A stretch of DNA of 63,477 nucleotides, from assembly GCA_018432315.1 (NCBI GenBank), contig JAHDLB010000044.1, positions 1 through 63,477 of the forward strand, written 5' to 3'. The position numbers were made by a program, and so were the translations under genes. Positions 1 to 63,477 of this stretch are shown one piece after another. How positions within the stretch are numbered: position 1 is the first letter of the stretch; each line of letters opens with the position of its first letter. The notes below the pieces were generated by a model. It worked only from the letters and a program-made list of their open reading frames with translations. It did not search any database and had not been told where the DNA came from. The stretch comes from Anaerolineae bacterium (GTDB taxonomy: Bacteria; Chloroflexota; Anaerolineae; Aggregatilineales; Aggregatilineaceae).

Positions 1-77
1 CCTGTCCTGACCAACTTCTCCAATTCTTCCCGTTCACTATCGCTTAACCGGATCGGGTAGTGCTGTTTCCTGGCCAT
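1..77 (-). CDS. IS630-type transposase, N-terminal 25 residues (partial)
   Basis: A minus-strand ORF starts at ATG 77-75 and runs off the window edge. The visible start, MARKQHYPIRLSDSEREELE, has the basic start and the 'L(S/T)xxEReeLe' helix common to first ORFs of IS630-family transposases. GGAGGAT lies upstream of the ATG. The catalytic part is outside the window, so family assignment rests on these few residues and on the TA-type insertion. Confidence 0.5.
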   Translation of the reverse strand, partial: MARKQHYPIRLSDSEREELEKLVRT

Positions 78-139
78 GGTATCCTCCGTTTTTCATAAGG
101 ATACCTCATTTCCTCGCCTTCCTGTGTGGTCGACCACTA
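1..139 (-). mobile_element. IS630-type element, one end only
   Basis: The window opens inside an insertion sequence that has interrupted hsdS. Reading leftwards, HsdS coding sequence stops at a CTAG around 136-140. It is followed by a short palindrome (GTGGTCGACCAC, about 126-137), a short leader with GGAG, and the start of a transposase gene. IS630/Tc1-type elements insert at TA, which fits the junction. Only about 139 bp are visible, so the other end and the target duplication cannot be checked. The exact edge is uncertain by a few bases. Confidence 0.6.
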
Positions 140-827
140 GTGGCACCACCGCCCACCCCTGCGGAATCGGCCCCAGCGCGGACTCGACCAGCGGCACGTC
201 CTCATGCCCCAGAAAGCGGAAGTGCACGAACCACTCGCGGTAGAGCGCCTGCGCCATCTCCTCCAGAATGCGGATGCGCTGCGTGTTGTTCTCGATGAGG
301 TCGTCGTAGGCGGAGAGGATGGCGGCGATGCGGCGCTGAGTTGCGAACGGGGGAAACGGTATTTCTAACTCTTTTAGCAGGGCAATTGCCATTCGTACCT
401 GATTGGCGCTACCGCGCGCGCAACTCATTATGTAGTCTCGGAAGATATGTGATTTTCCAATATATCCCAGAAACTGCTTATCTAGGTCTTCATGGGCAGG
501 GGCGATTCTGACAGCGTTCTGGTTTAGCAGCGCTCCCTCCGCATATGCGGGCACGATTGCGGCCCTTCCAACTACTGAACCTGGTTGCGTAGGATGAGAC
601 CCTACCGTTGTGATTACCAAATCTCCTCTGCAAAGCATGTGTTTCTCGTATTTGTCACGGCTTTCAGCCGAAAGGTATTTGCAGTCTGTAAGGTCAACGG
701 TACCATTTTGAATGTCGGTTACTCGGACTACAGGTACTCCGGTGTCGGTGTACTCATCTTGTTTCCATGCCCCGCCATTGGTGAAATTTGCCACCTCTCC
801 CAATTTGACAGTATGCCAACTCGACAT
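93..827 (-). pseudogene. hsdS: Type I restriction specificity subunit, truncated by IS
   Basis: HsdS carries the target recognition domains of a type I restriction-modification enzyme. The 244-residue product has one TRD (from [19 protein letters not shown] to about residue 165, with the PPFATQRRIAAIL conserved segment) and one helical spacer (YDDLIENNTQRIRILEEMAQ ALYREWF). It then ends at LGPIPQGWAVVPL, which is where the second TRD normally begins. The last 15 or so residues are encoded by the inserted IS. Normal HsdS is about 400 residues with two TRDs. Its ATG overlaps the hsdM stop as TGATG, so the genes were translationally coupled. It may still act as a half-subunit, since dimers of single-TRD HsdS are known, but sequence specificity has certainly changed. 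Confidence 0.9.
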
Positions 828-2380
828 CAGTAGCCCCCCAACAACTGGCGCGTATTCTCACTAATCCGCGCTTCCAACTCGTGCGCTTCCAGGTTGAGCA
901 GTTCCAGGCGCTCGTGCAGCTCTTCCAGCCGCTCGGCAAAGTCGAAATCCTCCGCCGCGCGGTCGGTCACGCCCACGTAACGCCCCGGGTTCAGGCTCCA
1001 GCCCTGCGCCGCGATGTCCTCCCGCGTCGCCACTTTGCACAGCCCGGCCACGTCCCGGTAGGCGCCGTCAGGGAAGGCGTCGGCCAGCATGTCGGCGCTG
1101 CCCTGGCGGGTTTCCGGCTCCAGTCCGCGATAGAGCCGGGCGATGTTGGCGAGAAACTCCAACTGGGCCGGCGCAAACTGGCGGTGGGCGCGGTCAATCT
1201 GGGTGAAGATGCCCCGCGCGTCGATGAAGAGCACGCTGTCCTCGCGCTCGGTGCTGCGCTTGCCCCGGTCCAGGAACCACAGCGTGCAGGGCAGCGTCAC
1301 GGTGTAGAAGAAGTTCGACCCAACGGCGACCATCACATCCACCGCGCCCGCTTCAATCAACTGGCGGCGAATCTCCAGCTCGGAGTGGCGCGCGTCGCTG
1401 GCTGAGTTCGCCATGACGAATCCGGCGCGGCCCCGGTCGTTCAGCGCGCTGTAGAAGAGTTGAATCCACAGGTAGTTGGCGTTGTCCGTGGCGGGCATCC
1501 CGAACGGGAAGCGCCGCCGGTCGTCCTTGATGCGGCTCTTGTCCACGCCGTTCACGTTGAAGGGGGGATTCGCCATCACGTAGTCGAAGTGGCCGACGCT
1601 GTGGTGGACGTCGTCGTAGTAGCTGTTGGCCTGCACGATGCCGCTGGCAGGGAGTCCGTGCACGGCCAGGTTCATCATCGCCAGCCGCACGGTTTCCAGC
1701 ACGCGTTCCTGCCCGTAGATGCTGAGGTTGAGCGGGTTCTGCTGGTGCGCCTTGACGAAGTCCGCGCTCCACACGAACATGCCGCCGGAGCCGCAGGCCG
1801 GGTCGTAGATGCGGCCCTGGTACGGCTCGATGTTTTCTACGATGAGCTTGACGATGCTCTCCGGCGTGAAGAATTCGCCGCCCTTCTGGCCCTCGCTCAT
1901 GGCGAAGTTGCCCAGGAAGTACTCGTAAATCCGCCCGAACATGTCGCCATTGTGCTCGTCCAGCGGGAAGTTGAAGTTCTTCAGCAGGGTGGCAAGCGTG
2001 CGGTTGTCGAACCGGCTGTAGGACTGGGGCAGCACGCCGCGCAGTTCGGGATTCTCACGCTCGATGGCTTCCATCGCGGCGTTGACGCCTTTGCCGATGT
2101 CCTCGTTCTCTGGCAGGCTCAGTAGCCACCCATAGCGCGCCTCATCTGGCAGGTAGACGACGCCCTCCGCGTGGTAATCGGTTGGGCCGATGGTGCGGCG
2201 GCGAGTCGTTTGGCCTTCCAGCCGCTGCTGTGCCCTGCCGAACTTGTAGTCGGCGTAGCGCAGGAAAATCAGGCCCAGCACCGGGACGGCGTACTCCGAC
2301 GATTTCAGCTCCGAGTTGGCGCGGAGCTGGTCGGCGGCCTCCCACAGGCGCTTTTCGAACTCGGTATTGTTGGCGACCAT
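827..2380 (-). CDS. hsdM: Type I restriction-modification DNA methyltransferase subunit
   Basis: N6-adenine methyltransferase subunit of a type I system. The N-terminal helical HsdM_N domain ([20 protein letters not shown], residues about 7-26 of the chosen start) is followed by the SAM-binding motif [10 protein letters not shown] (about residue 193) and catalytic NPPF (about residue 270), as in the gamma class. I start at ATG 2380 (MVANNTEF), preceded by GAGGA. Upstream extension residues do not look like the family. Length (517 aa) is normal. It is coupled to hsdS downstream. No hsdR is visible: the divergent gene at 2582 encodes a PLD-helicase instead, and a standard hsdR might lie beyond the IS. 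Confidence 0.95.
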
Positions 2381-2581
2381 AACGTGGCATTCCTCATGAG
2401 CGCGTAGTCTACACCCAAACAACAAGCTTATCATAGCATGAGTCGCAAGAGCCAGAGAAATCAGTGATGTCAGGTGTAAGTCAGCGAATGGTCGTACTTG
2501 TTTTGGCAGGGTGCAGTATGATTAAGCAAGTCATAGTAGTTTTGAGTTCTATGCAGAAGTCACAAAGGATAGGTAACAAGG

Positions 2582-5368
2582 ATGCTTGAAAAGGACCACT
2601 GGCGCAAACGCACGATTGATTTCCTCATTCCTCGACTTAAGGAAACCTCAACGCTGGTGCGCATTTCAACCGGTTTTTTTAGCGTTCAAGGATACAACCT
2701 CATCCGGGCACACCTCGCCAACAAAGTCGTGCATATCATGGTGGGCTACGACGAGACGTCAAAAGACCGCCTGCGGGAAAAACTGGTGGCAGATATTATG
2801 GCCCACCTTCGCCAGTGGGGCATCGAGAACCGCCGTGAGGCAGTAATGGACCTGGTGCACAAACTGCAGCGTGGGGAGTTTCGGATTGTCGAGCGTGGTG
2901 AAACTGAGTACATCAATGCCCGCATCAGGAAACAGGACCATGGCAAGGTCTACATCCTCGATGAATCGTGTGTGGTCATCGGCTCCAGCAACCTCACCGT
3001 GAGCGGTTTGGTGGGCAATGTCGAAGCGGTAACGGCGGTCGATGCGCCCGACCGGGTAGCTGATTGGGTGAATTGGTTTACCGAGTACTGGAATCACCCT
3101 GACACGTACGACCTTACAGACGAGTTGCTGACGGCTCTGTTGCAGTGGCTCGATTTGCATCCACCTTTCGACGTATATCTACGGGCTATCCAGGCGCTTG
3201 TGCCGGAGGATAACGTCGAGGCTCCGCGTGATACCTACAAAAAGCCAGTGAAATACCAGGTGGTAGTAGTCGAGCGTATGCTGCGCCAGTTGGCTAACCA
3301 TCGTGGGGCAATGGTCGTTGCCTCTACGGGCCTTGGAAAGACGATTATGGCTGCCCATGCTGCTTATCGTCTCCAGCAGGCTGGGCAGATTCGCAATGTC
3401 ATTGTGTTCGCGCCAAAGCCTACCTACCCGGACTGGGAGGAATCACTTGACAGTGCTGGTCTCAATTTCAAGGTTTTCACACGTGACCTGCTTGACCAAC
3501 CGGCTGGGAAACACACTAAGAAGGTCAACCAAATACTAGAGATACTCGACCGTGTGGACAGCCAGTACCTTATCATCGTGGACGAGAGCCACCATTTCCG
3601 GAATTACGAGCGTCCACGGGACGGAGAGGCCCGATACGCATTCCGCCGACTAATCGAAATTGCGGCGGAACGCAATCCGTACGTTGTTTTGCTCACGGCA
3701 ACCCCTTTCGCTAAGGGTGTAGAGGACGTCAATAATCAGCTACTGCTGCTTCCCCATACAGGGCCGCGCCGAAAAATAGACAAGAATGGTCAAATGACTC
3801 TGGATGGCTTTGAGGACTTGGTGATGGCTTCCCCTAATGCGTGGCAGGTAAGCAATCCCGATGAGTTCTTTGACGAGTTCATGAATATGCCCGTCTGCAC
3901 CGTAATCAGCACATCACAGGTTGCCCGGGACTTTGCCGTCCACACAGAGGAAGGTGAATACGTTGATTTTCACGGTGAGCGGCGCTGGCTTCCGCGTATC
4001 GAAGTGCGCAAAATCAGCGTGCGCGTACCTTTGGAAAAGGAGATGAGTTACGCTCTTGACAGGGGATATTTCAAGCATGAGCTTAATACATTTCCGTCAC
4101 GCGGTATCTGGTACCGGTCCGAATCCTCGATTGAAAACCAGGCGCGCATCTCGTGGACCAGCTCGCCATTAGCCCTCAGAGAAATGGTAGAGAAAACGCT
4201 CAACCGTGATTTGAACGTCACATTCGTTCGAAACGATGAGGACACCAAGCGCGTGCTCGGACCGATTTTGAAATCGCTTTGGGGTTTGACCTATCAGGAC
4301 GATACGAAATTCATGACCTTGTGTCGATACCTGCACGCATTCAAAGCAGAAGGTCAAAAGGTCCTTATTTTCACGGAGCGACGGGCGACAGCAGTTTACC
4401 TGGAACGAGGACTGGCTCAGGAAATGCCGGGGCTCAGAGTGGCCAACGTGATTAAGGAGATTGAGCCAGGGAATTATGAACTGAAAGATTATGATACCGA
4501 GGTGATTGACCTCATACGTGGTTTCGCTCCAGAGGCAAATGAGGGGAGAGCGTCTCGTAATCCGGTACCAGAATACGATGTGTTCATCTCAACTGATGCC
4601 TATAGCGCGGGCGTGAATCTACAGGACGCTTGCGTGGTTATCAGTTATGACATTGCCTGGACTGCGGATGTTATCATCCAGCGAGCCGGTCGCATCTTGC
4701 GCTTGTGGAAACGCACCCGGCAGGTTTACTTGTATGTGTTTGTCAATCGATTTGAGATTGACATGGAGCGGCATAAGGAGTCACTGGCTATTGAAGAACG
4801 ATTGAACCGGCTTGTGGGCCGTTCAAGACAGGCTGAGAAATTCTCGAAAATCACAATGCTGCCAGACACGGATAGCGCTCGATATGATTCATTGGCTGAT
4901 TTGCCGGGTGTAACCGTCGAGGAATTGGGAACGGCGGATTACTCAGAAATAGAGGAGTTTTCCGGCGTGTCTCGGTTTCTCACGCATATCACGGTACTTC
5001 AACACAATCTGGAACGCGCGAAAAGTCTGCCCGATGACATCAGCAGCGCCTTGGACTATCCCGAGCAGAGGCATCGCGTGTACTTGTTGCTGAGATATCG
5101 TGACAAGTACCACTGGATGCTGTACGACGTGAGAAGGAACCGGCTGGAGAAGTTTGAAGAAGGTGAATTACTAGACCTGATTCAATGTGGCCCGGAAACA
5201 CCGATTGCCAACGTTTCGCCTGATGACATCGAAACGTACGCTCAGAAATGCAAAGCTTTGTGGTGTCGCCAGGAAGGGATAGAACATCCGGAGCAGGTTG
5301 AGCGTGTAAGCGCCCTCTATCTCAAACCAGAAATTGAGGACAGCGATTTTGACGCAGTTTTGCGCTGA
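2582..5368 (+). CDS. PLD-type nuclease fused to SNF2/DEAD-like helicase
   Basis: 928 residues. The N-terminal part is a phospholipase D-like nuclease domain with one HKD-type motif (HGKVYILDESCVVIGSSN, about residues 120-137). The helicase core follows: motif I STGLGKT (about 247), motif II DESHH (about 332), motif III LLTATPF, then the C-terminal lobe with motif V YSAGVNLQ and motif VI QRAGRILRLW (about 699). Such PLD-helicase fusions are typical defence or DNA-processing proteins and act on duplex DNA using ATP. The start ATG follows AAGGATAGGTAACAAGG. It is divergent from hsdMS with a 200-bp gap holding both promoters. It could be the nuclease arm of the hsd locus or an independent defence gene; the sequence does not decide. 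Confidence 0.8.
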   Translation: MLEKDHWRKRTIDFLIPRLKETSTLVRISTGFFSVQGYNLIRAHLANKVVHIMVGYDETSKDRLREKLVADIMAHLRQWGIENRREAVMDLVHKLQRGEFRIVERGETEYINARIRKQDHGKVYILDESCVVIGSSNLTVSGLVGNVEAVTAVDAPDRVADWVNWFTEYWNHPDTYDLTDELLTALLQWLDLHPPFDVYLRAIQALVPEDNVEAPRDTYKKPVKYQVVVVERMLRQLANHRGAMVVASTGLGKTIMAAHAAYRLQQAGQIRNVIVFAPKPTYPDWEESLDSAGLNFKVFTRDLLDQPAGKHTKKVNQILEILDRVDSQYLIIVDESHHFRNYERPRDGEARYAFRRLIEIAAERNPYVVLLTATPFAKGVEDVNNQLLLLPHTGPRRKIDKNGQMTLDGFEDLVMASPNAWQVSNPDEFFDEFMNMPVCTVISTSQVARDFAVHTEEGEYVDFHGERRWLPRIEVRKISVRVPLEKEMSYALDRGYFKHELNTFPSRGIWYRSESSIENQARISWTSSPLALREMVEKTLNRDLNVTFVRNDEDTKRVLGPILKSLWGLTYQDDTKFMTLCRYLHAFKAEGQKVLIFTERRATAVYLERGLAQEMPGLRVANVIKEIEPGNYELKDYDTEVIDLIRGFAPEANEGRASRNPVPEYDVFISTDAYSAGVNLQDACVVISYDIAWTADVIIQRAGRILRLWKRTRQVYLYVFVNRFEIDMERHKESLAIEERLNRLVGRSRQAEKFSKITMLPDTDSARYDSLADLPGVTVEELGTADYSEIEEFSGVSRFLTHITVLQHNLERAKSLPDDISSALDYPEQRHRVYLLLRYRDKYHWMLYDVRRNRLEKFEEGELLDLIQCGPETPIANVSPDDIETYAQKCKALWCRQEGIEHPEQVERVSALYLKPEIEDSDFDAVLR

Positions 5369-5537
5369 ATCGAGCTGAGGTAATGAGCACTCGGTCTGGC
5401 AAGCTCTCGAGAATTTCCCACTGACATTCTCGACTACTTGTTGAAGCGAGTGGACAGCAGGCGGCAACTACTGCTCGGTCATCACGTTACGCGTAACGGG
5501 GGTGTTCGGTGCTGCGGCGGCGTGAGAATACCGATTG

Positions 5538-6365
5538 CTACCGCCCCTCGTCGCGCACCAGGTCCGGGTCCACTATCCACCCCTCCACAGGGTCACAATC
5601 CTTCGGTATCCCGTAGTCGGGCTGAGAGTACGCCCACGCCGCTTGCACCGCGCACAGCACCGCGTCCAGCGCATCACCGCTGGGGTCGGCGATGAAGTCG
5701 GCAGCCATCGCATCAGCCAACCCGAGGTCAAAGCCATAACGCGCCCGGCATTCCGCCCGTAGCCCGGTCACGATGGCCTGGCGTGCGTCGCGGTGAGCTA
5801 CGGTCTGTTTCTTTTTCGTATCACTCTTGTAGCCGTGCTGCGCCCACTTACGCGCCACCAGTGCGGGATACGCCTCGACCACCATCCGGCTGTCGCCGTT
5901 CATATGGCATGGTACAACTTGCGCGCCAGAGGTCAGAAGGCGCGGGGCGCCCTCGAAGAACATCTTCCCGACCGGCACGCCGTAGAGCATCATGGGACTG
6001 CACGACCTGGCGAGTTCATCGGTCCACCGGAGATGCTGCTTATCGCCGGGCGGTCGCGCATCCTTGTAGACCTTGAACATGTCTACAAACGCCTGCTTGC
6101 TCATGCCCGCCACGACGCCAACGTAGTCCTGCCACGTCTCGCCCCAACCCAGCGCCCGGACCAGCCGCGCTGGTTGGCCAAACGGGAAGTCAAGCCCGGC
6201 GACCCAGGGGCCGGGGCGGGCCAGGAAAGCCTCGAATCGGGCGAAATCAGTCAGCTCCGTGAAGTCGTGGACGTGGAGCGTGCCGTCCTCCAGGGCGCAC
6301 ACGGCGCAGGTGATAGGCTTGTGGTGGGTTGGTGCGCTGGTGAAGTCGAGGCCGAAGATGTGCAT
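5538..6365 (-). CDS. DUF429 family protein (predicted RNase H-fold nuclease)
   Basis: 275 residues. The start MHIFGLDFTSAP and internal GLDFPFGQP, together with the late GDALDAVLCAVQAAWA, match DUF429. In that family conserved Asp residues sit on an RNase H-like fold. The substrate is unknown for the family. ATG 6365 is preceded by GAGGAA. The gene stands alone on the minus strand between the PLD-helicase and the TIR-FGE gene; a copy of the 14-bp palindrome lies just past its 3' end. DUF429 genes occur on plasmids and in genomic islands, which fits here. Confidence 0.7.
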   Translation of the reverse strand: MHIFGLDFTSAPTHHKPITCAVCALEDGTLHVHDFTELTDFARFEAFLARPGPWVAGLDFPFGQPARLVRALGWGETWQDYVGVVAGMSKQAFVDMFKVYKDARPPGDKQHLRWTDELARSCSPMMLYGVPVGKMFFEGAPRLLTSGAQVVPCHMNGDSRMVVEAYPALVARKWAQHGYKSDTKKKQTVAHRDARQAIVTGLRAECRARYGFDLGLADAMAADFIADPSGDALDAVLCAVQAAWAYSQPDYGIPKDCDPVEGWIVDPDLVRDEGR

Positions 6366-6498
6366 GTGAGTTCCTCGTGGCGAGAATCGCTAGCCGCGAC
6401 CCGCCTGCGGCGAGAGACAGGGCCTGGGGGATTCGCCCAGACCCCCTTAGAGAAAAGAGCTTCAGAGTGCCAGAGGTTAGGGGGACCAGAGGCCAGAG

Positions 6499-7782
6499 TT
6501 ACTTCATAGGGGCAGAGCATACCACCCGAAAACCCCTGTCGCAGTGCCAGTTGTCTGGGTTGCCCCAGTTCCGGATGACACAGATGGCTTCGTCAGGGAA
6601 GGCGTTCCATGAACCTCCGCGCAGCACCCGCGAGGCTTCACCATCTAGTCCGATATCGCCTTCTGGCGTGTTCACGCACCATTCCCATACATTCCCGCCC
6701 ATGTCCAGCACACCATACGGCGACGCACCTTGTGGGTAGATGCCGACCGCGCTGGTCCGCTGGAGGTAATGTAGACCGGCGCGGCTTTTAACTTCATCGA
6801 CATTGGCATACCCGCTGATGTACTCGTCACCCCAGGGATATTCCCGCCCATCTGTCCCCTGCGCAGCTTTTTCCCATTGCGCCTCGGTTGGTAGGCTGAC
6901 GTGATACCCCAGTCTCGCGCTCAACCATTGGCAGAATGCCACGGCTTCATACCAGCTCACCATCTCTCGCGGGTGATTGTTGTATTTGAAATACTGCTCT
7001 GCCATTGGCTGTTTCTGGTTTTCTGGCGTCAGTTCCGCCCACCACTCATTGCGCTCGTACCCATCCGGCGCATCCAGAAATGCTTGGAATTGGATATAGG
7101 TTATTGGGTAACGAGCAATGTAGAACGTAGGTAGTGTCAACCGCTCATCGCCCGAATAAGTGAAATCACCGGCAGGAATTTCCACCCAGTCAATATCCGG
7201 CAGACCGTCCGGACGCAGCCCGACGCCGCGTCGCGGGTCGCCCAACTTGGCCAGTTTCTGCCCAGCTTCGGCGCGCTCGACGGGCGCTATCTGGGGATTG
7301 AGCATCATGTCGAGCAATCGCTGTACTTCTGGGGAGATAGATGGTTCGGGGCGCTTGGTCGGCTTCCTCTTGGATTGGGGAGTCACTCTGATGCCTTGCT
7401 CCGCTCTGAAAGGCGCAAAGGTTCCTAACCTTTTTAGGAAAGCGGAGTCAGGCAGGCTACCATCCCGGATATCTGCATACTGGGTAAGGACGAATACCGG
7501 CCAGTTGTCTCCATCCAATAGAAGGGGGAAGAATTTCTTCTCCCGTTCATCCGCCCAGGCTACTTCCCGTTGCACCCAACGGGACTCTCGTGCTTCCGGC
7601 GTCATGATTACCACGAACGCAGCACACTCGACCACAGCATGGAACATGGTTTCCAGCCAATTTTCGCCGTAGTCGATACGGTCATCTATCCAGATGTCGA
7701 ATCCATGGTCCAATAGACAATCGGCCAAGCGCCGAGCGTAATCCTTGTTCTTCTTGCTGTAGCTGATGAATACATGGGACAT
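6499..7782 (-). CDS. TIR domain-FGE/C-type-lectin-fold fusion protein
   Basis: 427 residues. Residues 1-135 are a bacterial TIR domain (MSHVFISYSKKNKDYARRL; FVVIMTPEARESRW; a Glu in WVQREVAWADE at the usual NADase position). After a helical linker comes an FGE-sulfatase domain (about 195-425; FYIARYPITYIQF, LPTEAQWEKAA, GNVWEWCVN, RGGSWN, GFRVVC). The FGE fold here probably serves as a ligand-recognition module, since the copper-binding cysteines of true formylglycine enzymes are not evident. TIR domains of this type often cleave NAD in defence. Start is ATG 7782 behind GGGGAG; a GTG immediately before is possible. A homologue lies at 28195. Confidence 0.85.
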   Translation of the reverse strand: MSHVFISYSKKNKDYARRLADCLLDHGFDIWIDDRIDYGENWLETMFHAVVECAAFVVIMTPEARESRWVQREVAWADEREKKFFPLLLDGDNWPVFVLTQYADIRDGSLPDSAFLKRLGTFAPFRAEQGIRVTPQSKRKPTKRPEPSISPEVQRLLDMMLNPQIAPVERAEAGQKLAKLGDPRRGVGLRPDGLPDIDWVEIPAGDFTYSGDERLTLPTFYIARYPITYIQFQAFLDAPDGYERNEWWAELTPENQKQPMAEQYFKYNNHPREMVSWYEAVAFCQWLSARLGYHVSLPTEAQWEKAAQGTDGREYPWGDEYISGYANVDEVKSRAGLHYLQRTSAVGIYPQGASPYGVLDMGGNVWEWCVNTPEGDIGLDGEASRVLRGGSWNAFPDEAICVIRNWGNPDNWHCDRGFRVVCSAPMK

Positions 7783-8114
7783 CACACACTCCCCGCGCAG
7801 GCCAAATCTGGACCTTCAACATCAGTATAGTTTAACACCCCCCGAGAACCAATCTGTGCACGGGCGGACCTTTCCATGCGCTCGTCTGGCCTGGACATCG
7901 TATCGATTCACCTTGACGAACAATCCTGCTGAATGCGCCTCAACCACTGAACTCGCCCTATACAAACACTCCAGGACAGGGTATAATACTATCCACCTTA
8001 TGACTCACCACCCCATTACCATCTGACTCACCCCAATCGCACCATTCCCAACCCAACACAACCCTCCCACCGGCGGCACGCACCGCCCCCGTTTGATTCC
8101 CCTCGGAGTTCCCC
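7783..8114. other. Gene-free stretch with a possible promoter
   Basis: 332 bases between the TIR-FGE gene and the HNH gene. The plus strand has a good -10 (TATAAT at 7983-7988) but no convincing -35 at the right distance; TTGACG at 7913 is too far. It may start transcription of the 8.1-12.2 kb gene set. The 150 bases before the HNH ATG are rich in CCC runs. There is no RecA N-terminal coding sequence here, although the RecA-like gene downstream lacks that part. Confidence 0.35.
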
Positions 8115-8717
8115 ATGTCCCAATCCATTCCCCTCACTCGCGGCTACACCGCGCTCGTCGACGATGCCGACTACGACCGCGTGCGCGCGGTCAAATGGCT
8201 GTACGTCGGCAGCGGCTACGCGGGCCGCTTCGTTAGGCGTAACGACACTAGGAAGCTGTTGTATCTCCACCGCTTCCTACTGAATGCCCAGCCCGGCCAG
8301 CGCGTGGACCACATCAACGGCGACCGGCTGAACAACCGCCGGGAGAACTTGCGCCTGGTCACCCCCTCCCAGAACCTGCAGAACCGCAAAGGCTCCCCGC
8401 ACACCACCAGCGGCAGGAAGGGCGTGTGCTGGCACCGGGAGCGGGCCAAGTGGCACGTCCGGATTTCGGTGAACGGCACCCGGATTCACCTGGGCTACCA
8501 CGCGGACCTGGAGACGGCGACCTTGCTCTACGATGCCGCCGCGCGGCACTTCTTCAACGGCTATGCCCGCCCCAATTACCCGAACCGTCCCACCCCGCCG
8601 GAAGTCGGCCTGCTGCTGGCGCAGATACTCTGGAAGCGCGCGGGCCGGGCATCCGGGTGCGCTGGCCACTGCGCGGCGTGCAGCGCGCACGACCACACCC
8701 ACCAGGACGGCGCGTAG
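8115..8717 (+). CDS. HNH homing-type endonuclease with AP2 DNA-binding domain
   Basis: 200 residues. The HNH_3 core reads LHRFLL...VDHINGDRLNNRRENLR (about residues 55-90). An AP2-like three-strand domain follows (GRKGVCWHRERAKWHV to about 155). This pair is typical of free-standing phage homing endonucleases. The last 40 residues are low-complexity and probably drifted. It ends one base before the start of a RecA-like ATPase that begins abruptly near its P-loop, a favourite homing target. It may therefore be an invader of that gene. No intron or intein splice signals are recognisable. Confidence 0.85.
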   Translation: MSQSIPLTRGYTALVDDADYDRVRAVKWLYVGSGYAGRFVRRNDTRKLLYLHRFLLNAQPGQRVDHINGDRLNNRRENLRLVTPSQNLQNRKGSPHTTSGRKGVCWHRERAKWHVRISVNGTRIHLGYHADLETATLLYDAAARHFFNGYARPNYPNRPTPPEVGLLLAQILWKRAGRASGCAGHCAACSAHDHTHQDGA

Positions 8718-8718
8718 G

Positions 8719-9738
8719 ATGGGCGTGGGAGCCGCTAGCTATAGCGCGTCCTACGGCAAGACCACCATCGCCCAGGTCCTGGCCGGTGCCACCATCCGGG
8801 GCCGGGTGGACCCGGCGACCGGCGAGGTCGTCCCCGGCGAAGTGATGTTCGTCGATGTGGAGGGCACCTACGACGCCCACTGGGGCGACCGGCTTGGCCT
8901 GGACTCGTCGCACCTGACCCTGTTCCAGCCCGACACGGCGGAAGAGGCCCTCGACATCGTGAGCGCCGCCGTGAAGGAGACCTACAAGGACGCCCAGGGC
9001 CGCGAGCGGGGGGTCTACGACCTGATTGTCTTCGACAGCCTGGGCGCGCTGTCCTTCGAGGCTGAGCAGGCCGGGCGCGCGGGTGACAACCACGTAGGGC
9101 TGGCCGCCCGCAAGCTGAGCACCTGGATTCGCGCCATCACCCCCGCGTTACGCGTAACGGGCACCAGCCTCGTCGGGACGAATCACGTCTCGATGCGGAT
9201 AGGCGGTCTAGGCAACCCAGAGACGATGCCGGGCGGCCTGAAAATCCAGTACGCAGCGAGCATCATCGTGGCGTTCAACGTCCCGCACCGCATCCCGAAG
9301 AACATCAACAAGCCGGTCGAGGCGATGGTGTTCCGGCTCCGCGCCAGTAAAAACAAAACATGCACGCCGCAGCTTCGCGCTGACGTGATGGTCCGCATGG
9401 ATGACTACTTCGGGCCGGACATCGTGCCGGAAATCGCCACACTGGCCCGCGCGTATGCCATCGTGACTAACAAGGACGGCCAGCCGCACAAGGGCGGGCA
9501 CATCTACTACCAGGGCGAGCCGCTGGAGTACGCCAAGAGCGGCAAGATGGCCCGCGTCGGCTCCGAGGACGCCCTGATGGACGCGCTGTACCAGGACCCG
9601 CAACTGCGGTCGCTCCTGGAGAAGGAATGCCGCCTGGCAATCGAGGCGGAGTTCGCGCGGGGTGCTGCCCGGCGTGACATCGACCTGGAACCCCAGGAAG
9701 ACGACCTGGAGATGGACCCCGCGCCGTCTCACCTCTAA
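8719..9738 (+). CDS. RecA/phage recombinase-like ATPase, N-terminus missing
   Basis: 339 residues from ATG 8719. It has a RecA core: P-loop region SYSASYGKTT (residues about 7-16), a VMFVDVEGTYD segment equal to the AxFIDAEhAlD stretch of RecA, Walker B LIVFDSLGAL, and a later GGLKIQYAAS equal to GGxALKFYAS. The usual 50-60 residues before the P-loop are absent, and the first P-loop Gly is Tyr here. The reading frame extends upstream only as a shadow of the HNH gene. An acidic C-terminus ends the protein. It is likely a phage-type strand-exchange protein, possibly inactivated or split by the neighbouring HNH gene. Confidence 0.75.
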   Translation: MGVGAASYSASYGKTTIAQVLAGATIRGRVDPATGEVVPGEVMFVDVEGTYDAHWGDRLGLDSSHLTLFQPDTAEEALDIVSAAVKETYKDAQGRERGVYDLIVFDSLGALSFEAEQAGRAGDNHVGLAARKLSTWIRAITPALRVTGTSLVGTNHVSMRIGGLGNPETMPGGLKIQYAASIIVAFNVPHRIPKNINKPVEAMVFRLRASKNKTCTPQLRADVMVRMDDYFGPDIVPEIATLARAYAIVTNKDGQPHKGGHIYYQGEPLEYAKSGKMARVGSEDALMDALYQDPQLRSLLEKECRLAIEAEFARGAARRDIDLEPQEDDLEMDPAPSHL

Positions 9739-9772
9739 CCTAATCCCTATCACGAACAAGGAGAAAAACACC

Positions 9773-10000
9773 ATGAACGAAACACACCCGTCCAGCGTCT
9801 TCGCCCCGCGTCCCTACCGGACGTTCAACCTGAACGGAGTCCGCATCTGTGCCATGGAGACGCTCGCCCCCGGCACCTTCTCCGCCTGGGTCGCCTGGCC
9901 GCAAGGGCACTACGACGTCGAGCGCTACGGTCACACGATGTTCGAGGCCATCGGCGCCGTCGTCGTGGACCTGGCCGAGGAATCCCAGGATGAGGCATGA
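9773..10000 (+). CDS. Small hypothetical protein
   Basis: 75 residues starting at ATG 9773 with AAGGAG 10 bases before it, a strong and well-placed ribosome site. The product (MNETHPSSVFAPRPY..., ending in an acidic VVDLAEESQDEA) has no motif I recognise; it looks like a small globular beta-rich protein (YRTFNLNGVRICAMET). It lies 34 bases after the RecA-like gene on the same strand, with the next gene at its 3' end, so it is part of the element's main operon. Confidence 0.65.
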   Translation: MNETHPSSVFAPRPYRTFNLNGVRICAMETLAPGTFSAWVAWPQGHYDVERYGHTMFEAIGAVVVDLAEESQDEA

Positions 10001-10001
10001 C

Positions 10002-10268
10002 ATGCCGCCCTCGCCCGCTGACCCGCGCATACGCCGGCTGACGATAGCTCTGCTACGGTTCTTCGCCGTGGCCCACAGCATGGCAGCGGTGAGTCAGGAG
10101 GGCGGAACACTGTCAGGGTACTCGCGCCGGGAGCGACGGCACACCGCCCACGGGCTGCTGGCGGCGGGGTTCCTGCGCCAGGTGCGCGGCAAGACGCGCG
10201 GGACGGTCTACGTCCTGACCCAGGACGGCCTGGCCGCTCTGCGTGCCCTGGAAGCCCTGGATGACTGA
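10002..10268 (+). CDS. Small winged-helix-like DNA-binding protein
   Basis: 88 residues from ATG 10002, which has GAGG six bases upstream; an ATG at 9990 in frame is the alternative. The pattern of RRLTIALLRFFAVAH, YSRRERRHTAHGLLAAGFL and GTVYVLTQDGLAALRAL is that of a winged helix in which the last strand pair ends in 'TxxGLAAL', as in PadR/MarR-like regulators. No partner is evident. It is followed by 272 gene-free bases containing two copies of the 14-bp palindrome (10273 and 10492), which would suit an autoregulated operator. Confidence 0.55.
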   Translation: MPPSPADPRIRRLTIALLRFFAVAHSMAAVSQEGGTLSGYSRRERRHTAHGLLAAGFLRQVRGKTRGTVYVLTQDGLAALRALEALDD

Positions 10269-10540
10269 CCCACGTTACGCGTAACGGACAACGGTCAAAT
10301 GGCACGGTGCAGGGATGACTCTCAGAGGCCCAAAATGGCCCCTTCCTGGGGCGGGAGCCAGCGGAGGACCCAACCCTCGCACAGGCAGGTTTTCGCCCGG
10401 ATTTGGCCCCGAAATGGGAGTCTCCTGAGTCACCAGCGGCGAGAGAGAAAAGACCGGGCCAAGAGATGAGCAGACAGCACCGACCAGACACCGTTACGCG
10501 TAACGGTCACCCCTAATCACTCACGAGGAGAGAACAGCAC

Positions 10541-11509
10541 ATGTCACGCACGAATCACCCCCTCACGCCGTTGGAGAAGACCCGCGAAGAGGAGCGGGCG
10601 TACCAAGCCTGGCTGGCGCGAATCAGGATATACAAACCCCCGCCTGAGCCAGGGAAATCCGACCTGATAAGCGACAACCGCAAGGTCATGGACTGGCTGA
10701 TTGCCGCTGTCGGCTGGCTGCCGCTGATTCTCGCCATCGTGGGCATCGCGGCGGCAGTTGTATCGATGGACAAAACGGCAGCCGCGTTTGAGGCGTCTGT
10801 GGCCCACAAGGACGGCCTGTGGGGCCTGTGGGCCTACACGGTCGCCCTGTGCGCGGTGGTGATGGTTGACCTGGCCCTCGTCGTCGCGGAATTTGCCCTG
10901 GTGCGCGACATGCTGCGCAAGGGCCTCAAACGGCAGGTGTGGAACCTGCGCGGCGTCTGGCGGGCCATCCGCGTCCGCCTGGGCATCGAGGACCCCCTCG
11001 ACTACCACGAGATGCCGGACAGTTCGCTCCAGTTCTACGCCAACTTCCTGAACGTCCTGGTGATTGCAGCCAACGTCTACGCCGTCACGCGTACCGGGAA
11101 CATCAACAGCCCCGGCGACATCACCTGGGAGAGCGGCCTGCTGATATTCACCGGCATCGCCGGGGCGCTGTCCCTGCGCTTCATTGGCCGCCAACTGAGT
11201 CACATCGTCTACGACCTGGCCGCCGAGAAGCGTGAGTTGCAAAAGCAGGAGATGCAGGAGAAGTGGCGACAGGACCTGATGCAGATGTGGGAGGTCGATG
11301 GACCCCGCATCGTGGCCGAGGCGCTCCACAGCCGGTATCTCCAGAAGAACAAGCTGCCAGAGGGGTCCGGGTCGCCGTACCTGCTGCTGGCCGGTGAGGA
11401 TGAGGAGGGCGAGCCTTCTGTCCAGGCGCTCCCTTTACCGACATCCTGGAAGCCATCGCCGGGGCCGTCGCCGACCGGCTCGCCCAACGGGGACCGGGAG
11501 ACGACGTGA
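10541..11509 (+). CDS. Four-helix membrane protein of unknown function
   Basis: 322 residues. Predicted membrane segments start near residues 48 (VMDWLIAAVGWLPLILAIVG), 92, 164 and 198 (SGLLIFTGIAGALSLRF), followed by a charged coiled-coil stretch (EKRELQKQEMQEKWRQDLMQ). The layout of four helices plus a cytoplasmic tail resembles Spd/DUF2637-type plasmid transfer proteins, but no diagnostic motif is visible. The start has GAGGAGAG upstream. A perfect palindrome copy sits 36 bases before the gene. Its stop overlaps the next start as GTGA. The proteins at 42832 and 44200 have a comparable layout but no clear sequence match. Confidence 0.6.
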   Translation: MSRTNHPLTPLEKTREEERAYQAWLARIRIYKPPPEPGKSDLISDNRKVMDWLIAAVGWLPLILAIVGIAAAVVSMDKTAAAFEASVAHKDGLWGLWAYTVALCAVVMVDLALVVAEFALVRDMLRKGLKRQVWNLRGVWRAIRVRLGIEDPLDYHEMPDSSLQFYANFLNVLVIAANVYAVTRTGNINSPGDITWESGLLIFTGIAGALSLRFIGRQLSHIVYDLAAEKRELQKQEMQEKWRQDLMQMWEVDGPRIVAEALHSRYLQKNKLPEGSGSPYLLLAGEDEEGEPSVQALPLPTSWKPSPGPSPTGSPNGDRETT

Positions 11510-11754
11510 CCGCCCGCCTGGACCGCATCCAGGAGCAGTTGTCCGAACTCGCCCACATGCCGCCCGCTCCCGCCGTCCCGGGTGTCCCAAACATGGGACA
11601 TCACGCCCCACGACCGAAGACCGCCGGTGAGCGGGTGCGGGCACACCTGGCCGCCCATCCCGAAGACTACACCCTCTCCGTCCGCCAACTGGCCGACAAG
11701 CTGGGCGTCGGCAAGTCAACCGTTAGCCGAGTCAAACAGGAGAACCATCCATGA
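11506..11754 (+). CDS. Small helix-turn-helix protein
   Basis: 82 residues from a GTG start that overlaps the stop of the membrane protein (GTGA), so translation is coupled. After a disordered Pro-rich middle, the C-terminal half has a clear HTH: YTLSVRQLADKLGVGKSTVS, with the 'A..LGVsksTVs' turn. Such short proteins are typical transcription regulators or replication accessory proteins of plasmids and phages. Its own stop overlaps the start of the following gene by four bases. Confidence 0.65.
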   Translation: MTARLDRIQEQLSELAHMPPAPAVPGVPNMGHHAPRPKTAGERVRAHLAAHPEDYTLSVRQLADKLGVGKSTVSRVKQENHP

Positions 11755-12248
11755 CACGAACCGAAATCTACCTCATCCAGCAGGCCGGCGGACCCCGCGT
11801 GACCTTCGGCGTGGGTCCGGATGCCCAGGCCGTCTGTGACCACCTGCAGGCGTCCAGCCCGGAACCCCTCGAATTGGTCAGCGTGGTGCGCTGCCGCAAC
11901 GTCCAGTCGGGGGTGCGCATCACCCAGATGCTGTGCGACCGCTATCGCGCGACCCACCAGGGCGGCGGCTGGCACGTCATGCCGCCTGAGATGGTGGAAG
12001 ACCTGCGCTTCTGGCTCAAGACGCTCAGCCTCGCCGCCAGCACGGCGAAGGGGCAGTTCTACGCGATGACCGGGCTGCCGCCCAAGAAGCACCCGCGCTC
12101 GCAGCTTGACAAGGCCGTTGCGTGGCTCCAGGAGCATGACCCGGACTGCACGCTGCCGTGTCGTACCGTGGCCGAGCGGGCGGGGGTGTCCTCCGGGACG
12201 GCGCACAAGGCCGCGCGGTACCTGCTGGCCCTCAAGGAGGCCGAGTAA
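11751..12248 (+). CDS. GIY-YIG-like (T5orf172-type) protein with winged helix
   Basis: 165 residues. The N-terminal 90 residues (EIYLIQQAGGPRVTFGVG, PEPLELVSVVRC, GGGWHVMPPEMVEDL) follow the T5orf172/GIY-YIG layout, but the second motif (normally YKIG) reads VTFGVG and the catalytic residues are poorly kept. It may bind DNA without cutting it. The C-terminal part (CRTVAERAGVSSGTAHKAARYL) is a helix-turn-helix. Start ATG 11751 overlaps the stop of the HTH gene. This is the last gene of the plus-strand operon before the ncRNA locus. Confidence 0.5.
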   Translation: MTRTEIYLIQQAGGPRVTFGVGPDAQAVCDHLQASSPEPLELVSVVRCRNVQSGVRITQMLCDRYRATHQGGGWHVMPPEMVEDLRFWLKTLSLAASTAKGQFYAMTGLPPKKHPRSQLDKAVAWLQEHDPDCTLPCRTVAERAGVSSGTAHKAARYLLALKEAE

Positions 12249-12299
12249 GGGGGGCTGTCCAAGAATATACTTATACTTTTTGTTTGAGCCTCTATAACC

Positions 12300-12329
12300 T
12301 TGAAGGGGCGCGGGCAAGTGGGGTATAAT
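12300..12329 (+). promoter_or_regulatory. Sigma-70-type promoter for the ncRNA candidate
   Basis: TTGAAG at 12300-12305 and a consensus TATAAT at 12324-12329 are separated by 18 bases. Transcription would start near 12336. No ORF with a ribosome site follows before the strong terminator at 12477-12508. Confidence 0.65.
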
Positions 12330-12335
12330 GAGGTT

Positions 12336-12508
12336 AGTCACTGCAATGTGATGAACCTCTCAGTCCCTCCTACGGGTTGCGTTGTTCAAGCATTCGGTGG
12401 TCTCCTACGAGGCGGCGCTGTGAAGGGTTCGCCCTCCGTGTGGCAGCACGGCATCAACAGCGGCGCCCGACCAATCCACGGTCAGCACATCCGGTGCTGG
12501 CCGTTTTT
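12336..12508 (+). ncRNA. Structured non-coding RNA candidate, about 173 nt
   Basis: A promoter and a terminator bracket a stretch with no convincing ORF but dense pairing. From the 5' side: TCAC/GTGA hairpin (12338-12351, extended by GAGGTT/AACCTC at 12330-12335/12354-12359 if transcribed); CCC/GGG around a TCCTAC loop (12365-12376); CTC/GAG around CTAC (12402-12411). Then comes a long stem of GGCGGCGCTG (12411-12420) with CAGCGGCGCC (12458-12467), which encloses two hairpins, AGGG-UUCG-CCCU (12424-12435) and CCGTG/CACGG (12436-12451). Outside it TGGTC (12398-12402) pairs with GACCA (12469-12473). It does not match a family I can name. Function is unknown; regulatory or element-specific. Confidence 0.6.
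12477..12508 (+). terminator. Rho-independent terminator
   Basis: An 11-bp stem runs from about 12478 to 12488 (core GGTCAGCAC) and pairs with 12494-12504 (core GTGCTGGCC), with loop ATCCG and a T-run at 12504-12508. It ends the ncRNA transcript. A 14-bp palindrome copy starts eight bases later. Confidence 0.85.
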
Positions 12509-12676
12509 GTTGCCCCGTTACGCGTAACGGAATGGGGGGCCCAGAAGTGAATTCTGAGAGCGTGTGTGTTGAGGGGATGGCATAACCCCGTACCCCCATT
12601 TTTTACCTTGCAGAGCCGTTTTGAGCGAAGAATTGCCCCCAAACTCTGCAAATCTCTGCAACGGGCCGGGAAGTCC

Positions 12677-13281
12677 CTACACGCCCCGGAACCCCTCTGA
12701 GGACTGCTCAGGACGGCACTTCACCCATGAGAAGGTGGGCTGCACCATCCATTCAGGCAGGGTCTCTTCCAACTCGCGCTGCAGGATTCTCCAGGCGGCC
12801 AGGAGTTCCCGGTGCTCTGGCCTGGACGGCAGCAGGCGGGCTGGCGCCTGTACTCGTATCCCATGTCATGGAGCAGTGCCTTGAGACGGCTGAGGCTGAG
12901 GGTGACCCCCGTTTCGCGGGTCATGTGGTTCCCGATAAGCCCCGCAGTCCATCCCATGTTAGAGTACCCGAGGTCCCTGGGGAGGAGGGCTGGCGTGTCT
13001 TCCAGTACCGCGCGGTAGTGGTCGTCGGCTCTGCCCGGACGGCCTGAGCGGTGCCGGTCATACAGGCCGTCGATGCCGTGCAGCTCGAAGGTGTGGGCCA
13101 CGTTGTAGACCGTCTTCCGGCTGATGCCGAGTTCCCCGGCCAGGTGGGTGGGGGTGTAGCCCGCGTGCAGGAGCCGGATGATGTGCGCCCGCCGCCGGAC
13201 CTCCGGCTGCGTGGCATGGGCGATGAGGTCGTCGAGTTCGGCTGTCTGGTCGGGTGTGAGGGTGACGGTGAGTCGGGGCAT
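12677..13281 (-). pseudogene. IS630-like transposase N-terminal HTH protein, frameshifted
   Basis: Starts at ATG 13281 behind CCAGGAG. The product (MPRLTVTLTPDQTAELDDLI...) has the double HTH of IS630/Tc1-type transposases: THLAGELGISRKTVYNVAHT, the DRHRSGRPGRA linker, and a second winged helix ending in ALLHDMGYEYR. Near 12850 a one-base frameshift breaks the gene. The other frame continues sensibly (PEHRELLAAWRILQRELEE) to a stop at 12677-12679, whereas the original frame turns into Cys/Pro-rich shadow. The DDE catalytic domain is absent, so it is a remnant, or possibly a captured HTH regulator. Confidence 0.65.
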
Positions 13282-13591
13282 GTGGTTTTCTCCTGGAGGG
13301 TATGCGGATACGGGGGGTGGGTGTAGGGAATGAGCGCGACAGGTGGCGTGCAGGGATTCCCGCGTGCCTATGGAAGAGGAGAGGGGTGGGGTGCCTGGAA
13401 GTGGGATGCCCGCCGCCCGAGAGACCTGAACTACCGTTACGCATAACGGTGATATGGCCGCTTTCCTCGCCATACAGAGTTGGAGGGCAGGCGGCGGTGA
13501 GGGTAGGGGGCGAGGTATTGGGATTTCCACAAGACAGTGTGCGGATGTGGGGAACGAGTACGGAAGATAGCCCAGAGGGGAGAATGCACGC
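13282..13591. other. Gene-free stretch
   Basis: 310 bases between the transposase remnant and the small gene at 13592. It holds a variant palindrome (13435-13448, one base different from the family). I see no supported gene, RNA or terminator. Confidence 0.5.
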
Positions 13592-13936
13592 CTAAGCCAG
13601 AAGAGAGACCGCCTTAAGATACAATGCCCGTCGGCTGAGGACCCCCGGCATGGCCACGTTACGCGTAACGGAGACCACGTGACTCTGTTTGCTGCGCAGG
13701 GCGGGGTCCTGGTCGCCGGTGAGCACGTAGAAGATGCGCAGGAACCGGGCCTCGATGGTCTCCCCACCGTTCTTCTCGCGGGGCAGGGTGGCCGGGTCCA
13801 GGATGAACTCGCCCATTTGCTTGACGGCGTTCTCCGCGCCAATCATGGTCCCGTACATGGACCAGAGGCGCTTGAACTGGTCTTCGCCGAACTCGGCACG
13901 GATGAGCGGTTTTGGTCTGTTTGCTCTCGGTGTCAT
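13592..13936 (-). CDS. Hypothetical protein of the replication operon
   Basis: 114 residues, starting at ATG 13936 (MTPRANRPKPLIRAEFGEDQ) behind AAAGGGGAG. It is predicted to be mostly helical, with a middle part (FKRLWSMYGTMIGAENAVKQMGEFI) and a basic C-terminus. I do not recognise the family. A perfect 14-bp palindrome copy is inside its 3' part at 13657. It lies 14 bases after the winged-helix replication gene on the same strand and is probably the last gene of that operon. Confidence 0.55.
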   Translation of the reverse strand: MTPRANRPKPLIRAEFGEDQFKRLWSMYGTMIGAENAVKQMGEFILDPATLPREKNGGETIEARFLRIFYVLTGDQDPALRSKQSHVVSVTRNVAMPGVLSRRALYLKAVSLLA

Positions 13937-13950
13937 GTGGTCTCCCCTTT

Positions 13951-15033
13951 CTAGCGAATGTCGAAGTTAGAGTCGTCCCAACGCGGGTCGTTGGGGTTGG
14001 ACAGAGCCTCGGTCCCCTTCTTCTTTTTCCTTCCCGGCTTCCCGTTACGCGTCCCGGCAGGGTCGGACTTGTAGTCGGCCCAGAAGTCCCAAGCCCCGCG
14101 CAGCATAACGGCCACGCGCTTCTTGGAACTGCCGTTCCGTTCAAACCAGGGCACGAACTTCTCTTCCAGCCAGGCCCGGAAGAGGTCCACTTCCTCGAAC
14201 ATGTCCTCGGCGCTGCGGGTGGTGATGCTGTCGTTGCTGCTGCGCATCGGGTCCAGCAGGGCTTCCACCATCTCGGCGGACCAGGAGCGTATGCCGAACT
14301 GCGCGGACAGGTAGCGTTGCAGGTCGGTGTCGCCCACCGGCTCGGAGTCCTTCGGCTTTTCATCTTCCGGGCTGTTCTTTCCTGGGCGGGGAATGCGCCT
14401 GCCCTGGTTCGGGTCATAGGACCCTGGAAGAGAAGAAGGAGCAGCAGGGGGCGCGCCAGCGCCCTTACTACTCTCTGTTGTCTTCTCTGTAGTAGTCTCT
14501 GGTATTGCTGTGCCATTTTCGGCACATTGATTGTGCTGACTTGAACCGATTAATGTGCCATTTTCGTCACATGGAGATGCCGATTCTGGCACATGCATCC
14601 GGCACTTCTGCCACGCGGCGAGCGCGTGGCTGGTTTCCTGGATATTCAGGTGAAACTGGAGCGTGCGGTCCCACCCATACTTCGGGTTGTTCCGCGTGTA
14701 GAGAAAGCGGCGCTCGACCAGCCACTCCCGGTTCTCGCGCATCTTCATCTTCCCGAAGAGGCCGAGCGTTTCAGCCATCAGGTCTTCGGCAGTCTTGTAG
14801 ACCCACAGGCTCGTGTCCTGAGAAGGTTCCTCGCCGTGCTTCACGGCAATCGCGTTCTCGATTTCCGCCTGGCTGCGGTGGGCCAGCTTGACGCGCGTCC
14901 AATACTCGAACACGCACAGGATGGCCCCCGCGCATTTCGGGTCCGGGGCATCCTCACAGATGCCAACCATGTCCTCAGAGAAGCGCACGAAGTACGCCTT
15001 GTCGTGGTTGAAGAGTTCAGGCAGTTCGCTCAT
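13951..15033 (-). CDS. Phage/plasmid replication-type winged-helix protein
   Basis: 360 residues. Residues about 30-140 follow the winged-helix plan of phage replisome organisers and plasmid initiators: AILCVFEYWTRVKLAH, an ordered WVYKTAEDLMAETLGLF, recognition helix REWLVERRFLYTRNN, and wing GWDRTLQFHLN. A fast-evolving polar linker follows, with two near repeats (DENGTLIG / AENGTAIP). The C-terminal domain (about 265-345) has SAEMVEALLDPM and KRVAVMLRGAWDFWADY. It probably binds the element's origin and loads a helicase. ATG 15033 overlaps the upstream stop as ATGA. Confidence 0.6.
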   Translation of the reverse strand: MSELPELFNHDKAYFVRFSEDMVGICEDAPDPKCAGAILCVFEYWTRVKLAHRSQAEIENAIAVKHGEEPSQDTSLWVYKTAEDLMAETLGLFGKMKMRENREWLVERRFLYTRNNPKYGWDRTLQFHLNIQETSHALAAWQKCRMHVPESASPCDENGTLIGSSQHNQCAENGTAIPETTTEKTTESSKGAGAPPAAPSSLPGSYDPNQGRRIPRPGKNSPEDEKPKDSEPVGDTDLQRYLSAQFGIRSWSAEMVEALLDPMRSSNDSITTRSAEDMFEEVDLFRAWLEEKFVPWFERNGSSKKRVAVMLRGAWDFWADYKSDPAGTRNGKPGRKKKKGTEALSNPNDPRWDDSNFDIR

Positions 15034-15401
15034 TGACGGCCTCGCTTCCCGACGCTCCGGCGCTCGTCTTCGATATGCGTGGCGAACATGTTGATGTCAT
15101 GGTGGTTGACACCCGGGCGTTTCGGCCACAGCGTAGGACCTACGCTGGTTTCGATTACGGCAAAGTGCGTTGGACCACACTGCCCGAAAAGCTCCACACT
15201 CAAGTGGCACGCGGCATCGAGCACGGCGCGGACATCAAGCCCGAGCTCCTCAGCGATGGTGTCTGGTGTTGGCTCGGCCCCACGCTCTTCGTGCTCCTCG
15301 ATGCACAGCAAGACCGCTGCGTGCACGAGTCTCATGATGCTGAGATAGCGTACCGGAATCCGGTTGTTGTCCCTCAGGTCCTCGAATTTCTCGATGTTCA
15401 T
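15030..15401 (-). CDS. Small winged-helix regulator-like protein
   Basis: 123 residues from ATG 15401 (MNIEKFEDLRDNNRIPVRYL), placed behind AGAGGAG; the longer upstream frame lacks a ribosome site. The middle TPDTIAEELGLDVRAVLDAA is an HTH. It is the first gene of a three-gene minus-strand operon with the replication protein and the hypothetical 13592. It could regulate or assist replication. The family is not recognised. Confidence 0.6.
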   Translation of the reverse strand: MNIEKFEDLRDNNRIPVRYLSIMRLVHAAVLLCIEEHEERGAEPTPDTIAEELGLDVRAVLDAACHLSVELFGQCGPTHFAVIETSVGPTLWPKRPGVNHHDINMFATHIEDERRSVGKRGRQ

Positions 15402-15529
15402 GGGGTGGTTCTCCTCTCTAGTCCTGCTCTTCGCGGATGATATTTCTCTGGTGACAGCCTGAGACGTCCCGGTCTGCGCCGCACGTGGCGGCCCTGTGCG
15501 TCTACACACTCACGGCACGGTCGCGACTG

Positions 15530-15640
15530 CTACCAGCGACCGCCTTCGATACTCACGGGGGTGTATCGCCCTGCGCGTCTGAAGGCACTCGAACACAGCG
15601 TGGTGCTGGGCGAGTGTTGTGTGACTGCATCAAGCTTCAT
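15530..15640 (-). CDS. Very small ORF of a leader pair
   Basis: 36 codons from ATG 15640, overlapping the stop of the 19-codon ORF upstream by four bases (ATGA). The product begins MKLDAVTQHSPSTTL. Only the overlap argues for translation. Confidence 0.25.
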   Translation of the reverse strand: MKLDAVTQHSPSTTLCSSAFRRAGRYTPVSIEGGRW

Positions 15641-15696
15641 GCAGCCTGCAATAGCCGATGTCTGCGCTCTGAAACGGGAGTGGGTTGGTCGTTCAT
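15637..15696 (-). CDS. 19-codon leader ORF with strong ribosome site
   Basis: ATG 15696 is seven bases behind AGGAGG. The peptide is MNDQPTPVSERRHRLLQAA. It lies in the leader between the operator-like promoter at 15.9 kb and the operon at 15401. It could be a leader peptide or an excisionase-sized remnant; no family is recognised. Confidence 0.3.
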   Translation of the reverse strand: MNDQPTPVSERRHRLLQAA

Positions 15697-15860
15697 GGTC
15701 TGGCCTCCTAGTGTCTGGCGGGTGTGCCTGCCATGGCAGTGGCGTGTACCCTAATCGGCGCAATCGAACTCAACGGTTTGGGTTGGCGATAGCGATGTGC
15801 TTGTCCTCCAGGGTGTCCTGAGGGGTGGGTTAGAGTGTCCGGTCGCCCCATTTTCATATA

Positions 15861-15918
15861 GAAAGCAAGCTGCTTGCTTTCATGTTCACAAGTGTATCAC
15901 ATAATTATTATCCGTCAA
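15861..15918 (-). promoter_or_regulatory. Promoter with adjacent 21-base operator-like palindrome
   Basis: Minus-strand TTGACG (15918-15913), a 16-base spacer and TACACT (15896-15891) form a promoter. Just downstream of the expected start lies GAAAGCAAGC-T-GCTTGCTTTC (15861-15881), ten-base perfect arms around one base, the shape of a repressor operator. It would control the replication operon. Confidence 0.5.
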
Positions 15919-15955
15919 GGGTGAATTCGGACGTATTTTCAAGTCGCCCGGGAGT

Positions 15956-16939
15956 TCAATATGACGGCTTCCTTGACGGCGGGATACGCGTAACGTCGAC
16001 GGCGGGCCCAAGGTAATCCCGCACCCCATTTAGGTTCTTGAGACCCAGGTTGGCGGCAATAGCGACCAGACTTAGCCCCGACTCATACAACTGGCGCGCG
16101 TAGGCCCGGCGCATGTCCATCGGGCGGATGACGACCGACGTGCCCAGGATGGCAATCGGATATGACGCCAGGATGTTGTCCAGCGCTTGGGGCGTCAGCC
16201 TTGTCGGTCGGACCTTTTTGCCGCTCTTGTAGAAGCCCCGAAACACCGGACCCTCCCATATCTTGGCCTTCTCAAGCCAGGTATTCACGTAATCCAGCCC
16301 CCAACGCAGGCCACCGTAGGGTATCACCCGTTCGGTGCATCCCCGTCCTGGCGGTACATGCAGAGCCGGTTTGCCCTCATAGAGGTAGTACAGGTCAGGC
16401 ACGTTCAACATGCACAGCTCGTTCGCCCGAATGCCTGTCGTGGCCAGCAGGGCAAGCATGGCTGTATCGCGTTTCCCTACCAGCGTATCCGTGCCCGGAC
16501 GTTTGAGAAGCTGCTGGACATGTTCCTGGGTAAGTTGCAGATGCCTGATATCCGGCGGTGTGACATCGACGCGGCTGGCCGCCGGATTGATGGCCTGGTC
16601 TATCTCGTTCAGATGCCAGCCAATCTCCGATTCGCGCTCCTGCGCGGTCGAGTCTTTGGGCATTGCCTTCTCAAGAGCCGCTCGCAGAGTGCCGTCTTCC
16701 AGCAGCACCCGGTAGCGGGCGCGAATAGTGGACAGGTGCACATTCACAGTTGACGGCGCTAGCTTGCGCTCTTTCAACAGGTGGTCCCGATAGGCATCCA
16801 GGTCGGGTTGGTAGAACCTGCGCCCCGTCGTTGTGAGCCAGTCGGCGAAACCGCCAACCCGATGGTCGTGGTCTTTTTGGGCCTGCCGGTCGTCTGACGG
16901 GGGAGCGACCAGCAAGTCGCGATTGATGTCCCGATTCAT
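15956..16939 (-). CDS. Tyrosine recombinase/integrase, atypical active site
   Basis: 327 residues from ATG 16939 (MNRDINRDLLVAPP), which has GGAGAAGG just upstream; an ATG 27 bases earlier lacks one. The N-terminal SAM-like arm (LAPSTVNVHLSTIRARYRVL) is followed by a catalytic domain with Arg I in LLATTGIRANELCML, Lys in the strand VPPGRGCTERVIPYGG, Arg II in RPMDMRRAYARQLYESG, and Tyr near DYLGP. The usual HxxR histidine is Met, and the second His (LGH) is Leu in NLGLKNLN. It may still cut, since these His positions vary in some members, or it may be degenerate. Confidence 0.75.
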   Translation of the reverse strand: MNRDINRDLLVAPPSDDRQAQKDHDHRVGGFADWLTTTGRRFYQPDLDAYRDHLLKERKLAPSTVNVHLSTIRARYRVLLEDGTLRAALEKAMPKDSTAQERESEIGWHLNEIDQAINPAASRVDVTPPDIRHLQLTQEHVQQLLKRPGTDTLVGKRDTAMLALLATTGIRANELCMLNVPDLYYLYEGKPALHVPPGRGCTERVIPYGGLRWGLDYVNTWLEKAKIWEGPVFRGFYKSGKKVRPTRLTPQALDNILASYPIAILGTSVVIRPMDMRRAYARQLYESGLSLVAIAANLGLKNLNGVRDYLGPAVDVTRIPPSRKPSY

Positions 16940-16960
16940 GGCCTTCTCCGAAATAGACTC

Positions 16961-16988
16961 TTGCATTTATATAAAGCTATGCTATAAT
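16961..16988 (+). promoter_or_regulatory. Promoter of the serine-recombinase cassette
   Basis: TTGCAT (16961-16966), 16 bases, TATAAT (16983-16988). It overlaps the 5' end of the divergent tyrosine recombinase gene. The leader has a GGCGCTT/AAGCGCC stem (17000-17006 with 17024-17030) before the first ORF at 17159. Confidence 0.55.
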
Positions 16989-17158
16989 GATAGTACATTG
17001 GCGCTTGGACGTCAAGAGCCAAAAAGCGCCGAGGGCGTGCGGGAACACGACCTCGGCAGTGGCTTCAACAATCTCCAGCTCCAAACTGTATCCGATTGGT
17101 CAGCCGACTCCATTGTAGTGGGCCTGGGCTGACCCTGCAACCCATGGAGGACGAATCC

Positions 17159-17353
17159 ATGACTCTCACTCCCAGCCCAACAAACTCCGAAACACAGCAA
17201 GACCGCCCCCGCCATCGCACCCTCTCCGAGTCAGCCCCTGCCACGAACGACGCCGTCGTGGACGCGCTTTGCCACATTCTAGCGCGGATTATCCTGCGCG
17301 TGAATGCGGACGGGCAAGTGCCGGCTGCCGAAGGCCCCGGAGGTGCTCAGTGA
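17159..17353 (+). CDS. Small ORF upstream of serine recombinase, LARII motif
   Basis: 64 residues from ATG 17159 behind GGAGG. The N-terminus is Thr/Ser/Pro-rich; a hydrophobic helix follows (VVDALCHILARIILRVN). The unrelated-looking small ORF before the second serine recombinase (24751) carries the same LARII.R pattern in the same place. Its stop overlaps the GTG start of the next ORF. A role as accessory or directionality factor is an inference from position only. Confidence 0.55.
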   Translation: MTLTPSPTNSETQQDRPRHRTLSESAPATNDAVVDALCHILARIILRVNADGQVPAAEGPGGAQ

Positions 17354-17691
17354 GCGGCAAACGGGGGGCGGCATACGTGCGTGCAGCGACCTGGGAATCT
17401 GCGCAGGAAAAACTGGCAGAACAGGAACAGAATATCCGCGAGTGGGCTGACCTCAACGGCTTCGACGTGGTGGAGGTGTACGCCGACCTCGGTCCAGGCA
17501 ATGGCGAGGCTCGACCGGGACTCCAGCGCCTCTTGGAAGACGCGCGGGCAGGACTGTATGAGGCCGTCATCGTCGTGGACATGGCCCGCCTGTTCCGCAC
17601 CCTGGCGCTGCTGATACAGCACCTGGAGATGATGTGCCAGCAGCTTGCCGTCGATGTGATTGCGACCGACCAGGACGGCGGTGACGCATGA
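17350..17691 (+). CDS. Serine-recombinase resolvase domain lacking catalytic Ser
   Basis: 113 residues, GTG start overlapping the previous stop. The whole protein is a resolvase N-terminal domain: GAAYVRAATWES, QEQNIREWADLNGFDVVEVY, an ARPGLQRLLEDARAG loop, VDMARLFRTLALL, ending after the QLAVDVIATDQ strand. In active relatives the first strand reads YxRVS; here the Ser position is Ala (residue 13). No recombinase or zinc domain follows. Its stop overlaps the start of the full-length recombinase at 17688 (ATGA), so the two are co-translated. It probably dimerises with or regulates the active enzyme. Confidence 0.75.
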   Translation: MSGKRGAAYVRAATWESAQEKLAEQEQNIREWADLNGFDVVEVYADLGPGNGEARPGLQRLLEDARAGLYEAVIVVDMARLFRTLALLIQHLEMMCQQLAVDVIATDQDGGDA

Positions 17692-19139
17692 CGGCCAAAA
17701 AACGAGCGGCAGCGTACATTCGGGTTTCCAGCGAAGACCAGGGGGATGGCTGGAGTCTGGACGGCCAGGAGAAGCAAATCCGGGAGTATGCCGAGCGGCA
17801 GGGCTACGAGATTGTCCAGGTCTACCAGGATGAGACGTCCGGGAGCAAGGACAAGTGGCCTGGCTTCGAGCGGATGCTGATGGATGCCCACGCATCGCTG
17901 TTCGAGGCCATCATTGTGCTGCACACGTCGCGGTTCTTCCGGAATGTAGCGTTAGCGCGGCGCTACAAGGACCTGTTCCGCAACACGCTCAACATCGAGG
18001 TGGTGTTCGTCAACCAGCCGGTGGGCGACCCGTCGGACCCTTCATCGTTCATGCTGGAAGGCATCAACGAGCTGTTCGACGAGTACTACCTCTATCAGCT
18101 GCGGTTCTGGACCACGCTCGGCAAACAGACGCGGGCGCAGAAGGGGCTGTACAACGGCACGCTGCCATTCGGGTATCAGGTGGACGAGGATGGCGTGCCC
18201 GAGCCACACCCCGTGAACGCCGACGGCGTCGTGACGGCGTTCACAGCGTACTCGACGGGCCGGTACTCGGACGTGCAAATCGCCGACCTTCTCAACCGGG
18301 ACGGCTACCGGACGACGGGCAACTGGGGCGAGCGACCGTTCACCAAGGACACCATCACGCCGCTGCTGCAGAACGTCTTCTATCTGGGCTACGTGAAGTA
18401 CAAGGGCGAGGTCCTGCCTGGTCTGCACCCGCCGCTCATCGAGCAGGAGCTGTTCGATAAGTGCCAGGAGGTGCGAGCCGGACGGCGGCGACAGTCTCGG
18501 TCGATGGGCCAGACGCGCAAGGTGTACGTGCTGTCGGGTATTGTGCGCTGCCACAGATGCGGGCTGACGCTGCGGGCGTATGCCACTCAGAGCAAAGGCC
18601 AGCACCGGTACATGCGCCACACCGCCGAATGGCGTGGGGTGGAATGCGAGGTGCCGACCATCTCCCTGCGCGCAGACTTCCTTGAAGACCTGTGGGGCGA
18701 GATTGTCTCGCGGATTGTGCTGCCGTCCGACTGGAAGCAGCGGATTGAGGCCTTGGCGGGCGACGCCGACGAGCGTGAGGCTATTCTCCGGGAGCGAGAG
18801 GCGATTCAGGAGAGGCTGCGCCGTCTGAAGCGGGCGTACGTGGACGGTCTGGTCGATGATGCCGAATACGACGCCACCCGTCCCATGCTCCAATCCCGGT
18901 TGGCAGGGTTGGTGCTGCCCAGCAGCCCGCATCTCGTCAAGGCGGGTGAGTACCTGGAGAGCCTGGGCACGCTGTGGGAGGTGGCGACTCTGGCCGAACA
19001 GCGGGAAATCACGCGGATGCTGCTCAAGGCGATGTACGTGAGCCTGCAGCAGCAGCGCATCGTCTCGATTGAGCCGCAGCCGGTCTTCCGCGTGCTGTTC
19101 ACGACCATCTGTGGCGACCTGGGCGTGGAGATTGTGTGA
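17688..19139 (+). CDS. Large serine recombinase (integrase)
   Basis: 483 residues. The resolvase domain has catalytic Ser14 (AAAYIRVSSEDQ) and the RFFRN arginine; the recombinase domain (about 160-265) has GTLPFGYQVDEDG and GNWGERPFTKDTI. A zinc-ribbon part contains CHRCG (about 288), followed by the coiled coil (EREAIQERLRRLKRAYVDGL) and a C-terminal strand pair. It is a bit short compared with phage integrases. It forms an overlapping cassette with the small ORF and the Ser-less paralogue, and is followed by a terminator. It probably integrates the 8-19 kb element; I could not identify its att sites. Confidence 0.9.
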   Translation: MTAKKRAAAYIRVSSEDQGDGWSLDGQEKQIREYAERQGYEIVQVYQDETSGSKDKWPGFERMLMDAHASLFEAIIVLHTSRFFRNVALARRYKDLFRNTLNIEVVFVNQPVGDPSDPSSFMLEGINELFDEYYLYQLRFWTTLGKQTRAQKGLYNGTLPFGYQVDEDGVPEPHPVNADGVVTAFTAYSTGRYSDVQIADLLNRDGYRTTGNWGERPFTKDTITPLLQNVFYLGYVKYKGEVLPGLHPPLIEQELFDKCQEVRAGRRRQSRSMGQTRKVYVLSGIVRCHRCGLTLRAYATQSKGQHRYMRHTAEWRGVECEVPTISLRADFLEDLWGEIVSRIVLPSDWKQRIEALAGDADEREAILREREAIQERLRRLKRAYVDGLVDDAEYDATRPMLQSRLAGLVLPSSPHLVKAGEYLESLGTLWEVATLAEQREITRMLLKAMYVSLQQQRIVSIEPQPVFRVLFTTICGDLGVEIV

Positions 19140-19173
19140 CACAGCGCCGATAGGGTAGGTGGCACAATGTGAG

Positions 19174-19197
19174 CGCCGGGGGAGACCCCGGCGTTTT
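19174..19197 (+). terminator. Rho-independent terminator of the recombinase cassette
   Basis: CGCCGGGG (19174-19181), loop GAGA, CCCCGGCG (19186-19193), then TTTT. It is 35 bases past the recombinase stop. Confidence 0.85.
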
Positions 19198-19469
19198 CTG
19201 TGGATGCGTGAATCACGTTACGCGTAACGTCCGCGCCCCGCGTGTTGAGAGCCGGAGACGGTACTTGAGCCAATGGGGTCCGAAGTGAACACGGGGAGGC
19301 TTTAGGTACGGTGCTCAACCCTCCTGGAATCCATGCAAACGAGTTAACGGTCACGCTGAACGTCGATAGACCTGGCGACATGAGTTGCGTCGGAAGACAG
19401 GACGACAGAGGGCGCATAGTGTGTCCGTGGCACGAATTCGTCGCAATACCACAAGCCAACTACCCAACG
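19198..19469. other. Gene-free junction region with palindrome copy
   Basis: Between the terminator and the convergent SIR2 gene. It holds the last perfect copy of the 14-bp palindrome (19216-19229). I see no gene. This is a plausible right edge of the 8-19 kb element. Confidence 0.4.
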
Positions 19470-22400
19470 CTACGCCTTGTTCAGGGCCTGCGGTTGATAT
19501 GCAATGGCGCCTTTCGCTCGAAATGCCGGCTGAAATGTAACCTCCAAACCTTCGCGCATCACTACGCCATTAAACAGCGACCCGGGGCATAGAAACGTAG
19601 AATACCGGGGCGCTTCGACGAAGCAATAACCTGCTTTTACAGAAATCACTTTGCCAGGGATTCGCAACGGCTCAACGGTGTTGCTTGGGTCTGGCGGCGC
19701 GAACTGCACAGTATTGAGTTCATGGCTTGTGAAATCGTGCTTCGACGCTTCATTGAAGATTTGGATTGCCTCCGAAAACTCCCCATTCATGAAGAGCATA
19801 CCGCCCAGGGTAGCAATAAAGCGCGGGTCTCTGAGACCATAAAGAGTGCTCTGCTTGAGGTACGCAATCGCCTCTGAATAGGGTCTTCCGAGAAGAATCA
19901 AGGACACAGCATATTCAACAAAGGCGCGAAAGTTATCAAAGTGATTCTTGATAATGGGTTCAAGCACCTGCAATGCTTCATCCAGGCGATACAGCTTGCG
20001 GTAGGCTCGCCCTAACAAATACCGCGGAACGATGCTCTGGGGACTGGCGACGACAGCTTTTTCCAGTGCTTCAATACGTCCGTGTTCATCTCCAAGCCAG
20101 GCTTGTATTTCAGCAGAAACTACCCAAAGAGAGTCCCGAACACGGACTGTTCTGAGTCCTTCTGTAATAACCTCTTCAGCTTTGGAAATGTATTCCGTTG
20201 CCTCATCTTCGTGGTGTTGCCAGAGTCTCTTTGCCCAGCCGAAGTATAAACGTGCCAGACCCTGATAGCAGAAATCATCTCTAGGTGAAAGCCTCAAACC
20301 CTCCAGAAAGCTGTCCTCACTTTGCACTAACCTGCGTCGGGCCAACTCAAGGCTCTCGACTTCCATCGCATATTCGTGCAGGATATGACCTTTTGTGTGG
20401 TGCAAGACTCTTATTCGGGGAGCCAGCTCAAGAGCTTTGTCAATTTGGTCCAGAGCTAATTCGTACTTCTTCTCACGTAGAAACATTCTTGCGTAATGCT
20501 GTCTCACATATGGGCTATATGGGTCTTTTTGGCACGCTCGGTCAAAAAACCGAATCTTGCCGTCGAGTGTACGGATATCTTCAACCAGCCTGTCAGAGCG
20601 CACAAAGTATTCGAACGCATTCTTGTCCACCGCGTAATTCAGATTCAACGCATCCAGCGCAGCTTGCAGGATACCTTCACGTTCCCCAATGATTCCACAA
20701 CGCTCCCAGACAACGGACGCTATTGTTCTGTGTCTGGCTCTTGCTCCATAGCGTTCTTCGCTCTTTTGGAGGCATTCATAAATAACGACCCCCTCTGTGG
20801 CGTCTGTTGTGGCTTCATACATTTCGGCTAGTGGAATGTCAAGTATTTTGGCCAACAGAGCCGCGCGTGCGTATACGCCATGTTGATAGAAACAGGAAAC
20901 AGCTAGGTAAAGACGCCTCGAAAGTGCGTCACCAATGTTCCGATATTCGTCCTCTAGGATTGCGTCAAAACTCTTGCCTTCGGTGGCTTCTCGCATTACC
21001 ACGAGTAGCTGCTTTCCATGTTTCTCCTTGATGAGCGCAAATTGCATCTCACGGTTTAGGTCTGCGAGTACTCCTAATTCGTTATGCTCGGTCAGATAGT
21101 CAATCAGACGGTAAATCTCGAGGTCACTGAGCGGTCCAAGCTCATATTCGGTTCCGCTGGGCTTTGAAGAGCTCTGACGCCATTCGTTTAAGCGTTCTCC
21201 CAAGATGAAGGTTGGAGATTTTTTCAAATCTGTCAAGCGCCCAACCGCAGACCGTAATTCACTGCAATTATCAGCCGCATTGTCCACAACGAAAAATGCA
21301 TTTGCAGGGAAGATAGAGGTGGCGAATTCTATTACGCCTTCCGTCACCGCGGCTCCTGGTTTCAACATGAAGACGGCACCGGCTCGTTCATCAATCAACC
21401 GTGCCGTAAGGGTCATCAACAGAGTTGTTGTTCCATATCCCGCTGGAGCAAGTATTATGTTGACAGATGGTTTGTTGGAACTCGACGTTGCATCATCCAA
21501 CAATTTCTCGAAAATCTCTTCCTTGATGTCTCGTTCAAATGTCAGACTGGAACCCACAAGCGACCAGTTGGGCCTGTCTCCACGAAGGTAATCTGATAGA
21601 TTCGGCTTGCCGTGAAACGCTTCCTGATTGACATACATCCACGAGTCTAGTAGACGTGTAACGGCTGCAGGAGACGTGTCAAAAGCCCCTAATAAGTCAG
21701 ATGGAATCTCTCCTCGGTATTTTCGGAGTCCGAGTTCATCGTCGGAAGGCATGCTTAATTGTTGCCGTCCGGCTTCGCAGAAATCAACATAATGTCCCTG
21801 AATTGTCTCTATGTTTTTCTCTTTTAGAATTTCAATCTCGAGAGGGTCGGTGTAGGGTGCAATGCGATATGCTCTGGGCAACGGAGTTGGATAGAATTCA
21901 GAGGACATTTCATTGATTACCGTATTCCAGTTGGGGTCACGGTTTGAATAACCGATGTACAGAATGCACGAAGTTGCGAACTCTAGCTTGAGTAGCTCAA
22001 AAAGCATCCTTCTCCGCTCTCTGAAGCGTGCATAGTCATCCTGGGTAATTACAATATTCGGCTGTTCTGTGCCAAACAGAGAGCCGTGGAGATGGTATAT
22101 CGGTACTTGTACTCGCGAATTATGAGGAACAATCTGAGATGTGTTCGTAATTGTAATCGGTATTTGAGGTGGGTTTGGAACCAACTCATAACATCGTTGA
22201 ATTCCATTATCGTAGTTAGTCGTGAAAATCGCGTGCCAACGGAGCGTGAACAGCCAAAGAAGGTCTTCATCTGGTTCCAAGTTGGCTAATCGTTGACGTA
22301 GGAAATTGACAAGTTCTGTTGGGCCTTCTCGTATCTCTACCACGCGTGAGACCGTCATCAAATCCGGTTCATCGGAAACGTCAATAGCGAAATGGGCTGC

Positions 22401-22538
22401 CATCTCCTTGGCGAGAGTTGCTGCATCCGGTGCCGACCGGTGCGAATCTTGCCAAAGATTCGCACCGATTCCTGCTCCCAGAAATAAGACGCAGTCTCCG
22501 GATTCAAGAGCACGGCGTAAGCCAAATGGTAGTTCCAT
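19470..22538 (-). CDS. SIR2-STAND-like-TPR protein with cold-shock-like C-terminus
   Basis: 1022 residues. Residues 1-270 are a SIR2 domain (VLFLGAGIGANLW, FTTNYDNGIQ, YHLHGS, ILYIGYSNRDPNW). A P-loop ATPase-like region follows: FERDIKEEIFEKLLDD, then APAGYGTTTLL where the Walker A lysine is Thr (residue 370; AAA would need one base change), and VFMLKPG / FFVVDNA strands. The second half is TPR-like repeats (YVRQHYARMFLREKKYELAL, VPRYLLGRAYRKLYRLDEAL). The last 60 residues (GKVISVKAGYCFVEAP, CPGSLFNGVV, GLEVTFQPAFRAKGAIA) look like a cold-shock/S1 beta barrel. This is the plan of an NLR-like defence protein with an NAD-degrading SIR2 effector. Monocistronic on the minus strand. Confidence 0.75.
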   Translation of the reverse strand: MELPFGLRRALESGDCVLFLGAGIGANLWQDSHRSAPDAATLAKEMAAHFAIDVSDEPDLMTVSRVVEIREGPTELVNFLRQRLANLEPDEDLLWLFTLRWHAIFTTNYDNGIQRCYELVPNPPQIPITITNTSQIVPHNSRVQVPIYHLHGSLFGTEQPNIVITQDDYARFRERRRMLFELLKLEFATSCILYIGYSNRDPNWNTVINEMSSEFYPTPLPRAYRIAPYTDPLEIEILKEKNIETIQGHYVDFCEAGRQQLSMPSDDELGLRKYRGEIPSDLLGAFDTSPAAVTRLLDSWMYVNQEAFHGKPNLSDYLRGDRPNWSLVGSSLTFERDIKEEIFEKLLDDATSSSNKPSVNIILAPAGYGTTTLLMTLTARLIDERAGAVFMLKPGAAVTEGVIEFATSIFPANAFFVVDNAADNCSELRSAVGRLTDLKKSPTFILGERLNEWRQSSSKPSGTEYELGPLSDLEIYRLIDYLTEHNELGVLADLNREMQFALIKEKHGKQLLVVMREATEGKSFDAILEDEYRNIGDALSRRLYLAVSCFYQHGVYARAALLAKILDIPLAEMYEATTDATEGVVIYECLQKSEERYGARARHRTIASVVWERCGIIGEREGILQAALDALNLNYAVDKNAFEYFVRSDRLVEDIRTLDGKIRFFDRACQKDPYSPYVRQHYARMFLREKKYELALDQIDKALELAPRIRVLHHTKGHILHEYAMEVESLELARRRLVQSEDSFLEGLRLSPRDDFCYQGLARLYFGWAKRLWQHHEDEATEYISKAEEVITEGLRTVRVRDSLWVVSAEIQAWLGDEHGRIEALEKAVVASPQSIVPRYLLGRAYRKLYRLDEALQVLEPIIKNHFDNFRAFVEYAVSLILLGRPYSEAIAYLKQSTLYGLRDPRFIATLGGMLFMNGEFSEAIQIFNEASKHDFTSHELNTVQFAPPDPSNTVEPLRIPGKVISVKAGYCFVEAPRYSTFLCPGSLFNGVVMREGLEVTFQPAFRAKGAIAYQPQALNKA

Positions 22539-22750
22539 AAGGTTTCATGCCTTTTGCGCCTTAATTGCATCGAGAGCTTAATCAAGGACACATGACCGAC
22601 CAGAATGGTATATTACCATAATACCGGTGATTACACAGGCCTACAATTCGATTGCGAATTTATCTGGAAAGGTTGCGCTGATTGGCGAGGTGGCCTGAAA
22701 CGGCGACAGGCGGGTGATTTCTCGCCTGAGTCAGCCAAATGCTAAGCAGA

Positions 22751-22778
22751 AGAAAACTCCGGCGCTTTGTCCGGAGTT
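22751..22778 (-). terminator. Rho-independent terminator after the second serine recombinase
   Basis: On the minus strand AACTCCGG (22778-22771) pairs with CCGGAGTT (22762-22755) and is followed by TTTTCTTCT. It lies just past the recombinase stop, and outside the 18-bp direct repeat at 22796. Confidence 0.8.
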
Positions 22779-22790
22779 CTCATAGTTTGA

Positions 22791-24563
22791 CTAGGCGGGA
22801 GCGACGGGCATCGCACCCTTGTCAGCCACCACGATTTCCTGACCTGCGTCTGCGAGTATTGTATCACGATTTTCACCCTCTACAACTTCAGAAGACCGGT
22901 GGTCATCACCTTCGACCGGCAAACGGGAGTGGGAACGGTGGTCACCGTCCCCAGGTCCGTCGTCGTCCGGTAGTGGTGTTTGCGGAGGTGTAGGTTCTGG
23001 ATCGTCGTCATCATTCGGTTGGAAGGGACGGATCGAGACATCCATCAGCAGCTTGAGAAACGGCTTGGGTTCGATGGCCACCACTGGTCCCTGATCCCCG
23101 CTATCCAGATACACCGAGTTCAACAACGCATGAAACACATCATCCAGTTCCTTTGGGTTGGCATGTTCCAGCAATGAGCCAATTGTTTCAAGCATCGCCG
23201 CTGCGTCTTCCAAGTCAGGTTCCTGCATCGGCTCCAGGGCGCTGATTTTGCCCTTCAAATCCTCGCGCATCGTCCGATAGTCATCTTCTTCCATGTCACC
23301 CATCAGGTAGAGCTTGCGGGCACGTTCGAGCTGGCCCTCCCACCGGCGGCGCTTCTCGTCGTTGCTTTCAACTTCGGCCTGATCGAGCTGGCTCAACTGC
23401 ATCACCCGCTCGCGCCAGTCGTCCGGCAGCTTGATATTGGCCAGATACTCCACGATTTGCCGCTCAGCGTCTTCAGCGCGCACCATCTTCTGATCACAGA
23501 TATTGGTTGACCGGCGCGGATCGCGGTAGTAACGTTCGTTGGCATGGTTGGCCTGGCCGCGCATCGGTTTCCCGCAGCGCGCGCAGAGTGCCAGCCGGGA
23601 CAAGGGATAGGTACGCTTCTTCGACCGGCCACGCACCGTCCGTCCCCGGCGTGCGGCGCGAGCTTGCTGGCACTTCTCAAACAGTGATTCCGGAATGATG
23701 GCCGGATGGCGACCGGGATACCACTTGCCTTTGTAGGGCACTTCACCCAGGTAGAAGCGATTCTGCAACATCGGGCGCACTGTGTCAGCCTCGAACAGGT
23801 TCTCGCCCCAGTTGCCTGAAGTGCGATAGCCGGCTTCGTTGAGCATGATCGCCACCTCGCCATCCGAGACATTTCCCGCTGAGTAGTAGGTGAAAGCGAG
23901 CAGTGCCCCTGCGGCGTTTTTCAGATGCGGTACCGCATCGCCTTCGGTACGGTCATGCCACTGGTCCAGGTAGTTGTCAAGTTGATCACTGCGCGCGGCA
24001 TACACCTCTTCGCTGATTTCCTGGGCATCATGCTGCTCACCGAGCGTCCACAATTCTTTGCGGAGATCACGAATGGTGACATACCCAAAGTTGAGCGTAC
24101 CGTTCCAGTAGCCTTCTTTGGCGCGCTGCTCTTTGCCTTTGGCGGTTTCTCGCGCGCGGTTTTCGTTGTCCCACTGCGCCAGCAGCGCGAACAGGTAGAG
24201 CATGAACTCGCCCTGTGGGGTGGTGGTATCCAGCCAAGGTTCTGATACGGATACCAGCCCAACACCTGCTTCTTTGAGCCGGGCAACATTACGCACGACA
24301 TCGGCCAGGCTGCGACTGAAACGATCCAACTTGTGCACGACAATCACGTCAAACTGTTTGGCTTCGGCGCGACTCATCATGCGCTGGAATTCGGGGCGCA
24401 GATCGGTTTTGGCCGAGCGACCCGGTTCTTCGAAGACCTGGAGCAGGTCCCAGCCGCGCAAGGCGGCTAACTCCGCGCATTGATCGCGCTGGGCATCCAG
24501 GCTCCAGCCCTCAACTTGTTCTTCGCGTGAAACGCGAATGTAACTCACTACTTTCATAGTCAT
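22791..24563 (-). CDS. Large serine recombinase (integrase) with acidic C-terminal tail
   Basis: 590 residues. Resolvase domain with catalytic Ser (VVSYIRVSREEQVEGWSLDAQ) and HKLDRFSRSLADV; recombinase domain with GYWNGTLNFGYV and GNWGENLFEADTVRPML; zinc part LCARCGKPM...NICDQK; coiled coil (EGQLERARKLYLMGDMEE). It ends in an unusual 90-residue acidic, Pro-rich tail (DDDDPEPTPPQTP...). ATG 24563 overlaps the upstream small ORF as ATGA; ATG 24557 has better spacing from AAGGAG. A terminator follows at once. The final codons lie in the 18-bp repeat, so integration may change the tail. Confidence 0.92.
   Translation of the reverse strand: MTMKVVSYIRVSREEQVEGWSLDAQRDQCAELAALRGWDLLQVFEEPGRSAKTDLRPEFQRMMSRAEAKQFDVIVVHKLDRFSRSLADVVRNVARLKEAGVGLVSVSEPWLDTTTPQGEFMLYLFALLAQWDNENRARETAKGKEQRAKEGYWNGTLNFGYVTIRDLRKELWTLGEQHDAQEISEEVYAARSDQLDNYLDQWHDRTEGDAVPHLKNAAGALLAFTYYSAGNVSDGEVAIMLNEAGYRTSGNWGENLFEADTVRPMLQNRFYLGEVPYKGKWYPGRHPAIIPESLFEKCQQARAARRGRTVRGRSKKRTYPLSRLALCARCGKPMRGQANHANERYYRDPRRSTNICDQKMVRAEDAERQIVEYLANIKLPDDWRERVMQLSQLDQAEVESNDEKRRRWEGQLERARKLYLMGDMEEDDYRTMREDLKGKISALEPMQEPDLEDAAAMLETIGSLLEHANPKELDDVFHALLNSVYLDSGDQGPVVAIEPKPFLKLLMDVSIRPFQPNDDDDPEPTPPQTPLPDDDGPGDGDHRSHSRLPVEGDDHRSSEVVEGENRDTILADAGQEIVVADKGAMPVAPA
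22796..22813 (+). repeat. 18-bp direct repeat, left copy (possible attL)
   Basis: CGGGAGCGACGGGCATCG, located at the 3' end of the serine recombinase, where it encodes the MPVAP of the C-terminus. Identical to 44053-44070 in the same orientation. Confidence 0.5.
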
Positions 24564-24751
24564 TGCTCCTTTTCATCCGCCTGGCCGATCAATTCGGCCT
24601 CGTGCGACTCACGATAGTGAGCATCATTATCGTCATCGGATTCGTTCTGGCCAAGCATCCGAGCAATGATCCGGGCCAGGGTTTTGAGGAAGATGTTGAC
24701 GTCGGCGGTGTAGGCGATGTCGTCAAGCGTAAACTGGTTCTGATCGGTCAT
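24560..24751 (-). CDS. Small acidic ORF upstream of serine recombinase, LARII motif
   Basis: 63 residues, starting at ATG 24751 (MTDQNQFTLDDIAYTADVNI), with a central helix NIFLKTLARIIARMLG and a very acidic C-terminus. The stop overlaps the recombinase start by four bases. The first serine recombinase is preceded by a small ORF of nearly equal length (17159) sharing the LARII.R helix, although the rest differs. Likely a partner of the recombinase; function unknown. Confidence 0.6.
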   Translation of the reverse strand: MTDQNQFTLDDIAYTADVNIFLKTLARIIARMLGQNESDDDNDAHYRESHEAELIGQADEKEQ

Positions 24752-25208
24752 AATTGGCTGTACCTGCCTTTGGTGTCGTTTGAACTATCAACAGCATACC
24801 AAAGTGACCTCGGCTGAGATCGGAATTTTACGTTTTTGGAGCGTAGTTTTTACCGAATCTGGGATGTAAAATTCCGACCCTGCTGCCCATTGAGGGAAAC
24901 TGAACGCGTTTCATCTCCCATCAAGCGATTTGGGTTGTTTGGTTTGCTGCGATCTCGGTCATGTTGGCTGTTGCTATATTCGGCGCTGAATACTCACTAA
25001 TCAGCATACCAAAATGACCTTCCCGAAAGGCTGTAGGATTACGGATTTTCGAATGTAAACCAGCGGTTTTTGCGAGCAGTTTTACGGCTTTACGTGAGCC
25101 GATCCATCCCAGTGCATAAAGATGAGGGGATCGGAGTCAGCGACTGTGCAAAATAGGGGGGAGCGATGATCCTGAAAAGGATCTACGATCCAGGTGAGGG
25201 GAAATGTA
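24752..25208. repeat. Gene-free region with direct and inverted repeats upstream of integrase
   Basis: 457 bases without a gene. CAGCATACCAAAGTGACCT at 24792-24810 recurs with one change (G to A) at 25002-25020. CGGAATTTTAC (24821-24831) faces GTAAAATTCCG (24866-24876), an 11-bp inverted repeat with a 34-base spacer. The stretch sits at the 5' side of the recombinase cassette, where recombinase binding or regulatory sites are plausible. No clear promoter pair was found. Confidence 0.5.
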
Positions 25209-26228
25209 TCAATGTTTGGCTAGAAAGACGTCGAACAAACCAGCAGCTAGATCTGAAGCGTAGGCTTCAATATAATGTACGTTCGTTGTATCCCAAGAAC
25301 CCACACTGGGATTTACAATCCACGCATTTGTGTTCTTTTCGATGACTTGGCGAATATAGATGTCGCTCCCGCTTCCACTGAAACCACTGGCTATTATCAT
25401 ATCGCATCGTTGCAGCCGGTCCGTGACAGTTCTCCAGACTTGGGGGTACGCGACATCGATACTTTGTCCCCAGAAAGTCAGTTCGGGGGCCAAGTGCGTA
25501 TCAGGATGGATAGGGCAGGGATCATTTACCTCGAAGGGCTCCAGTATCTTCCAACGAGTCCGCCCGCCGCATTTGGGACAAGCCAGGAAAAATGGGCTGC
25601 CGTGAATCTTCCATAGAGGGCGACTCCATCGCCGGAGGTCCTGTAAATCCTTAGGGTGTGAAATGATGTCCCATCGGGGATGCCAAAACACATCATCATC
25701 TGTCAATGGCTGCAAAAAGAACAGCCGATCCGCACTGACTTTGCATGTAGCTCCGTTGCTCAATGTAAAATCGATCGGAGCGAATGGGTCGCCTGAATAG
25801 GCCTGATCATAGAGGTCGTCGATCTGCCATTCCAACAGGAAATCCCAGTTGGTTGTGATCAGGTGGCGAAAAACGCGGCGAAACCAGGCCAAAACAAAAA
25901 TGGCATGATCGTCCGAAGGTTCACCTATCATCGCAGAATGGGTCATCATCCACGAAAGCAATGTTGCCTGAAAACTGGCATTTGCCTCAAATCCTCTGAC
26001 AAGTCCTTCGACAAACGCTGCCTGCAGGTTTATGTCTTTTGCACGATGAGCTTTTTCCCATGTTTCGAATAGTCCCATGTCCTTTATGAGTTGGTGATGC
26101 TGTTCACCGAACTCCATAGGGAGCCTGTATCCCAAGGGAATCCCATTCTTTGCTGAAATGCCAGCCCCTACAATCAGAGCAGCATTTCGTGCGGTTCGTA
26201 GCGTATCCAAGAGCTTTTGTAGAGTCAT
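25209..26228 (-). CDS. SIR2 family protein (stand-alone)
   Basis: 339 residues from ATG 26228 (MTLQKLLDTLRTARNAALIV). The upstream 75-codon extension of the frame is hydrophobic shadow without a ribosome site. SIR2 motifs: LIVGAGISAKNGIP, HLITTNWDFLL, PLWKIHGSPFF. CPKCGG and a later PCPIHPD resemble the sirtuin zinc site, and IASGFSGSGSDIYI closes the Rossmann fold. It lies beside a DnaJ-type zinc protein, lipoproteins and a TIR-FGE gene, in a defence-like setting where SIR2 proteins often act as NAD hydrolases. A deacylase role is the alternative. Confidence 0.8.
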   Translation of the reverse strand: MTLQKLLDTLRTARNAALIVGAGISAKNGIPLGYRLPMEFGEQHHQLIKDMGLFETWEKAHRAKDINLQAAFVEGLVRGFEANASFQATLLSWMMTHSAMIGEPSDDHAIFVLAWFRRVFRHLITTNWDFLLEWQIDDLYDQAYSGDPFAPIDFTLSNGATCKVSADRLFFLQPLTDDDVFWHPRWDIISHPKDLQDLRRWSRPLWKIHGSPFFLACPKCGGRTRWKILEPFEVNDPCPIHPDTHLAPELTFWGQSIDVAYPQVWRTVTDRLQRCDMIIASGFSGSGSDIYIRQVIEKNTNAWIVNPSVGSWDTTNVHYIEAYASDLAAGLFDVFLAKH

Positions 26229-26315
26229 TTTTCGCAACTTGTCACTATAAAGAATCCATGAGCATAGTATATAATCGGAAAGTAATCTTAACAATAGAAA
26301 GTAAGGAGTTTCCAC

Positions 26316-26507
26316 ATGTCGTCGAAAGAAAAGAAATCTTGCCGAAACTGTGACGGGCTGGGACATTATGCGTGTAAAAATTGTAAAGGAACTGGTCGTC
26401 TGAACGAGGGAGTTTATGGGGATGATCACAAGTATGACTGTCCGTATTGTCAAGGATCAGGTCGTCAAGAATGCATATACTGCAAAGGAACGGGTGTTCA
26501 GCAGTGA
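26316..26507 (+). CDS. Small DnaJ-type zinc-finger protein
   Basis: 63 residues with four CxxCxGxG motifs (CRNCDGLG, CKNCKGTG, CPYCQGSG, CIYCKGTG), the complete zinc-binding set of the DnaJ central domain, without J-domain or C-terminal parts. It could bind two zinc ions and act in protein folding or redox assistance. ATG 26316 follows AAGGAG at a good distance, and TATAAT at 26270-26275 lies upstream. It is divergent from the SIR2 gene and precedes the lipoprotein trio. Confidence 0.8.
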   Translation: MSSKEKKSCRNCDGLGHYACKNCKGTGRLNEGVYGDDHKYDCPYCQGSGRQECIYCKGTGVQQ

Positions 26508-26597
26508 TATGGGACCTGGGTATTTTCTGGATTCATCGCATTGCGGCAGAGGTGAGCGACCTGCCAGATCGATATTTCATTCAAACTGGAGCAGGGT

Positions 26598-27026
26598 TTG
26601 AGCGAACAACGTAAATCGTTTACAAGCCATGTGATATTGAGCATTGGGGCTGTGGTATTTTTACTTGTTGCTGCTGGCTGTCAAAATGCTGGCAACGAGA
26701 AGCTACCGGATGGTGCCAAAAGACACTTAGATGAGCTTATTGGCACAGGTCGCTATCGAATAGTCAGTGAAGAAAAGGGCAGCAATCCAAAAGGGTTAAA
26801 CAGTCGTAGTGGTATTGACGAAGCGTGGTGCATTGTACTCAACGGACCACATGAGCTTCGTGACTTTGGCCATCCAACGCTTGAATTCGGCGACACAGTT
26901 GATGGGGATTACTCAATTATCGTGTATCGCATAGGAAACCTCTGGAAAGACACGGATCTTTATGCTTATAGAAATCATTGGCTGATAGCTGGTTGTGGCG
27001 AGAATACCTATACAGATCCGTACTGA
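26598..27026 (+). CDS. Small lipoprotein, paralogue 1 of 3
   Basis: 142 residues from a TTG start preceded by GGAGCAGGG. Signal peptide with hydrophobic core VILSIGAVVFLLVA and lipobox VAAGC (Cys about residue 28), so a lipid-anchored exported protein. The mature part (KLPDGAKRHLDELIGTGRYR, DEAWCIVLNGPHELRDFGHP, YSIIVYRIGNLW, NHWLIAGCGENTY) is shared with the two genes that follow. I do not recognise the family. Each copy keeps a conserved mature Cys pair. The copies are clearly tandem duplicates with conserved upstream sequence. Confidence 0.75.
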   Translation: MSEQRKSFTSHVILSIGAVVFLLVAAGCQNAGNEKLPDGAKRHLDELIGTGRYRIVSEEKGSNPKGLNSRSGIDEAWCIVLNGPHELRDFGHPTLEFGDTVDGDYSIIVYRIGNLWKDTDLYAYRNHWLIAGCGENTYTDPY

Positions 27027-27126
27027 ACTTTGCATGTTTAGGGATCGAGGAAGAGAAGAATTTTGGTATGTCTTCAATATTGTCGCAGGTAGGCGCGAGC
27101 TACTCTCATTCAAACTGGAGCAGGAG

Positions 27127-27576
27127 TTGAGCGAACAACGTAAATCGTTTACAAGCTATGTGATATTGAGCATTGGAGCAGTGGTATTTTTGCTTGTTGC
27201 TGCTGGCTGTCAAAACGCTGGTAACGAGAAACTGCCGGATGGCGCCAAGAGATACTTGGATGGGGAAATTGGCACAGGCCAATATCGAATAGTTCGAGCA
27301 GAAAGGGCCAGTAACCCAACAGTATACCGTGATAATGTTCAGGAAGCATGGTGCGTCGTACTCTCTGGGCCGCACCGCTTTAACGGGTTTGGGCATCCTT
27401 CACTGGACTATGGTGACATTATTGAGGGAAACTATTCAGAAGTCCTGTATCGCCGTGGCAATCTCTGGTCGAGTAGTGGGCTTGCCGGTCTTGGCGTTGC
27501 TGGAGGGGATTACGCTACTAAGGATTTCTGGCTTGCAATCGGGTGCAGTGAGAACACTTTTTCGAATCCATACTGA
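27127..27576 (+). CDS. Small lipoprotein, paralogue 2 of 3
   Basis: 149 residues from TTG 27127 behind GGAGCAGGAG; the longer frame back to 26995 overlaps the previous gene and is ignored. Nearly the same signal peptide and lipobox (LVAAGC) as copy 1; the mature part has YLDGEIGTGQYRIVRAE, EAWCVVLSGPHRFNGFGHP, RRGNLWSSSG, AIGCSENTFSNPY. A Gly-rich insertion (LAGLGVAGGDY) distinguishes it. Sequence identity is highest in the leader and signal peptide, and lower in the mature domain, suggesting diversification after duplication. Confidence 0.75.
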   Translation: MSEQRKSFTSYVILSIGAVVFLLVAAGCQNAGNEKLPDGAKRYLDGEIGTGQYRIVRAERASNPTVYRDNVQEAWCVVLSGPHRFNGFGHPSLDYGDIIEGNYSEVLYRRGNLWSSSGLAGLGVAGGDYATKDFWLAIGCSENTFSNPY

Positions 27577-27703
27577 ACATTTTGTATTGGGTGGATAGAG
27601 AAGGGAAGAAAAAGGATTTGGTAGTCCCGTCATTTCTGGATTCAGCGGTCTCACTATCGTCGCAGTCAGGCACGATCAACTCTTATTCGAACCGGAGCAA
27701 AAA

Positions 27704-28099
27704 ATGAGCGAATACCGTAAATCGTTTACAGGCTATGTGATATTGAGCATTGGGGCTGTGGTATTTTTGCTTGTTGCTGCTGCCTGTCAAATCACTGGTA
27801 ACGAGAAGCTGCCGGATGGTGCCAGAAGGTTACTTGACGAGGAATATGGGCGGGGTCAATATCAATTGGTTCGAGCGGAAAAAGGCAGCAATCCTGAAGC
27901 GTACCAGGATGAAGTCTGGTGCATTGAGATTGTTGCGGAGCATCATGACCCCACCACTTATGACCTTGTTGTTGGCAATTTTGGCGTGGTTTTGGACCGT
28001 GTAGGAAATCTTTGGGACATTAACTCATTACGATCGCAAAGTAAAAGGGGCTGGTTGTATGTTGGCTGTAGCGACAATACTTATCCTAATCCCGACTGA
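27704..28099 (+). CDS. Small lipoprotein, paralogue 3 of 3
   Basis: 131 residues from ATG 27704, preceded by GGAGCAAAAA in the same upstream context (ATTCGAACCGGAG) as the other two copies. The lipobox is LVAAAC. The mature domain is the most divergent: LLDEEYGRGQYQLVRAE, EVWCIEIVAEHHD, LDRVGNLWDINS, YVGCSDNTYPNPD. It is followed after 95 bases by the TIR-FGE gene, possibly in one transcript. Confidence 0.75.
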   Translation: MSEYRKSFTGYVILSIGAVVFLLVAAACQITGNEKLPDGARRLLDEEYGRGQYQLVRAEKGSNPEAYQDEVWCIEIVAEHHDPTTYDLVVGNFGVVLDRVGNLWDINSLRSQSKRGWLYVGCSDNTYPNPD

Positions 28100-28194
28100 G
28101 CGTTCCCTATCTAAAGATATTTTTCTGATCATTGACAGCGCGTAGCCATGGAATTCGAATAGCGCGCCACTTTAAGACAATTGTAGAGGAACTC

Positions 28195-29787
28195 ATGAGT
28201 GATGTCTTCATTTCCTATTCACGCCACAATCTTGATTTTGTCCACAAGCTTGATGCTGCACTGACTGCACAGGGTAAGGTTTCCTGGTTCGACCAGAAAA
28301 AAGAGCCGTTAGCAGGCCTTCCGCCAGGGTCTAAGTGGTGGGAAGAAATCAAGTACGGGATTGAGACAGCAGACAACTTTCTGTTCATTATCAGCCCGGC
28401 ATCCATTTCTTCCCCTTACTGCAATGCTGAAATTGCCTATGCGTGCCAACACGAGAAACGCCTTGTCACAGTGTTATATTGTGGGGTAGAGGGAGAGGCC
28501 GATACGCTGCGATCTATTGACCAAGTCATAGATACTATTCCCGATAACAGCGAATTGCCGCCGAGCGTGTCTGCGACCATAACTAACTTGCGTTCGTTGA
28601 CGCGTAGGAATTGGCTGGAAATTGGTGAGGTGCAGTATGTAGCTTTTTTTGATGGTCACCAGTTTGAGCGCGCGCTTGCGCAGCTCATCCAAGGGCTTGA
28701 TATGGATTTGGCGTGGATTAGGTTATGGAGCCAAGTTCGGCAGACAGCGCGCATCTGGGCAGAGACAGGTGATAGTTCGTATCTGTGGTCCGAAATGCGC
28801 TTAAAGCCGGTGCGGGAAGTAATCGCGAAACGTACCCAACCATTGACTGAGATCGAGCGCGACTTTATTCGCCCTGAATCCGAACGTCTGCTGCGTGAAC
28901 TCGATGACATTGGCACACCGCACGCGCGACGCAGCTTCATCGGTGAACATCTCTGTAAAATTGGCGATCCGCGCGCTGGTGTGGGATTACGACCCGACGG
29001 ACTGCCGGATATCGCGTGGTGCGAAGTTCCCGGCGGGAAGATTGAGATCAAAGAGCAAATCTTCACCGTTCAGCCGTTTTATATTGCGAAATACCCGATC
29101 ACGTATATGCAGTTTCAGGTGTTTCTGGATGATCCAGATGGATTTGCGTGCAATGAGTGGTGGGAAAGCTTGACCGAGGAGTACCGTAGGCAGTCCATGA
29201 AAGAGCAACACTTTAAGTTCGTTAATCACCCACGTGAAAATGTGAGTTGGTACCAGTCAATTGCGTTCTGTCGGTGGCTCAATGCTAAATTGCCCTTAGA
29301 AGCATGGCCGGACACCGCTGCAAGTGACATGTCCGCTGCGACGTGCGGGGAGCCTGGGCGTTTACGGGACAGTAAACAAGACACGGTGAAGTGGGAAATC
29401 CGCCTGCCTGCCGAATGGGAATGGCAGCAAGCTGCAACAGGTGGAGATCAGGCAAATGAATATGCCTGGAGGACAGAGTGGGATGGCAGGCGCTGCAATA
29501 CCAAGGAGTGCGGCCTTAGTCGGACAACGGCTGTAGGCATGTACCCCGATGGGGCTTCTCCAATAGGGGCGCTGGATATGTTGGGCAATGTGTGGGAATG
29601 GTGTGTGAACGAACATAAAGAAACGGCTAATACAGGAACCACGGGTGATGCTGAACGTATATTGCGGGGCGGAGCATGGAACTTTGAGCATATCTTCGCG
29701 CATTGCTCGGCTAAAAACCTCTATTGGGCTCCGAGGTACGGTCTTGAGCATTTTGGATTTCGGGTGGTGTGCGCGCGCTTATCCTGA
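28195..29787 (+). CDS. TIR domain-FGE/C-type-lectin-fold fusion protein (second copy)
   Basis: 530 residues from ATG 28195 behind AGAGGA. TIR domain first (MSDVFISYSRHNLDF, WFDQKK, ADNFLFIISPASISSPYC, Glu in CNAEIAYA); then a helical region (about 150-260) ending in a segment shared with the first copy (GVGLRPDGLPDI); then FGE (FYIAKYPITYMQF, NHPRENVSWYQSIAFC, RLPAEWEWQQAATGG, GNVWEWCVN). The tail between RGGAWN and GFRVVC is unrelated to that of the copy at 6499, although flanks are alike. Longer than the first copy because of the middle helical part and an insertion in FGE. Confidence 0.85.
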   Translation: MSDVFISYSRHNLDFVHKLDAALTAQGKVSWFDQKKEPLAGLPPGSKWWEEIKYGIETADNFLFIISPASISSPYCNAEIAYACQHEKRLVTVLYCGVEGEADTLRSIDQVIDTIPDNSELPPSVSATITNLRSLTRRNWLEIGEVQYVAFFDGHQFERALAQLIQGLDMDLAWIRLWSQVRQTARIWAETGDSSYLWSEMRLKPVREVIAKRTQPLTEIERDFIRPESERLLRELDDIGTPHARRSFIGEHLCKIGDPRAGVGLRPDGLPDIAWCEVPGGKIEIKEQIFTVQPFYIAKYPITYMQFQVFLDDPDGFACNEWWESLTEEYRRQSMKEQHFKFVNHPRENVSWYQSIAFCRWLNAKLPLEAWPDTAASDMSAATCGEPGRLRDSKQDTVKWEIRLPAEWEWQQAATGGDQANEYAWRTEWDGRRCNTKECGLSRTTAVGMYPDGASPIGALDMLGNVWEWCVNEHKETANTGTTGDAERILRGGAWNFEHIFAHCSAKNLYWAPRYGLEHFGFRVVCARLS

Positions 29788-29986
29788 AAGGTTATTCTGA
29801 TCGTTGATCAGCACGTAACGCCAACTTCTTTTTGTTCTTTGTGCCGCATGCGAATCGCGAAATTTTTTCCTGGGGGCAGCTCACAATCCCCGGCTAAACA
29901 CGCTCTTGTCATTACTCTACATCCCCTCCCACGTCTAGCCACATCAAGGCATTGAACAGCGTATTTCCGTGCGCACTGCATGGCTA
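29788..29986. other. Gene-free spacer before the IS
   Basis: 199 bases between the TIR-FGE stop and the left inverted repeat of the IS5-family element. No supported feature. Confidence 0.4.
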
Positions 29987-30837
29987 GAACTCATTTCAAA
30001 AATGGCTGTTCACGCTAAAATGAGGGCATGAGCAGACACGACTTAACTGACGAACAATGGGCGGTGATTGAACCGCACCTGCCGAAACGCATACGGAAAC
30101 GCGGTCGACCGCGGAATGATGACCGGCAAACCCTCAATGGCATTCTGTATGTGCTCAAGACCGGCTGTGCCTGGGAGGATTTGCCACCCGCGTATGGGTC
30201 AGACACGACGTGCTGGCGACGGTTGAACGAATGGTCCCAGGACGGGACGTGGGAGCGCATCTGGCGCGCCTTTCTCAGCGAACTGGATGCGCAAACGAAA
30301 CTGGAATGGGCGCAAGCCTTTCTGGATGGCAGCTTCGTTCCTGCCAAAAAGGGGGCGATGGAGTAGGCAAGACCAAGGTCGGCAAGGGCAGTAAGGTCAT
30401 GGTCGTGACCGATGGTCACGGCTTGCCCATCGGCTTGCATGTCGATAGTGCGCAACCGCATGAGAGTACGTTGGCCGAAGTGACCTTGCAGACGATCCGC
30501 GTACCGCAGAAACGCGGTCGCCCGAAAACTCGCCCCAACGAACTGGTCGCCGACAAAGCCTATGATAGCGCTGATTTTCGTCGCAACCTGCGCCGGCGGG
30601 GCATCAAACCGACCATTCCCACTTTCGAACGGCGTCCGCGTAAGCACCCGAAGCGCGGTCGCCCCATCCGAACCGGCCCTGCGTATCGCCAGCGCTGGAA
30701 AGTCGAGCGCTGCTTCGGCTGGATGGACAACTGTCGTCGCCTGGTGGTTCGTTACGAGCGTCATGTGCATCTCTACAAGGCGTTTTGCCTGGTCGCCATT
30801 ATCCTGTGGTGCATCGACCGAATTTTGAAATGAGTTC
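29987..30837 (+). mobile_element. Complete IS5-family (IS427-like) insertion sequence
   Basis: Perfect 15-bp terminal inverted repeats, GAACTCATTTCAAAA at 29987-30001 and its complement at 30823-30837, flanked by TA on both sides (29985-29986 and 30838-30839). Length 851 bp, with one transposase made by frameshifting. All parts are intact, so it may be active. Confidence 0.9.
30028..30833 (+). CDS. IS5-family transposase (two ORFs, -1 frameshift)
   Basis: OrfA (30028-30366) holds the N-terminal DUF4096-type domain (MSRHDLTDEQWAVIEPHLP, GCAWEDLPPAYG) and the first catalytic Asp (FLDGSFV). At AAAAAGGGGG (about 30345-30354) a -1 slip joins it to orfB, which runs to 30833 with the second Asp (LVADKAYDS) and the Glu in RWKVERCFGWMDNCRR. 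Programmed frameshifting is usual in the IS427 group. The orfB frame upstream of the slip is shadow. Confidence 0.9.
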
Positions 30838-30956
30838 TAATAACGCTGAACAGAGAAGGAGATTGTTGGCTGAACTTGTATTCCATCTGATGATAGGGCA
30901 TTTCAGTTTCAAAAAATCGGGGCGGACACACCAACCGCCCTCCACAGAAAAAGTTA

Positions 30957-33797
30957 TCACTTTTCTAGCCAATACCCATATTCATCACCCTCTGCAATCC
31001 AGCCCGTGATGCCTTGAACCCGTACCTGCCACCAACGGAAGCCATTAGCGCAGCTTGGACCACCCACAATATCAAACTGGTCACCTTCATTGAGATAGAT
31101 CAAATCGGGTTGTTGGGCAGGTTGTGTTTGAATGTGACTTCCAATGCCATCTCCTATTGCCACTTGGCCGCGATCTCCTATGGCAAAAAGCGGAGACATT
31201 GCCTTGTAGCATTGGCTTGGGCTGGAATCGCTGGGCGGTCCGGCGATCAATTCTTCGCTTGACTCTGAACCAGAGCGTCCAACTAGAGGCTCGATCCAAT
31301 AATTGTCACCCTCTTTACCTTCTGCAGCCCAACCCGTGAGGCCATCGTTGGTACGAAGCTGCCACCAGTTGAGACCGTTGTGGCATTCTGGCCCTCCAAC
31401 CACGTCGAATTCGTAACCTTCACGCATAGCGGTGAGGATTCGTGATGCGGCAGGTGCAGAGCGTAGATTGGTAGGGCTCCCATCTGTGAACGTAACCCGA
31501 CCTCGTTGGCCAACTTGCATCCTTGGTGTCAAAGCACCTGGGCAATTGTTACTGCTACTGGTGTTACCATCCCATCGATTGTTGTCTGCTCCTAAGGGAG
31601 ATCCATTGGGTAGAAGCAGATAAGTGTTGTATGGCTCGATGATCTCTACTACCCATCCATTGCCGCTTTGGGTGCTGATCTCCCACCAGCGAGCATTATC
31701 AGCACAAGCAGGGCCATTGATAATCGAGACAACAGATCCGGTTCCAAGGTCCTGCACTTGCGGATTTGCTGTACCTGGGCCACTGCGGACGCGGAGGTTG
31801 TCGTTGGCTACCGCTAGTTGTCCTACCGAAAGACGACTGGGGGCAGTTGGGCAACCATTGGATACAGATGCGTCACTTTGGAGGTTTTCATTACTCGATA
31901 GGGCATCTTCATTAGGGGAGTCGCTATCGTTGGATGAGGTTTCGGATGGCTGAACAATTATGTTGGGAACGACTGTCGGAATTTCACTCTCCGCGTAGGA
32001 TACTCCCGCAGGTAACCAGACTGGAGAACGTTCCTCTGCCGACGTCATTGTTATGCGACGAACATTTGCTCCATTGGCATCCATGACGTAGATATCAGGA
32101 TTGCCTTCTCGATTTGAGATAAACGCAATGAATCGGCCATCGGTGGACCAGGCAGGGGAGTAGTCATCACTTGGATTGTCGGTGATCTGTTGAAGATTTG
32201 ACCCATCTATGTTCATTACAAAGATTTCGGCGTTTCCCGTCCGTGTTGAAGCAAAAGCTATTTGTTGACTGTCAGGTGACCAGGCGATTCTGTTATCTGA
32301 TAGATAATCAAGTGCCAAATACGAATAGAGCTCACCATTGGCAGTTAGGAGTTCTGGGCCAGTGTATCTAAGAAAAGTAGCGATGAACTGCCCATCTGGA
32401 GATAAAGAGAGCAATGTTCCCCCGCCAATACGACGTGGTTCGTTATCGTCAATACTGGCCGCATATATAAAGCGGTCAAACCCTGTTGTGTTGAAGACCA
32501 CAGTACGGTTGTCTGGACTCCAGTAAGGATTATCTGTTCCATTGTCATCAATCTGTTCCGGCAAAAGGGGGCGCGGATTTCTCCCGTCGAAGTCGGCAAT
32601 ATAGACATTGTCTTCTCCCCAACTGTTGTTCCGGTTAGAGGAAAAAGCGAGGTGTCTGCCATCTGGAGAAAAAACGGGGGCCAGATCATCAGCATTGTTG
32701 AATGTCAAGTTGCGCCAATCAGTACCGTCAGCATTCATGACATACACTTCGAAATTGCCGCTCTCGTTCGAGCTGAAAGCTAGCATCCCATCCGATGCGG
32801 CTAAAGGCTTTGGCGTGGGGGTCAATGTAGGCGTTGGTGTAGTCATCAGTGTGATTTGTAGAGCTGTAACAGACCAACCTCCCACGATACCATCCGATAC
32901 TTCATTATCAAGTTCTTTTGGGTAACCTCCGTCCATTTCGATGACATGAAGCTTCGCAGAGCTATCAAAGCTGTCAATAGTGGTAAGTGCGACCCGACGA
33001 CCGTCTGGTGACCAGATTGCACTTTCGATCCAGTCTGGGAAATCTTCGTGAGCAATAGTCATGTGATCTGTCCCATTAGACCGCATCTTTGCCAGACTAT
33101 AATAAACAGTTGCTCGCTGCTGTTCGGCTAATATATACATGATCTCTTCGGTTGCCGGTGACCAAACAGGCCGGAGTTCATAGATGTCAGGGGTATTGGT
33201 TAGGTTAGTCTGGTTTTCACCATTGGCATCCATGACAAAGATGTCTGCGGGGTTAGTACGCTCTGAAGAAAAAATGATCTTTGCACCATCTGGAGACCAT
33301 GAAGGAAATCCATCCATCCCTGGGTTGAATGTTAAGCGGTGCAGATTTTCCCCATCAATTTCCATGACATAGATTTCGGCATTTCCATCCCGCTCACTTA
33401 CGAAGGCAATTTGGTCGTTTGTGGGTGACCAGGAAGGAAATGTATCACTCGATGGGGAATCTGTTAAACGATAGGTCATGAGAGTCTGCGAGTCTATTAC
33501 ATAGATCTCAGAGTTTCCGTCGCGGTCCGAAACAAAAGCCACACGCGATCCGTCGGATGACCAGGTAGGAGACGTATCGTTAAACGCATTGTTGGTGAGA
33601 CGATACGATTGGGATCCATCAGGACTCATAATGTAGAGTTGATAATTTCCTGTACGATTTGAAGATACGACTATTCGTCCAGAAGGATCGTTTGGCAATT
33701 GTCCTTGAGCGTAAGAAAGACTGCCCATGACAAAAATGATGACAGTGAGGGTTATACAGGCTAGTGTGGCTAAAATGAGTCGTATGGTACGAAACAT
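30957..33797 (-). CDS. Secreted PD40/TolB-like beta-propeller with three SH3b domains
   Basis: 946 residues from ATG 33797 behind GGAAGGA. A signal peptide (IRLILATLACITLTVIIFVM) is followed by about ten PD40 repeats of the form 'WSPDG..IAFxSxRdGNxEIYVM' in two blades sets (residues about 30-330 and 350-600), separated by a TPTPTLTPTPKP spacer. The C-terminal third has three bacterial SH3 repeats (VANDNLRVRSGPG; TNLRSAPAASRILT; and the last ending GWIAEGDEYGYWLEK). It is probably exported and binds cell wall or glycans. Such proteins are frequent in Chloroflexota. It follows the IS convergently; not obviously related to neighbours. Confidence 0.85.
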   Translation of the reverse strand: MFRTIRLILATLACITLTVIIFVMGSLSYAQGQLPNDPSGRIVVSSNRTGNYQLYIMSPDGSQSYRLTNNAFNDTSPTWSSDGSRVAFVSDRDGNSEIYVIDSQTLMTYRLTDSPSSDTFPSWSPTNDQIAFVSERDGNAEIYVMEIDGENLHRLTFNPGMDGFPSWSPDGAKIIFSSERTNPADIFVMDANGENQTNLTNTPDIYELRPVWSPATEEIMYILAEQQRATVYYSLAKMRSNGTDHMTIAHEDFPDWIESAIWSPDGRRVALTTIDSFDSSAKLHVIEMDGGYPKELDNEVSDGIVGGWSVTALQITLMTTPTPTLTPTPKPLAASDGMLAFSSNESGNFEVYVMNADGTDWRNLTFNNADDLAPVFSPDGRHLAFSSNRNNSWGEDNVYIADFDGRNPRPLLPEQIDDNGTDNPYWSPDNRTVVFNTTGFDRFIYAASIDDNEPRRIGGGTLLSLSPDGQFIATFLRYTGPELLTANGELYSYLALDYLSDNRIAWSPDSQQIAFASTRTGNAEIFVMNIDGSNLQQITDNPSDDYSPAWSTDGRFIAFISNREGNPDIYVMDANGANVRRITMTSAEERSPVWLPAGVSYAESEIPTVVPNIIVQPSETSSNDSDSPNEDALSSNENLQSDASVSNGCPTAPSRLSVGQLAVANDNLRVRSGPGTANPQVQDLGTGSVVSIINGPACADNARWWEISTQSGNGWVVEIIEPYNTYLLLPNGSPLGADNNRWDGNTSSSNNCPGALTPRMQVGQRGRVTFTDGSPTNLRSAPAASRILTAMREGYEFDVVGGPECHNGLNWWQLRTNDGLTGWAAEGKEGDNYWIEPLVGRSGSESSEELIAGPPSDSSPSQCYKAMSPLFAIGDRGQVAIGDGIGSHIQTQPAQQPDLIYLNEGDQFDIVGGPSCANGFRWWQVRVQGITGWIAEGDEYGYWLEK

Positions 33798-34156
33798 CAG
33801 TTGTCCTTCCAATTAGCAGAGTTATCCACCGGACTGCGAAATTCATAACTAGAATCATCAGAATTATTTACAGTATAAATTTCATATATATCTTTCTTAT
33901 TTATATCGAGTCGGATTATAATAAGAAAACAGTTTATATTATATGCCACTTGATAAACTTATAGACGATTCATAGAGTTAATTTCATAATTTTTTCACAT
34001 GCGTCTGTTTTGTCAAGATATAGTGCGGCATAAAAAGCAGAGCAAGCCCAAGCGGAATTTCTTCGTTTGCACGAATTACCCGAAATGTTAGGGGATCATA
34101 CCGGTGGAGTAGACACTGAGTTTCTCAGTTTCCACATTATCACAAACCAGTGGGGG
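33798..34156. other. AT-rich gene-free stretch
   Basis: 359 bases. 33840-34010 is strongly AT-rich, unlike its surroundings, with several TATAAT-like words; it probably holds the promoter of the minus-strand PD40 gene. I found no gene or terminator in it. Confidence 0.4.
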
Positions 34157-35662
34157 TTAAGGCTTTCTCCAGATAGTGATGCTTTTTCTCAGCGCTTCTC
34201 GGCCAAACCGCCCCATCTGCTGGCTGCTGTTGCCTTTACGTTGGGGCAGCACGTATACCTTGACCGGTTCAAAGCCAAGCTGCACGGCGAGATCGGTGCT
34301 GAGTAAATCAACGGGGATAATTTCGCCACCATAGCGCACATTATCATTGACAAAGGCAATCTGGGCACCGCTGCGACAGGTCCGGAATATCTCGGCAAAC
34401 ACAAACGTGAGTTCGGTGAAATATCCCTCCACCATCGGCAGAATACCCTGGTTGTTGATTTCGCCGCGTTCCCAACGGATGGCAAGTGCCCGGTTGATCT
34501 CGTTAAAAACCAGGTTGGACTGCACAATGTCCCAGATTTGCTCGAACCGGGCTTCCTGGTCAAGAGAACGGTAGTGTTCGCGCAAAACATCGGCTTTTGA
34601 GCGATGTTCGACGGTACAAGACAACTGGTCGAAACGCAGGGCACGAATGCCCTCCTCGCCTGCACCAAGATACGCCAGTTCCAGGGCATAGGTTCGCGTG
34701 TAATCGTATCGGTTGCAGTAAGGCGGTGATGTGATAACCGCCGCAAACTGGTCAGGATCCAGTGTAGGGAGGATTTCCAGGGTGCTGCCCTGCATCAAAC
34801 GCTGCTGGCTTGGAGAGTACTGTTTCTTCTGAAGCTTGTGGATGTCGTCAATATAGATTCTCAGCACATCGAGCAGCACCTGTTTGACATCAGGCAAATG
34901 GCCTTTATTCATACCTTTGACCGGCTTTTTGCCGTTGGCAAGTCGTTGTTGATTCCGGCTTTGGACCTTTTCGGAACGAATATCCCACCTCAAATACTGC
35001 CCGTCTTTACGCGTGTAACTGATTTCTTCCAGAATACTGGTAAGCGCCAGCCGCAACAAAACTTTGGCCTGGCTCGAAATCTCCAACTGCTCAAACCAAC
35101 CGGTGTAAAACATCAAGGCGTTTTCCGCTTCAGCGGGAAATGCCGATTCGGTGATCACAATATGCGGAAATGGGGCGCTTGCACGTCCCGGGTTTGTCGT
35201 TCGGATCATATCGAACAGGCGGACCAGTTCATCCAGATCATATTCGTATACATGCGACTTGGCTTCCCAGGCAAGGTGACACACTGGCAGAATTTCGAGG
35301 CCAGTGGCGTCGATGCCCAGCGACCGGGCGACCAGGAGTGTTGTGGCCGACCCGCTGAACGGTTCCAGGATCGTATCCCCTGACTTCAGGTCGAAGTCTT
35401 CGATCAATTGCTCAACCAGTTGGGCTGAAAACCCCTCGCGGTACTTGAACCAACTGTGCAGCATGGCCCGCTTATTGCCCTGGTAGCTCACCAACCGGCG
35501 ATCAAACTTGTCGGTTTCCTCCAGCAGCGACATATACCGCTGCTCAAGCGCCAGACGTGCCGACTGAGGACTGACGCCATCATGGGAAAACGATGTGCGC
35601 ACCAGTTCTTCGGGATCGGAAAGCGGTTCGTCGAACTGCCAGGGTAACGATTGCTGTCGCAC
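34157..35662 (-). CDS. DNA methyltransferase of an XcyI-like restriction system
   Basis: 501 residues. Motif I (LEPFSGSATTLLVARSLG, about 96-113) precedes the catalytic TSPPYCNRYDY (about 310), the SPPY form found in N4-cytosine and some N6-adenine enzymes. The C-terminal part has a further FAEIFRTCRSGAQIAFVN strand. The gene starts nine bases after the endonuclease gene on the same strand. XcyI-type endonucleases cut CCCGGG, so an N4- or C5-cytosine modification of that site is the natural expectation; the SPPY motif favours N4C. Target is not shown by the sequence. Confidence 0.85.
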   Translation of the reverse strand: MRQQSLPWQFDEPLSDPEELVRTSFSHDGVSPQSARLALEQRYMSLLEETDKFDRRLVSYQGNKRAMLHSWFKYREGFSAQLVEQLIEDFDLKSGDTILEPFSGSATTLLVARSLGIDATGLEILPVCHLAWEAKSHVYEYDLDELVRLFDMIRTTNPGRASAPFPHIVITESAFPAEAENALMFYTGWFEQLEISSQAKVLLRLALTSILEEISYTRKDGQYLRWDIRSEKVQSRNQQRLANGKKPVKGMNKGHLPDVKQVLLDVLRIYIDDIHKLQKKQYSPSQQRLMQGSTLEILPTLDPDQFAAVITSPPYCNRYDYTRTYALELAYLGAGEEGIRALRFDQLSCTVEHRSKADVLREHYRSLDQEARFEQIWDIVQSNLVFNEINRALAIRWERGEINNQGILPMVEGYFTELTFVFAEIFRTCRSGAQIAFVNDNVRYGGEIIPVDLLSTDLAVQLGFEPVKVYVLPQRKGNSSQQMGRFGREALRKSITIWRKP

Positions 35663-35670
35663 GATAAGTC

Positions 35671-36921
35671 CTATTCATCTACTGGTTGCGCTTCAAAGAA
35701 GCGAACCATATCGTCGAGAAACTGCTGGTGCAGGGCTGGATCATTGGCTATCTTGGTCAGATTATACACACTGGTCAATTCACCGCGTTCCAGCATCAGT
35801 TCGGCTTCTACGGCTACGCGGTCTACCAGGATCGTAGCAAGAAACGATAGCATCGGTCGCGGACGTCGTGTTTTCTCCGCCGCCTCAATGATCCGACTGA
35901 ACGCGCGGGTAGCTGTTTTCCAGTGCTCATCAGATCCCGCTGGATCAGCTCCGCCTTTCAATTCACCAGCCCAGGGATAACGGGCATCCTCAATGCTTTT
36001 GTCTTCTGGCCCCTGAACCTGGGTCAGCAAATCAGGACCGATGCGATATTTATGCCCACTGTCGCCTGGTTCGAGCCAATAAAGCTGGCGGTTTAACAGG
36101 ATTTGGTTGCCATTCACCAGGTCGATCTGGCGAAAGACGACTCGGTTGTCGTTCAACGATTCCAGAGTCGCCTCCAACTGCGCGGGAGCCAGATCAGCAA
36201 CATTCAATCGCCGAGCACGACCTCGGGGTTGATCGTCTTCGTCGAGCACAATACGCCCTTTGAGTTTGTAGGTGACACAGTCAAGCTTGCCCAGTTGGTG
36301 CAGGTAGGTGATCAGGGGGTTGAGAATCGAGTTGTAGGCCAATCGCCCGACCTCATTACGCCAACCGCCATCAAGACTGGCTCCGATATTGGTGTACGCC
36401 ATTTCAATGTGACGATTTTCGCCGTGCAGGTCCGTATGCTGAACAAGCGAACTGAGAATCTGGTTCAGATGGCTGGCGATCTGGGCTGCTTTATCCGAAT
36501 CCAGCGGTACGCCCACTTCGTGCTGAGTGGTATCCAGCCCGATATTGTTCATGACCTTGTTCGATACCATCGCGACATTGCGGTAGTAGAGAATCAGGCG
36601 CGGTTCATCCACGAGTTCCGCAGGGAGACAAAAATAGTATGGATAAGGGATAGGTGGGCTGTAACTATCCAGAATATCCAGGGCGATTTCGGCGACCCCG
36701 GCAGCGGCTGCCGCTTCGCGCCACACTTCCATGTCATAGGTTTTTGCGCGCTGTTCGACCGCCTCCACAATTCGATCGAAATCCAGCGCTGCCAGGCTCT
36801 TTAGGAAAAACAACCCTCGCTGAACAGAGTTCTCGCGCACTGCTTGAAGAATTTCGTCGTGGGTGCTGGCATACGGCGATTTTCCTGCCTGATCAGCGGG
36901 TTGTGATGGATGCTGACTCAT
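35671..36921 (-). CDS. XcyI-family type II restriction endonuclease
   Basis: 416 residues from ATG 36921 (MSQHPSQPADQ), behind AAAGGAT; the frame upstream of it is not used. The central and C-terminal region (WAGELKGGADPAGSDEHWKTATRAF in overlapping parts, about residue 317) contains the Glu-x-Lys of a PD-(D/E)xK active site followed by the DPAGSDEHWKTA signature that I associate with RE_XcyI. The N-terminal half is helical (EILQAVRENSVQRGLFFLKS). The endonuclease precedes its methylase in one operon. Confidence 0.75.
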   Translation of the reverse strand: MSQHPSQPADQAGKSPYASTHDEILQAVRENSVQRGLFFLKSLAALDFDRIVEAVEQRAKTYDMEVWREAAAAAGVAEIALDILDSYSPPIPYPYYFCLPAELVDEPRLILYYRNVAMVSNKVMNNIGLDTTQHEVGVPLDSDKAAQIASHLNQILSSLVQHTDLHGENRHIEMAYTNIGASLDGGWRNEVGRLAYNSILNPLITYLHQLGKLDCVTYKLKGRIVLDEDDQPRGRARRLNVADLAPAQLEATLESLNDNRVVFRQIDLVNGNQILLNRQLYWLEPGDSGHKYRIGPDLLTQVQGPEDKSIEDARYPWAGELKGGADPAGSDEHWKTATRAFSRIIEAAEKTRRPRPMLSFLATILVDRVAVEAELMLERGELTSVYNLTKIANDPALHQQFLDDMVRFFEAQPVDE

Positions 36922-37088
36922 GGATGAATCCTTTGGCGGATGTGAAAAACCATTTCCCCTATAATAACGGTATCCGAACAGTTGATCCACTTACAGATCG
37001 TCATTTTTCGGCAAACATTCGTTTCTGGGAGGGGCTGGCAACAAAAAAACTCCGCGAGCAGCCCTGTTCTGAGCCACTCGCGGTTGAC

Positions 37089-38045
37089 TTATGCATTGGC
37101 CGGAACTGGCGCGAGAGCGTCATCATCGCGGTCGATGCCCATCGCGTCAACCAGCCACCCGACATACGACTTCGCGCGCCCGATGCGCTCCCCAATCGCC
37201 TGAAAACTCAAGCCCTGCGCGCGTAGTTGGCGTACCTGGGCGACAGTTTCGCGTGGATACTGCTTGCAAACACCTTCTACAGCTGATGCTGAGCGCCCCA
37301 CCTTCGCGGCCACCTTGCGGTAGCTCAAACCGGAAGCATACAGTTCACGGATGCGCTGCTTTTCTTCTTCGGTCAGCGGGTGGTGGCTGCCCAGGTAGCC
37401 GGTCTTCTTTTTGCCGGTCACTTCCTCGTAGAAGACGGTCCGCATTTTGCGCATGAGGGTTACGCCCCGGTTGCGTGTCCAGCTGTGCCGCGCGGTGATC
37501 TCGTCGAGCGTGTAGCCCGCGAGCATGTCAGGGATCAGCAGGGCCATGTCGCGACGTTGAGAGGCGCACAGACGCCGCATTCCGCGCTCGATATCACGTT
37601 CCAGGTCGATGCGCAGTTCAGCTCGTTCGATGTCGCGGTCCCGGATTTGTGAGTTCGACTTTGTCCGGCTACGGGTGTGCGCCATGGAGATGGCATCATT
37701 GATGGTGACTTCGTCTTCAGTCCGGCACATCTCGATCAGGTCGGAGCCGGTAGTCTCGCGGTACCGCTTACGTCCGCCGGTGGCGTTGAACATAGCGTAC
37801 TTCAGGCAGGCGTGTGCGAATGCGCGCCAATCATCGAGGGGCTTGCTAGCCCACACTTCCGGTTCAGCACTGAAGCGCTGCCAAAGAACACACCGGACTT
37901 CCTGCACCGCATCGTCGCGATCCAGGTCGCTGGCTCGATCCATGCGGAAGTTGACGCGGCGGATCAAGCCCGGCTCGATCTGCGCCAGGCGATCCTCGAA
38001 GTAGTCCTCGAAAAAGCTGTTTGTTGTAGGATTGCTGTGAGACAT
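37089..38045 (-). CDS. Sigma-factor-like DNA-binding protein with two C-terminal HTHs
   Basis: 318 residues from ATG 38045 (MSHSNPTTNSFFEDYFED) behind GGAGG; earlier frame lacks family character. RDDAVQEVRCVLWQRF (about 45-60) resembles sigma-70 region 2, and DMLAGYTLDEITARHSWTRNRG looks like region 4. Two further HTHs follow: TEEEKQRIRELYASGLSYRK-VAAKVGRS and VRQLRAQGLSFQAIGERIGR. Such proteins occur in plasmids and ICEs of this type as regulators of transfer or replication genes. Regulation of the minus-strand module upstream is likely but inferred. Confidence 0.55.
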   Translation of the reverse strand: MSHSNPTTNSFFEDYFEDRLAQIEPGLIRRVNFRMDRASDLDRDDAVQEVRCVLWQRFSAEPEVWASKPLDDWRAFAHACLKYAMFNATGGRKRYRETTGSDLIEMCRTEDEVTINDAISMAHTRSRTKSNSQIRDRDIERAELRIDLERDIERGMRRLCASQRRDMALLIPDMLAGYTLDEITARHSWTRNRGVTLMRKMRTVFYEEVTGKKKTGYLGSHHPLTEEEKQRIRELYASGLSYRKVAAKVGRSASAVEGVCKQYPRETVAQVRQLRAQGLSFQAIGERIGRAKSYVGWLVDAMGIDRDDDALAPVPANA

Positions 38046-38408
38046 GCTGACCTCCGTTGTCAGTGTGTCTAGGAGCCGCTCCGGAGCCTCTATCTCCTGG
38101 GCGGCTCGCCTGATCAAAGGCGGCATGGCGTGCATTACGCCGCACGCGCCGCAACCCTGGCGGCTACAGCGCCGGGAGGGGCCCGTCAAGGCCACATGCG
38201 GCATGTCTCACAGTAGGTTATTGGCAGGAAGGCGGGGAAAAGTGCGGTCGATGATTCACGTTGAAGGGGAGCATGTGAGGCGGCAGTTCGCTGGTCCCGT
38301 TTGGCACAAATGGTAGCCAGCGTACTGCCGCCGTGACTTGATGGGAGCGGACCCCGTGCGCTGTACACTCGCCGCGCGGCGGGCGCGTTGCGGTGTATCA
38401 GTTACAGA
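38046..38408. other. Gene-free stretch between HU and sigma-like genes
   Basis: 363 bases, GC-rich at its left. No ORF with a ribosome site on either strand. It should contain the promoter of the sigma-like gene, but I see no clear -35/-10 pair. Confidence 0.4.
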
Positions 38409-38720
38409 TTACGGAACCCGGTTTTGCTGTTGCTCGTGGCAGCGTTGGCGGAATGCCTCGAACAACCGTAGACGACTACGTAGCCGAAAACCGGCTTTGC
38501 GTGGAATGCGTGTGCCCCCTGACCCGATGGCATGCAAGACTCCATGCCCCTGTTCGCGGCTGACCTGGATGCGCCCAATGCCGAACAGCTCCACTTGTTC
38601 ACCACAAGCGATTTCTTCAGCAAGCGCTTCGAAGTAGCGTTCAACGGCTTCGCGAACAAGCTTTTGGGTAAGTGCGCGTTTCTGGCGAGCCACCAGGGCT
38701 ACCCGATCGGTGTGTTTCAC
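38409..38720 (-). CDS. HU/IHF-family DNA-bending protein
   Basis: 103 residues from GTG 38720, with AAAGGAG a few bases before it; the track frame upstream lacks one. The HU plan is visible: helices ALTQKLVREAVERYFEALAE, the strand GEQVELFGIGRIQV, then a beta-arm region (GSGGTRIPRKAGFRLRSRLR) and the C-terminal helix LFEAFRQR. It differs from housekeeping HU and is probably element-encoded. It would bend DNA at the origin, oriT or att site. It follows prim-pol on the same strand. Confidence 0.75.
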   Translation of the reverse strand: MKHTDRVALVARQKRALTQKLVREAVERYFEALAEEIACGEQVELFGIGRIQVSREQGHGVLHAIGSGGTRIPRKAGFRLRSRLRLFEAFRQRCHEQQQNRVP

Positions 38721-38843
38721 CGTGATTTCTCCTTTGAGATGCTTAAGACAACGTTGGAACGTTGATTTTCCATAAAAAAACACCGACAAAACCGACAACC
38801 GACAACCGACTGTCAGTTGTCGGTGAGTCGGTACTGTCAGTAA

Positions 38844-41105
38844 CTAACGCGAGAGATCGGCGTATTCGGTGGCGATATACCACTCGGCGTTGCCTACCCT
38901 GCGCTCGACAATCAGCCCGGCGCGCATCAAATCCTGCGCGAGTTGGCGGGCCCGTTTGGCGGTCAGATTCAGATTGCGATAGAGTGACCGGAGATTGACG
39001 CCATTCGTCTTGGTTTGACGGATGGCCCGCAGCAGTTTGTCCTGCTGGCGGCGTTCCTGGATAGCTTCGCCCGTGTTGTCCAGTTGATCCAGCAGCCGGT
39101 GAGCGCTGCTGCGCCAGGATTCAGCGATGATTTCAGCATTCCGCCAGTGGTCATCGTTGACTACCGGCACCTCATCATCCGTATCGAGCCAGTCCAGCGC
39201 CGCGAAGAGTGTTGCGAGTTTGAAAGCATGGACGTGCAGCCGCCCATACACCCCTTTCAGCCGTTCATCGAGTTCGGTGTCTTTTCTGGGATCGCACATC
39301 CGGCGCAGCCGGTCACCATACGACTGACAGGCAGGCCAGCAGCGGACATCGAGTCGCAACGCCTGCGGGGCCGATAAGCCGGTTTCGGTTGCCTGCGGGC
39401 CGGGCAGCCTCTCATGCAAGGCGCGCAGACCTTCGACTAAAGCTTCTGGTACTTCCTGAAATACCTCAGCAGCGGGCCGTTCGTGGTAATTCGGTTCTGG
39501 CGTGAGCAGCGCGAAACGGATGAGCAGACCGTTGTCCCAATCCGCATCACTAACCGCGGCGGACAGTCCCGCCGGAGTGGTGACGCCGAGAATTGAGAGC
39601 GCGGCGTTTTCGACCGAGGTGAGGCCGGATTGCGTGTCCTTGTCGGAGAAGTCGGGACAATCGTAGAGTTCCATGAGCAGGTCTTTCATGCCGGTCATGT
39701 AGTCTTTCTTGTTGATGGTCCCAAACAGACCGGCCACCTCATCTTTGAGCAGACCACGCTGCGCAGCGAACGGCTGCGCTTTGGTCAGGCGTTCTTTCTG
39801 CGCCTTGGACAGCTTATCGAAGTTGCTGGGCAGTTGTCCGGCCAGCGCTTCCTGGAACCGCTCCGGCGAGCCGGGCGTGGGCATCAGCATGTGCGGGATC
39901 GCTTGTCGCGCGACCTGCTCGGCCAGCTTGAAGGCAGTCGATTTGCGGTAGAAGGTCGTGCTGGCGATCAGCATGGCGTACATGTTCGGATACAACCTGA
40001 CACCCCACGGCGCTTCGCCATACAGCCTACGTCCAATGGCGACCGACAGCAGCCACAAGCCAGCCGCCTGGTGGAAGATCATGGGCGTCTGGTTACCGGT
40101 CGTGCCTGCCCAATCGAGATACTGTTCCAACCAGGCAGGCAGTTTCAGGTCAGACTGATCGAGTTCTTCGTTCGGTTCATCAGGCGGAGCCGCTGTGAGA
40201 TCAACGGCATTGACCGGTGTCACATGCTCCGGCACATCGAGCAGGCCGCCCAGATCGGCGGGATTGATGCCCACCTGGGCGCAGATGTCTTTGGCGAGCA
40301 TCGTGCCGCAGACAAAACAGTGTCCGAAGCCGCTGCCGGCGTGATACCCAAAGGATGGATGCCGGTCGCCGTGTTTGTGACGCTCCGGATAGATGCACGG
40401 CCCATGCAGCCACTCGCCGTACTGTTTGAAACCTTGCGTGTGAAAATGCTGCGCGAGCGCCTGCACGACACGCGGATTGAGGTTGTTGTCTCCGGTCGGA
40501 AGATTCACAGGTGGCCGCCATTCGGATTGCTGCACCGGCTGTTGAGGCTTGAACGCCTCAATCCAGGCCACCAGGTCGGTCAGGTCCGGCACACGCAGAA
40601 TATCAAGCTCATTCAGGATGGTATACGGCTGGCCGGTGTCGGGATGGATGCTGGGCGGCGCGACGATCTGGCAACCGTTGGCGCGCAGTTCCAGGTGGCC
40701 GATAGGCGTTTTCATGGCTCGCACGGTATCGGGCAACTCATCAGCAAACAGGTAGACGTGCTGCCCCACACCCCCACCGGTCGCAACGGTGAAGGTTTCG
40801 GTCAGGTGCGGGAACATGGCAGCAAAGGCCGGATAGCCAGCCGGACCGTCCAGGTCCAGCACAACCAGGTTGTTCGAGACTGCACCGCACACAATGCCGA
40901 CGTTTTCCAGTAAGCCTGCGCGGTGCCAGCTATGGATTTTATCGAAGGTCGCGGGTTCGACCTGGTACTGTGACCAGGCGTTCAGCGACGGAATTTTGCC
41001 CTTCAGTGGTAAGACACTGAAGCCGATTTCAGTGTATTGCAGGGCGGCGGTCAGGCTGTTTTTCGCCTGCGCAGCCGAAACGATCGGGATACTCTCGGAA
41101 TGCAC
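38844..41105 (-). CDS. Prim-pol/DUF3987 helicase-type replication protein
   Basis: 753 residues. N-terminal bifunctional primase-polymerase domain (about 20-190; IGFSVLPLKGKIPSL, NLVVLDLDGPAGYPAF with the catalytic acidic pair, GGGVGQHVYLF). A zinc-finger segment follows (CIYPERHKHGDRHPS, CFVCG; about 240-275). The DUF3987 ATPase-like part (about 325-640) has ASTTFYRKSTAFKLAEQ as its degenerate P-loop. The C-terminus ends in an HTH (LRSLYRNLNLTAKRARQLAQ). This is the typical initiator-primase of plasmids and ICEs, making primers and unwinding the element's origin. ATG 41105 has GGAGCAACTACG upstream. Confidence 0.85.
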   Translation of the reverse strand: MHSESIPIVSAAQAKNSLTAALQYTEIGFSVLPLKGKIPSLNAWSQYQVEPATFDKIHSWHRAGLLENVGIVCGAVSNNLVVLDLDGPAGYPAFAAMFPHLTETFTVATGGGVGQHVYLFADELPDTVRAMKTPIGHLELRANGCQIVAPPSIHPDTGQPYTILNELDILRVPDLTDLVAWIEAFKPQQPVQQSEWRPPVNLPTGDNNLNPRVVQALAQHFHTQGFKQYGEWLHGPCIYPERHKHGDRHPSFGYHAGSGFGHCFVCGTMLAKDICAQVGINPADLGGLLDVPEHVTPVNAVDLTAAPPDEPNEELDQSDLKLPAWLEQYLDWAGTTGNQTPMIFHQAAGLWLLSVAIGRRLYGEAPWGVRLYPNMYAMLIASTTFYRKSTAFKLAEQVARQAIPHMLMPTPGSPERFQEALAGQLPSNFDKLSKAQKERLTKAQPFAAQRGLLKDEVAGLFGTINKKDYMTGMKDLLMELYDCPDFSDKDTQSGLTSVENAALSILGVTTPAGLSAAVSDADWDNGLLIRFALLTPEPNYHERPAAEVFQEVPEALVEGLRALHERLPGPQATETGLSAPQALRLDVRCWPACQSYGDRLRRMCDPRKDTELDERLKGVYGRLHVHAFKLATLFAALDWLDTDDEVPVVNDDHWRNAEIIAESWRSSAHRLLDQLDNTGEAIQERRQQDKLLRAIRQTKTNGVNLRSLYRNLNLTAKRARQLAQDLMRAGLIVERRVGNAEWYIATEYADLSR

Positions 41106-41223
41106 CGTAGTTGCTCCTTATATAGATCGCGGGTTCGAAAGAATGTGGACGGTGGAGCGAGAATGGTGTATCCTGAAGGTGCCAACCTGAGGAGTACCAT
41201 CCTCGCCCCTGCCGCCGGTTAAC

Positions 41224-41643
41224 TCAACTGGCGGTTGGTTTTTCCGCCTGTTTTCTCCTTTCCTTGCTCCGTGCGTTGTGCAGTGCATCTTGCCAGTCGT
41301 TTTCTGTGACCTTTTCGAGCATGAACTGAAAGACGCTTTCCGGCGCGATAGCTTGTTCATTGAACACGGTCATTACCTGCGAGGTGAGAAAACTGACCAG
41401 TTGCAGCAGGACCGACAACTGCCAATCGGTGTGATCCAGCCTGCGCTGGAAGGACCTGGTGAAATGTTTACGACTGGCGATCAGGTCTTCCTGGTCATCG
41501 AGAAAGACTCGAAACGCTTCGCGCGCGATTTCGGAGATTGCCTCGTCGCGCGTGCTGGCGATCTGGGCCAGCCGGTCGTACATCTGGCGCGTGATGTTCA
41601 CGCTGAGCCGGTGGTCGTAAGACGGTGGCGTTCTGCCGGACAT
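41224..41643 (-). CDS. Ribbon-helix-helix mobilization accessory protein
   Basis: 139 residues from ATG 41643 behind GGAG. The N-terminus has an RHH: HRLSVNITRQMYDRLAQIAS followed by DEAISEIAREAFRVFLDDQ. Then a helical C-terminal half (FQRRLDHTDWQLSVLLQLVS). Together with the relaxase next door this is the MobC/TraJ-type layout, in which an RHH protein binds oriT and helps the relaxase nick. The hairpin-rich region between them would be its target. The frame extends upstream through that region but is not coding. Confidence 0.7.
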   Translation of the reverse strand: MSGRTPPSYDHRLSVNITRQMYDRLAQIASTRDEAISEIAREAFRVFLDDQEDLIASRKHFTRSFQRRLDHTDWQLSVLLQLVSFLTSQVMTVFNEQAIAPESVFQFMLEKVTENDWQDALHNARSKERRKQAEKPTAS

Positions 41644-41701
41644 GAAAATCACTCCTTCGTGATGGAAATGGACGGTCGTTTGGCCGTGTGCTGAGAAGCA
41701 A

Positions 41702-41916
41702 CACGGCTGCCGGAGCAAGCGGCGTGAGCCGCGCAGTCTCCGGTGCGACGCGTTACGGCGCGTCGCGGTAAGCCTCCCTGGCGACTGAAGGGCGAGTTCA
41801 TTAAACTCGCTACCCTCACTGCGTGATGGGTAGAGTGTCCCGGCCACCAGCCGAGGCCCATCTTGCGACGCAAGACAACGGGCCGGGACACTCGCGAGCG
41901 CCTCGATGGCGCTCGC
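41702..41916. other. Putative oriT, cluster of nested hairpins
   Basis: Between the RHH and relaxase genes. Inverted repeats: CCGGAG/CTCCGG (41710-41715/41738-41743) enclosing GCGGC-GTGA-GCCGC (41719-41732); GCGACGCG/CGCGTCGC (41745-41752/41759-41766); GCGAGTT/AACTCGC (41792-41798/41804-41810). A perfect 13-bp pair, GAGTGTCCCGGCC/GGCCGGGACACTC (41833-41845/41881-41893), encloses TCTTGC-GAC-GCAAGA (41861-41875). Last is GCGAGCGCC/GGCGCTCGC (41894-41902/41908-41916). This density, at a relaxase, points to a transfer origin. The nick site is not identified. Confidence 0.6.
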
Positions 41917-41969
41917 ACCAACGCACGAGCGGTCACTGCCAGGGACATGCAAGACAACGGAAACGATGG

Positions 41970-42662
41970 TCATAGGTCTATCTCCAGATCGGGTGTCGTG
42001 CGGACGGTGGGTTCCAGATCATCTTCGGTAGTCATCTCCTGTTCTGCCTCAAGTTGGCGTTCTCTTTCGATACGCCAGGCGGGGCCGAGTGTGCGATCCA
42101 GCAGCCCCTCGAACTCCCGCCGAGCGACGTGGTGCAGGTTGTCTTCACGCTCCGGACCGCCGCGATCCGCGCAGACTTGTTGGCGATCTACGCGGCGTGA
42201 TTCGCGTTCACCGGCTTCGTTCTCGAAGGTTCCGGCGATGAAGATATGGGTGTGCAGATTTTGCAGGCCGTAGTCGCTGGTATCCCTGTCGTGCAGGACG
42301 TAGGAATACTCAGCCACCGGCAGACCTCGCGCTGCGTGCCAGCCATCGACAATCCGTTCGGTCAATTCGCGGACCAACTCGTGCTTCTGGCCTTCCGGCA
42401 CCAGGGCCATCAGGGCCGGGTCCGGTGCGATGACCAGGTGATGCGCCAGCACGTATTGGTTAGCCAGCGCGGCGCAGTTGTCGTAGACCTCGCGCCATTT
42501 GTCGCCCAAGCCGCAGTCGGTCCAGCGCTCATCCAGATCCACCGGGTTGTGATCTGGGCTTTCGCGGTAAGACACATACTTGAGCAGCTTCTTCAGCCCG
42601 CGATACCCGCCTTTGCTGGGTTTTTGATATTTCCAATTCGGAATGACGACCGGTTTACTCAT
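41970..42662 (-). CDS. Relaxase (MOB-type nickase), short form
   Basis: 230 residues from ATG 42662; a TTG at 42692, overlapping the previous stop as TTGA, would add ten residues and gives coupling. Features: the N-terminal GLKKLLKYVSYRES with a candidate Tyr nucleophile, LAHHLVIAPDP, YSYVLHDRDT, and NLHTHIFIAG (about residue 133), the HxH part of the metal triad of MOB relaxases. Only the nicking domain is present; no helicase or primase domain follows. It would nick the adjacent oriT-like region and lead the strand into a recipient. Confidence 0.7.
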   Translation of the reverse strand: MSKPVVIPNWKYQKPSKGGYRGLKKLLKYVSYRESPDHNPVDLDERWTDCGLGDKWREVYDNCAALANQYVLAHHLVIAPDPALMALVPEGQKHELVRELTERIVDGWHAARGLPVAEYSYVLHDRDTSDYGLQNLHTHIFIAGTFENEAGERESRRVDRQQVCADRGGPEREDNLHHVARREFEGLLDRTLGPAWRIERERQLEAEQEMTTEDDLEPTVRTTPDLEIDL

Positions 42663-42688
42663 CTGCACAACACCACTTTTCTTGCACT

Positions 42689-42835
42689 TCAACCTGCTGT
42701 ATGAAACGAAATGGGCGAAACTTCCTTAGAATTCCGTGCGCGATAGGCTTTCAGGCGGCAGTTGTCACTGCAATACACACGTCGCCTGCCGCCTGGTCCG
42801 GATGGTGGCGTGGGAAGGACTGAACCACATGTCAC
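42689..42835 (-). CDS. Tiny zinc-finger-like protein, copy 1
   Basis: 48 residues, too short for ordinary ORF lists. The GTG start (42835-42833) overlaps the stop of the membrane protein (GTGA). The product begins MTCGSVLPTPPSGPGGRRR and has VYCSDNCRLKAYRARN: one early Cys (the paralogue has a CxxC pair) and a C-x3-C before a basic helix, the plan of short 'YCSxxCRxxAYR' zinc proteins. The same arrangement is found after the paralogous membrane protein at 44200, which strongly supports translation of both. Probably DNA- or RNA-binding. Confidence 0.65.
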   Translation of the reverse strand: MTCGSVLPTPPSGPGGRRRVYCSDNCRLKAYRARNSKEVSPISFHTAG

Positions 42836-43752
42836 ACACCTGCGCCTGCGCCGTTGCCGTTGTGATAACCGTTCCCATTCCCGGTCGCGGCCACCGATAA
42901 AGGGATCGGTTCAGCTTCGTAGATCACCGGCTCAGATTTCTCTGGGTAGTGATTTTGCTGCACCTCGCTTTCAACTTCCGGCGCTTCGAACCATTCCTCG
43001 GCGTGGAGTTCACGATACACGGCGGCGCGCCAATCGGCGGTGGTCATGTCTTGCAGCGTTTCTTTACGGCGATAGTTGGCTTTGCGCAGCGCATCCCGCA
43101 GAGCGTTGGCGTAGAACTGTGACCAGCGCGGATGCGCTTCGGGATCATGAGTGGCAAGCTGCCAGTCGTTGAGCGCTGCCTGGAAGGCCCGTTCATTGGC
43201 ATGACGCTGCTGGATGGAATCCAATAGCTGTTCTTTGATCACGTAAGCCGTTGAAAGAACGAGTAGGGGAGGGGTCACCGCTTCCAGCCAGGCGAACGGG
43301 CTTGAGGTATGTCCTGGGAGCGCGGTCTGGACGTTCCCCGTCAGGGCTAGAATCGTGGAAATCATCATCGACGAATACAAGAGGCGACGGGAAGACCGGG
43401 ACGTGCCCAGGGTCGCCAAAGCCAGCGAGAACACGACTTGGCCGACCTCGGCGGACAGCACGGTAGCAAGACCAACGGCGGTCATGGCAACGCTGCTGGA
43501 TACAGCCTGCCCGAAGGTTTGAGAGCCGATCACGTAGAGACGGATGGCGGAAGGCGTGAACGCGGCCAGCAGCAAGACAAGGCACAACACACTGATGAGG
43601 CGCGTCACAGTCGGAGGATATTGGCTGGTGGCATGGTGCGTGAATTGATCACGCGAGGGGCGTGCGCCAACGGCACGAATCACGGCGTCGTGCGCCGCGT
43701 GTCGCGCGTCCTGGCGCTGCTCCTGAGTTAAGGGCCGTAGATTTTCAAGCAC
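42832..43752 (-). CDS. Four-helix membrane protein, copy 1
   Basis: 306 residues. After PLTQEQRQDARHAAHDAVIRA (amphipathic) come four membrane segments: LISVLCLVLLLAAFTP, VAMTAVGLATVLSAEVGQVVF, MMISTILALTGNV and PPLLVLSTAYVIKEQ. A long cytoplasmic helical tail ends in a Gly/Asn-rich stretch. Strongly similar to 44200-45081 on the opposite strand. First gene of the minus-strand mobilization module, coupled to a tiny zinc-finger gene. A transfer-related function (as in DUF2637/Spd-type proteins) is a guess from context. Confidence 0.75.
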   Translation of the reverse strand: MLENLRPLTQEQRQDARHAAHDAVIRAVGARPSRDQFTHHATSQYPPTVTRLISVLCLVLLLAAFTPSAIRLYVIGSQTFGQAVSSSVAMTAVGLATVLSAEVGQVVFSLALATLGTSRSSRRLLYSSMMISTILALTGNVQTALPGHTSSPFAWLEAVTPPLLVLSTAYVIKEQLLDSIQQRHANERAFQAALNDWQLATHDPEAHPRWSQFYANALRDALRKANYRRKETLQDMTTADWRAAVYRELHAEEWFEAPEVESEVQQNHYPEKSEPVIYEAEPIPLSVAATGNGNGYHNGNGAGAGV

Positions 43753-43921
43753 GGTTTGTTCTCCATCATCATACTTCGCACTTCGTTTGCGTCTGATAGG
43801 GTAGGGTGCTTACCCCTGACCGGAAGCGACACGTCCTCCCCAGCTTGTAGCGCGCAAGGGAGGACGTGTTAGAATCGACCTCAAGCCTTGCGCTGGCAAC
43901 ACAGCGCTGCGGCTAGACACC

Positions 43922-44068
43922 TCATCGGGGACCTGATCCCGGTGGGGTGTCGTCGTCTATCGGGTTTTCTTCTTCAGACGCAGGTGGAGAAAAACGAAAA
44001 GCGCCAAACTCATTGAGCTTGACGCCAGGTGGAAGTACTATGATGTCTGAGACGGGAGCGACGGGCAT
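43922..44068 (-). CDS. Short ORF spanning the right 18-bp repeat
   Basis: 48 codons from ATG 44068 (MPVAPVSDIIVLPPGVKLNE), acidic at the end (ASEEENPIDDD). The first codons lie in the 18-bp repeat and are in the same frame as the recombinase C-terminus at 22.8 kb. There is no ribosome site at this ATG. In a circular form of the element this stretch would be fused in frame to the recombinase as a longer tail. Confidence 0.35.
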   Translation of the reverse strand: MPVAPVSDIIVLPPGVKLNEFGAFRFSPPASEEENPIDDDTPPGSGPR

Positions 44069-44070
44069 CG
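44053..44070 (+). repeat. 18-bp direct repeat, right copy (possible attR)
   Basis: CGGGAGCGACGGGCATCG, identical and in the same orientation as 22796-22813. It is in the otherwise gene-poor region 43753-44199 between the two inverted membrane-protein genes. Confidence 0.5.
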
Positions 44071-44199
44071 ACCGCTCGTTGGCTGCGTGATTGTTACGGG
44101 AAGATTCAGGCTATTTCTCCGAATTTCACCCCGACGCATGGCCGCGTAGTCAGCTTACTCCTTCGCCAGTCGGCCTAGTGGATACAAGGAGACTGGCAA

Positions 44200-45081
44200 A
44201 TGACACTCTCAATTCGTCCACTCACTCAAGAACAACGCCAGGCAGCACGTAAAGCCGCGCATGATGCAGTTATCCGTGCAATTGGCGCCAAACCGACCCG
44301 CGAGCAATTCGCTTATACTACAATTTCAAAATACCCGCCAGCGATCACACGCTTGATCTCTAGCTTGTGTCTCGTGCTGTTGTTGGCTGCTTTCACGCCC
44401 TCGGCAATTCGACTCTACGTGATCGGCTCCCAAACCTTTGGCCAGGCTGTATCCAGCAGCGTTGCCATGACCATGGTCGGACTTGCGACCGTTCTATCGG
44501 CTGAAGTCGGCCAAGTTGTGTTCTCGCTGGCTTTAGCGACACTTGGCACCTCCCGGTCTTCCCGTCGCCTCTTGTACTCATCGATGGCGATTTCCACAAT
44601 TCTCGCCTTGACGGGGAACATTCAGACCGCGCTCCCAGGTCATACCCAAAGCCCCTTTGCCTGGCTGGAAGCTGTGACACCGCCACTGATTGTATTATCG
44701 ACTGCTTATGTGCTCAAGGAGCAAGCGCTTGAGAACATTGAACAACGACACGCGGATGAGCGTGCTTTTCGAGAAGCACTGGCCGAATGGCAGACCGATA
44801 CTGCTAGTCCAGAAGAGCACCCACACTGGATGCAATTCTACGCGAATGCATTGCGGGATGCGCTACGGAAAGCTAATAATCGCCGCCAAGAAGCTCTGAG
44901 TCAGATGACTGTTGAGGATTGGTGTGTCGCTGTGACACGAGAAATGCAGGCAGACTTGTGGTATCAAGACACGGAACAAGAACGCGAGGTAGCACAACCT
45001 TTCATAACGGCTGTTGAGGCGATTACCGCAAGCAGCAATGGGAATGGCTCCCGCCCAAAAGTGAGCGCCACCGCCGTGTGA
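44200..45081 (+). CDS. Four-helix membrane protein, copy 2
   Basis: 293 residues from ATG 44200 behind AAGGAG. Nearly superimposable on the protein at 42832: LTQEQRQAARKAAHDAVIRA, the same four membrane segments (LCLVLLLAAFTPSAIRLYVI, VGLATVLSAEVGQVVFSLAL), then FYANALRDALRKANNRRQEA. Codon use is different (more A/T-ending) than in copy 1, so the two are old paralogues rather than a recent duplication. It lies outside the proposed attR, in opposite orientation, suggesting that a related element sat next door. Coupled by GTGA to a tiny zinc-finger gene. Confidence 0.75.
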   Translation: MTLSIRPLTQEQRQAARKAAHDAVIRAIGAKPTREQFAYTTISKYPPAITRLISSLCLVLLLAAFTPSAIRLYVIGSQTFGQAVSSSVAMTMVGLATVLSAEVGQVVFSLALATLGTSRSSRRLLYSSMAISTILALTGNIQTALPGHTQSPFAWLEAVTPPLIVLSTAYVLKEQALENIEQRHADERAFREALAEWQTDTASPEEHPHWMQFYANALRDALRKANNRRQEALSQMTVEDWCVAVTREMQADLWYQDTEQEREVAQPFITAVEAITASSNGNGSRPKVSATAV

Positions 45082-45209
45082 GATGCTGCGCGGTGTGTGA
45101 AGCAGAATTGCCAACACCATCTGAGTTGGGAGGTCGGAGGCGAGTATATTGTTCAAATGCTTGTCGGCAACGTGCTAAACGAGAACGGGATAAACAATCC
45201 CAATCCTGA
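45078..45209 (+). CDS. Tiny zinc-finger-like protein, copy 2
   Basis: 43 residues. GTG 45078 overlaps the stop of the membrane protein (GTGA). MRCCAVCEAELPTPSELGGR followed by YCSNACRQRAKRERDK. CxxC and C-x3-C pairs plus a basic helix are shared with the copy at 42689; the Pro-Thr-Pro and RRRVYCS parts align directly. A terminator follows at 45217. It was found by comparison, not by length. Confidence 0.7.
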   Translation: MRCCAVCEAELPTPSELGGRRRVYCSNACRQRAKRERDKQSQS

Positions 45210-45216
45210 TAAATAG

Positions 45217-45239
45217 AGGCCCCAAGTTCGGGGCCTTTT
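45217..45239 (+). terminator. Rho-independent terminator
   Basis: AGGCCCC (45217-45223), loop AAGTTC, GGGGCCT (45230-45236), then TTT. It ends the membrane protein/zinc-finger transcript. Confidence 0.85.
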
Positions 45240-45356
45240 GTCTCAAACTTTTTGTTAGCCAAATGTGCAAGATCAAGGGGAAAATAGATCGGACACTTAT
45301 GTTGCCACCACAGGCACGTTTTCCCCGCAAATGAATAGGTTACTTATGTTTGTTCG

Positions 45357-47714
45357 TCAGGGCTGTTTTGGCGTCAGCCGCTTTAGTTCTTCATAAACTT
45401 CCAACGCTTGCTCGCGCTGACCGTTTAGTTCGTAAACCTGCCCCAATTGAGTATACAAATCGCGTATCTGCGACACGAACTCCGCACCCTCAACCGATCC
45501 GTCCAGTATCAACTGGCGCGCCTTCTCGAAATGAACGATAGCTTCGCCTGTGGCAACAAGACGCAGCGCTTCTTGCCCCGCAGCCAGGCTGTGACGGAAA
45601 GCGGCCTCTGTCAGTCCGGCAGCCAACGCGTGATGGGCCAGCACCGCCGCTGAGTCCTGGACCGCTTCGAGCACATCTAGCGCGCGCTTGTGGAAAAGTC
45701 GCCGGCGCGCGTCTCCGGCTTCGGTATAGACGACATCGCGGATCATGTCGTTCGCAAAGATATAGGCACTGGCCGTGCCAGGTTGCGTCACTTCCAGCAA
45801 GAACCGGCCACTGACCAATTCATCCAAGGCGGATAATCCCCTATCTTCAACCACGTTGGAGATGGCGCACAGGCGCTCGAAGGTGATCCGCTGATTGAGG
45901 ACAGCCCCGGCTGACAAGAGGGTGAATGCATCCGGACTGAGGCGGAATAAGCGTGCGCGGATCACGGCCCGTACGCTGGATGGCACGCGCACCGCTTGCC
46001 CAAGTTCGTGTTCCGCGTCAACCCCAAAGGTCCATATACCCTCTGCCTGCTGTTTGGGGTGGAGCGCTCTCCGTTCGAGCAGATCTTTCAGCGTTTCTAT
46101 CAGATAAAACGGCTGCCCGCGCGTTTCGTGGAACACCCACTCGGCGAAGTCAGCATCAGGGGGCGATAAGATGGAAAGGACCATCTGTACGGTATCGCGT
46201 TCCTCTAACGCCTTCAGTTCAAAATGATAGGGTGCTAACTCACGCTCTACCTGTGCCAGCCACTCGATCAGGCCCGTGTGCAAGGGCTGGGTGATCGGGT
46301 GTAGGGCTTCAGATCGCAGGCTGATTAGCAGCATGATCCGTGCGGCACTCTGCTGCCAGCGCCGGATAGCGTATTGGAGCAGGTCCAATGTCGCACTATC
46401 CGCCCACTGTGCGTCGTCCATAAACAGCACCAGTGGTACCCGCTGAGCCAGCGCCAGCGTTAAGCGCACAAATGAGTCGAAGAGCTTGGTCCGATCGGTT
46501 TTTGCTCTCTTGGGAGCAGGTGGTAGTTCAGGATAACGCTCGATTAGTTCCGGCAAGAATTGACTCAACAGAGATAACCACGTCTCTTCCAGCAAATCCT
46601 TCGGCGCGTTATCGCGATCCAACCAAAGCCGGAGCGCCTCAACCATCGGCTGAAATGGCATATGACTACTACTCTCAAAGGCGCTTCCCTGTAACACTTC
46701 CGTTCCTTGTGCAATGGCCCAGTCCAGGAACTCGCTGGCTAAACGAGTTTTGCCGATTCCTGCCTCGCCGCGCAGGATCACGACCTGAGGCTGACCTGCG
46801 GCAGCGCGCTTGTAATGTTCCACCAGTATTTGTTGCTCGACGATGCGCCCGGCAAACAGATTTTCCAGATAAGCAACAGGCGTATTTGTGCGGAGTGCGA
46901 GGCGTGGTTCGGGATATTGGCTGCGAATGCGCGCCGCCAGCGCCTCAGTATCTGGTTCCGGCTTCACTCCTAATTCATCCGCTAAAACAGCACTGCACAT
47001 ATCGTAGGTTTCCAGCGCCTGACCCCGCTCACCAGCAGCGAAGTGAGCGCGCATCTTGCGGCGATAGGCGACTTCGTTCAGATCATCAAGGGCAATCCAC
47101 TGTGCAATAGTCTCTGTCGCACTGGCAAAATCGCCCCTTACAAACTGGATTTCGGACAAGCGGTCGAGGATCAGGCCCATGCGTCGCCGCCAGACTTCGC
47201 CCTGGGTAAGCGCCCAATCGTCGAATGCAGGCGCATCGCCGAGCGAAAAACCGGTGAGAAAATCGCCGCGATAGTAATCAGCGGCTGACTGCAACAAGGA
47301 CTGGTTAGTTGAATTCTCTAGCGCGACCCGGTTCGAGCGGTCGGCACGCGCTAGCGTGTAGGCGCGTTCTATCGTATGCAGGTCAAGCTCGATATCGGCA
47401 TCAGGATTGAGGGCCAGCGTTTGGTGAGTGACAGAGAGATAGGAAGATTGATCCTGGGCGCCGGCCTGATGCAGGGTCGTTTGCAGGTGGCCGAGCGTGT
47501 TGCGAAGCGAGGCGTAGCTGCGTTCAGGGCTCGATTCCGGCCACAGGAGGGTAGCCAGGTGCTCACGCGGCTGCGTTCCGCTCTCAAGTGCCAGATAGAT
47601 CAACAGTGCCAGTGTTTTGCGCGTGGGAAACGTCAGCAGCGTTTCACCCAGACGCACTTCGGGTGGCCCCAGTAAATGAAGTTGTAATGCGGCAGCATAG
47701 TCAGACACTATCAT
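45357..47714 (-). CDS. SARP/BTAD-type transcriptional activator with AAA ATPase
   Basis: About 785 residues. N-terminal winged-helix (LLGPPEVRLGETLLTFPTRK) plus bacterial activator domain BTAD (DFLTGFSLGDAPAFDDWALT; helices to about 245), ending in LADELGVKPEPDTEALAARI. A STAND/AAA ATPase follows with Walker A LRGEAGIGKTRLASEF (about 311) and Walker B VLFMDDAQW. The C-terminus is TPR-like (RDLYTQLGQVYELNGQREQA). This is the MalT/AfsR-like architecture typical of Chloroflexota. ATG 47714 is close to AAGGA; a GTG three codons on, with eight-base spacing, is the better start. TATAAT lies upstream. Target genes are unknown; the stress cassette is divergent from it. Confidence 0.85.
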   Translation of the reverse strand: MIVSDYAAALQLHLLGPPEVRLGETLLTFPTRKTLALLIYLALESGTQPREHLATLLWPESSPERSYASLRNTLGHLQTTLHQAGAQDQSSYLSVTHQTLALNPDADIELDLHTIERAYTLARADRSNRVALENSTNQSLLQSAADYYRGDFLTGFSLGDAPAFDDWALTQGEVWRRRMGLILDRLSEIQFVRGDFASATETIAQWIALDDLNEVAYRRKMRAHFAAGERGQALETYDMCSAVLADELGVKPEPDTEALAARIRSQYPEPRLALRTNTPVAYLENLFAGRIVEQQILVEHYKRAAAGQPQVVILRGEAGIGKTRLASEFLDWAIAQGTEVLQGSAFESSSHMPFQPMVEALRLWLDRDNAPKDLLEETWLSLLSQFLPELIERYPELPPAPKRAKTDRTKLFDSFVRLTLALAQRVPLVLFMDDAQWADSATLDLLQYAIRRWQQSAARIMLLISLRSEALHPITQPLHTGLIEWLAQVERELAPYHFELKALEERDTVQMVLSILSPPDADFAEWVFHETRGQPFYLIETLKDLLERRALHPKQQAEGIWTFGVDAEHELGQAVRVPSSVRAVIRARLFRLSPDAFTLLSAGAVLNQRITFERLCAISNVVEDRGLSALDELVSGRFLLEVTQPGTASAYIFANDMIRDVVYTEAGDARRRLFHKRALDVLEAVQDSAAVLAHHALAAGLTEAAFRHSLAAGQEALRLVATGEAIVHFEKARQLILDGSVEGAEFVSQIRDLYTQLGQVYELNGQREQALEVYEELKRLTPKQP

Positions 47715-47837
47715 ATTCCTTGTGACGCTCTTGAGACTCTCCTTCATTATACTGGATTATAAAGCTTAGAAACGCCTTTGAGTTAACTCAACCCGCACCA
47801 CCTGAGCCAGCAAAACCTAGCGTAAAAGGAACTTATT

Positions 47838-48071
47838 ATGAATGCTCAGCAAGATTTACGACTGCATGATTGGATCGCGATTGGCAAGCAGTCCGGCAAA
47901 ATTCGTGAAGCTCGAACGGTTGTGTTGGCTTATTGTATGGACGAACGCGCGGTGTTGCCCTTGATTGCGGATGTTGCGCAGGGGCACATGCCAGAAGAAA
48001 AGGCGCTGGACTTTATGGAACAAGTCATCGATTTTGGTACAGAGGGATCGCGTGAAACACAGTCCCTATAG
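47838..48071 (+). CDS. Small hypothetical protein
   Basis: 77 residues from ATG 47838, preceded by AAAGGAAC. Sequence MNAQQDLRLHDWIAIGKQSG, then VVLAYCMDERAVLPLIADVA and an acidic end. No recognised family. It opens the plus-strand stress cassette, divergent from the SARP-type regulator. Confidence 0.55.
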   Translation: MNAQQDLRLHDWIAIGKQSGKIREARTVVLAYCMDERAVLPLIADVAQGHMPEEKALDFMEQVIDFGTEGSRETQSL

Positions 48072-48125
48072 ACGGCACGTTTAAGCGCCGCAAGAGCAAC
48101 AGAAGCTATCTGGAGGATACCTCCA

Positions 48126-48509
48126 ATGCCCGGCATTATTCTGACATTCCCTATTGTGGCTGGCAAAGTAGAAGCCTGGCGGCGTTTTTGCCAGAAGTTA
48201 GCAGGCTCTCAGCGGCAGATGTATGAAACCTCCCGCCACCGGTTAGGCATCACCCGTGAACGGCTGGCGCTGGTAGAGACCGATTTTGGCTCTGCATCAG
48301 TAACTACTATTGAGGCTTTGGATGTGGATCGAGCGCTGGGCCAGATTATCGCCTCTAACCTTCCATTTGACCGCTGGTATCGGGAGCAGGTGCAGACATT
48401 GCATGGCATCAATCTAGCTGGATATGACCAATTCCTGCAACAAACCCCGCTTCCACCCAATCAAGAGTTGATCTTTGAATGGCCATTACTTGCTGATGCA
48501 GGTGAGTAA
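48126..48509 (+). CDS. Hypothetical protein (ferredoxin-fold/monooxygenase-like size)
   Basis: 127 residues from ATG 48126 (GGAGGATACCTCC before it). Starts MPGIILTFPIVAGKVEAWRR; later RLGITRERLALVETDFGSAS and DVDRALGQIIASNLPFDRWY, ending HGINLAGYDQFLQ... The pattern 'pv.pGK.e.wr.f...l' and 'E...lv.t..G...v.y.ea.d...a' resembles the dimeric alpha-beta barrel DUF6176-like proteins, but I am not sure. Role unknown. Confidence 0.55.
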   Translation: MPGIILTFPIVAGKVEAWRRFCQKLAGSQRQMYETSRHRLGITRERLALVETDFGSASVTTIEALDVDRALGQIIASNLPFDRWYREQVQTLHGINLAGYDQFLQQTPLPPNQELIFEWPLLADAGE

Positions 48510-48845
48510 CCCGCAGCAGGTCGGACGCTGGTGGATGCCTGTAATGCGAAAGGCGTGTTAGGCAATATCGCCGCGGTGCTGGTCTGTCCCGGATCGGCAT
48601 CTCAAATTTGATCATACCAGCCACTATGCTGAATATCGCTTTCTCAAAAAGCACTATTGATCTGAAAACAACCCTTCTAATTCGAGTTTGATGATTGCGT
48701 GCTGAATCTTGGTTACGGTTTTGAACGAGAGACATGCATCGCTCGCTCATCAAAGTCCCCAAGACACCCCTACCGTTGAAATAGTCAAGTTCACCTTAAC
48801 CGCGTTCAATTTTGAGCGTGGTCAACAAGAAAAGGAAAACAAATC
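48510..48845. other. Gene-free stretch ending in GlsB leader module A1
   Basis: 336 bases. The last 56 (about 48790-48845) form the leader found before all three GlsB/YeaQ genes (others at 51500-51554 and 52547-52602). Its core pairs CCGCGTTCA with TGAGCGTGG, and AAAGGAA is the ribosome site. Nothing else identified. Confidence 0.5.
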
Positions 48846-49115
48846 ATGGAACCGATGTCATTGCTCGCTTGGATCGTCGTAGGGTTGGTTGCAGGCTGGC
48901 TGGCAAGCCAGGTGGTACCGAGTCGCTTTGGAGTTATCGGCGACACGATTATCGGCATGTTAGGTGCGCTGATCGGCGGCTTTCTGTTCAATGAGTTCGG
49001 CTCAACGGGCACGACGGGCCTCGACATCTGGAGTATCTTCGTCGCTTTCATTGGGGCGGTGGTGCTGCTGGTCTTGATCCGCGCGTTTAGTGGGCAGCGG
49101 GTGTTTAGAACCTAA
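48846..49115 (+). CDS. GlsB/YeaQ/YmgE-family stress membrane protein, copy 1
   Basis: 89 residues with three glycine-zipper membrane segments: LLAWIVVGLVAGWLASQVVP, DTIIGMLGALIGGFLFNEFG, and IFVAFIGAVVLLVLIRAF. This family (also called transglycosylase-associated) is a general-stress envelope protein of unknown mechanism. The Gly-rich second helix and STGTTGLDIWSIFVA are shared with the copies at 51555 and 52603. AAAGGAAAAC precedes the start at ATG 48846. The hairpin module B1 follows the gene. Confidence 0.85.
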   Translation: MEPMSLLAWIVVGLVAGWLASQVVPSRFGVIGDTIIGMLGALIGGFLFNEFGSTGTTGLDIWSIFVAFIGAVVLLVLIRAFSGQRVFRT

Positions 49116-49131
49116 CAAGCAGGCGTACTGT

Positions 49132-49161
49132 GGGATACGGGCGCATCGTCGTCCGTGTCCC
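49132..49161 (+). repeat. Hairpin module B1 (copies at 49683, 51859 and 52905)
   Basis: GGGATACGG...CCGTGTCCC (49132-49140/49153-49161). Further copies: 49683-49712 (perfect 9-bp stem), 51859-51885, 52905-52934. The first three are followed by a conserved CTATTCTGTTGGATGAAAGAA-like stretch and then ATGATGAACAATGACC. They follow the GlsB genes and the PRC-barrel gene and may be terminators or processing sites of a duplicated unit. Confidence 0.7.
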
Positions 49162-49258
49162 CTCAAAACACTATTCTGTTGGATGAAAGAAAGAGTGAAT
49201 GATGAACAATGACCATGTCTATCCATTATCAAAATCAAACCAAAAAGGAGAAAACCCT

Positions 49259-49618
49259 ATGACTACACAGGTTTTTTCAACCACATCGCTGCTTAACAAC
49301 CCGGTTCAGAACACATTGGAGGAAGACCTGGGCAATATCAAAGACCTCATGTTTGATCTCGACTCAGGTCGTATTGTCTATGCGGTTTTGTCTTTTGGGG
49401 GCATCCTGGGGTTGGGCGATAAATTGTTTGCCGTGCCCTGGGGGGCGCTGCATCTGGACACAGAAAACGAGCGATTTGTTCTGAACGTACCTAAGGCCGC
49501 ACTCAAAAACGCACCTGGTTTTGACAAAAAAAACTGGCCGGATATGGCAAATCAGATGTGGGCACGCAAAATCGACGAATTCTACAATCAACTGCCGTCC
49601 TTGAGAGAAGAATCGTAA
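49259..49618 (+). CDS. PRC-barrel domain protein
   Basis: 119 residues from ATG 49259 behind AAAGGAG. MTTQVFSTTSLLNNPVQNTL, EEDLGNIKDLMFDLDSGRIV, AVLSFGGILGLGDKLFAVPW and LNVPKAALKNAPGFDKKNWP are typical PRC-barrel landmarks. Members bind other proteins or RNA and are common in stress clusters. An in-frame upstream ATG (49199, MMNNDHVYPLS) belongs to the recurring leader micro-ORF and would add 20 residues; the inner start has the ribosome site. Confidence 0.8.
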   Translation: MTTQVFSTTSLLNNPVQNTLEEDLGNIKDLMFDLDSGRIVYAVLSFGGILGLGDKLFAVPWGALHLDTENERFVLNVPKAALKNAPGFDKKNWPDMANQMWARKIDEFYNQLPSLREES

Positions 49619-49749
49619 CATTCCGATAACAGTGTCGTTGCACAATCAGGTTGGGGCCTAACACGTTGGCGTGCCGCGCCTAGGGATACGGGCGCATTGT
49701 CGTCCGTATCCCCTCAAAACACTATTCTGTTGGATGAAAGAAGGATCAC

Positions 49750-50040
49750 ATGATGAACAATGACCGTGTCTATTATAGTCACGACGCCGAAACACAGGCC
49801 AAGCGTGAAATGATCGCCTTTACGACGCTGGCTTTGACGCTTGGGTTGGGCATCGGAGCACTGTTGGCCTTACTCCTTGCTCCCTCTTCCGGCAAAAAGG
49901 CCCGGCACGATCTCGCCCAAAGCCTGGGTGAAAATTGGGAGAATGGCCGCGATGCGGTTGACCCGATGGTGAAGCGGATCGATGAAAAATTCGGTGAGCT
50001 GCTCAAAAACATCGAAGAGCGCATTGCTCACCTGACGTGA
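49750..50040 (+). CDS. YtxH-like membrane-anchored stress protein
   Basis: 96 residues. After MMNNDRVYYSHDAETQAKRE comes one membrane helix (FTTLALTLGLGIGALLALLLAP), then the SSGKKARHDLAQSLG motif characteristic of YtxH, and an amphipathic helix (VKRIDEKFGELLKNIEERIA). Start is ATG 49750 or the next in-frame ATG 49753. The first eight residues are the same peptide as the leader micro-ORFs at 49199 and 51923, showing that the leader has been fused to this gene. Confidence 0.75.
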   Translation: MMNNDRVYYSHDAETQAKREMIAFTTLALTLGLGIGALLALLLAPSSGKKARHDLAQSLGENWENGRDAVDPMVKRIDEKFGELLKNIEERIAHLT

Positions 50041-50066
50041 AACATGAGTAAGGAGCTAAGACTGTC

Positions 50067-50492
50067 ATGACCGAGAATGAACTACGCACTCAGGAATCAA
50101 TCCGGCACGTAGAACAAGTCGACCAGAATGTGGAACGCCACCAGGCGATGAATCTGGACGAAAAGAAACAGGGTATCGCAGCGTTCAATCAGAATTCCAC
50201 CGTCGCGCGTATCGTCAATATCGTCTACTTCCTGTTCGGCACTTTGGAAGTGCTGTTAGCCGTGCGCGTGATTTTTAACCTGATCAGCGTCAACCCAGAG
50301 AACGGCTTCGCCCGCTTCATTGAGGACCTGTCATCCCCCTTCGTGACGTTGTTTGCCAGTCTGCTGGAAAACCCGACGTTGGGTGCGACGGGCGTGTTGG
50401 AAATCACCACGCTGATCGCCATGCTGGTCTATGCGATCGTGGCATGGCTGCTGGCCCGGTTAATCTGGTTGACGCTGAGTCGTTCGCATTAA
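50067..50492 (+). CDS. YggT-family membrane protein
   Basis: 141 residues. A polar N-terminus (about 50 residues) is followed by two YGGT-type membrane segments: IVNIVYFLFGTLEVLLAVRV and IAMLVYAIVAWLLARLIWLT, with the loop NPENGFARFIEDLSSPFVT. The family has osmotic or envelope roles. AAGGAG precedes ATG 50067 at a good distance. Follows the YtxH gene by 26 bases, likely in the same operon. Confidence 0.8.
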   Translation: MTENELRTQESIRHVEQVDQNVERHQAMNLDEKKQGIAAFNQNSTVARIVNIVYFLFGTLEVLLAVRVIFNLISVNPENGFARFIEDLSSPFVTLFASLLENPTLGATGVLEITTLIAMLVYAIVAWLLARLIWLTLSRSH

Positions 50493-50546
50493 GTACGGAA
50501 TGGTTGTACCACACAAAATTCAATGAGTTGATGGAGAGAAATGATC

Positions 50547-50762
50547 ATGGATCACACGACGAACTGGGAACAGATTGCGGGTAAGTGGAAGCAAGTCAAG
50601 GGCGAGGCCAAGAAAAAATGGGGCAAGTTAACGGACGACGAACTCATGCAGGTCGAGGGTAATCGCGACATTCTGGTGGGCAAAATCCAGGAGAAATATG
50701 GTATTGCCAAAGAAGATGCCAACAAACAGATTGACGAGTGGGCCGCTAAATTGAAAGTGTAG
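50547..50762 (+). CDS. CsbD-family stress protein
   Basis: 71 residues: TNWEQIAGKWKQVKGEAKKK, WGKLTDDELMQVEGNRDILV and GKIQEKYGIAKEDANKQIDE are the CsbD hallmark (small, polar, general-stress protein induced by sigma-B in Bacillus). Start at ATG 50547 behind GGAGAG; an in-frame ATG at 50541 is also possible. A decayed copy lies at 52345. Confidence 0.92.
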   Translation: MDHTTNWEQIAGKWKQVKGEAKKKWGKLTDDELMQVEGNRDILVGKIQEKYGIAKEDANKQIDEWAAKLKV

Positions 50763-50975
50763 TGGCGCAGAGTTTCTGCGGCGTGCGACGGCCTAAACCG
50801 TCCAACCAGTGCATGTTAAGAAGCATTGGCAGATCACCGGTTGAAGATGATCTGCCAATCGAGCCGCTAGCGACACGCTCAAGCCTTTTCCGCATGTATG
50901 GTTATCTCATCAAACATCGTGTTTTTGAAGCTTATCGCCTATCTTTTCCGGCGTATAAGCCAGGAGGAAAAAACC

Positions 50976-51422
50976 ATGACGAATTGCCAGGATATTATGA
51001 CGCAGAGTCCCGCGTGTTGTCTTGCCGACGATCAAGTCTACACAAGCGCGCAACGGATGCAAAACGAGAATGTCGGTGCCCTACCCGTGGTGGAAAACTA
51101 CGGGACCAAGAAATTGATTGGTATTGTTACAGATCGTGATTTGGCTATACGAGTGGTCGGTGCCAGCCGGGATGCCACCGCGACCCTGGTTGGTGATGTC
51201 ATGACGCCCAACCCGGTAGTCTGCCACCCTGCCGACGATCTCGATACGACCCTACTGGTGATGGCCAGTCATCAAATCAGGCGCATTCCAGTCGTTGACG
51301 AGAAGGGGCAAGTGCTTGGCATTATTGCTCAGGCTGACATAGCAATCCGCCTTGATAACCATGACAAGGTGGGGCAGATGGTCGGACAGATTTCGCAACC
51401 GGACCTGGTATCGACTCGTTAA
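50976..51422 (+). CDS. Two-CBS-domain protein
   Basis: 148 residues from ATG 50976 (MTNCQDIMTQSPACCLADDQ) with AGGAGG in front; the upstream part of the frame is not supported. CBS1: NVGALPVVENYGTKKLIGIV-TDRDL; CBS2: VGDVMTPNPVVCHPADDLDT, HQIRRIPVVDEKGQVLGIIA-QADIA. Such Bateman modules bind adenine nucleotides and regulate or sense energy state. In stress clusters they often stand alone. Confidence 0.9.
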   Translation: MTNCQDIMTQSPACCLADDQVYTSAQRMQNENVGALPVVENYGTKKLIGIVTDRDLAIRVVGASRDATATLVGDVMTPNPVVCHPADDLDTTLLVMASHQIRRIPVVDEKGQVLGIIAQADIAIRLDNHDKVGQMVGQISQPDLVSTR

Positions 51423-51554
51423 CGCGACCCACTACCGGCGGGAATCGAGATTAACGCGCCGTTTCTGTTTCGTGCGACGGTCTAACAGTCCAATAGGCAT
51501 TCACCAGAACCGCGTTCGATTTTGAGCGCTGTAAACAAAAAAAGGAAACGAATC

Positions 51555-51830
51555 ATGGATCAAATGGGATGGCTCGCGTGGATCATTATCGGAGCAGTTG
51601 CCGGTTGGCTTGCCAGCAAAGTAATGAAGACCAGTCGCCAGCAAGGGCTGCTTATGGACATCGTAGTGGGTATCCTCGGCGCGTTCATCGGCGGTTTTCT
51701 GTTTGAGCAGTTCGGCTCAACAGGCACGACGGGCTTCAATATCTGGAGTCTCTTCGTCGCTTTTACTGGTGCGGTGGTGTTGTTGGCCGGAATCCGCCTG
51801 GTGACGGGACGCCGAAAGCTTTTCGTCTAA
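51555..51830 (+). CDS. GlsB/YeaQ/YmgE-family stress membrane protein, copy 2
   Basis: 91 residues from ATG 51555 (MDQMGWLAWIIIGAVAGWLA), AAAGGAAACG upstream. Three membrane segments, with MDIVVGILGAFIGGFLFEQF and SLFVAFTGAVVLLAGIRLVT. Closest to copy 3 (52603): both contain KVMKTSRQQGLLM or EVMKTSRQQGLLM, absent from copy 1. Preceded by leader module A2. Confidence 0.85.
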   Translation: MDQMGWLAWIIIGAVAGWLASKVMKTSRQQGLLMDIVVGILGAFIGGFLFEQFGSTGTTGFNIWSLFVAFTGAVVLLAGIRLVTGRRKLFV

Positions 51831-51922
51831 GCAGTAAGCATACTGTCAGGCTGTGACAGGGATACGGATGATGCACCCGTATCTCTTCGAAACAACCTAC
51901 TGTTGGATAAGAAACGGTGCAC

Positions 51923-51952
51923 ATGATGAACAATGACCGTGTCTATTCATAA
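51923..51952 (+). CDS. Leader micro-ORF MMNNDRVYS
   Basis: Nine codons with a stop, directly after hairpin module B3 and 18 bases before the HPF gene. The same peptide begins the frames at 49199 and 49750. Whether it is translated is unknown; conservation of the peptide at three loci may just reflect duplicated DNA. Confidence 0.35.
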   Translation: MMNNDRVYS

Positions 51953-51970
51953 TTGCAACGGGAGAATACC

Positions 51971-52342
51971 ATGTATATCCAAATCAATACCGACCATAAC
52001 ATTGAAGGTCATCAGGCGCTGAATGCTCAGGTCAGTGGCGTAGTGGAAAGTGCCCTAAGCCGATTCAGTGATGATATCACACGGGTGGAGGTCCACTTGA
52101 GCGATGTGAACAGCAACAAGAAGGGCGGCGATGACGACATGCGCTGCATGATTGAAGCCCGCATCAAAGGCCGCCAACCCATCGCAATCACACATCAGGC
52201 CGCTACCGTGGACCAAGTCGTTGACGGTGCTGTAGATAAGTTGGTTAGCTTGATTGAGACCACCCTCGGGCGGCAGCAACATCAAAAAAGGAACAGGACT
52301 GACCCGCTTTCTCCTGAGGAGGAACTCCCAGAACAGTCATAA
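51971..52342 (+). CDS. HPF/RaiA-like ribosome-associated protein
   Basis: 123 residues from ATG 51971 (MYIQINTDHNIEGHQALNAQ) with GGGAGA upstream. The fold (VSGVVESALSRFSDDITRVE, VHLSDVNSNKKGGDDDMRCM, EARIKGRQPIAITHQAATVD, QVVDGAVDKLVSLIETTLGR) is that of the sigma-54 modulation/HPF family that silences ribosomes in stationary phase. Short form, without the C-terminal dimerisation domain. In a stress gene series this is sensible. Confidence 0.85.
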   Translation: MYIQINTDHNIEGHQALNAQVSGVVESALSRFSDDITRVEVHLSDVNSNKKGGDDDMRCMIEARIKGRQPIAITHQAATVDQVVDGAVDKLVSLIETTLGRQQHQKRNRTDPLSPEEELPEQS

Positions 52343-52344
52343 GT

Positions 52345-52495
52345 GAGACCAAGAAGAAGTGGAGTGCGTTGACGAGCGACGAACTCCTGCAGGTCGATGG
52401 CAATCGCGACATTCTGGCGGGCAAAATTCAGGAGAAGTATGGCATTGTCAAAGAAGACCTTAACAAACAAATGGGTCGCTAAGTTGAAAGCGTAG
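52345..52495 (+). pseudogene. CsbD remnant
   Basis: The frame from 52345 reads ETKKKWSALTSDELLQVDGN and then GKIQEKYGIVKEDLNKQMGR before a stop at 52480-52482. It matches CsbD at 50547 but lacks its first 20 codons. A short deletion near the end shifts the frame; the original stop survives at 52493-52495. DNA downstream (GCGCAGAG...CAGTCCAAC) also matches the DNA after the intact copy, so this is the remains of a duplicated segment. Confidence 0.85.
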
Positions 52496-52602
52496 TTAGC
52501 GCAGAGGCTCTGCTTTGTGTGGCTGTCTAAACAGTCCAACAATCATCCGCCTTAGCCGCATTCAATTTCGAGCGCGGTAAACAACGAGAGGAAATACAGA
52601 TC

Positions 52603-52902
52603 ATGGACCAGATGGGATTTGTCGCCTGGTTGATTATCGGAGCGATTACCGGATGGCTCGCCAGCGAAGTGATGAAGACGAGTCGCCAGCAAGGGCTGCT
52701 CATGAACATCTTGGTGGGCATCCTTGGCGCGTTCTGGTGTGGCTTTCTGTTCCAGCAGTTCAGCTCAACGGGCACGACGAGCTTCAATATCTGGAGTCTC
52801 TTCGTCGCTTTCATTGGGGCAGTGGTGCTGTTGGTTGTGCTCCGCTTGCTAGCTGGACGCCTGAAGTTTTTGTCTAAGCAGCAACGTACTGCCAGACTGT
52901 GA
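52603..52902 (+). CDS. GlsB/YeaQ/YmgE-family stress membrane protein, copy 3
   Basis: 99 residues from ATG 52603 (MDQMGFVAWLIIGAITGWLA), preceded by leader A3 with GAGAGGAAAT. Same three membrane segments as copy 2; GGF of the second is CGF here (GAFWCGFLFQQF). The C-terminus is longer (SKQQRTARL). A hairpin B4 follows. Confidence 0.85.
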   Translation: MDQMGFVAWLIIGAITGWLASEVMKTSRQQGLLMNILVGILGAFWCGFLFQQFSSTGTTSFNIWSLFVAFIGAVVLLVVLRLLAGRLKFLSKQQRTARL

Positions 52903-53002
52903 TAGGGATATGGACGTATCATCGTTCGTATCCCGTAGTGCGCGGTTTCTCCTGAAAACCGGATGATTGCATATGCTAGAAGTCTCTTGAAAGGAGAATA
53001 GA

Positions 53003-53317
53003 ATGGACGAATCCATAACACTTCACTTTGTGCCTGAACAAGTCGTTGCATGGGTAATTGTTGGCTTGATTGCCGGGTTGTTTGCTGGTTTTCTGATTCG
53101 TGGGCGGCGTTTCGGGTTTGTTTCGAGTGTCGTAGTTGGTTTGTTGGGTGCCCTACTGGGTGGTTTTCTGGTTACTATGCTGGAACTCAAGATGCCATCC
53201 GCCCTTGACGGAGGGATTACGCTGGCCTGGGCGGATATGGTGGTCGCGTTTATCGGTGCCGTGATCATCCTGATCCTCTTTGGAGGCTTTTATCGCTCCC
53301 GTCGCTCATATGCGTAA
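53003..53317 (+). CDS. GlsB/YeaQ-like membrane protein, divergent
   Basis: 104 residues from ATG 53003 behind AAAGGAGAAT. Three membrane segments with the same Gly pattern (VVAWVIVGLIAGLFAGFLIR, VVVGLLGALLGGFLVTMLEL, MVVAFIGAVIILILFGGFYR), but outside them unlike the three GlsB copies. No module A in front. It ends 12 bases before the RNB gene. Confidence 0.8.
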   Translation: MDESITLHFVPEQVVAWVIVGLIAGLFAGFLIRGRRFGFVSSVVVGLLGALLGGFLVTMLELKMPSALDGGITLAWADMVVAFIGAVIILILFGGFYRSRRSYA

Positions 53318-53329
53318 AGTGAGAACCTA

Positions 53330-54814
53330 ATGAATGTGAATGATAAACGACACCGTGCTATTTTACAGAATATCGCCCAGCGGGCGATGCTTGAGAGAGG
53401 CCTACTCCCTGACTTTTCGGCTGAAGCTCTCGCCGAACTTGATGGGATTCAGTCATCTGCAGTCATGAATAGTGAGCCGGTCCGTGACCTCAGAGACCTT
53501 CTCTGGGTTTCCATCGACAACGACGACTCGCGTGACCTGGATCAGCTTACCTTTGCTGAGAGCCTGCCTGGGGACAAAATAAAGATTTTTGTGGCCGTGG
53601 CTGACGTGGACGCGCTCGTTAAAAAGGGGTCAGCTATTGACGATCAGGCTCGCCATAATACCACCTCCGTTTATACCGCAGCCAGGATATTCCCCATGCT
53701 GCCCGAAAAGCTTTCTACCAATTTCACGTCCCTCAATTTCAATGAGGATCGCCTGGCTGTTGTCGTTGAAATGATGATTGGCGCGGACGGATCCCTTCAG
53801 GATTCTGATATCTACCGGGCGTGTGTCCGCAATCATGCCAAGCTCGCCTATGACAGCGTCGCTGCCTGGTTGGAAGGCAATGGCCGTGTGCCTGAGGCGG
53901 TAGCTGCTACCAGTGGCCTTGATGAGAATCTACGTCTGCAGGACAGGGCGGCACAACGTATGAAGAATTTCCGGCATATCCACGGCGCGCTTAGTCTTGA
54001 AACGATTGAGGCGAGACCGATATTTGATGGCGATCAAATCCGTGATCTCGGCGTGGAAAAAAAGAACCGCGCCAAGGATATCATTGAGGATTTTATGATA
54101 GCGGCTAACGGGGTGACTGCCCGGTTTCTTTCGTCAAGGAAATTCCCTTCGATCCGCCGTGTGGTACACACGCCCAAACGATGGGAACGGATTGTCGAGA
54201 TTGCCGAGAAACACGGGGGCAGGCTGCCTACCAACCCTGATTCAAAAGCGCTGGAGGAATTTCTGACAAACGCGAAGGCCGCCGATCCGCTGCGGTTCCC
54301 TGACCTATCCCTCTCGGTTATCAAACTTTTGGGATCCGGTGAATACATTGCAGAACTTCCAGGAGACGCTGCTCCAGGGCACTTTGGTCTCGCTGTTAAG
54401 GATTACGCCCATTCCACAGCCCCTAATCGCCGGTATACCGATCTGATTACCCAACGTTTGTTGAAGGCTGCCATCGAAGGAAAACCTTCGCCCTATAGCA
54501 AGGAAGAACTGGGAGTTCTGGCTGCGCATTGCACACAAGAAGAGGACGCCGCCAACAAAGTCGAACGGCAGGTCGGCAAATCTGCGGCGGCGCTGCTCCT
54601 TGAAGCTAGAATCGGTGAGCAGTTTGACGCCCTGGTGACGGGGGCTTCTTCAAAAGGCACCTGGGCCCGGCTTCTCAGTATGCCGGTTGAAGGGAAGCTC
54701 GTTCAGGGGTTCGAAGGTATTGATGTCGGTGACCGGATTCGTGTGCAGTTGGTTTCTGTGGATATTGAGCGGGGATATATCGATTTCAGGAAAGTCAATT
54801 CATCCAGGCCGTGA
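53330..54814 (+). CDS. RNB-domain ribonuclease (RNase II/R family)
   Basis: 494 residues. RNB catalytic centre: WVSIDNDDSRDLDQLTFAES (about residue 63) carries the Asp cluster; later VADVDALVKKGSAID, PMLPEKLSTNFTSLNFNEDR, HGALSLETIEARPIF, and HSTAPNRRYTDLITQR. The C-terminus is S1-like (GTWARLLSMPVEGKLVQGFE). No cold-shock domains are seen at the N-terminus, so it is a shorter form than E. coli RNase R. It degrades RNA 3' to 5'. The small membrane gene is 12 bases upstream. Confidence 0.92.
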   Translation: MNVNDKRHRAILQNIAQRAMLERGLLPDFSAEALAELDGIQSSAVMNSEPVRDLRDLLWVSIDNDDSRDLDQLTFAESLPGDKIKIFVAVADVDALVKKGSAIDDQARHNTTSVYTAARIFPMLPEKLSTNFTSLNFNEDRLAVVVEMMIGADGSLQDSDIYRACVRNHAKLAYDSVAAWLEGNGRVPEAVAATSGLDENLRLQDRAAQRMKNFRHIHGALSLETIEARPIFDGDQIRDLGVEKKNRAKDIIEDFMIAANGVTARFLSSRKFPSIRRVVHTPKRWERIVEIAEKHGGRLPTNPDSKALEEFLTNAKAADPLRFPDLSLSVIKLLGSGEYIAELPGDAAPGHFGLAVKDYAHSTAPNRRYTDLITQRLLKAAIEGKPSPYSKEELGVLAAHCTQEEDAANKVERQVGKSAAALLLEARIGEQFDALVTGASSKGTWARLLSMPVEGKLVQGFEGIDVGDRIRVQLVSVDIERGYIDFRKVNSSRP

Positions 54815-54895
54815 TGCGGGAGCAGATGTTTTAATCTTCAATACGCGGAAAAACTATGCTGGCTAACTTAATCTATATAGACAAAGGTGCAACTG

Positions 54896-55294
54896 ATGAA
54901 AAAAGAAGTGGGTGTGTGGATTGACCACCGGCAGGCTGTTATTGTGACTCTCATCGATCAGGTGGAAGACATAAAACGAATAACGTCAGACGTTGAAGAA
55001 CAAGTCCGGTATTCCGGTGATTCCGTTGGATCCCGTGATGACACCACGGAGATCAGGCGAGACCGACAAGATCGTCGGTTTGATGCTCATCTCGGTAAAT
55101 TCTTTGACGAGGTAATCGTATCCCTTCGTGATGTGGACTCTATTTTGATATTTGGCCCTGGTGAGGCGAAGGGTGAGCTTCAAAAACACCTTGAAGGCCA
55201 AGCCATCGGTGAGCACATCGTCGGTATTGAAACCACTGACAACATGACGGAAGGCCAGATTGCGGCGAAAGTCCGACAGTATTTTCGAGGATAG
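54896..55294 (+). CDS. eRF1-domain-3-like small protein
   Basis: 132 residues from ATG 54896 behind AAAGGTGC. KKEVGVWIDHRQAVIVTLID starts the N-terminal strands; the C-terminal HLGKFFDEVIVSLRDVDSIL, IFGPGEAKGELQKHLEGQAI and KVRQYF resemble the third domain of eRF1-like (Baerf/VLRF) proteins. Function in bacteria is unclear; often near ribosome-stress genes. The HPF and RNase genes nearby fit this. Confidence 0.6.
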   Translation: MKKEVGVWIDHRQAVIVTLIDQVEDIKRITSDVEEQVRYSGDSVGSRDDTTEIRRDRQDRRFDAHLGKFFDEVIVSLRDVDSILIFGPGEAKGELQKHLEGQAIGEHIVGIETTDNMTEGQIAAKVRQYFRG

Positions 55295-55362
55295 AGCTTC
55301 CCGTTACGGTTTGGGCAGAACCGCCCACCAACGGTAGGCAGATCAAGAAACGCGAGGAGCAT

Positions 55363-55626
55363 ATGGACAACCAACGACACATTTCAACTGAGGAAGCTCG
55401 TTCGATTGGAACGCAGCTTGGGATTAACTGGGCGCAGATCGACCTGGAACAGTTTCGACGCGGGATTGAGGTCGAGTTCGAACATGGCACGTATGATCCA
55501 GAGACTAATGTCACCGGCGATGACCTTAACCTCACAGGAAAGATTGCGTGGGCGCATTTGAAGGAAATTCGGGACTATTACACACGGCTGGATCGGCTCG
55601 AAGCCGAGGCGGAGAGCAAGACCTGA
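55363..55626 (+). CDS. DUF5661 family protein
   Basis: 87 residues: TEEARSIGTQLGINWAQIDL, EQFRRGIEVEFEHGTYDPET, NVTGDDLNLTGKIAWAHLKE and IRDYYTRLDRLEAEAES. The 'EqFr.GievElEHG...PeTnVT.dd...TgkIAlAHL.E.pdYYt.L' signature is that of DUF5661, small proteins of unknown function frequent in environmental and phage genomes. ATG 55363 has GAGGAG before it. End of the stress cassette. Confidence 0.85.
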   Translation: MDNQRHISTEEARSIGTQLGINWAQIDLEQFRRGIEVEFEHGTYDPETNVTGDDLNLTGKIAWAHLKEIRDYYTRLDRLEAEAESKT

Positions 55627-55882
55627 CTGACCGATTGGCTATCACCGGTTGTTGCAAAATTCAGTGAATCACGATTTTGCCAGACTGCTGAAGGGTTGAG
55701 AGCGCACATTTCCGCAGGGCATCTCGTTATCTCAATCTTCTCCCGAACTCAGATGCATAAGAAATCTGCGTCCTGTTTGGGATTTGGATGGTGGCCTGAT
55801 AATCCCTTAGACTCCAATTGGGAGTTGTTAGCACGGATTTCACGCGGTGTATTAGTTTGAAAGACGAAGGGTAGGTAGATCA

Positions 55883-56632
55883 ATGATGCTGAATAACAAA
55901 GTAGCGATCGTAACGGGCGCGGCCTCCGGCATTGGGCGCGCGACCGCCAAAGCGTTTGCGCGCGAAGGCGCGCGCGTGGTGGTGAGTGATATTTCAGTCG
56001 ACGGTAGTGAGGAAACGGTCCGCCAAATCAAATCGGCGGGCGGTGAGGCCAGCTTCGTGAAATGCGATGTCTCGCAAGAAGCTGATGTGCGAAAGTTGGT
56101 TCAACAGGCGGTTGACACCTATGGCGGGCTAGATTTCGCGTGCAATAACGCCGGTATCAGCGGTGAGGCCGCGCCGACCGCCGATTACACGCTTGACGGA
56201 TGGAACAAAGTGATCTCGATCAACCTGACCGGCGTGTTTCTGGGCATGAAGTACCAGATTCCAGAGATGTTAAAGCGCGGCGGCGGCGTGATCGTCAACA
56301 TGGCATCCATTCTGGGAACGGTCGGTTTCCCGACCGCGCCGGCCTATGTGGCGTCGAAGCATGGCGTTCTGGGCCTCACGAAGAATGCAGCGCTCGAATA
56401 TGCGCAGCAGAATATCCGCGTCGTGGGCGTTGATCCGGCGTTCATCCACACGCCGATGGTCGACGAGGCGTTAGGCGACAACGCCCTCGAACAGATTACG
56501 GGAGCGCATCCCATGGGGCGGCTGGGCCAACCCGAAGAAGTGGCGGAACTGGTGGTCTGGTTGTGTTCGGACGCTGCGTCGTTTATCACAGGCAGTTCGT
56601 TCTTGGTGGATGGCGGATATACGGCGCAATAA
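55883..56632 (+). CDS. SDR-family NAD(P)-dependent oxidoreductase
   Basis: 249 residues, classical short-chain dehydrogenase: cofactor motif TGAASGIG (residues 11-18), NNAG, NMASILG with the catalytic Ser, and YVASKHG with Tyr/Lys; a glucose-dehydrogenase-like ending SSFLVDGGYTAQ. Asp in VVSDIS after the second strand favours NAD. Substrate cannot be told. ATG 55883 or the adjacent ATG (both in frame). The gene sits between IS-derived repeats and is probably cargo. Confidence 0.92.
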   Translation: MMLNNKVAIVTGAASGIGRATAKAFAREGARVVVSDISVDGSEETVRQIKSAGGEASFVKCDVSQEADVRKLVQQAVDTYGGLDFACNNAGISGEAAPTADYTLDGWNKVISINLTGVFLGMKYQIPEMLKRGGGVIVNMASILGTVGFPTAPAYVASKHGVLGLTKNAALEYAQQNIRVVGVDPAFIHTPMVDEALGDNALEQITGAHPMGRLGQPEEVAELVVWLCSDAASFITGSSFLVDGGYTAQ

Positions 56633-56640
56633 CTGGAGTT

Positions 56641-57048
56641 TTAGTAAATCACGAATTGGGGCGAACGATGAGTTGGGATTGACATGACCACCCCAAAAGC
56701 ATGTTCAATCGCCCGCATTAGAAAATGGATGAACCGGTGAAAACGAAAGCGCTCAGGATCAACCCGCCGCGGACCGCGCCCCAGTTGGCGGGCGAAGGTC
56801 CAGCGCAACGCGATCCAGACGTTGACCAAGACCAGCGACAAGCCCAGGCAAAAGAAGCGCACAGCGGGATTCATCGAATTGGTGTGGATGCGCACCTGTC
56901 GGCCCTGCCGATACGAGCACTCAATGCCGAAGCGGCGCCGGTAGCGCGATTTGCAGGTATACGGCGACCAATCCAACTCGACCAGCACAAACATCAACCA
57001 TTTGCGGCGACGACAACCATCCCGTCCACGTGGCATCGTCGCCACCAT
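56641..57048 (-). pseudogene. Transposase C-terminal remnant (ISH3/IS4-like)
   Basis: Frame of 135 codons reading YRRRFGIECSYRQGRQVRIH, then AVRFFCLGLSLVLVNVWIAL and FIHFLMRAIEHAFG. The 'Y..RF.IE..yR' with its catalytic Glu, followed by a hydrophobic 'LvlvN.W', is the C-terminal end of an ISH3/IS4-group transposase. The rest of the gene is missing, and inverted ends at 56639 and 57083 delimit a 465-bp remnant. Confidence 0.6.
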
Positions 57049-57102
57049 ACCTGTTTCAGGCTATTTGTCTACCCATTTCGTTCAAAATCGTGATTCACTG
57101 AA

Positions 57103-57384
57103 ATTGTCAACATCCCGTTTGAAGCACCGAATGCCAACTCGATTGCCGAACGATGGGTGCGCTCCGTTCGCGAAGAATGCCTGGATCGCCTGATTATTCT
57201 CAACGCGCGCCATCTCCGCCGCGTTTTGACCGAGTACATTGCTTATTACAATGCACGACGACCTCATCAGGGCATCGAGCAGGATAGTCCGCTGGGTCTG
57301 GAATTCGCGTCAACGGAGGGTCCGATCCGTTATCGAAACGTGCTTGGCGGGATCATCCGCGACTACTATCGAGAGGCTGCCTGA
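57103..57384 (+). pseudogene. Integrase-core (IS481/IS3-type) transposase fragment
   Basis: An open frame begins at the IS end and reads NIPFEAPNANSIAERWVRSV, then REECLDRLIILNARHLRRVL and YIAYYNARRPHQGIEQDSPL. It contains the final Glu and the 'YN..RPHq' tail of the rve catalytic core. The first two catalytic Asp are missing, so it is only the C-terminal 94 residues. It is cut on the left by the ISH3-like remnant and on the right runs into an IS630 remnant. Confidence 0.8.
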
Positions 57385-57399
57385 CCCTCGTTCACCCGA

Positions 57400-58436
57400 A
57401 GATTAGTTTTTGAACCATACGGGCGACGGTGGCATGAGCTTGAGCCGATCGCCTGGGATGACCTGAGTGTCGCGGAACGACTGGACGACTTGCCACGCCC
57501 CGGTACGCCACCGCGGATAACCGCGGACCAGATCTGCCAGATTGAGCAGTTGGCGTGCGAAGCACTAGAAAAAGCCGGACGACCGATCAGCCAATGGACG
57601 GGCCGAGAAATCGCCGACGAATTGATGAAGCGGGGCATCGTGGACCGCATCTCGGCGCGCCATGCGGCGCGGCTGCTGAAAAAAGGGGGCTTCAGCCACA
57701 CTTGATGCGTTATTGGCTGAATCCCGAACCCGATCCGCAGTCGAACGAGAAAATCGCGGACATCAATCATCTGTATCAAACGGCGCAGGAACGCGCTGCA
57801 CGTGGAGAAGCGATTGTGAGCACCGATGAAATGACCGGTGTCCAAGCCCTGGAACCGAAACACCCCGACCTGCCCATGCAACCAGGGCATGTGCTGCATC
57901 GCGAGTTTGAGTACATCCGCCATGGCACGCTGTCGTTCATCGTCAACTTCCATGTGGCGGATGGCAAAATCGGGTAGGTGTCGGCTGATCCTACGTGCAC
58001 GGAAGAAGATTTTCTCGCTCATATCCAGTGCACCGTCGAGGCAAATCCGCAGGTCGTGCAATGGCACTTCATCGTCGACAATCTCAACACACATCAGTCG
58101 GAATCCCTGGTCCGCTACGTCGCCGAGGAGTCGGACCTGGACATCGCTCTGGGCGTCAAAGGCCAATCCGGCATTCTCGCCTCGATGAAGAGCCGCGCCG
58201 CTTTCCTGTCTGATCCGACCCATCGCATTGTCTTTCACTATACGCCTACACACGCTTCCTGGATGAACCAGATTGAGCTTTGGTTCAGCATTCTGGCTCG
58301 TAAGTTGCTCAAACGTGGCACTTTTACCTCGGTCGCTGATCTCAAGGCGAAAGTGCTGGCGTTTATCGATTACTTTAATCGCACCATGGCCAAGCCTTTC
58401 CGTTGGATCTATCAAGGCAAGGCACTTGCCGCTTAA
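57400..58436 (+). pseudogene. IS630-family transposase, 5'-truncated and with an in-frame stop
   Basis: Frame 1 (to 57705) encodes the HTH part (WDDLSVAERLDDLPRPGTPP, SARHAARLLKK). At AAAAAAG (about 57681-57687) a -1 shift gives RGLQPHLMRYWLNP, as normal for IS630. The DDE domain follows: [21 protein letters not shown], and [17 protein letters not shown], ending 58436. A TAG at 57975-57977 interrupts the DDE domain in frame, and the 5' end is missing at the junction with the rve fragment, so it is dead. Confidence 0.85.
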
Positions 58437-58817
58437 CCTTTGGCTCATTTGAGCCTCGTTGCACTAGTGCATTGTTTGACCTGCCAACAGGCTACACCGA
58501 TCCGGTTCCGTCCAGGAGCCGACTGGATAGCGAATCATTGGAGGAATCATTGGACCAATAACCACCACTGAAGTAAACAGACAAGCGAGCTGATCTGATC
58601 CATTAATCTAAACCCGCTTGTCTACCTTTTATCAAACTACTAGTGCGGTTTCCCACAAGACCGATGAGTGGCATACCATGAACTGGGAGAAAGCCCATAA
58701 AGCCAGAGCAGCAGGACATAGGACACGGACGTGCACAGTGATATCTACGCATTGCGAGTAACACTGCACTGTAGTTTCGCCGATTCCTGAGCAAAAAAGG
58801 CGAAACTACAACTGCTA
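58437..58817. other. Gene-free stretch with a 12-bp inverted repeat
   Basis: 381 bases. TGTAGTTTCGCC (58770-58781) is opposed by GGCGAAACTACA (58799-58810), immediately past the stop of the minus-strand DAC gene; it may be its terminator although the T-run lies in the loop. GGCTCA/TGAGCC (58442-58455) follows the dead IS630 gene. No gene seen. Confidence 0.5.
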
Positions 58818-59414
58818 TCAATCCAAGATGGCAACCTGCTTGCTGACAACGGTCATCCCCTCAGCTACGCGTTGGGTGTATGGCTCTTCCAGGTGGAGAC
58901 CATAGCGCTTCAGCAAAAGCAGTTCGGGGATAACTTCTGAAACCAGTTCGCCGTCGTCAAAAACGCGAACAATCGCGCTTTCTGAGACAACGACGGCGAC
59001 AGCTTCGGTTTCTTTCGTAATCGAAGCCGCTGCCATGTGGCGGCTACCCAGCCCCAGCGCCAACTCAACGCCTTTGGAGGAGGCATCGATGTAGCGGCAA
59101 GCCGACACGACAACCCCTGCATCAGATACGACAAATGCGCCGTCAAGCTGCGCGAGTTCTTTGACGGTTTCCCACATGTTATGCGTCTGGATATGTTTGT
59201 TGCTTTCGGGATGATACAGGAGCGGGTCGAGGATTAAGGCCCTCGACCGGGCCAGGACTTCCTCATGATCGCCAAGCACGAACAACGCACCAATCTTACG
59301 GCCCTCGCGGCCCTCGCGCGCTAGCTCGACGGCCAGGTAAAGCACCTGTTCGAAGGTTTTCGGATTCACGCCCCTATTCATAACCACACCGTCAAAAATG
59401 TCGTCGATTGTCAT
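58818..59414 (-). CDS. DisA_N/DAC-domain protein (diadenylate cyclase-like)
   Basis: 198 residues, a stand-alone DAC domain: EQVLYLAVELAREGREGRKI-GALFVLGD, LAQLDGAFVVSDAGVVVSAC (the DGA motif), GLGSRHMAAASITKETEAVA (RHM in place of the usual RHR), VVVSES, then strands and a helical C-terminus. Active enzymes make c-di-AMP from two ATP. No membrane helices or DNA-binding part, unlike CdaA and DisA; it resembles soluble DAC proteins. The RHM change may reduce activity. ATG 59414 is preceded by GAGGATACCCGCA. Confidence 0.75.
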   Translation of the reverse strand: MTIDDIFDGVVMNRGVNPKTFEQVLYLAVELAREGREGRKIGALFVLGDHEEVLARSRALILDPLLYHPESNKHIQTHNMWETVKELAQLDGAFVVSDAGVVVSACRYIDASSKGVELALGLGSRHMAAASITKETEAVAVVVSESAIVRVFDDGELVSEVIPELLLLKRYGLHLEEPYTQRVAEGMTVVSKQVAILD

Positions 59415-59453
59415 TGCGGGTATCCTCAGAAATCTTCACGAGTGTTCAGACTA

Positions 59454-60550
59454 CTGATGCTTGCATAACTTTCTAAAACAAAGGGGCGAAGTGAGGTACA
59501 CTTGGCCCTATGGACGAAAAAACAAAACAACAACCAAAAGACTGGCGAGAAGCGCGTCGCATGCGCGCCTGGGAACTCCACCAAAAAGGCTGGCAACAAA
59601 AAGACATCGCGGAAGCACTCGGGGTGACATCAGGTGCAGTCAGCCAGTGGCTCAAACGCGGACGTGAAGAAGGCCCGGATGCCTTACGGAGTCGGCGTGG
59701 CGGCGGGCCCAAACCACGTTTGAGCAAGGACCAATTGGCCGAGTTGACAGCACATTTAGCCAAAGGCGCTGAACATTTTGGCTTTCGAGGTGATGTGTGG
59801 TCCCAACCACGTGTGGCAGAACTAATCCGGCGTGAGTTTGGCGTATCATACCATCCGAGCCACGTCGGACGGATCTTGAAAAACCTCGGTTGGAGCCGCC
59901 AGAAACCGATCACACGTGCCAGCCAACGCAATGAAGCTGCCATTGAGCAGTGGCGTACCGAGAAATGGAACGCGTTAGAAAAAAAGCCAAACAAGAAGGA
60001 CGCACCATAGTGTTTGTCGATGAAGCAGGCTTCTACTTGCTGCCCGCGGGGGTACATACCTATGCCCCGCGGGGACAAACGCCCCTTTTGCGCGTACCCT
60101 TGACCCGTGATCACCTGTCGGCCATCAGCGGCATCACGCCGAACGGCAAACTGTACCTGACGGTTCAATATGGTGCGTTCAAAGGTCCGGCGATTGTCAA
60201 ATTCCTGCGTCATTTGATGCGTCACATTCCTGGCAAACTGCTTATTATCTGGGATGGCTTGCCAGCCCATCGCAGCCAAGCGGTCAAAGACTTTCTGGCG
60301 CAAGGAGCTACCAAGCGCATTCATTTAGAACCATTACCCGGTTACGCCCCAGACCTCAATCCTGATGAAGGGGTCTGGCGCTACTTGAAATATGTCGAAA
60401 TGAAAAACCTATGTTGCCACACGCTCGATGACTTGCGTTACGAGTTGCGCAAAGCCACCATGCGGCTGCGCCACAAAACCGATGTTATTCTGTCTTGTTT
60501 CAAGCAAGCCCGTTTGGACCTGCCAGTTTAGTTTCATATGCAAGGATCAG
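59454..60550 (+). mobile_element. Complete IS630-family insertion sequence
   Basis: Ends CTGATGCTTGCATA (59454-59467) and TATGCAAGGATCAG (60537-60550) are inverted repeats with one mismatch, flanked by TA on each side (59452-59453 and 60551-60552), as expected for IS630. Length 1097 bp. Both ORFs are intact. Confidence 0.9.
59510..60531 (+). CDS. IS630-family transposase (two ORFs, -1 frameshift)
   Basis: OrfA (59510-60010) has the paired HTH: KGWQQKDIAEALGVTSGAVS, the DALRSRRGGGPKPRL linker and a winged helix (SYHPSHVGRILKNLGW). At GAAAAAAAGCC (about 59977-59987) the ribosome would slip -1 into orfB, ending 60531. OrfB carries the DDE triad: TIVFVDEAGF, LLIIWDGLPAHRS and PDLNPDEGVWRYLK. The A AAA AAG slippery site is the same type as in the broken copy at 57.7 kb. 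Possibly active. Confidence 0.92.
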
Positions 60551-60778
60551 TAATAAACGATGATACATCTGGCAACTGTAAGCTGGACTTTCACTTTAAT
60601 ATACCAAAGGGTCATTGACATAAGCCAATGGCGGCTCGAAAAAAAGCAGGAAACAGATGAACCTTAAGCGTTCAACCCCTCCGATTCGTGTGTCATGAGC
60701 AGATTTCTTGCCTAGATTGACTTCTGAACACGACGTTTTTTGCCCCTGTTGGGGTACTCACAGAATTGACGATCCGGC

Positions 60779-62596
60779 TTACCGCCTGTGTGATCCCCAC
60801 AGCTCGCGTAGGTTGTCGACGATGACCAGCAGGCCGATGCACACCACGCTTAGGATTACTATTTCCCAAAAAAAGGCGTAGATCAAGATCAGGGTAGCGA
60901 GGACAGTGAGCGCCAGCGTGGCCTGTACAATCAGGGTCTGGAAGCGACGGCGGAAGACCGACTCGAAGATCATGAACACACTAACCAACACACCCAGCCC
61001 TTTCAGCCAGTCGCGCGATGTAAGATAGAGTGCGACGAAGCCGATCAGCAGCAACCCGATGCTGAACGCAGCCCAATTTTCGGCTAGGCTGCTGAAGCGG
61101 ATTTCCTCCTCACTTTGTGGCTCGTGTGCGTGCCGGATATCTGCGCGCAGAGGGCCCCGGTCCCCAGCCTTGATACGAGCCAGGTGTTTTTGGCAGGCTT
61201 CAATGACCGCTTCGCGTACGGCAATGGCGTCCTGCAGGGTGTTGAGCGCGTCTTCGCGTGCCTCGACCTCGGTGCGGGCGGCTTTGCGCGGACCATCGAG
61301 GTGTGGCTGGGCGTCCATCGCACGATAGCGGGCATAGAGACGCGTCAGGTGGTCACGCTGCTGAATAGCTATTAAGCGACTGCCATCCTGGATCGCGCGC
61401 AGTTGGGCGATCTCATCGCGCAGGTTAGCGGCCATTTGGCGCGGTGGCTTGATTTTCGACAGTCCCGCCCAGCCCAGCGGGTTGTGCCACGTCCGGCGGA
61501 TGGTGCCGTCGCGGTTGTACTTCGGCCCGGCAGGCGCGTTTTCACCGGATACCGGGTCCTGCGCGTTGAAGCCCCATAGCCCGCGGTATTCGCTTACCCA
61601 ACCGGGAACGGGGTCGAGCAGCATGGGTGTCCACTCATGATCGCCACCCGGTCCGATACTGAGTCCATCGCCGCGCGCGTAGTCCACGAACGGAATGCGG
61701 AACAGTCCGGCGATGTCGGGTGATGGCGCGTCCGGTTCGCCCTGACGCAACGTACTCTGCCAGAAACGAGCCGCGCTTTCGAGCACACGGATCAGTGGTT
61801 TGAACGGTGACAGGCTGACTGTAATCATGTATTCGCCCGGCGAGAAGTAGCTGGCATGTGATCCCGCTCCGGCATAAATCACGGGGTGCGTGCCGACCTT
61901 TAGCACTTCGGGATCGTCCCAGCGGCGGCGCATGTCGTCGCCGTGAAAGTCGTGCGCGGCGTAGGCCACCCAGGCCGGTTGGGGGGCGTCGTCACCGCTG
62001 TCCTCCAGGTAGACGAATGCTTGCTCCCAGTCGGCTTCGTGGTTATTGACCCCGTAAAACGACGAGCGCCAATCATCCATGCAATAGAAAAAAAGGTAGT
62101 GCAGGACAATGTAGCCGTCCTGGCGCAATACGCGCCCGTAGTAGATGTAACGCGGTGTGGGTGCTTGCAGCTCGCGATAAGCTTTTTCAGCGGCAGTGGT
62201 TGTCCCGCCCGGTACCGTCCCGCGCAGCAGCAGTGTCACGGAGAACAGCGCGTCCACCAGTCGGGAAAGCAGTCCGACCCGCGCCAACCGCCCGCGCGAC
62301 TGGAAAGACGGACGGTCTTTGGTCTGTGCCCGGTAGAGTTGTTGCGCGATCGCGTTCATGGGCTCGACAAAGCGAAGAAAGTGTGTGCTTTGCTGCTCGT
62401 CGGACAGCGGCTCGGACAACCGCTCCAGCGTCAGTTCGCCGCGCGGGATCAACTCGACAGCAGGGGCATGGGGTGATTGGACCCACAGAGCACAGCGTGT
62501 TACATACCGATCGGCGTCCATCGGGAAGAACAGTTCGCCGTAGGTGTAACGCACGACCGGCTCGTAAGTGCGCAGTAGGGCAAGATCATCGCTCAT
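60779..62596 (-). CDS. Vps62-like protein with C-terminal membrane helices
   Basis: 605 residues from ATG 62596 (MSDDLALLRTYEPVVRYTYG) behind GGAGGAA; the upstream 85 codons are shadow. The body follows Vps62/DUF946-type proteins: EPVVRYTYGELFFP, LHYLFFYCMDDWRSSF, GVNNHEADWEQAFVYLED, HPVIYAGAGSHASYFSPGEY, and DPVPGWVSEYRGLWGFNAQ. A coiled coil (about 440-500) precedes four hydrophobic segments (AAFSIGLLLIGFVALYLTS, TLALTVLATLILIYAFFWEI and others). Function unknown; membrane-anchored. The start overlaps the stop of the small membrane gene (ATGA). Confidence 0.75.
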   Translation of the reverse strand: MSDDLALLRTYEPVVRYTYGELFFPMDADRYVTRCALWVQSPHAPAVELIPRGELTLERLSEPLSDEQQSTHFLRFVEPMNAIAQQLYRAQTKDRPSFQSRGRLARVGLLSRLVDALFSVTLLLRGTVPGGTTTAAEKAYRELQAPTPRYIYYGRVLRQDGYIVLHYLFFYCMDDWRSSFYGVNNHEADWEQAFVYLEDSGDDAPQPAWVAYAAHDFHGDDMRRRWDDPEVLKVGTHPVIYAGAGSHASYFSPGEYMITVSLSPFKPLIRVLESAARFWQSTLRQGEPDAPSPDIAGLFRIPFVDYARGDGLSIGPGGDHEWTPMLLDPVPGWVSEYRGLWGFNAQDPVSGENAPAGPKYNRDGTIRRTWHNPLGWAGLSKIKPPRQMAANLRDEIAQLRAIQDGSRLIAIQQRDHLTRLYARYRAMDAQPHLDGPRKAARTEVEAREDALNTLQDAIAVREAVIEACQKHLARIKAGDRGPLRADIRHAHEPQSEEEIRFSSLAENWAAFSIGLLLIGFVALYLTSRDWLKGLGVLVSVFMIFESVFRRRFQTLIVQATLALTVLATLILIYAFFWEIVILSVVCIGLLVIVDNLRELWGSHRR

Positions 62597-63033
62597 GAGG
62601 ATGATTTCCTCCGCGCGGTAGTGCCCCTTGTGCGAAAGACGAGCTTCACGTCGTGCTGGTTGAGATAGAACACGGTGAGCACTGTGACCAGCATTTGCGG
62701 GTAGACATTCTGACCCTGACTGTAATCGTAGAGCTGCGCCGCCAGGGACAGCCCCTGCAACGTCATGGTCGCGAGCCAGGCCGCAGGTCGTAGCGCCCAC
62801 ATGCCCCAAGCAATGACGATCCCGGCGGCAGTTATGGGGAGCGTCAGCCATTCGATCAGTGTCAGGTCCTCAGCTCGCTCAGAAATCTTCTCAGGCTCGA
62901 TCTGGCCGTTTTGCTCTTCGTAGAACTGGTATGCGATCCGGGCGCTGCGCGCGGTTGCCAACATGCCGTTGAGCAGCAGCAGGAAGGCGATGATGATCAC
63001 GCCGAACGGTCGCTTGTGTTTGGGGGGCAGCAT
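62593..63033 (-). CDS. Small membrane protein coupled to the Vps62-like gene
   Basis: 146 residues with about four hydrophobic segments: FGVIIIAFLLLLNGMLATA, LPITAAGIVIAWGMWALRPA, ATMTLQGLSLAAQLYDYSQ and QMLVTVLTVFYLN. Basic C-terminus (RTRGTTARRKSSS). Its stop overlaps the start of the larger gene, so the two proteins likely work together at the membrane. Family not recognised. Confidence 0.65.
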   Translation of the reverse strand: MLPPKHKRPFGVIIIAFLLLLNGMLATARSARIAYQFYEEQNGQIEPEKISERAEDLTLIEWLTLPITAAGIVIAWGMWALRPAAWLATMTLQGLSLAAQLYDYSQGQNVYPQMLVTVLTVFYLNQHDVKLVFRTRGTTARRKSSS

Positions 63034-63381
63034 ATGCTCTCCAGATTACCGATCGCCGAGTGGATGTTTCACTATAATGCGCTGGGAAGTATCGACGATT
63101 ATGGGAGTGTCAACTAGCAAGTGTATACAAAATCCCGTAGTCCGCAAAAACTAATCCACGAGAGAAATTCAGTAGACCTGTACTCTCAAAAAACTCCATA
63201 AATCCATGAACTGAGGCGAAAACAGGCCTGACTCGGTAGGGTAGAATAGGGCGTACTCCACTAACTGGGAAAGGGAATGGCATGTTCTGGTTCATGGTGA
63301 TGCAGGTTGTCTCGACACTCATCGAGTTGGTCAGGTGGTCAAGTCCGTTTTTGTCTGTAAAAGTGGAGACGTGGCATCGAA
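63034..63381. other. Gene-free stretch
   Basis: 348 bases upstream of the minus-strand membrane gene pair. TATAAT-like words occur near 63070, but no clear promoter. No supported gene. Confidence 0.4.
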
Positions 63382-63477
63382 CTAAACCGCTGTCTTGTGA
63401 GCCGACGATGCTTCGGGCGCGCTGGGGTCCAATTCCAGCTCGCGGCGCAGGTGACGCAGCATGGCGAGATCCAGGTC
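63382..63477 (-). CDS. C-terminal 31 residues of an unidentified protein (partial)
   Basis: An open minus-strand frame enters from beyond the window and stops at 63382-63384. The end reads DLDLAMLRHLRRELELDPSA, then PEASSAHKTAV. The family cannot be determined from this tail. Confidence 0.45.
   Translation of the reverse strand, partial: DLDLAMLRHLRRELELDPSAPEASSAHKTAV

Follow-up and report, generated by a model that had tools for sequence, protein, structure and literature searches.

Some trans-acting small RNAs (sRNAs) cover Shine-Dalgarno sites by means of C/U-rich unpaired stretches. The replication of plasmids is also subject to control by antisense RNAs, which include RNAII of pMV158 (PMC4485353) and asRNA1 of pSYSA, the latter being antisense to the transcript preceding a primase-helicase gene (PMC9978351). 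Integrated elements may likewise encode small RNAs: processing of a longer transcript between mpsA and oriT yields sgm-sRNA of SGI1 from its 3' end, and transfer depends on this RNA (PMC9299015).

The DNA analysed here, termed 'the window', is an entire contig of 63,477 bases lacking a terminal overlap, from a genome that is the single representative of its genus among those compared. It harbours an element with the following genes surrounding a predicted small non-coding RNA at 12336-12511:

Start 8115, + strand: HNH nuclease gene (HNH_3; an AP2 match falls below the cut-off)
Start 8533, + strand: gene for a RecA/UvsX-like protein
Start 10541, + strand: gene for a membrane-type protein, its membrane nature judged by eye
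11506-11754, + strand: small helix-turn-helix gene upstream of the RNA (HTH_23, 24.8 bits against a cut-off of 24.6)
11751-12248, + strand: 165-aa gene directly upstream of the RNA, no family match
12721-13281, - strand: helix-turn-helix stretch (Pfam HTH_29, 32 and 33), which we take to be part of an IS630-type transposase
13592-13936, - strand: 114-aa gene, the next one behind the DnaD-like gene in the same orientation, no family match
13951-15033, - strand: DnaD-like helicase loader of replication type (phrog_6493, E 2.3e-6; no Pfam match)
15956-16966, - strand: tyrosine integrase

An earlier note, made from the letters of this DNA, had placed an RNA gene between two opposed gene sets, and this is the arrangement found: + strand genes end at 12248, and - strand genes begin at 12721, those of replication type from 13592. 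The predicted RNA gene is free-standing between these convergent sets, the next + strand gene taken as real in the list of open reading frames being at 17096. The GIY-YIG neighbours suggested in the same note did not materialise, as no such match is listed among the 10 proteins scanned and the nuclease is of the HNH_3 type.

Several defence-type genes are found near the element, encoding an HsdM-like methylase (827-2434, - strand), a PLD and helicase protein (2582-5368, + strand), a TIR and FGE-sulfatase protein (6499-7785, - strand) and a SIR2, nSTAND and TPR protein (19470-22538, - strand). A tRNA-Gly called by ARAGORN at 10925-11012 (- strand), opposite the CDS of the membrane-type protein, is probably false.

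Promoter, terminator and fold of the predicted RNA

The signals and structures predicted at the locus are as follows:

12300-12329, + strand: sigma-70-type promoter, TTGAAG-18-TATAAT, with 10/12 consensus matches
12330-12359, either strand: inverted repeat across the expected start site, with 10/12 arm positions matching
12336-12511, + strand: predicted small non-coding RNA, its start placed from the -10 box
12336-12403, + strand: domain 1, a long interrupted stem with apical loop UCCUAC at 12368-12373 (z -2.96, 2/300 shuffles as low)
12404-12407, + strand: unpaired junction CCUA between domains 1 and 2 (unpaired probability at least 0.97), inside the second copy of CTCCTACG
12408-12469, + strand: domain 2, a stem around two hairpins, one with a UUCG loop (z -2.44, 3/300 shuffles as low)
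12478-12511, + strand: intrinsic terminator, an 11-pair stem (12478-12504) followed by TTTTT

The consensus promoter, the textbook terminator and the long stem enclosing two hairpins that the earlier note described are thus all present, the last as domain 2 of the predicted fold. The promoter is the sole match of its kind in 11400-13500, whereas a loose scan for terminators, taken by itself, found one against 1.4 expected. A strict scan for cassettes, defined as a terminator stem of at least 9 pairs with a promoter of at least 10/12 located 60-300 nt upstream, returned 12300-12511 as the single instance on both strands of the 63-kb window, and returned none in 40 of 40 shuffled windows. These thresholds were chosen after the RNA was known, so the result flatters the RNA. 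The same scan was also applied, as an unplanned control, to a 19-kb sister element in the same genome, where it picked out two cassettes: a tRNA-Ala gene, which ARAGORN calls independently, and a predicted antisense RNA. The inverted repeat at 12330-12359, equalled in 0.8% of 1000 shuffled versions of that 80-bp stretch, may be an operator or, if transcription begins upstream, a 5' hairpin.

The 176 nt from 12336 fold with a predicted energy of -77.2 kcal/mol (z -4.16), a value that none of 200 shuffles reached, in agreement with the approximately 173 bases of dense self-pairing claimed for the region. In this fold, stems take up most of the RNA and leave only short stretches unpaired. The minus strand of the same region gives a z of -1.27, such that the strong fold, as modelled, is specific to the transcribed strand.

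When the terminator is removed, the body of the RNA has a z of -2.48, with 3/300 shuffles as low, a drop that fits a reading in which there is no RNA gene: a promoter-like site and the terminator of the upstream gene set would flank a stable GC-rich stretch by chance, only the terminator behind 11506-12248 being real. The post hoc thresholds of the cassette scan also favour this reading, as does the distribution of fold strength along the window. In a scan of 288 tiles of 176 nt on the + strand, with 40 shuffles each, 4 tiles reached a z of -4.16, and the tile 12321-12496, which contains most of the RNA and cuts the terminator, fell outside the 12 lowest scores. Nevertheless, a chance pairing of signals is fairly unlikely, as a 10/12 promoter, of which 0.2 would be expected in these 2.1 kb, lies at the right distance from the sole strong terminator, domains 1 and 2 each fold better than nearly all of their shuffles, and the fold is absent from the other strand.

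Two further features of the RNA were considered and set aside. The first is the motif CTCCTACG, which the earlier note had described as shared by two repeated loops. The repeat exists and its first copy, at 12367, does lie in the apical loop of domain 1, but the second, at 12402, spans the junction of domains 1 and 2, with CCUA alone unpaired. A repeated 8-mer occurs in 18.7-19.2% of 2000 shuffles (two runs), which is chance level, and the motif was consequently rejected as evidence. The second is an ATG-started open frame of 58 aa (12351-12527), which crosses both the RNA and the terminator. The claim that no ORF with a ribosome site is present therefore stands as regards the ribosome site, none being visible by eye, but not if taken to mean that a frame is lacking. 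The frame has no Pfam, PHROG or phage match, and an open stretch of this length is found in 71% of 2000 shuffles; on these grounds, namely the absent ribosome site, the absent relatives and the common length, its interpretation as a small protein or an mRNA leader was rejected.

Because promoter, strand-specific fold and terminator coincide, a stand-alone RNA gene, as originally proposed, is the likeliest reading of the locus, and we infer that the RNA is transcribed. Judged from these predictions, a real RNA gene of whatever role, whether regulatory or with some other job, is probable.

Relatives of the RNA and of the element's proteins

None of the 4227 Rfam 15 families is matched at its gathering cut-off anywhere in the window, which bears out the earlier failure to name a family for this RNA; at E values up to 10, three matches were found in 12240-12620, the best scoring 14 bits against a cut-off of 83. 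No match to the RNA was found by blastn in plasmids and phages, and its own genome contains one full copy. By BLAST, 7 of 18 genomes in the family had matches at E <= 0.1, those of the six non-self genomes being stretches of 18-28 bases, and matches were found in 2 of 154 genomes of the order and 5 of 400 in a sample of the phylum, own genome included in both; in a sample of the class, the sole match among 396 genomes was its own. The class and phylum sets are samples, and the sets searched may omit records close to the source genome. All the non-self BLAST matches in the order and phylum (L036, L123-L126) lie inside open reading frames and were discarded.

A covariance model (R1), built from the single RNA sequence, matched 3 of 154 genomes in the order at E <= 0.1, own included, and over 22 loci gave E < 0.5 for L120 and L121 only. 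Both of these were rejected: L121 lies within an open reading frame, and L120 combines the tail of a 70-aa frame with a terminator. Pattern scans fared similarly. In IMG/VR, 23 stretches were judged unrelated by eye after folding, and 2 further viral stretches, as well as 5 stretches from the genome contigs of 84,980 species, lay in open frames or unrelated repeats and were judged unrelated. By the searches made of Rfam, plasmids, phages and the family, order, class and phylum, the RNA is an orphan at the level of sequence, a status that held in every search. That conservation was not found in the genomes searched is also to be expected if there is no RNA gene at 12336-12511.

The proteins encoded around the RNA are similarly isolated, with no relatives of them found among genome contigs or viral contigs in general searches. 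The protein of 13951-15033 has one weak phage match, of 28.9% identity over 38%. The integrase has relatives in many genomes of the order, 53 of 154 reaching E <= 1e-30 with its own counted, and 40 stretches around such relatives contained no other gene of the element except in L101, where serine-recombinase, HNH and IS630-like matches lie nearby, and L106, where a serine recombinase does. Relatives of the membrane-type protein are present in 4 of 154 genomes of the order and 2 of 396 of the class, own included each time; neither this gene order nor the RNA accompanies any of them, except that the sister element has the gene order. One such relative, of 35% identity, was seen in a phage-like stretch from another family of the class (L127/L128, G361:C7), the gene functions of which were judged by eye.

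The sister element and dispersed palindromes

The sister element (L043, G000:C26:35000-54000) follows the gene order of the window for HNH, RecA, membrane-type protein and integrase, at 32-49% identity. It also has a large primase-helicase-type gene (D5_N, DUF5906, Toprim_2), on the same strand and side as the DnaD-like gene in the window. A copy of the window RNA was found in it neither by BLAST nor by an unfiltered covariance search (best E 0.53). A fixed association of the RNA with nuclease and helix-turn-helix genes is therefore unsupported, since the sister element keeps genes of these types in the same order with no detectable copy of the RNA. The two have at best an 11-mer, GGTCTCCTACG, in common, which a 500-base search picked out at E 0.047 in the matching intergenic region of the sister element; it is a lead only.

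A different RNA is predicted in the sister element at 7115-6951 (- strand), with a promoter of 11/12, a z of -5.6 and a terminator stem of 13 pairs, or 15 if one mismatch is allowed. It is antisense to the first codons of the primase-helicase-type gene and is, according to these predictions, a candidate copy-control antisense RNA. The tRNA-Ala (cgc) gene at 1366-1438 (+ strand), followed after approximately 35 nt by a strong terminator, sits at the edge of this element and is perhaps the site of integration.

Directly after the terminator of the window RNA lies one copy of a dispersed palindrome:

12515-12530, either strand: palindrome CCGTTACGCGTAACGG

The form CGTTACGCRTAACG occurs in 8 copies (at 5485, 9146, 10273, 10492, 12516, 13435, 13657 and 19216) over 5485-19229, a span of 13.7 kb, both in and between genes. 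With up to 3 mismatches, the 16-mer palindrome has 11 matches in the window against 0.21 expected, and 7 of the genome's 11 exact copies of CGTTACGCGTAACG are found there. The sister element has a different palindrome, with a GGAACGTTCC core, present in 9 copies over about 4240-16464; its 16-mer has 7 matches with up to 3 mismatches, against 0.10 expected. The arrangement is the same in both elements, some copies lying inside coding sequence, and the letters differ.

Some mycobacteriophages have stoperators, and plasmids have dispersed operators. The palindromes of the two elements resemble these, each element having its own version, and the copies of CGTTACGCRTAACG have the look of dispersed operators or partition sites. 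As they appear to be element-specific repressor or partition sites, the palindromes may be the more general lead.

Such sites raise the question of whether the stretch at 12336-12511 acts as DNA, forming part of an origin or segregation site of the element in which inverted repeats and palindromes are the functional units. The intergenic region between the convergent sets has palindrome copies in both elements, and GC skew, slightly negative before, rises to +0.115 at 12-14 kb. By contrast, a DNA-level site would not call for a promoter and a terminator on either side of a structure whose folding is strand-specific, and the skew, which is near zero again at 14-16 kb, may just follow gene orientation; this explanation is improbable. 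A long shot would be to unite RNA and repressor, such that the RNA controls replication or incompatibility in an integrative element of a kind not described before, characterised by two convergent gene sets, a non-coding hub between them containing the RNA gene, and an element-specific palindrome scattered throughout. Each element having a private RNA and a private palindrome would then explain why neither is conserved in sequence.

Possible roles and comparison with known RNAs

One way in which a stand-alone RNA could act is by base pairing with the element's own opposed, replication-type gene set, for which the relevant stretches are:

12394-12406, + strand: RNA stretch able to pair with a ribosome site and start codon (13 pairs, -20.2 kcal/mol)
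13933-13946, - strand: candidate target by pairing prediction, the ribosome site and start codon of the 114-aa gene at 13592-13936

RNA polymerase would start near 12336 from the strong promoter, possibly under the control of a repressor that binds the inverted repeat spanning the start site, and transcription would stop at 12504-12511 to give an RNA of about 173 nt, consisting of two stem-loop domains and the terminator. The stretch at the domain junction, 12394-12406, would then pair with the mRNA of the 114-aa gene and hide its ribosome site and start codon. The predicted duplex with GGGAGACCACAUGA, which comprises these two signals, has 10 pairs in a row, one bulge and 3 more pairs. In a sliding-window test against the 13592-13936 gene alone, 1% of 300 shuffled RNAs paired as well; across all 13 gene starts, 51% of shuffles reached the best energy, which is not significant. 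Opening the stretch costs 8.3 kcal/mol, and an earlier trial with 18 gene starts and three pieces of the RNA gave a best z of -2.99.

The predicted antisense RNA of the sister element was counted in favour of an RNA regulating its element. By contrast, the position of the window RNA away from the start of the replication gene, and its absence from the sister element, were counted against a regulatory role. As a whole mechanism, predicted as it is from models, regulation of the opposed gene set by pairing is the favoured reading, put forward tentatively, and the pairing itself, the choice of 13592-13936 as target and a role in copy number or maintenance are speculative.

The short unpaired stretches also fit a real small RNA with another job, which has no nearby mRNA target and instead binds a protein of the element, titrates a regulator, or serves transfer or replication. 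The evidence of promoter, fold and terminator fits such an RNA just as well, and there is precedent in the sgm-sRNA of SGI1, said to act unlike classical regulatory sRNAs (PMC9299015). However, the scan of neighbouring proteins yielded no match to known RNA-binding families, and an RNA of this sort is on the unlikely side.

If the RNA is expressed, a mobile element from a lineage with few sampled genomes would carry an RNA that belongs to no known family; taken together with the RNA predicted in the sister element, this would point to RNA control of such elements. Taken alone, it does not change what is known about small RNAs.

Regulation by pairing, the mechanism set out above, would bring the window RNA close to the sRNAs that cover Shine-Dalgarno sites, as its UCCUAC loop and UCUCCU junction could, in the predicted fold, pair with Shine-Dalgarno sequences, although its predicted pairing falls short of significance across the 13 gene starts. 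What the window RNA shares with RNAII of pMV158 and asRNA1 of pSYSA is that it is short, is encoded by an element and has a promoter and a terminator to itself, here by prediction only, and that it possibly hides the ribosome site of a replication set (PMC4485353, PMC9978351). RNAII and asRNA1 are encoded opposite their targets, whereas the window RNA (12336-12511, + strand) does not overlap the DnaD-like gene (13951-15033, - strand), lying approximately 2.5 kb from its start, and so lacks the defining position of copy-control antisense RNAs, opposite the leader or start of a replication gene. Of the two elements, only the sister has an RNA predicted at such a place, and this RNA recalls asRNA1 in that both are antisense near a primase-helicase gene (PMC9978351). 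Similarly, sgm-sRNA resembles the window RNA as a small RNA that belongs to an integrated element and is encoded apart from the proteins that it serves, but it is processed from a longer transcript, whereas the window RNA is a predicted short primary transcript, the two being compared here by description (PMC9299015). By the searches made, the predicted RNA is an orphan in sequence and, as small RNAs carried by plasmids and islands are known, it is ordinary in kind (PMC4485353, PMC9299015).
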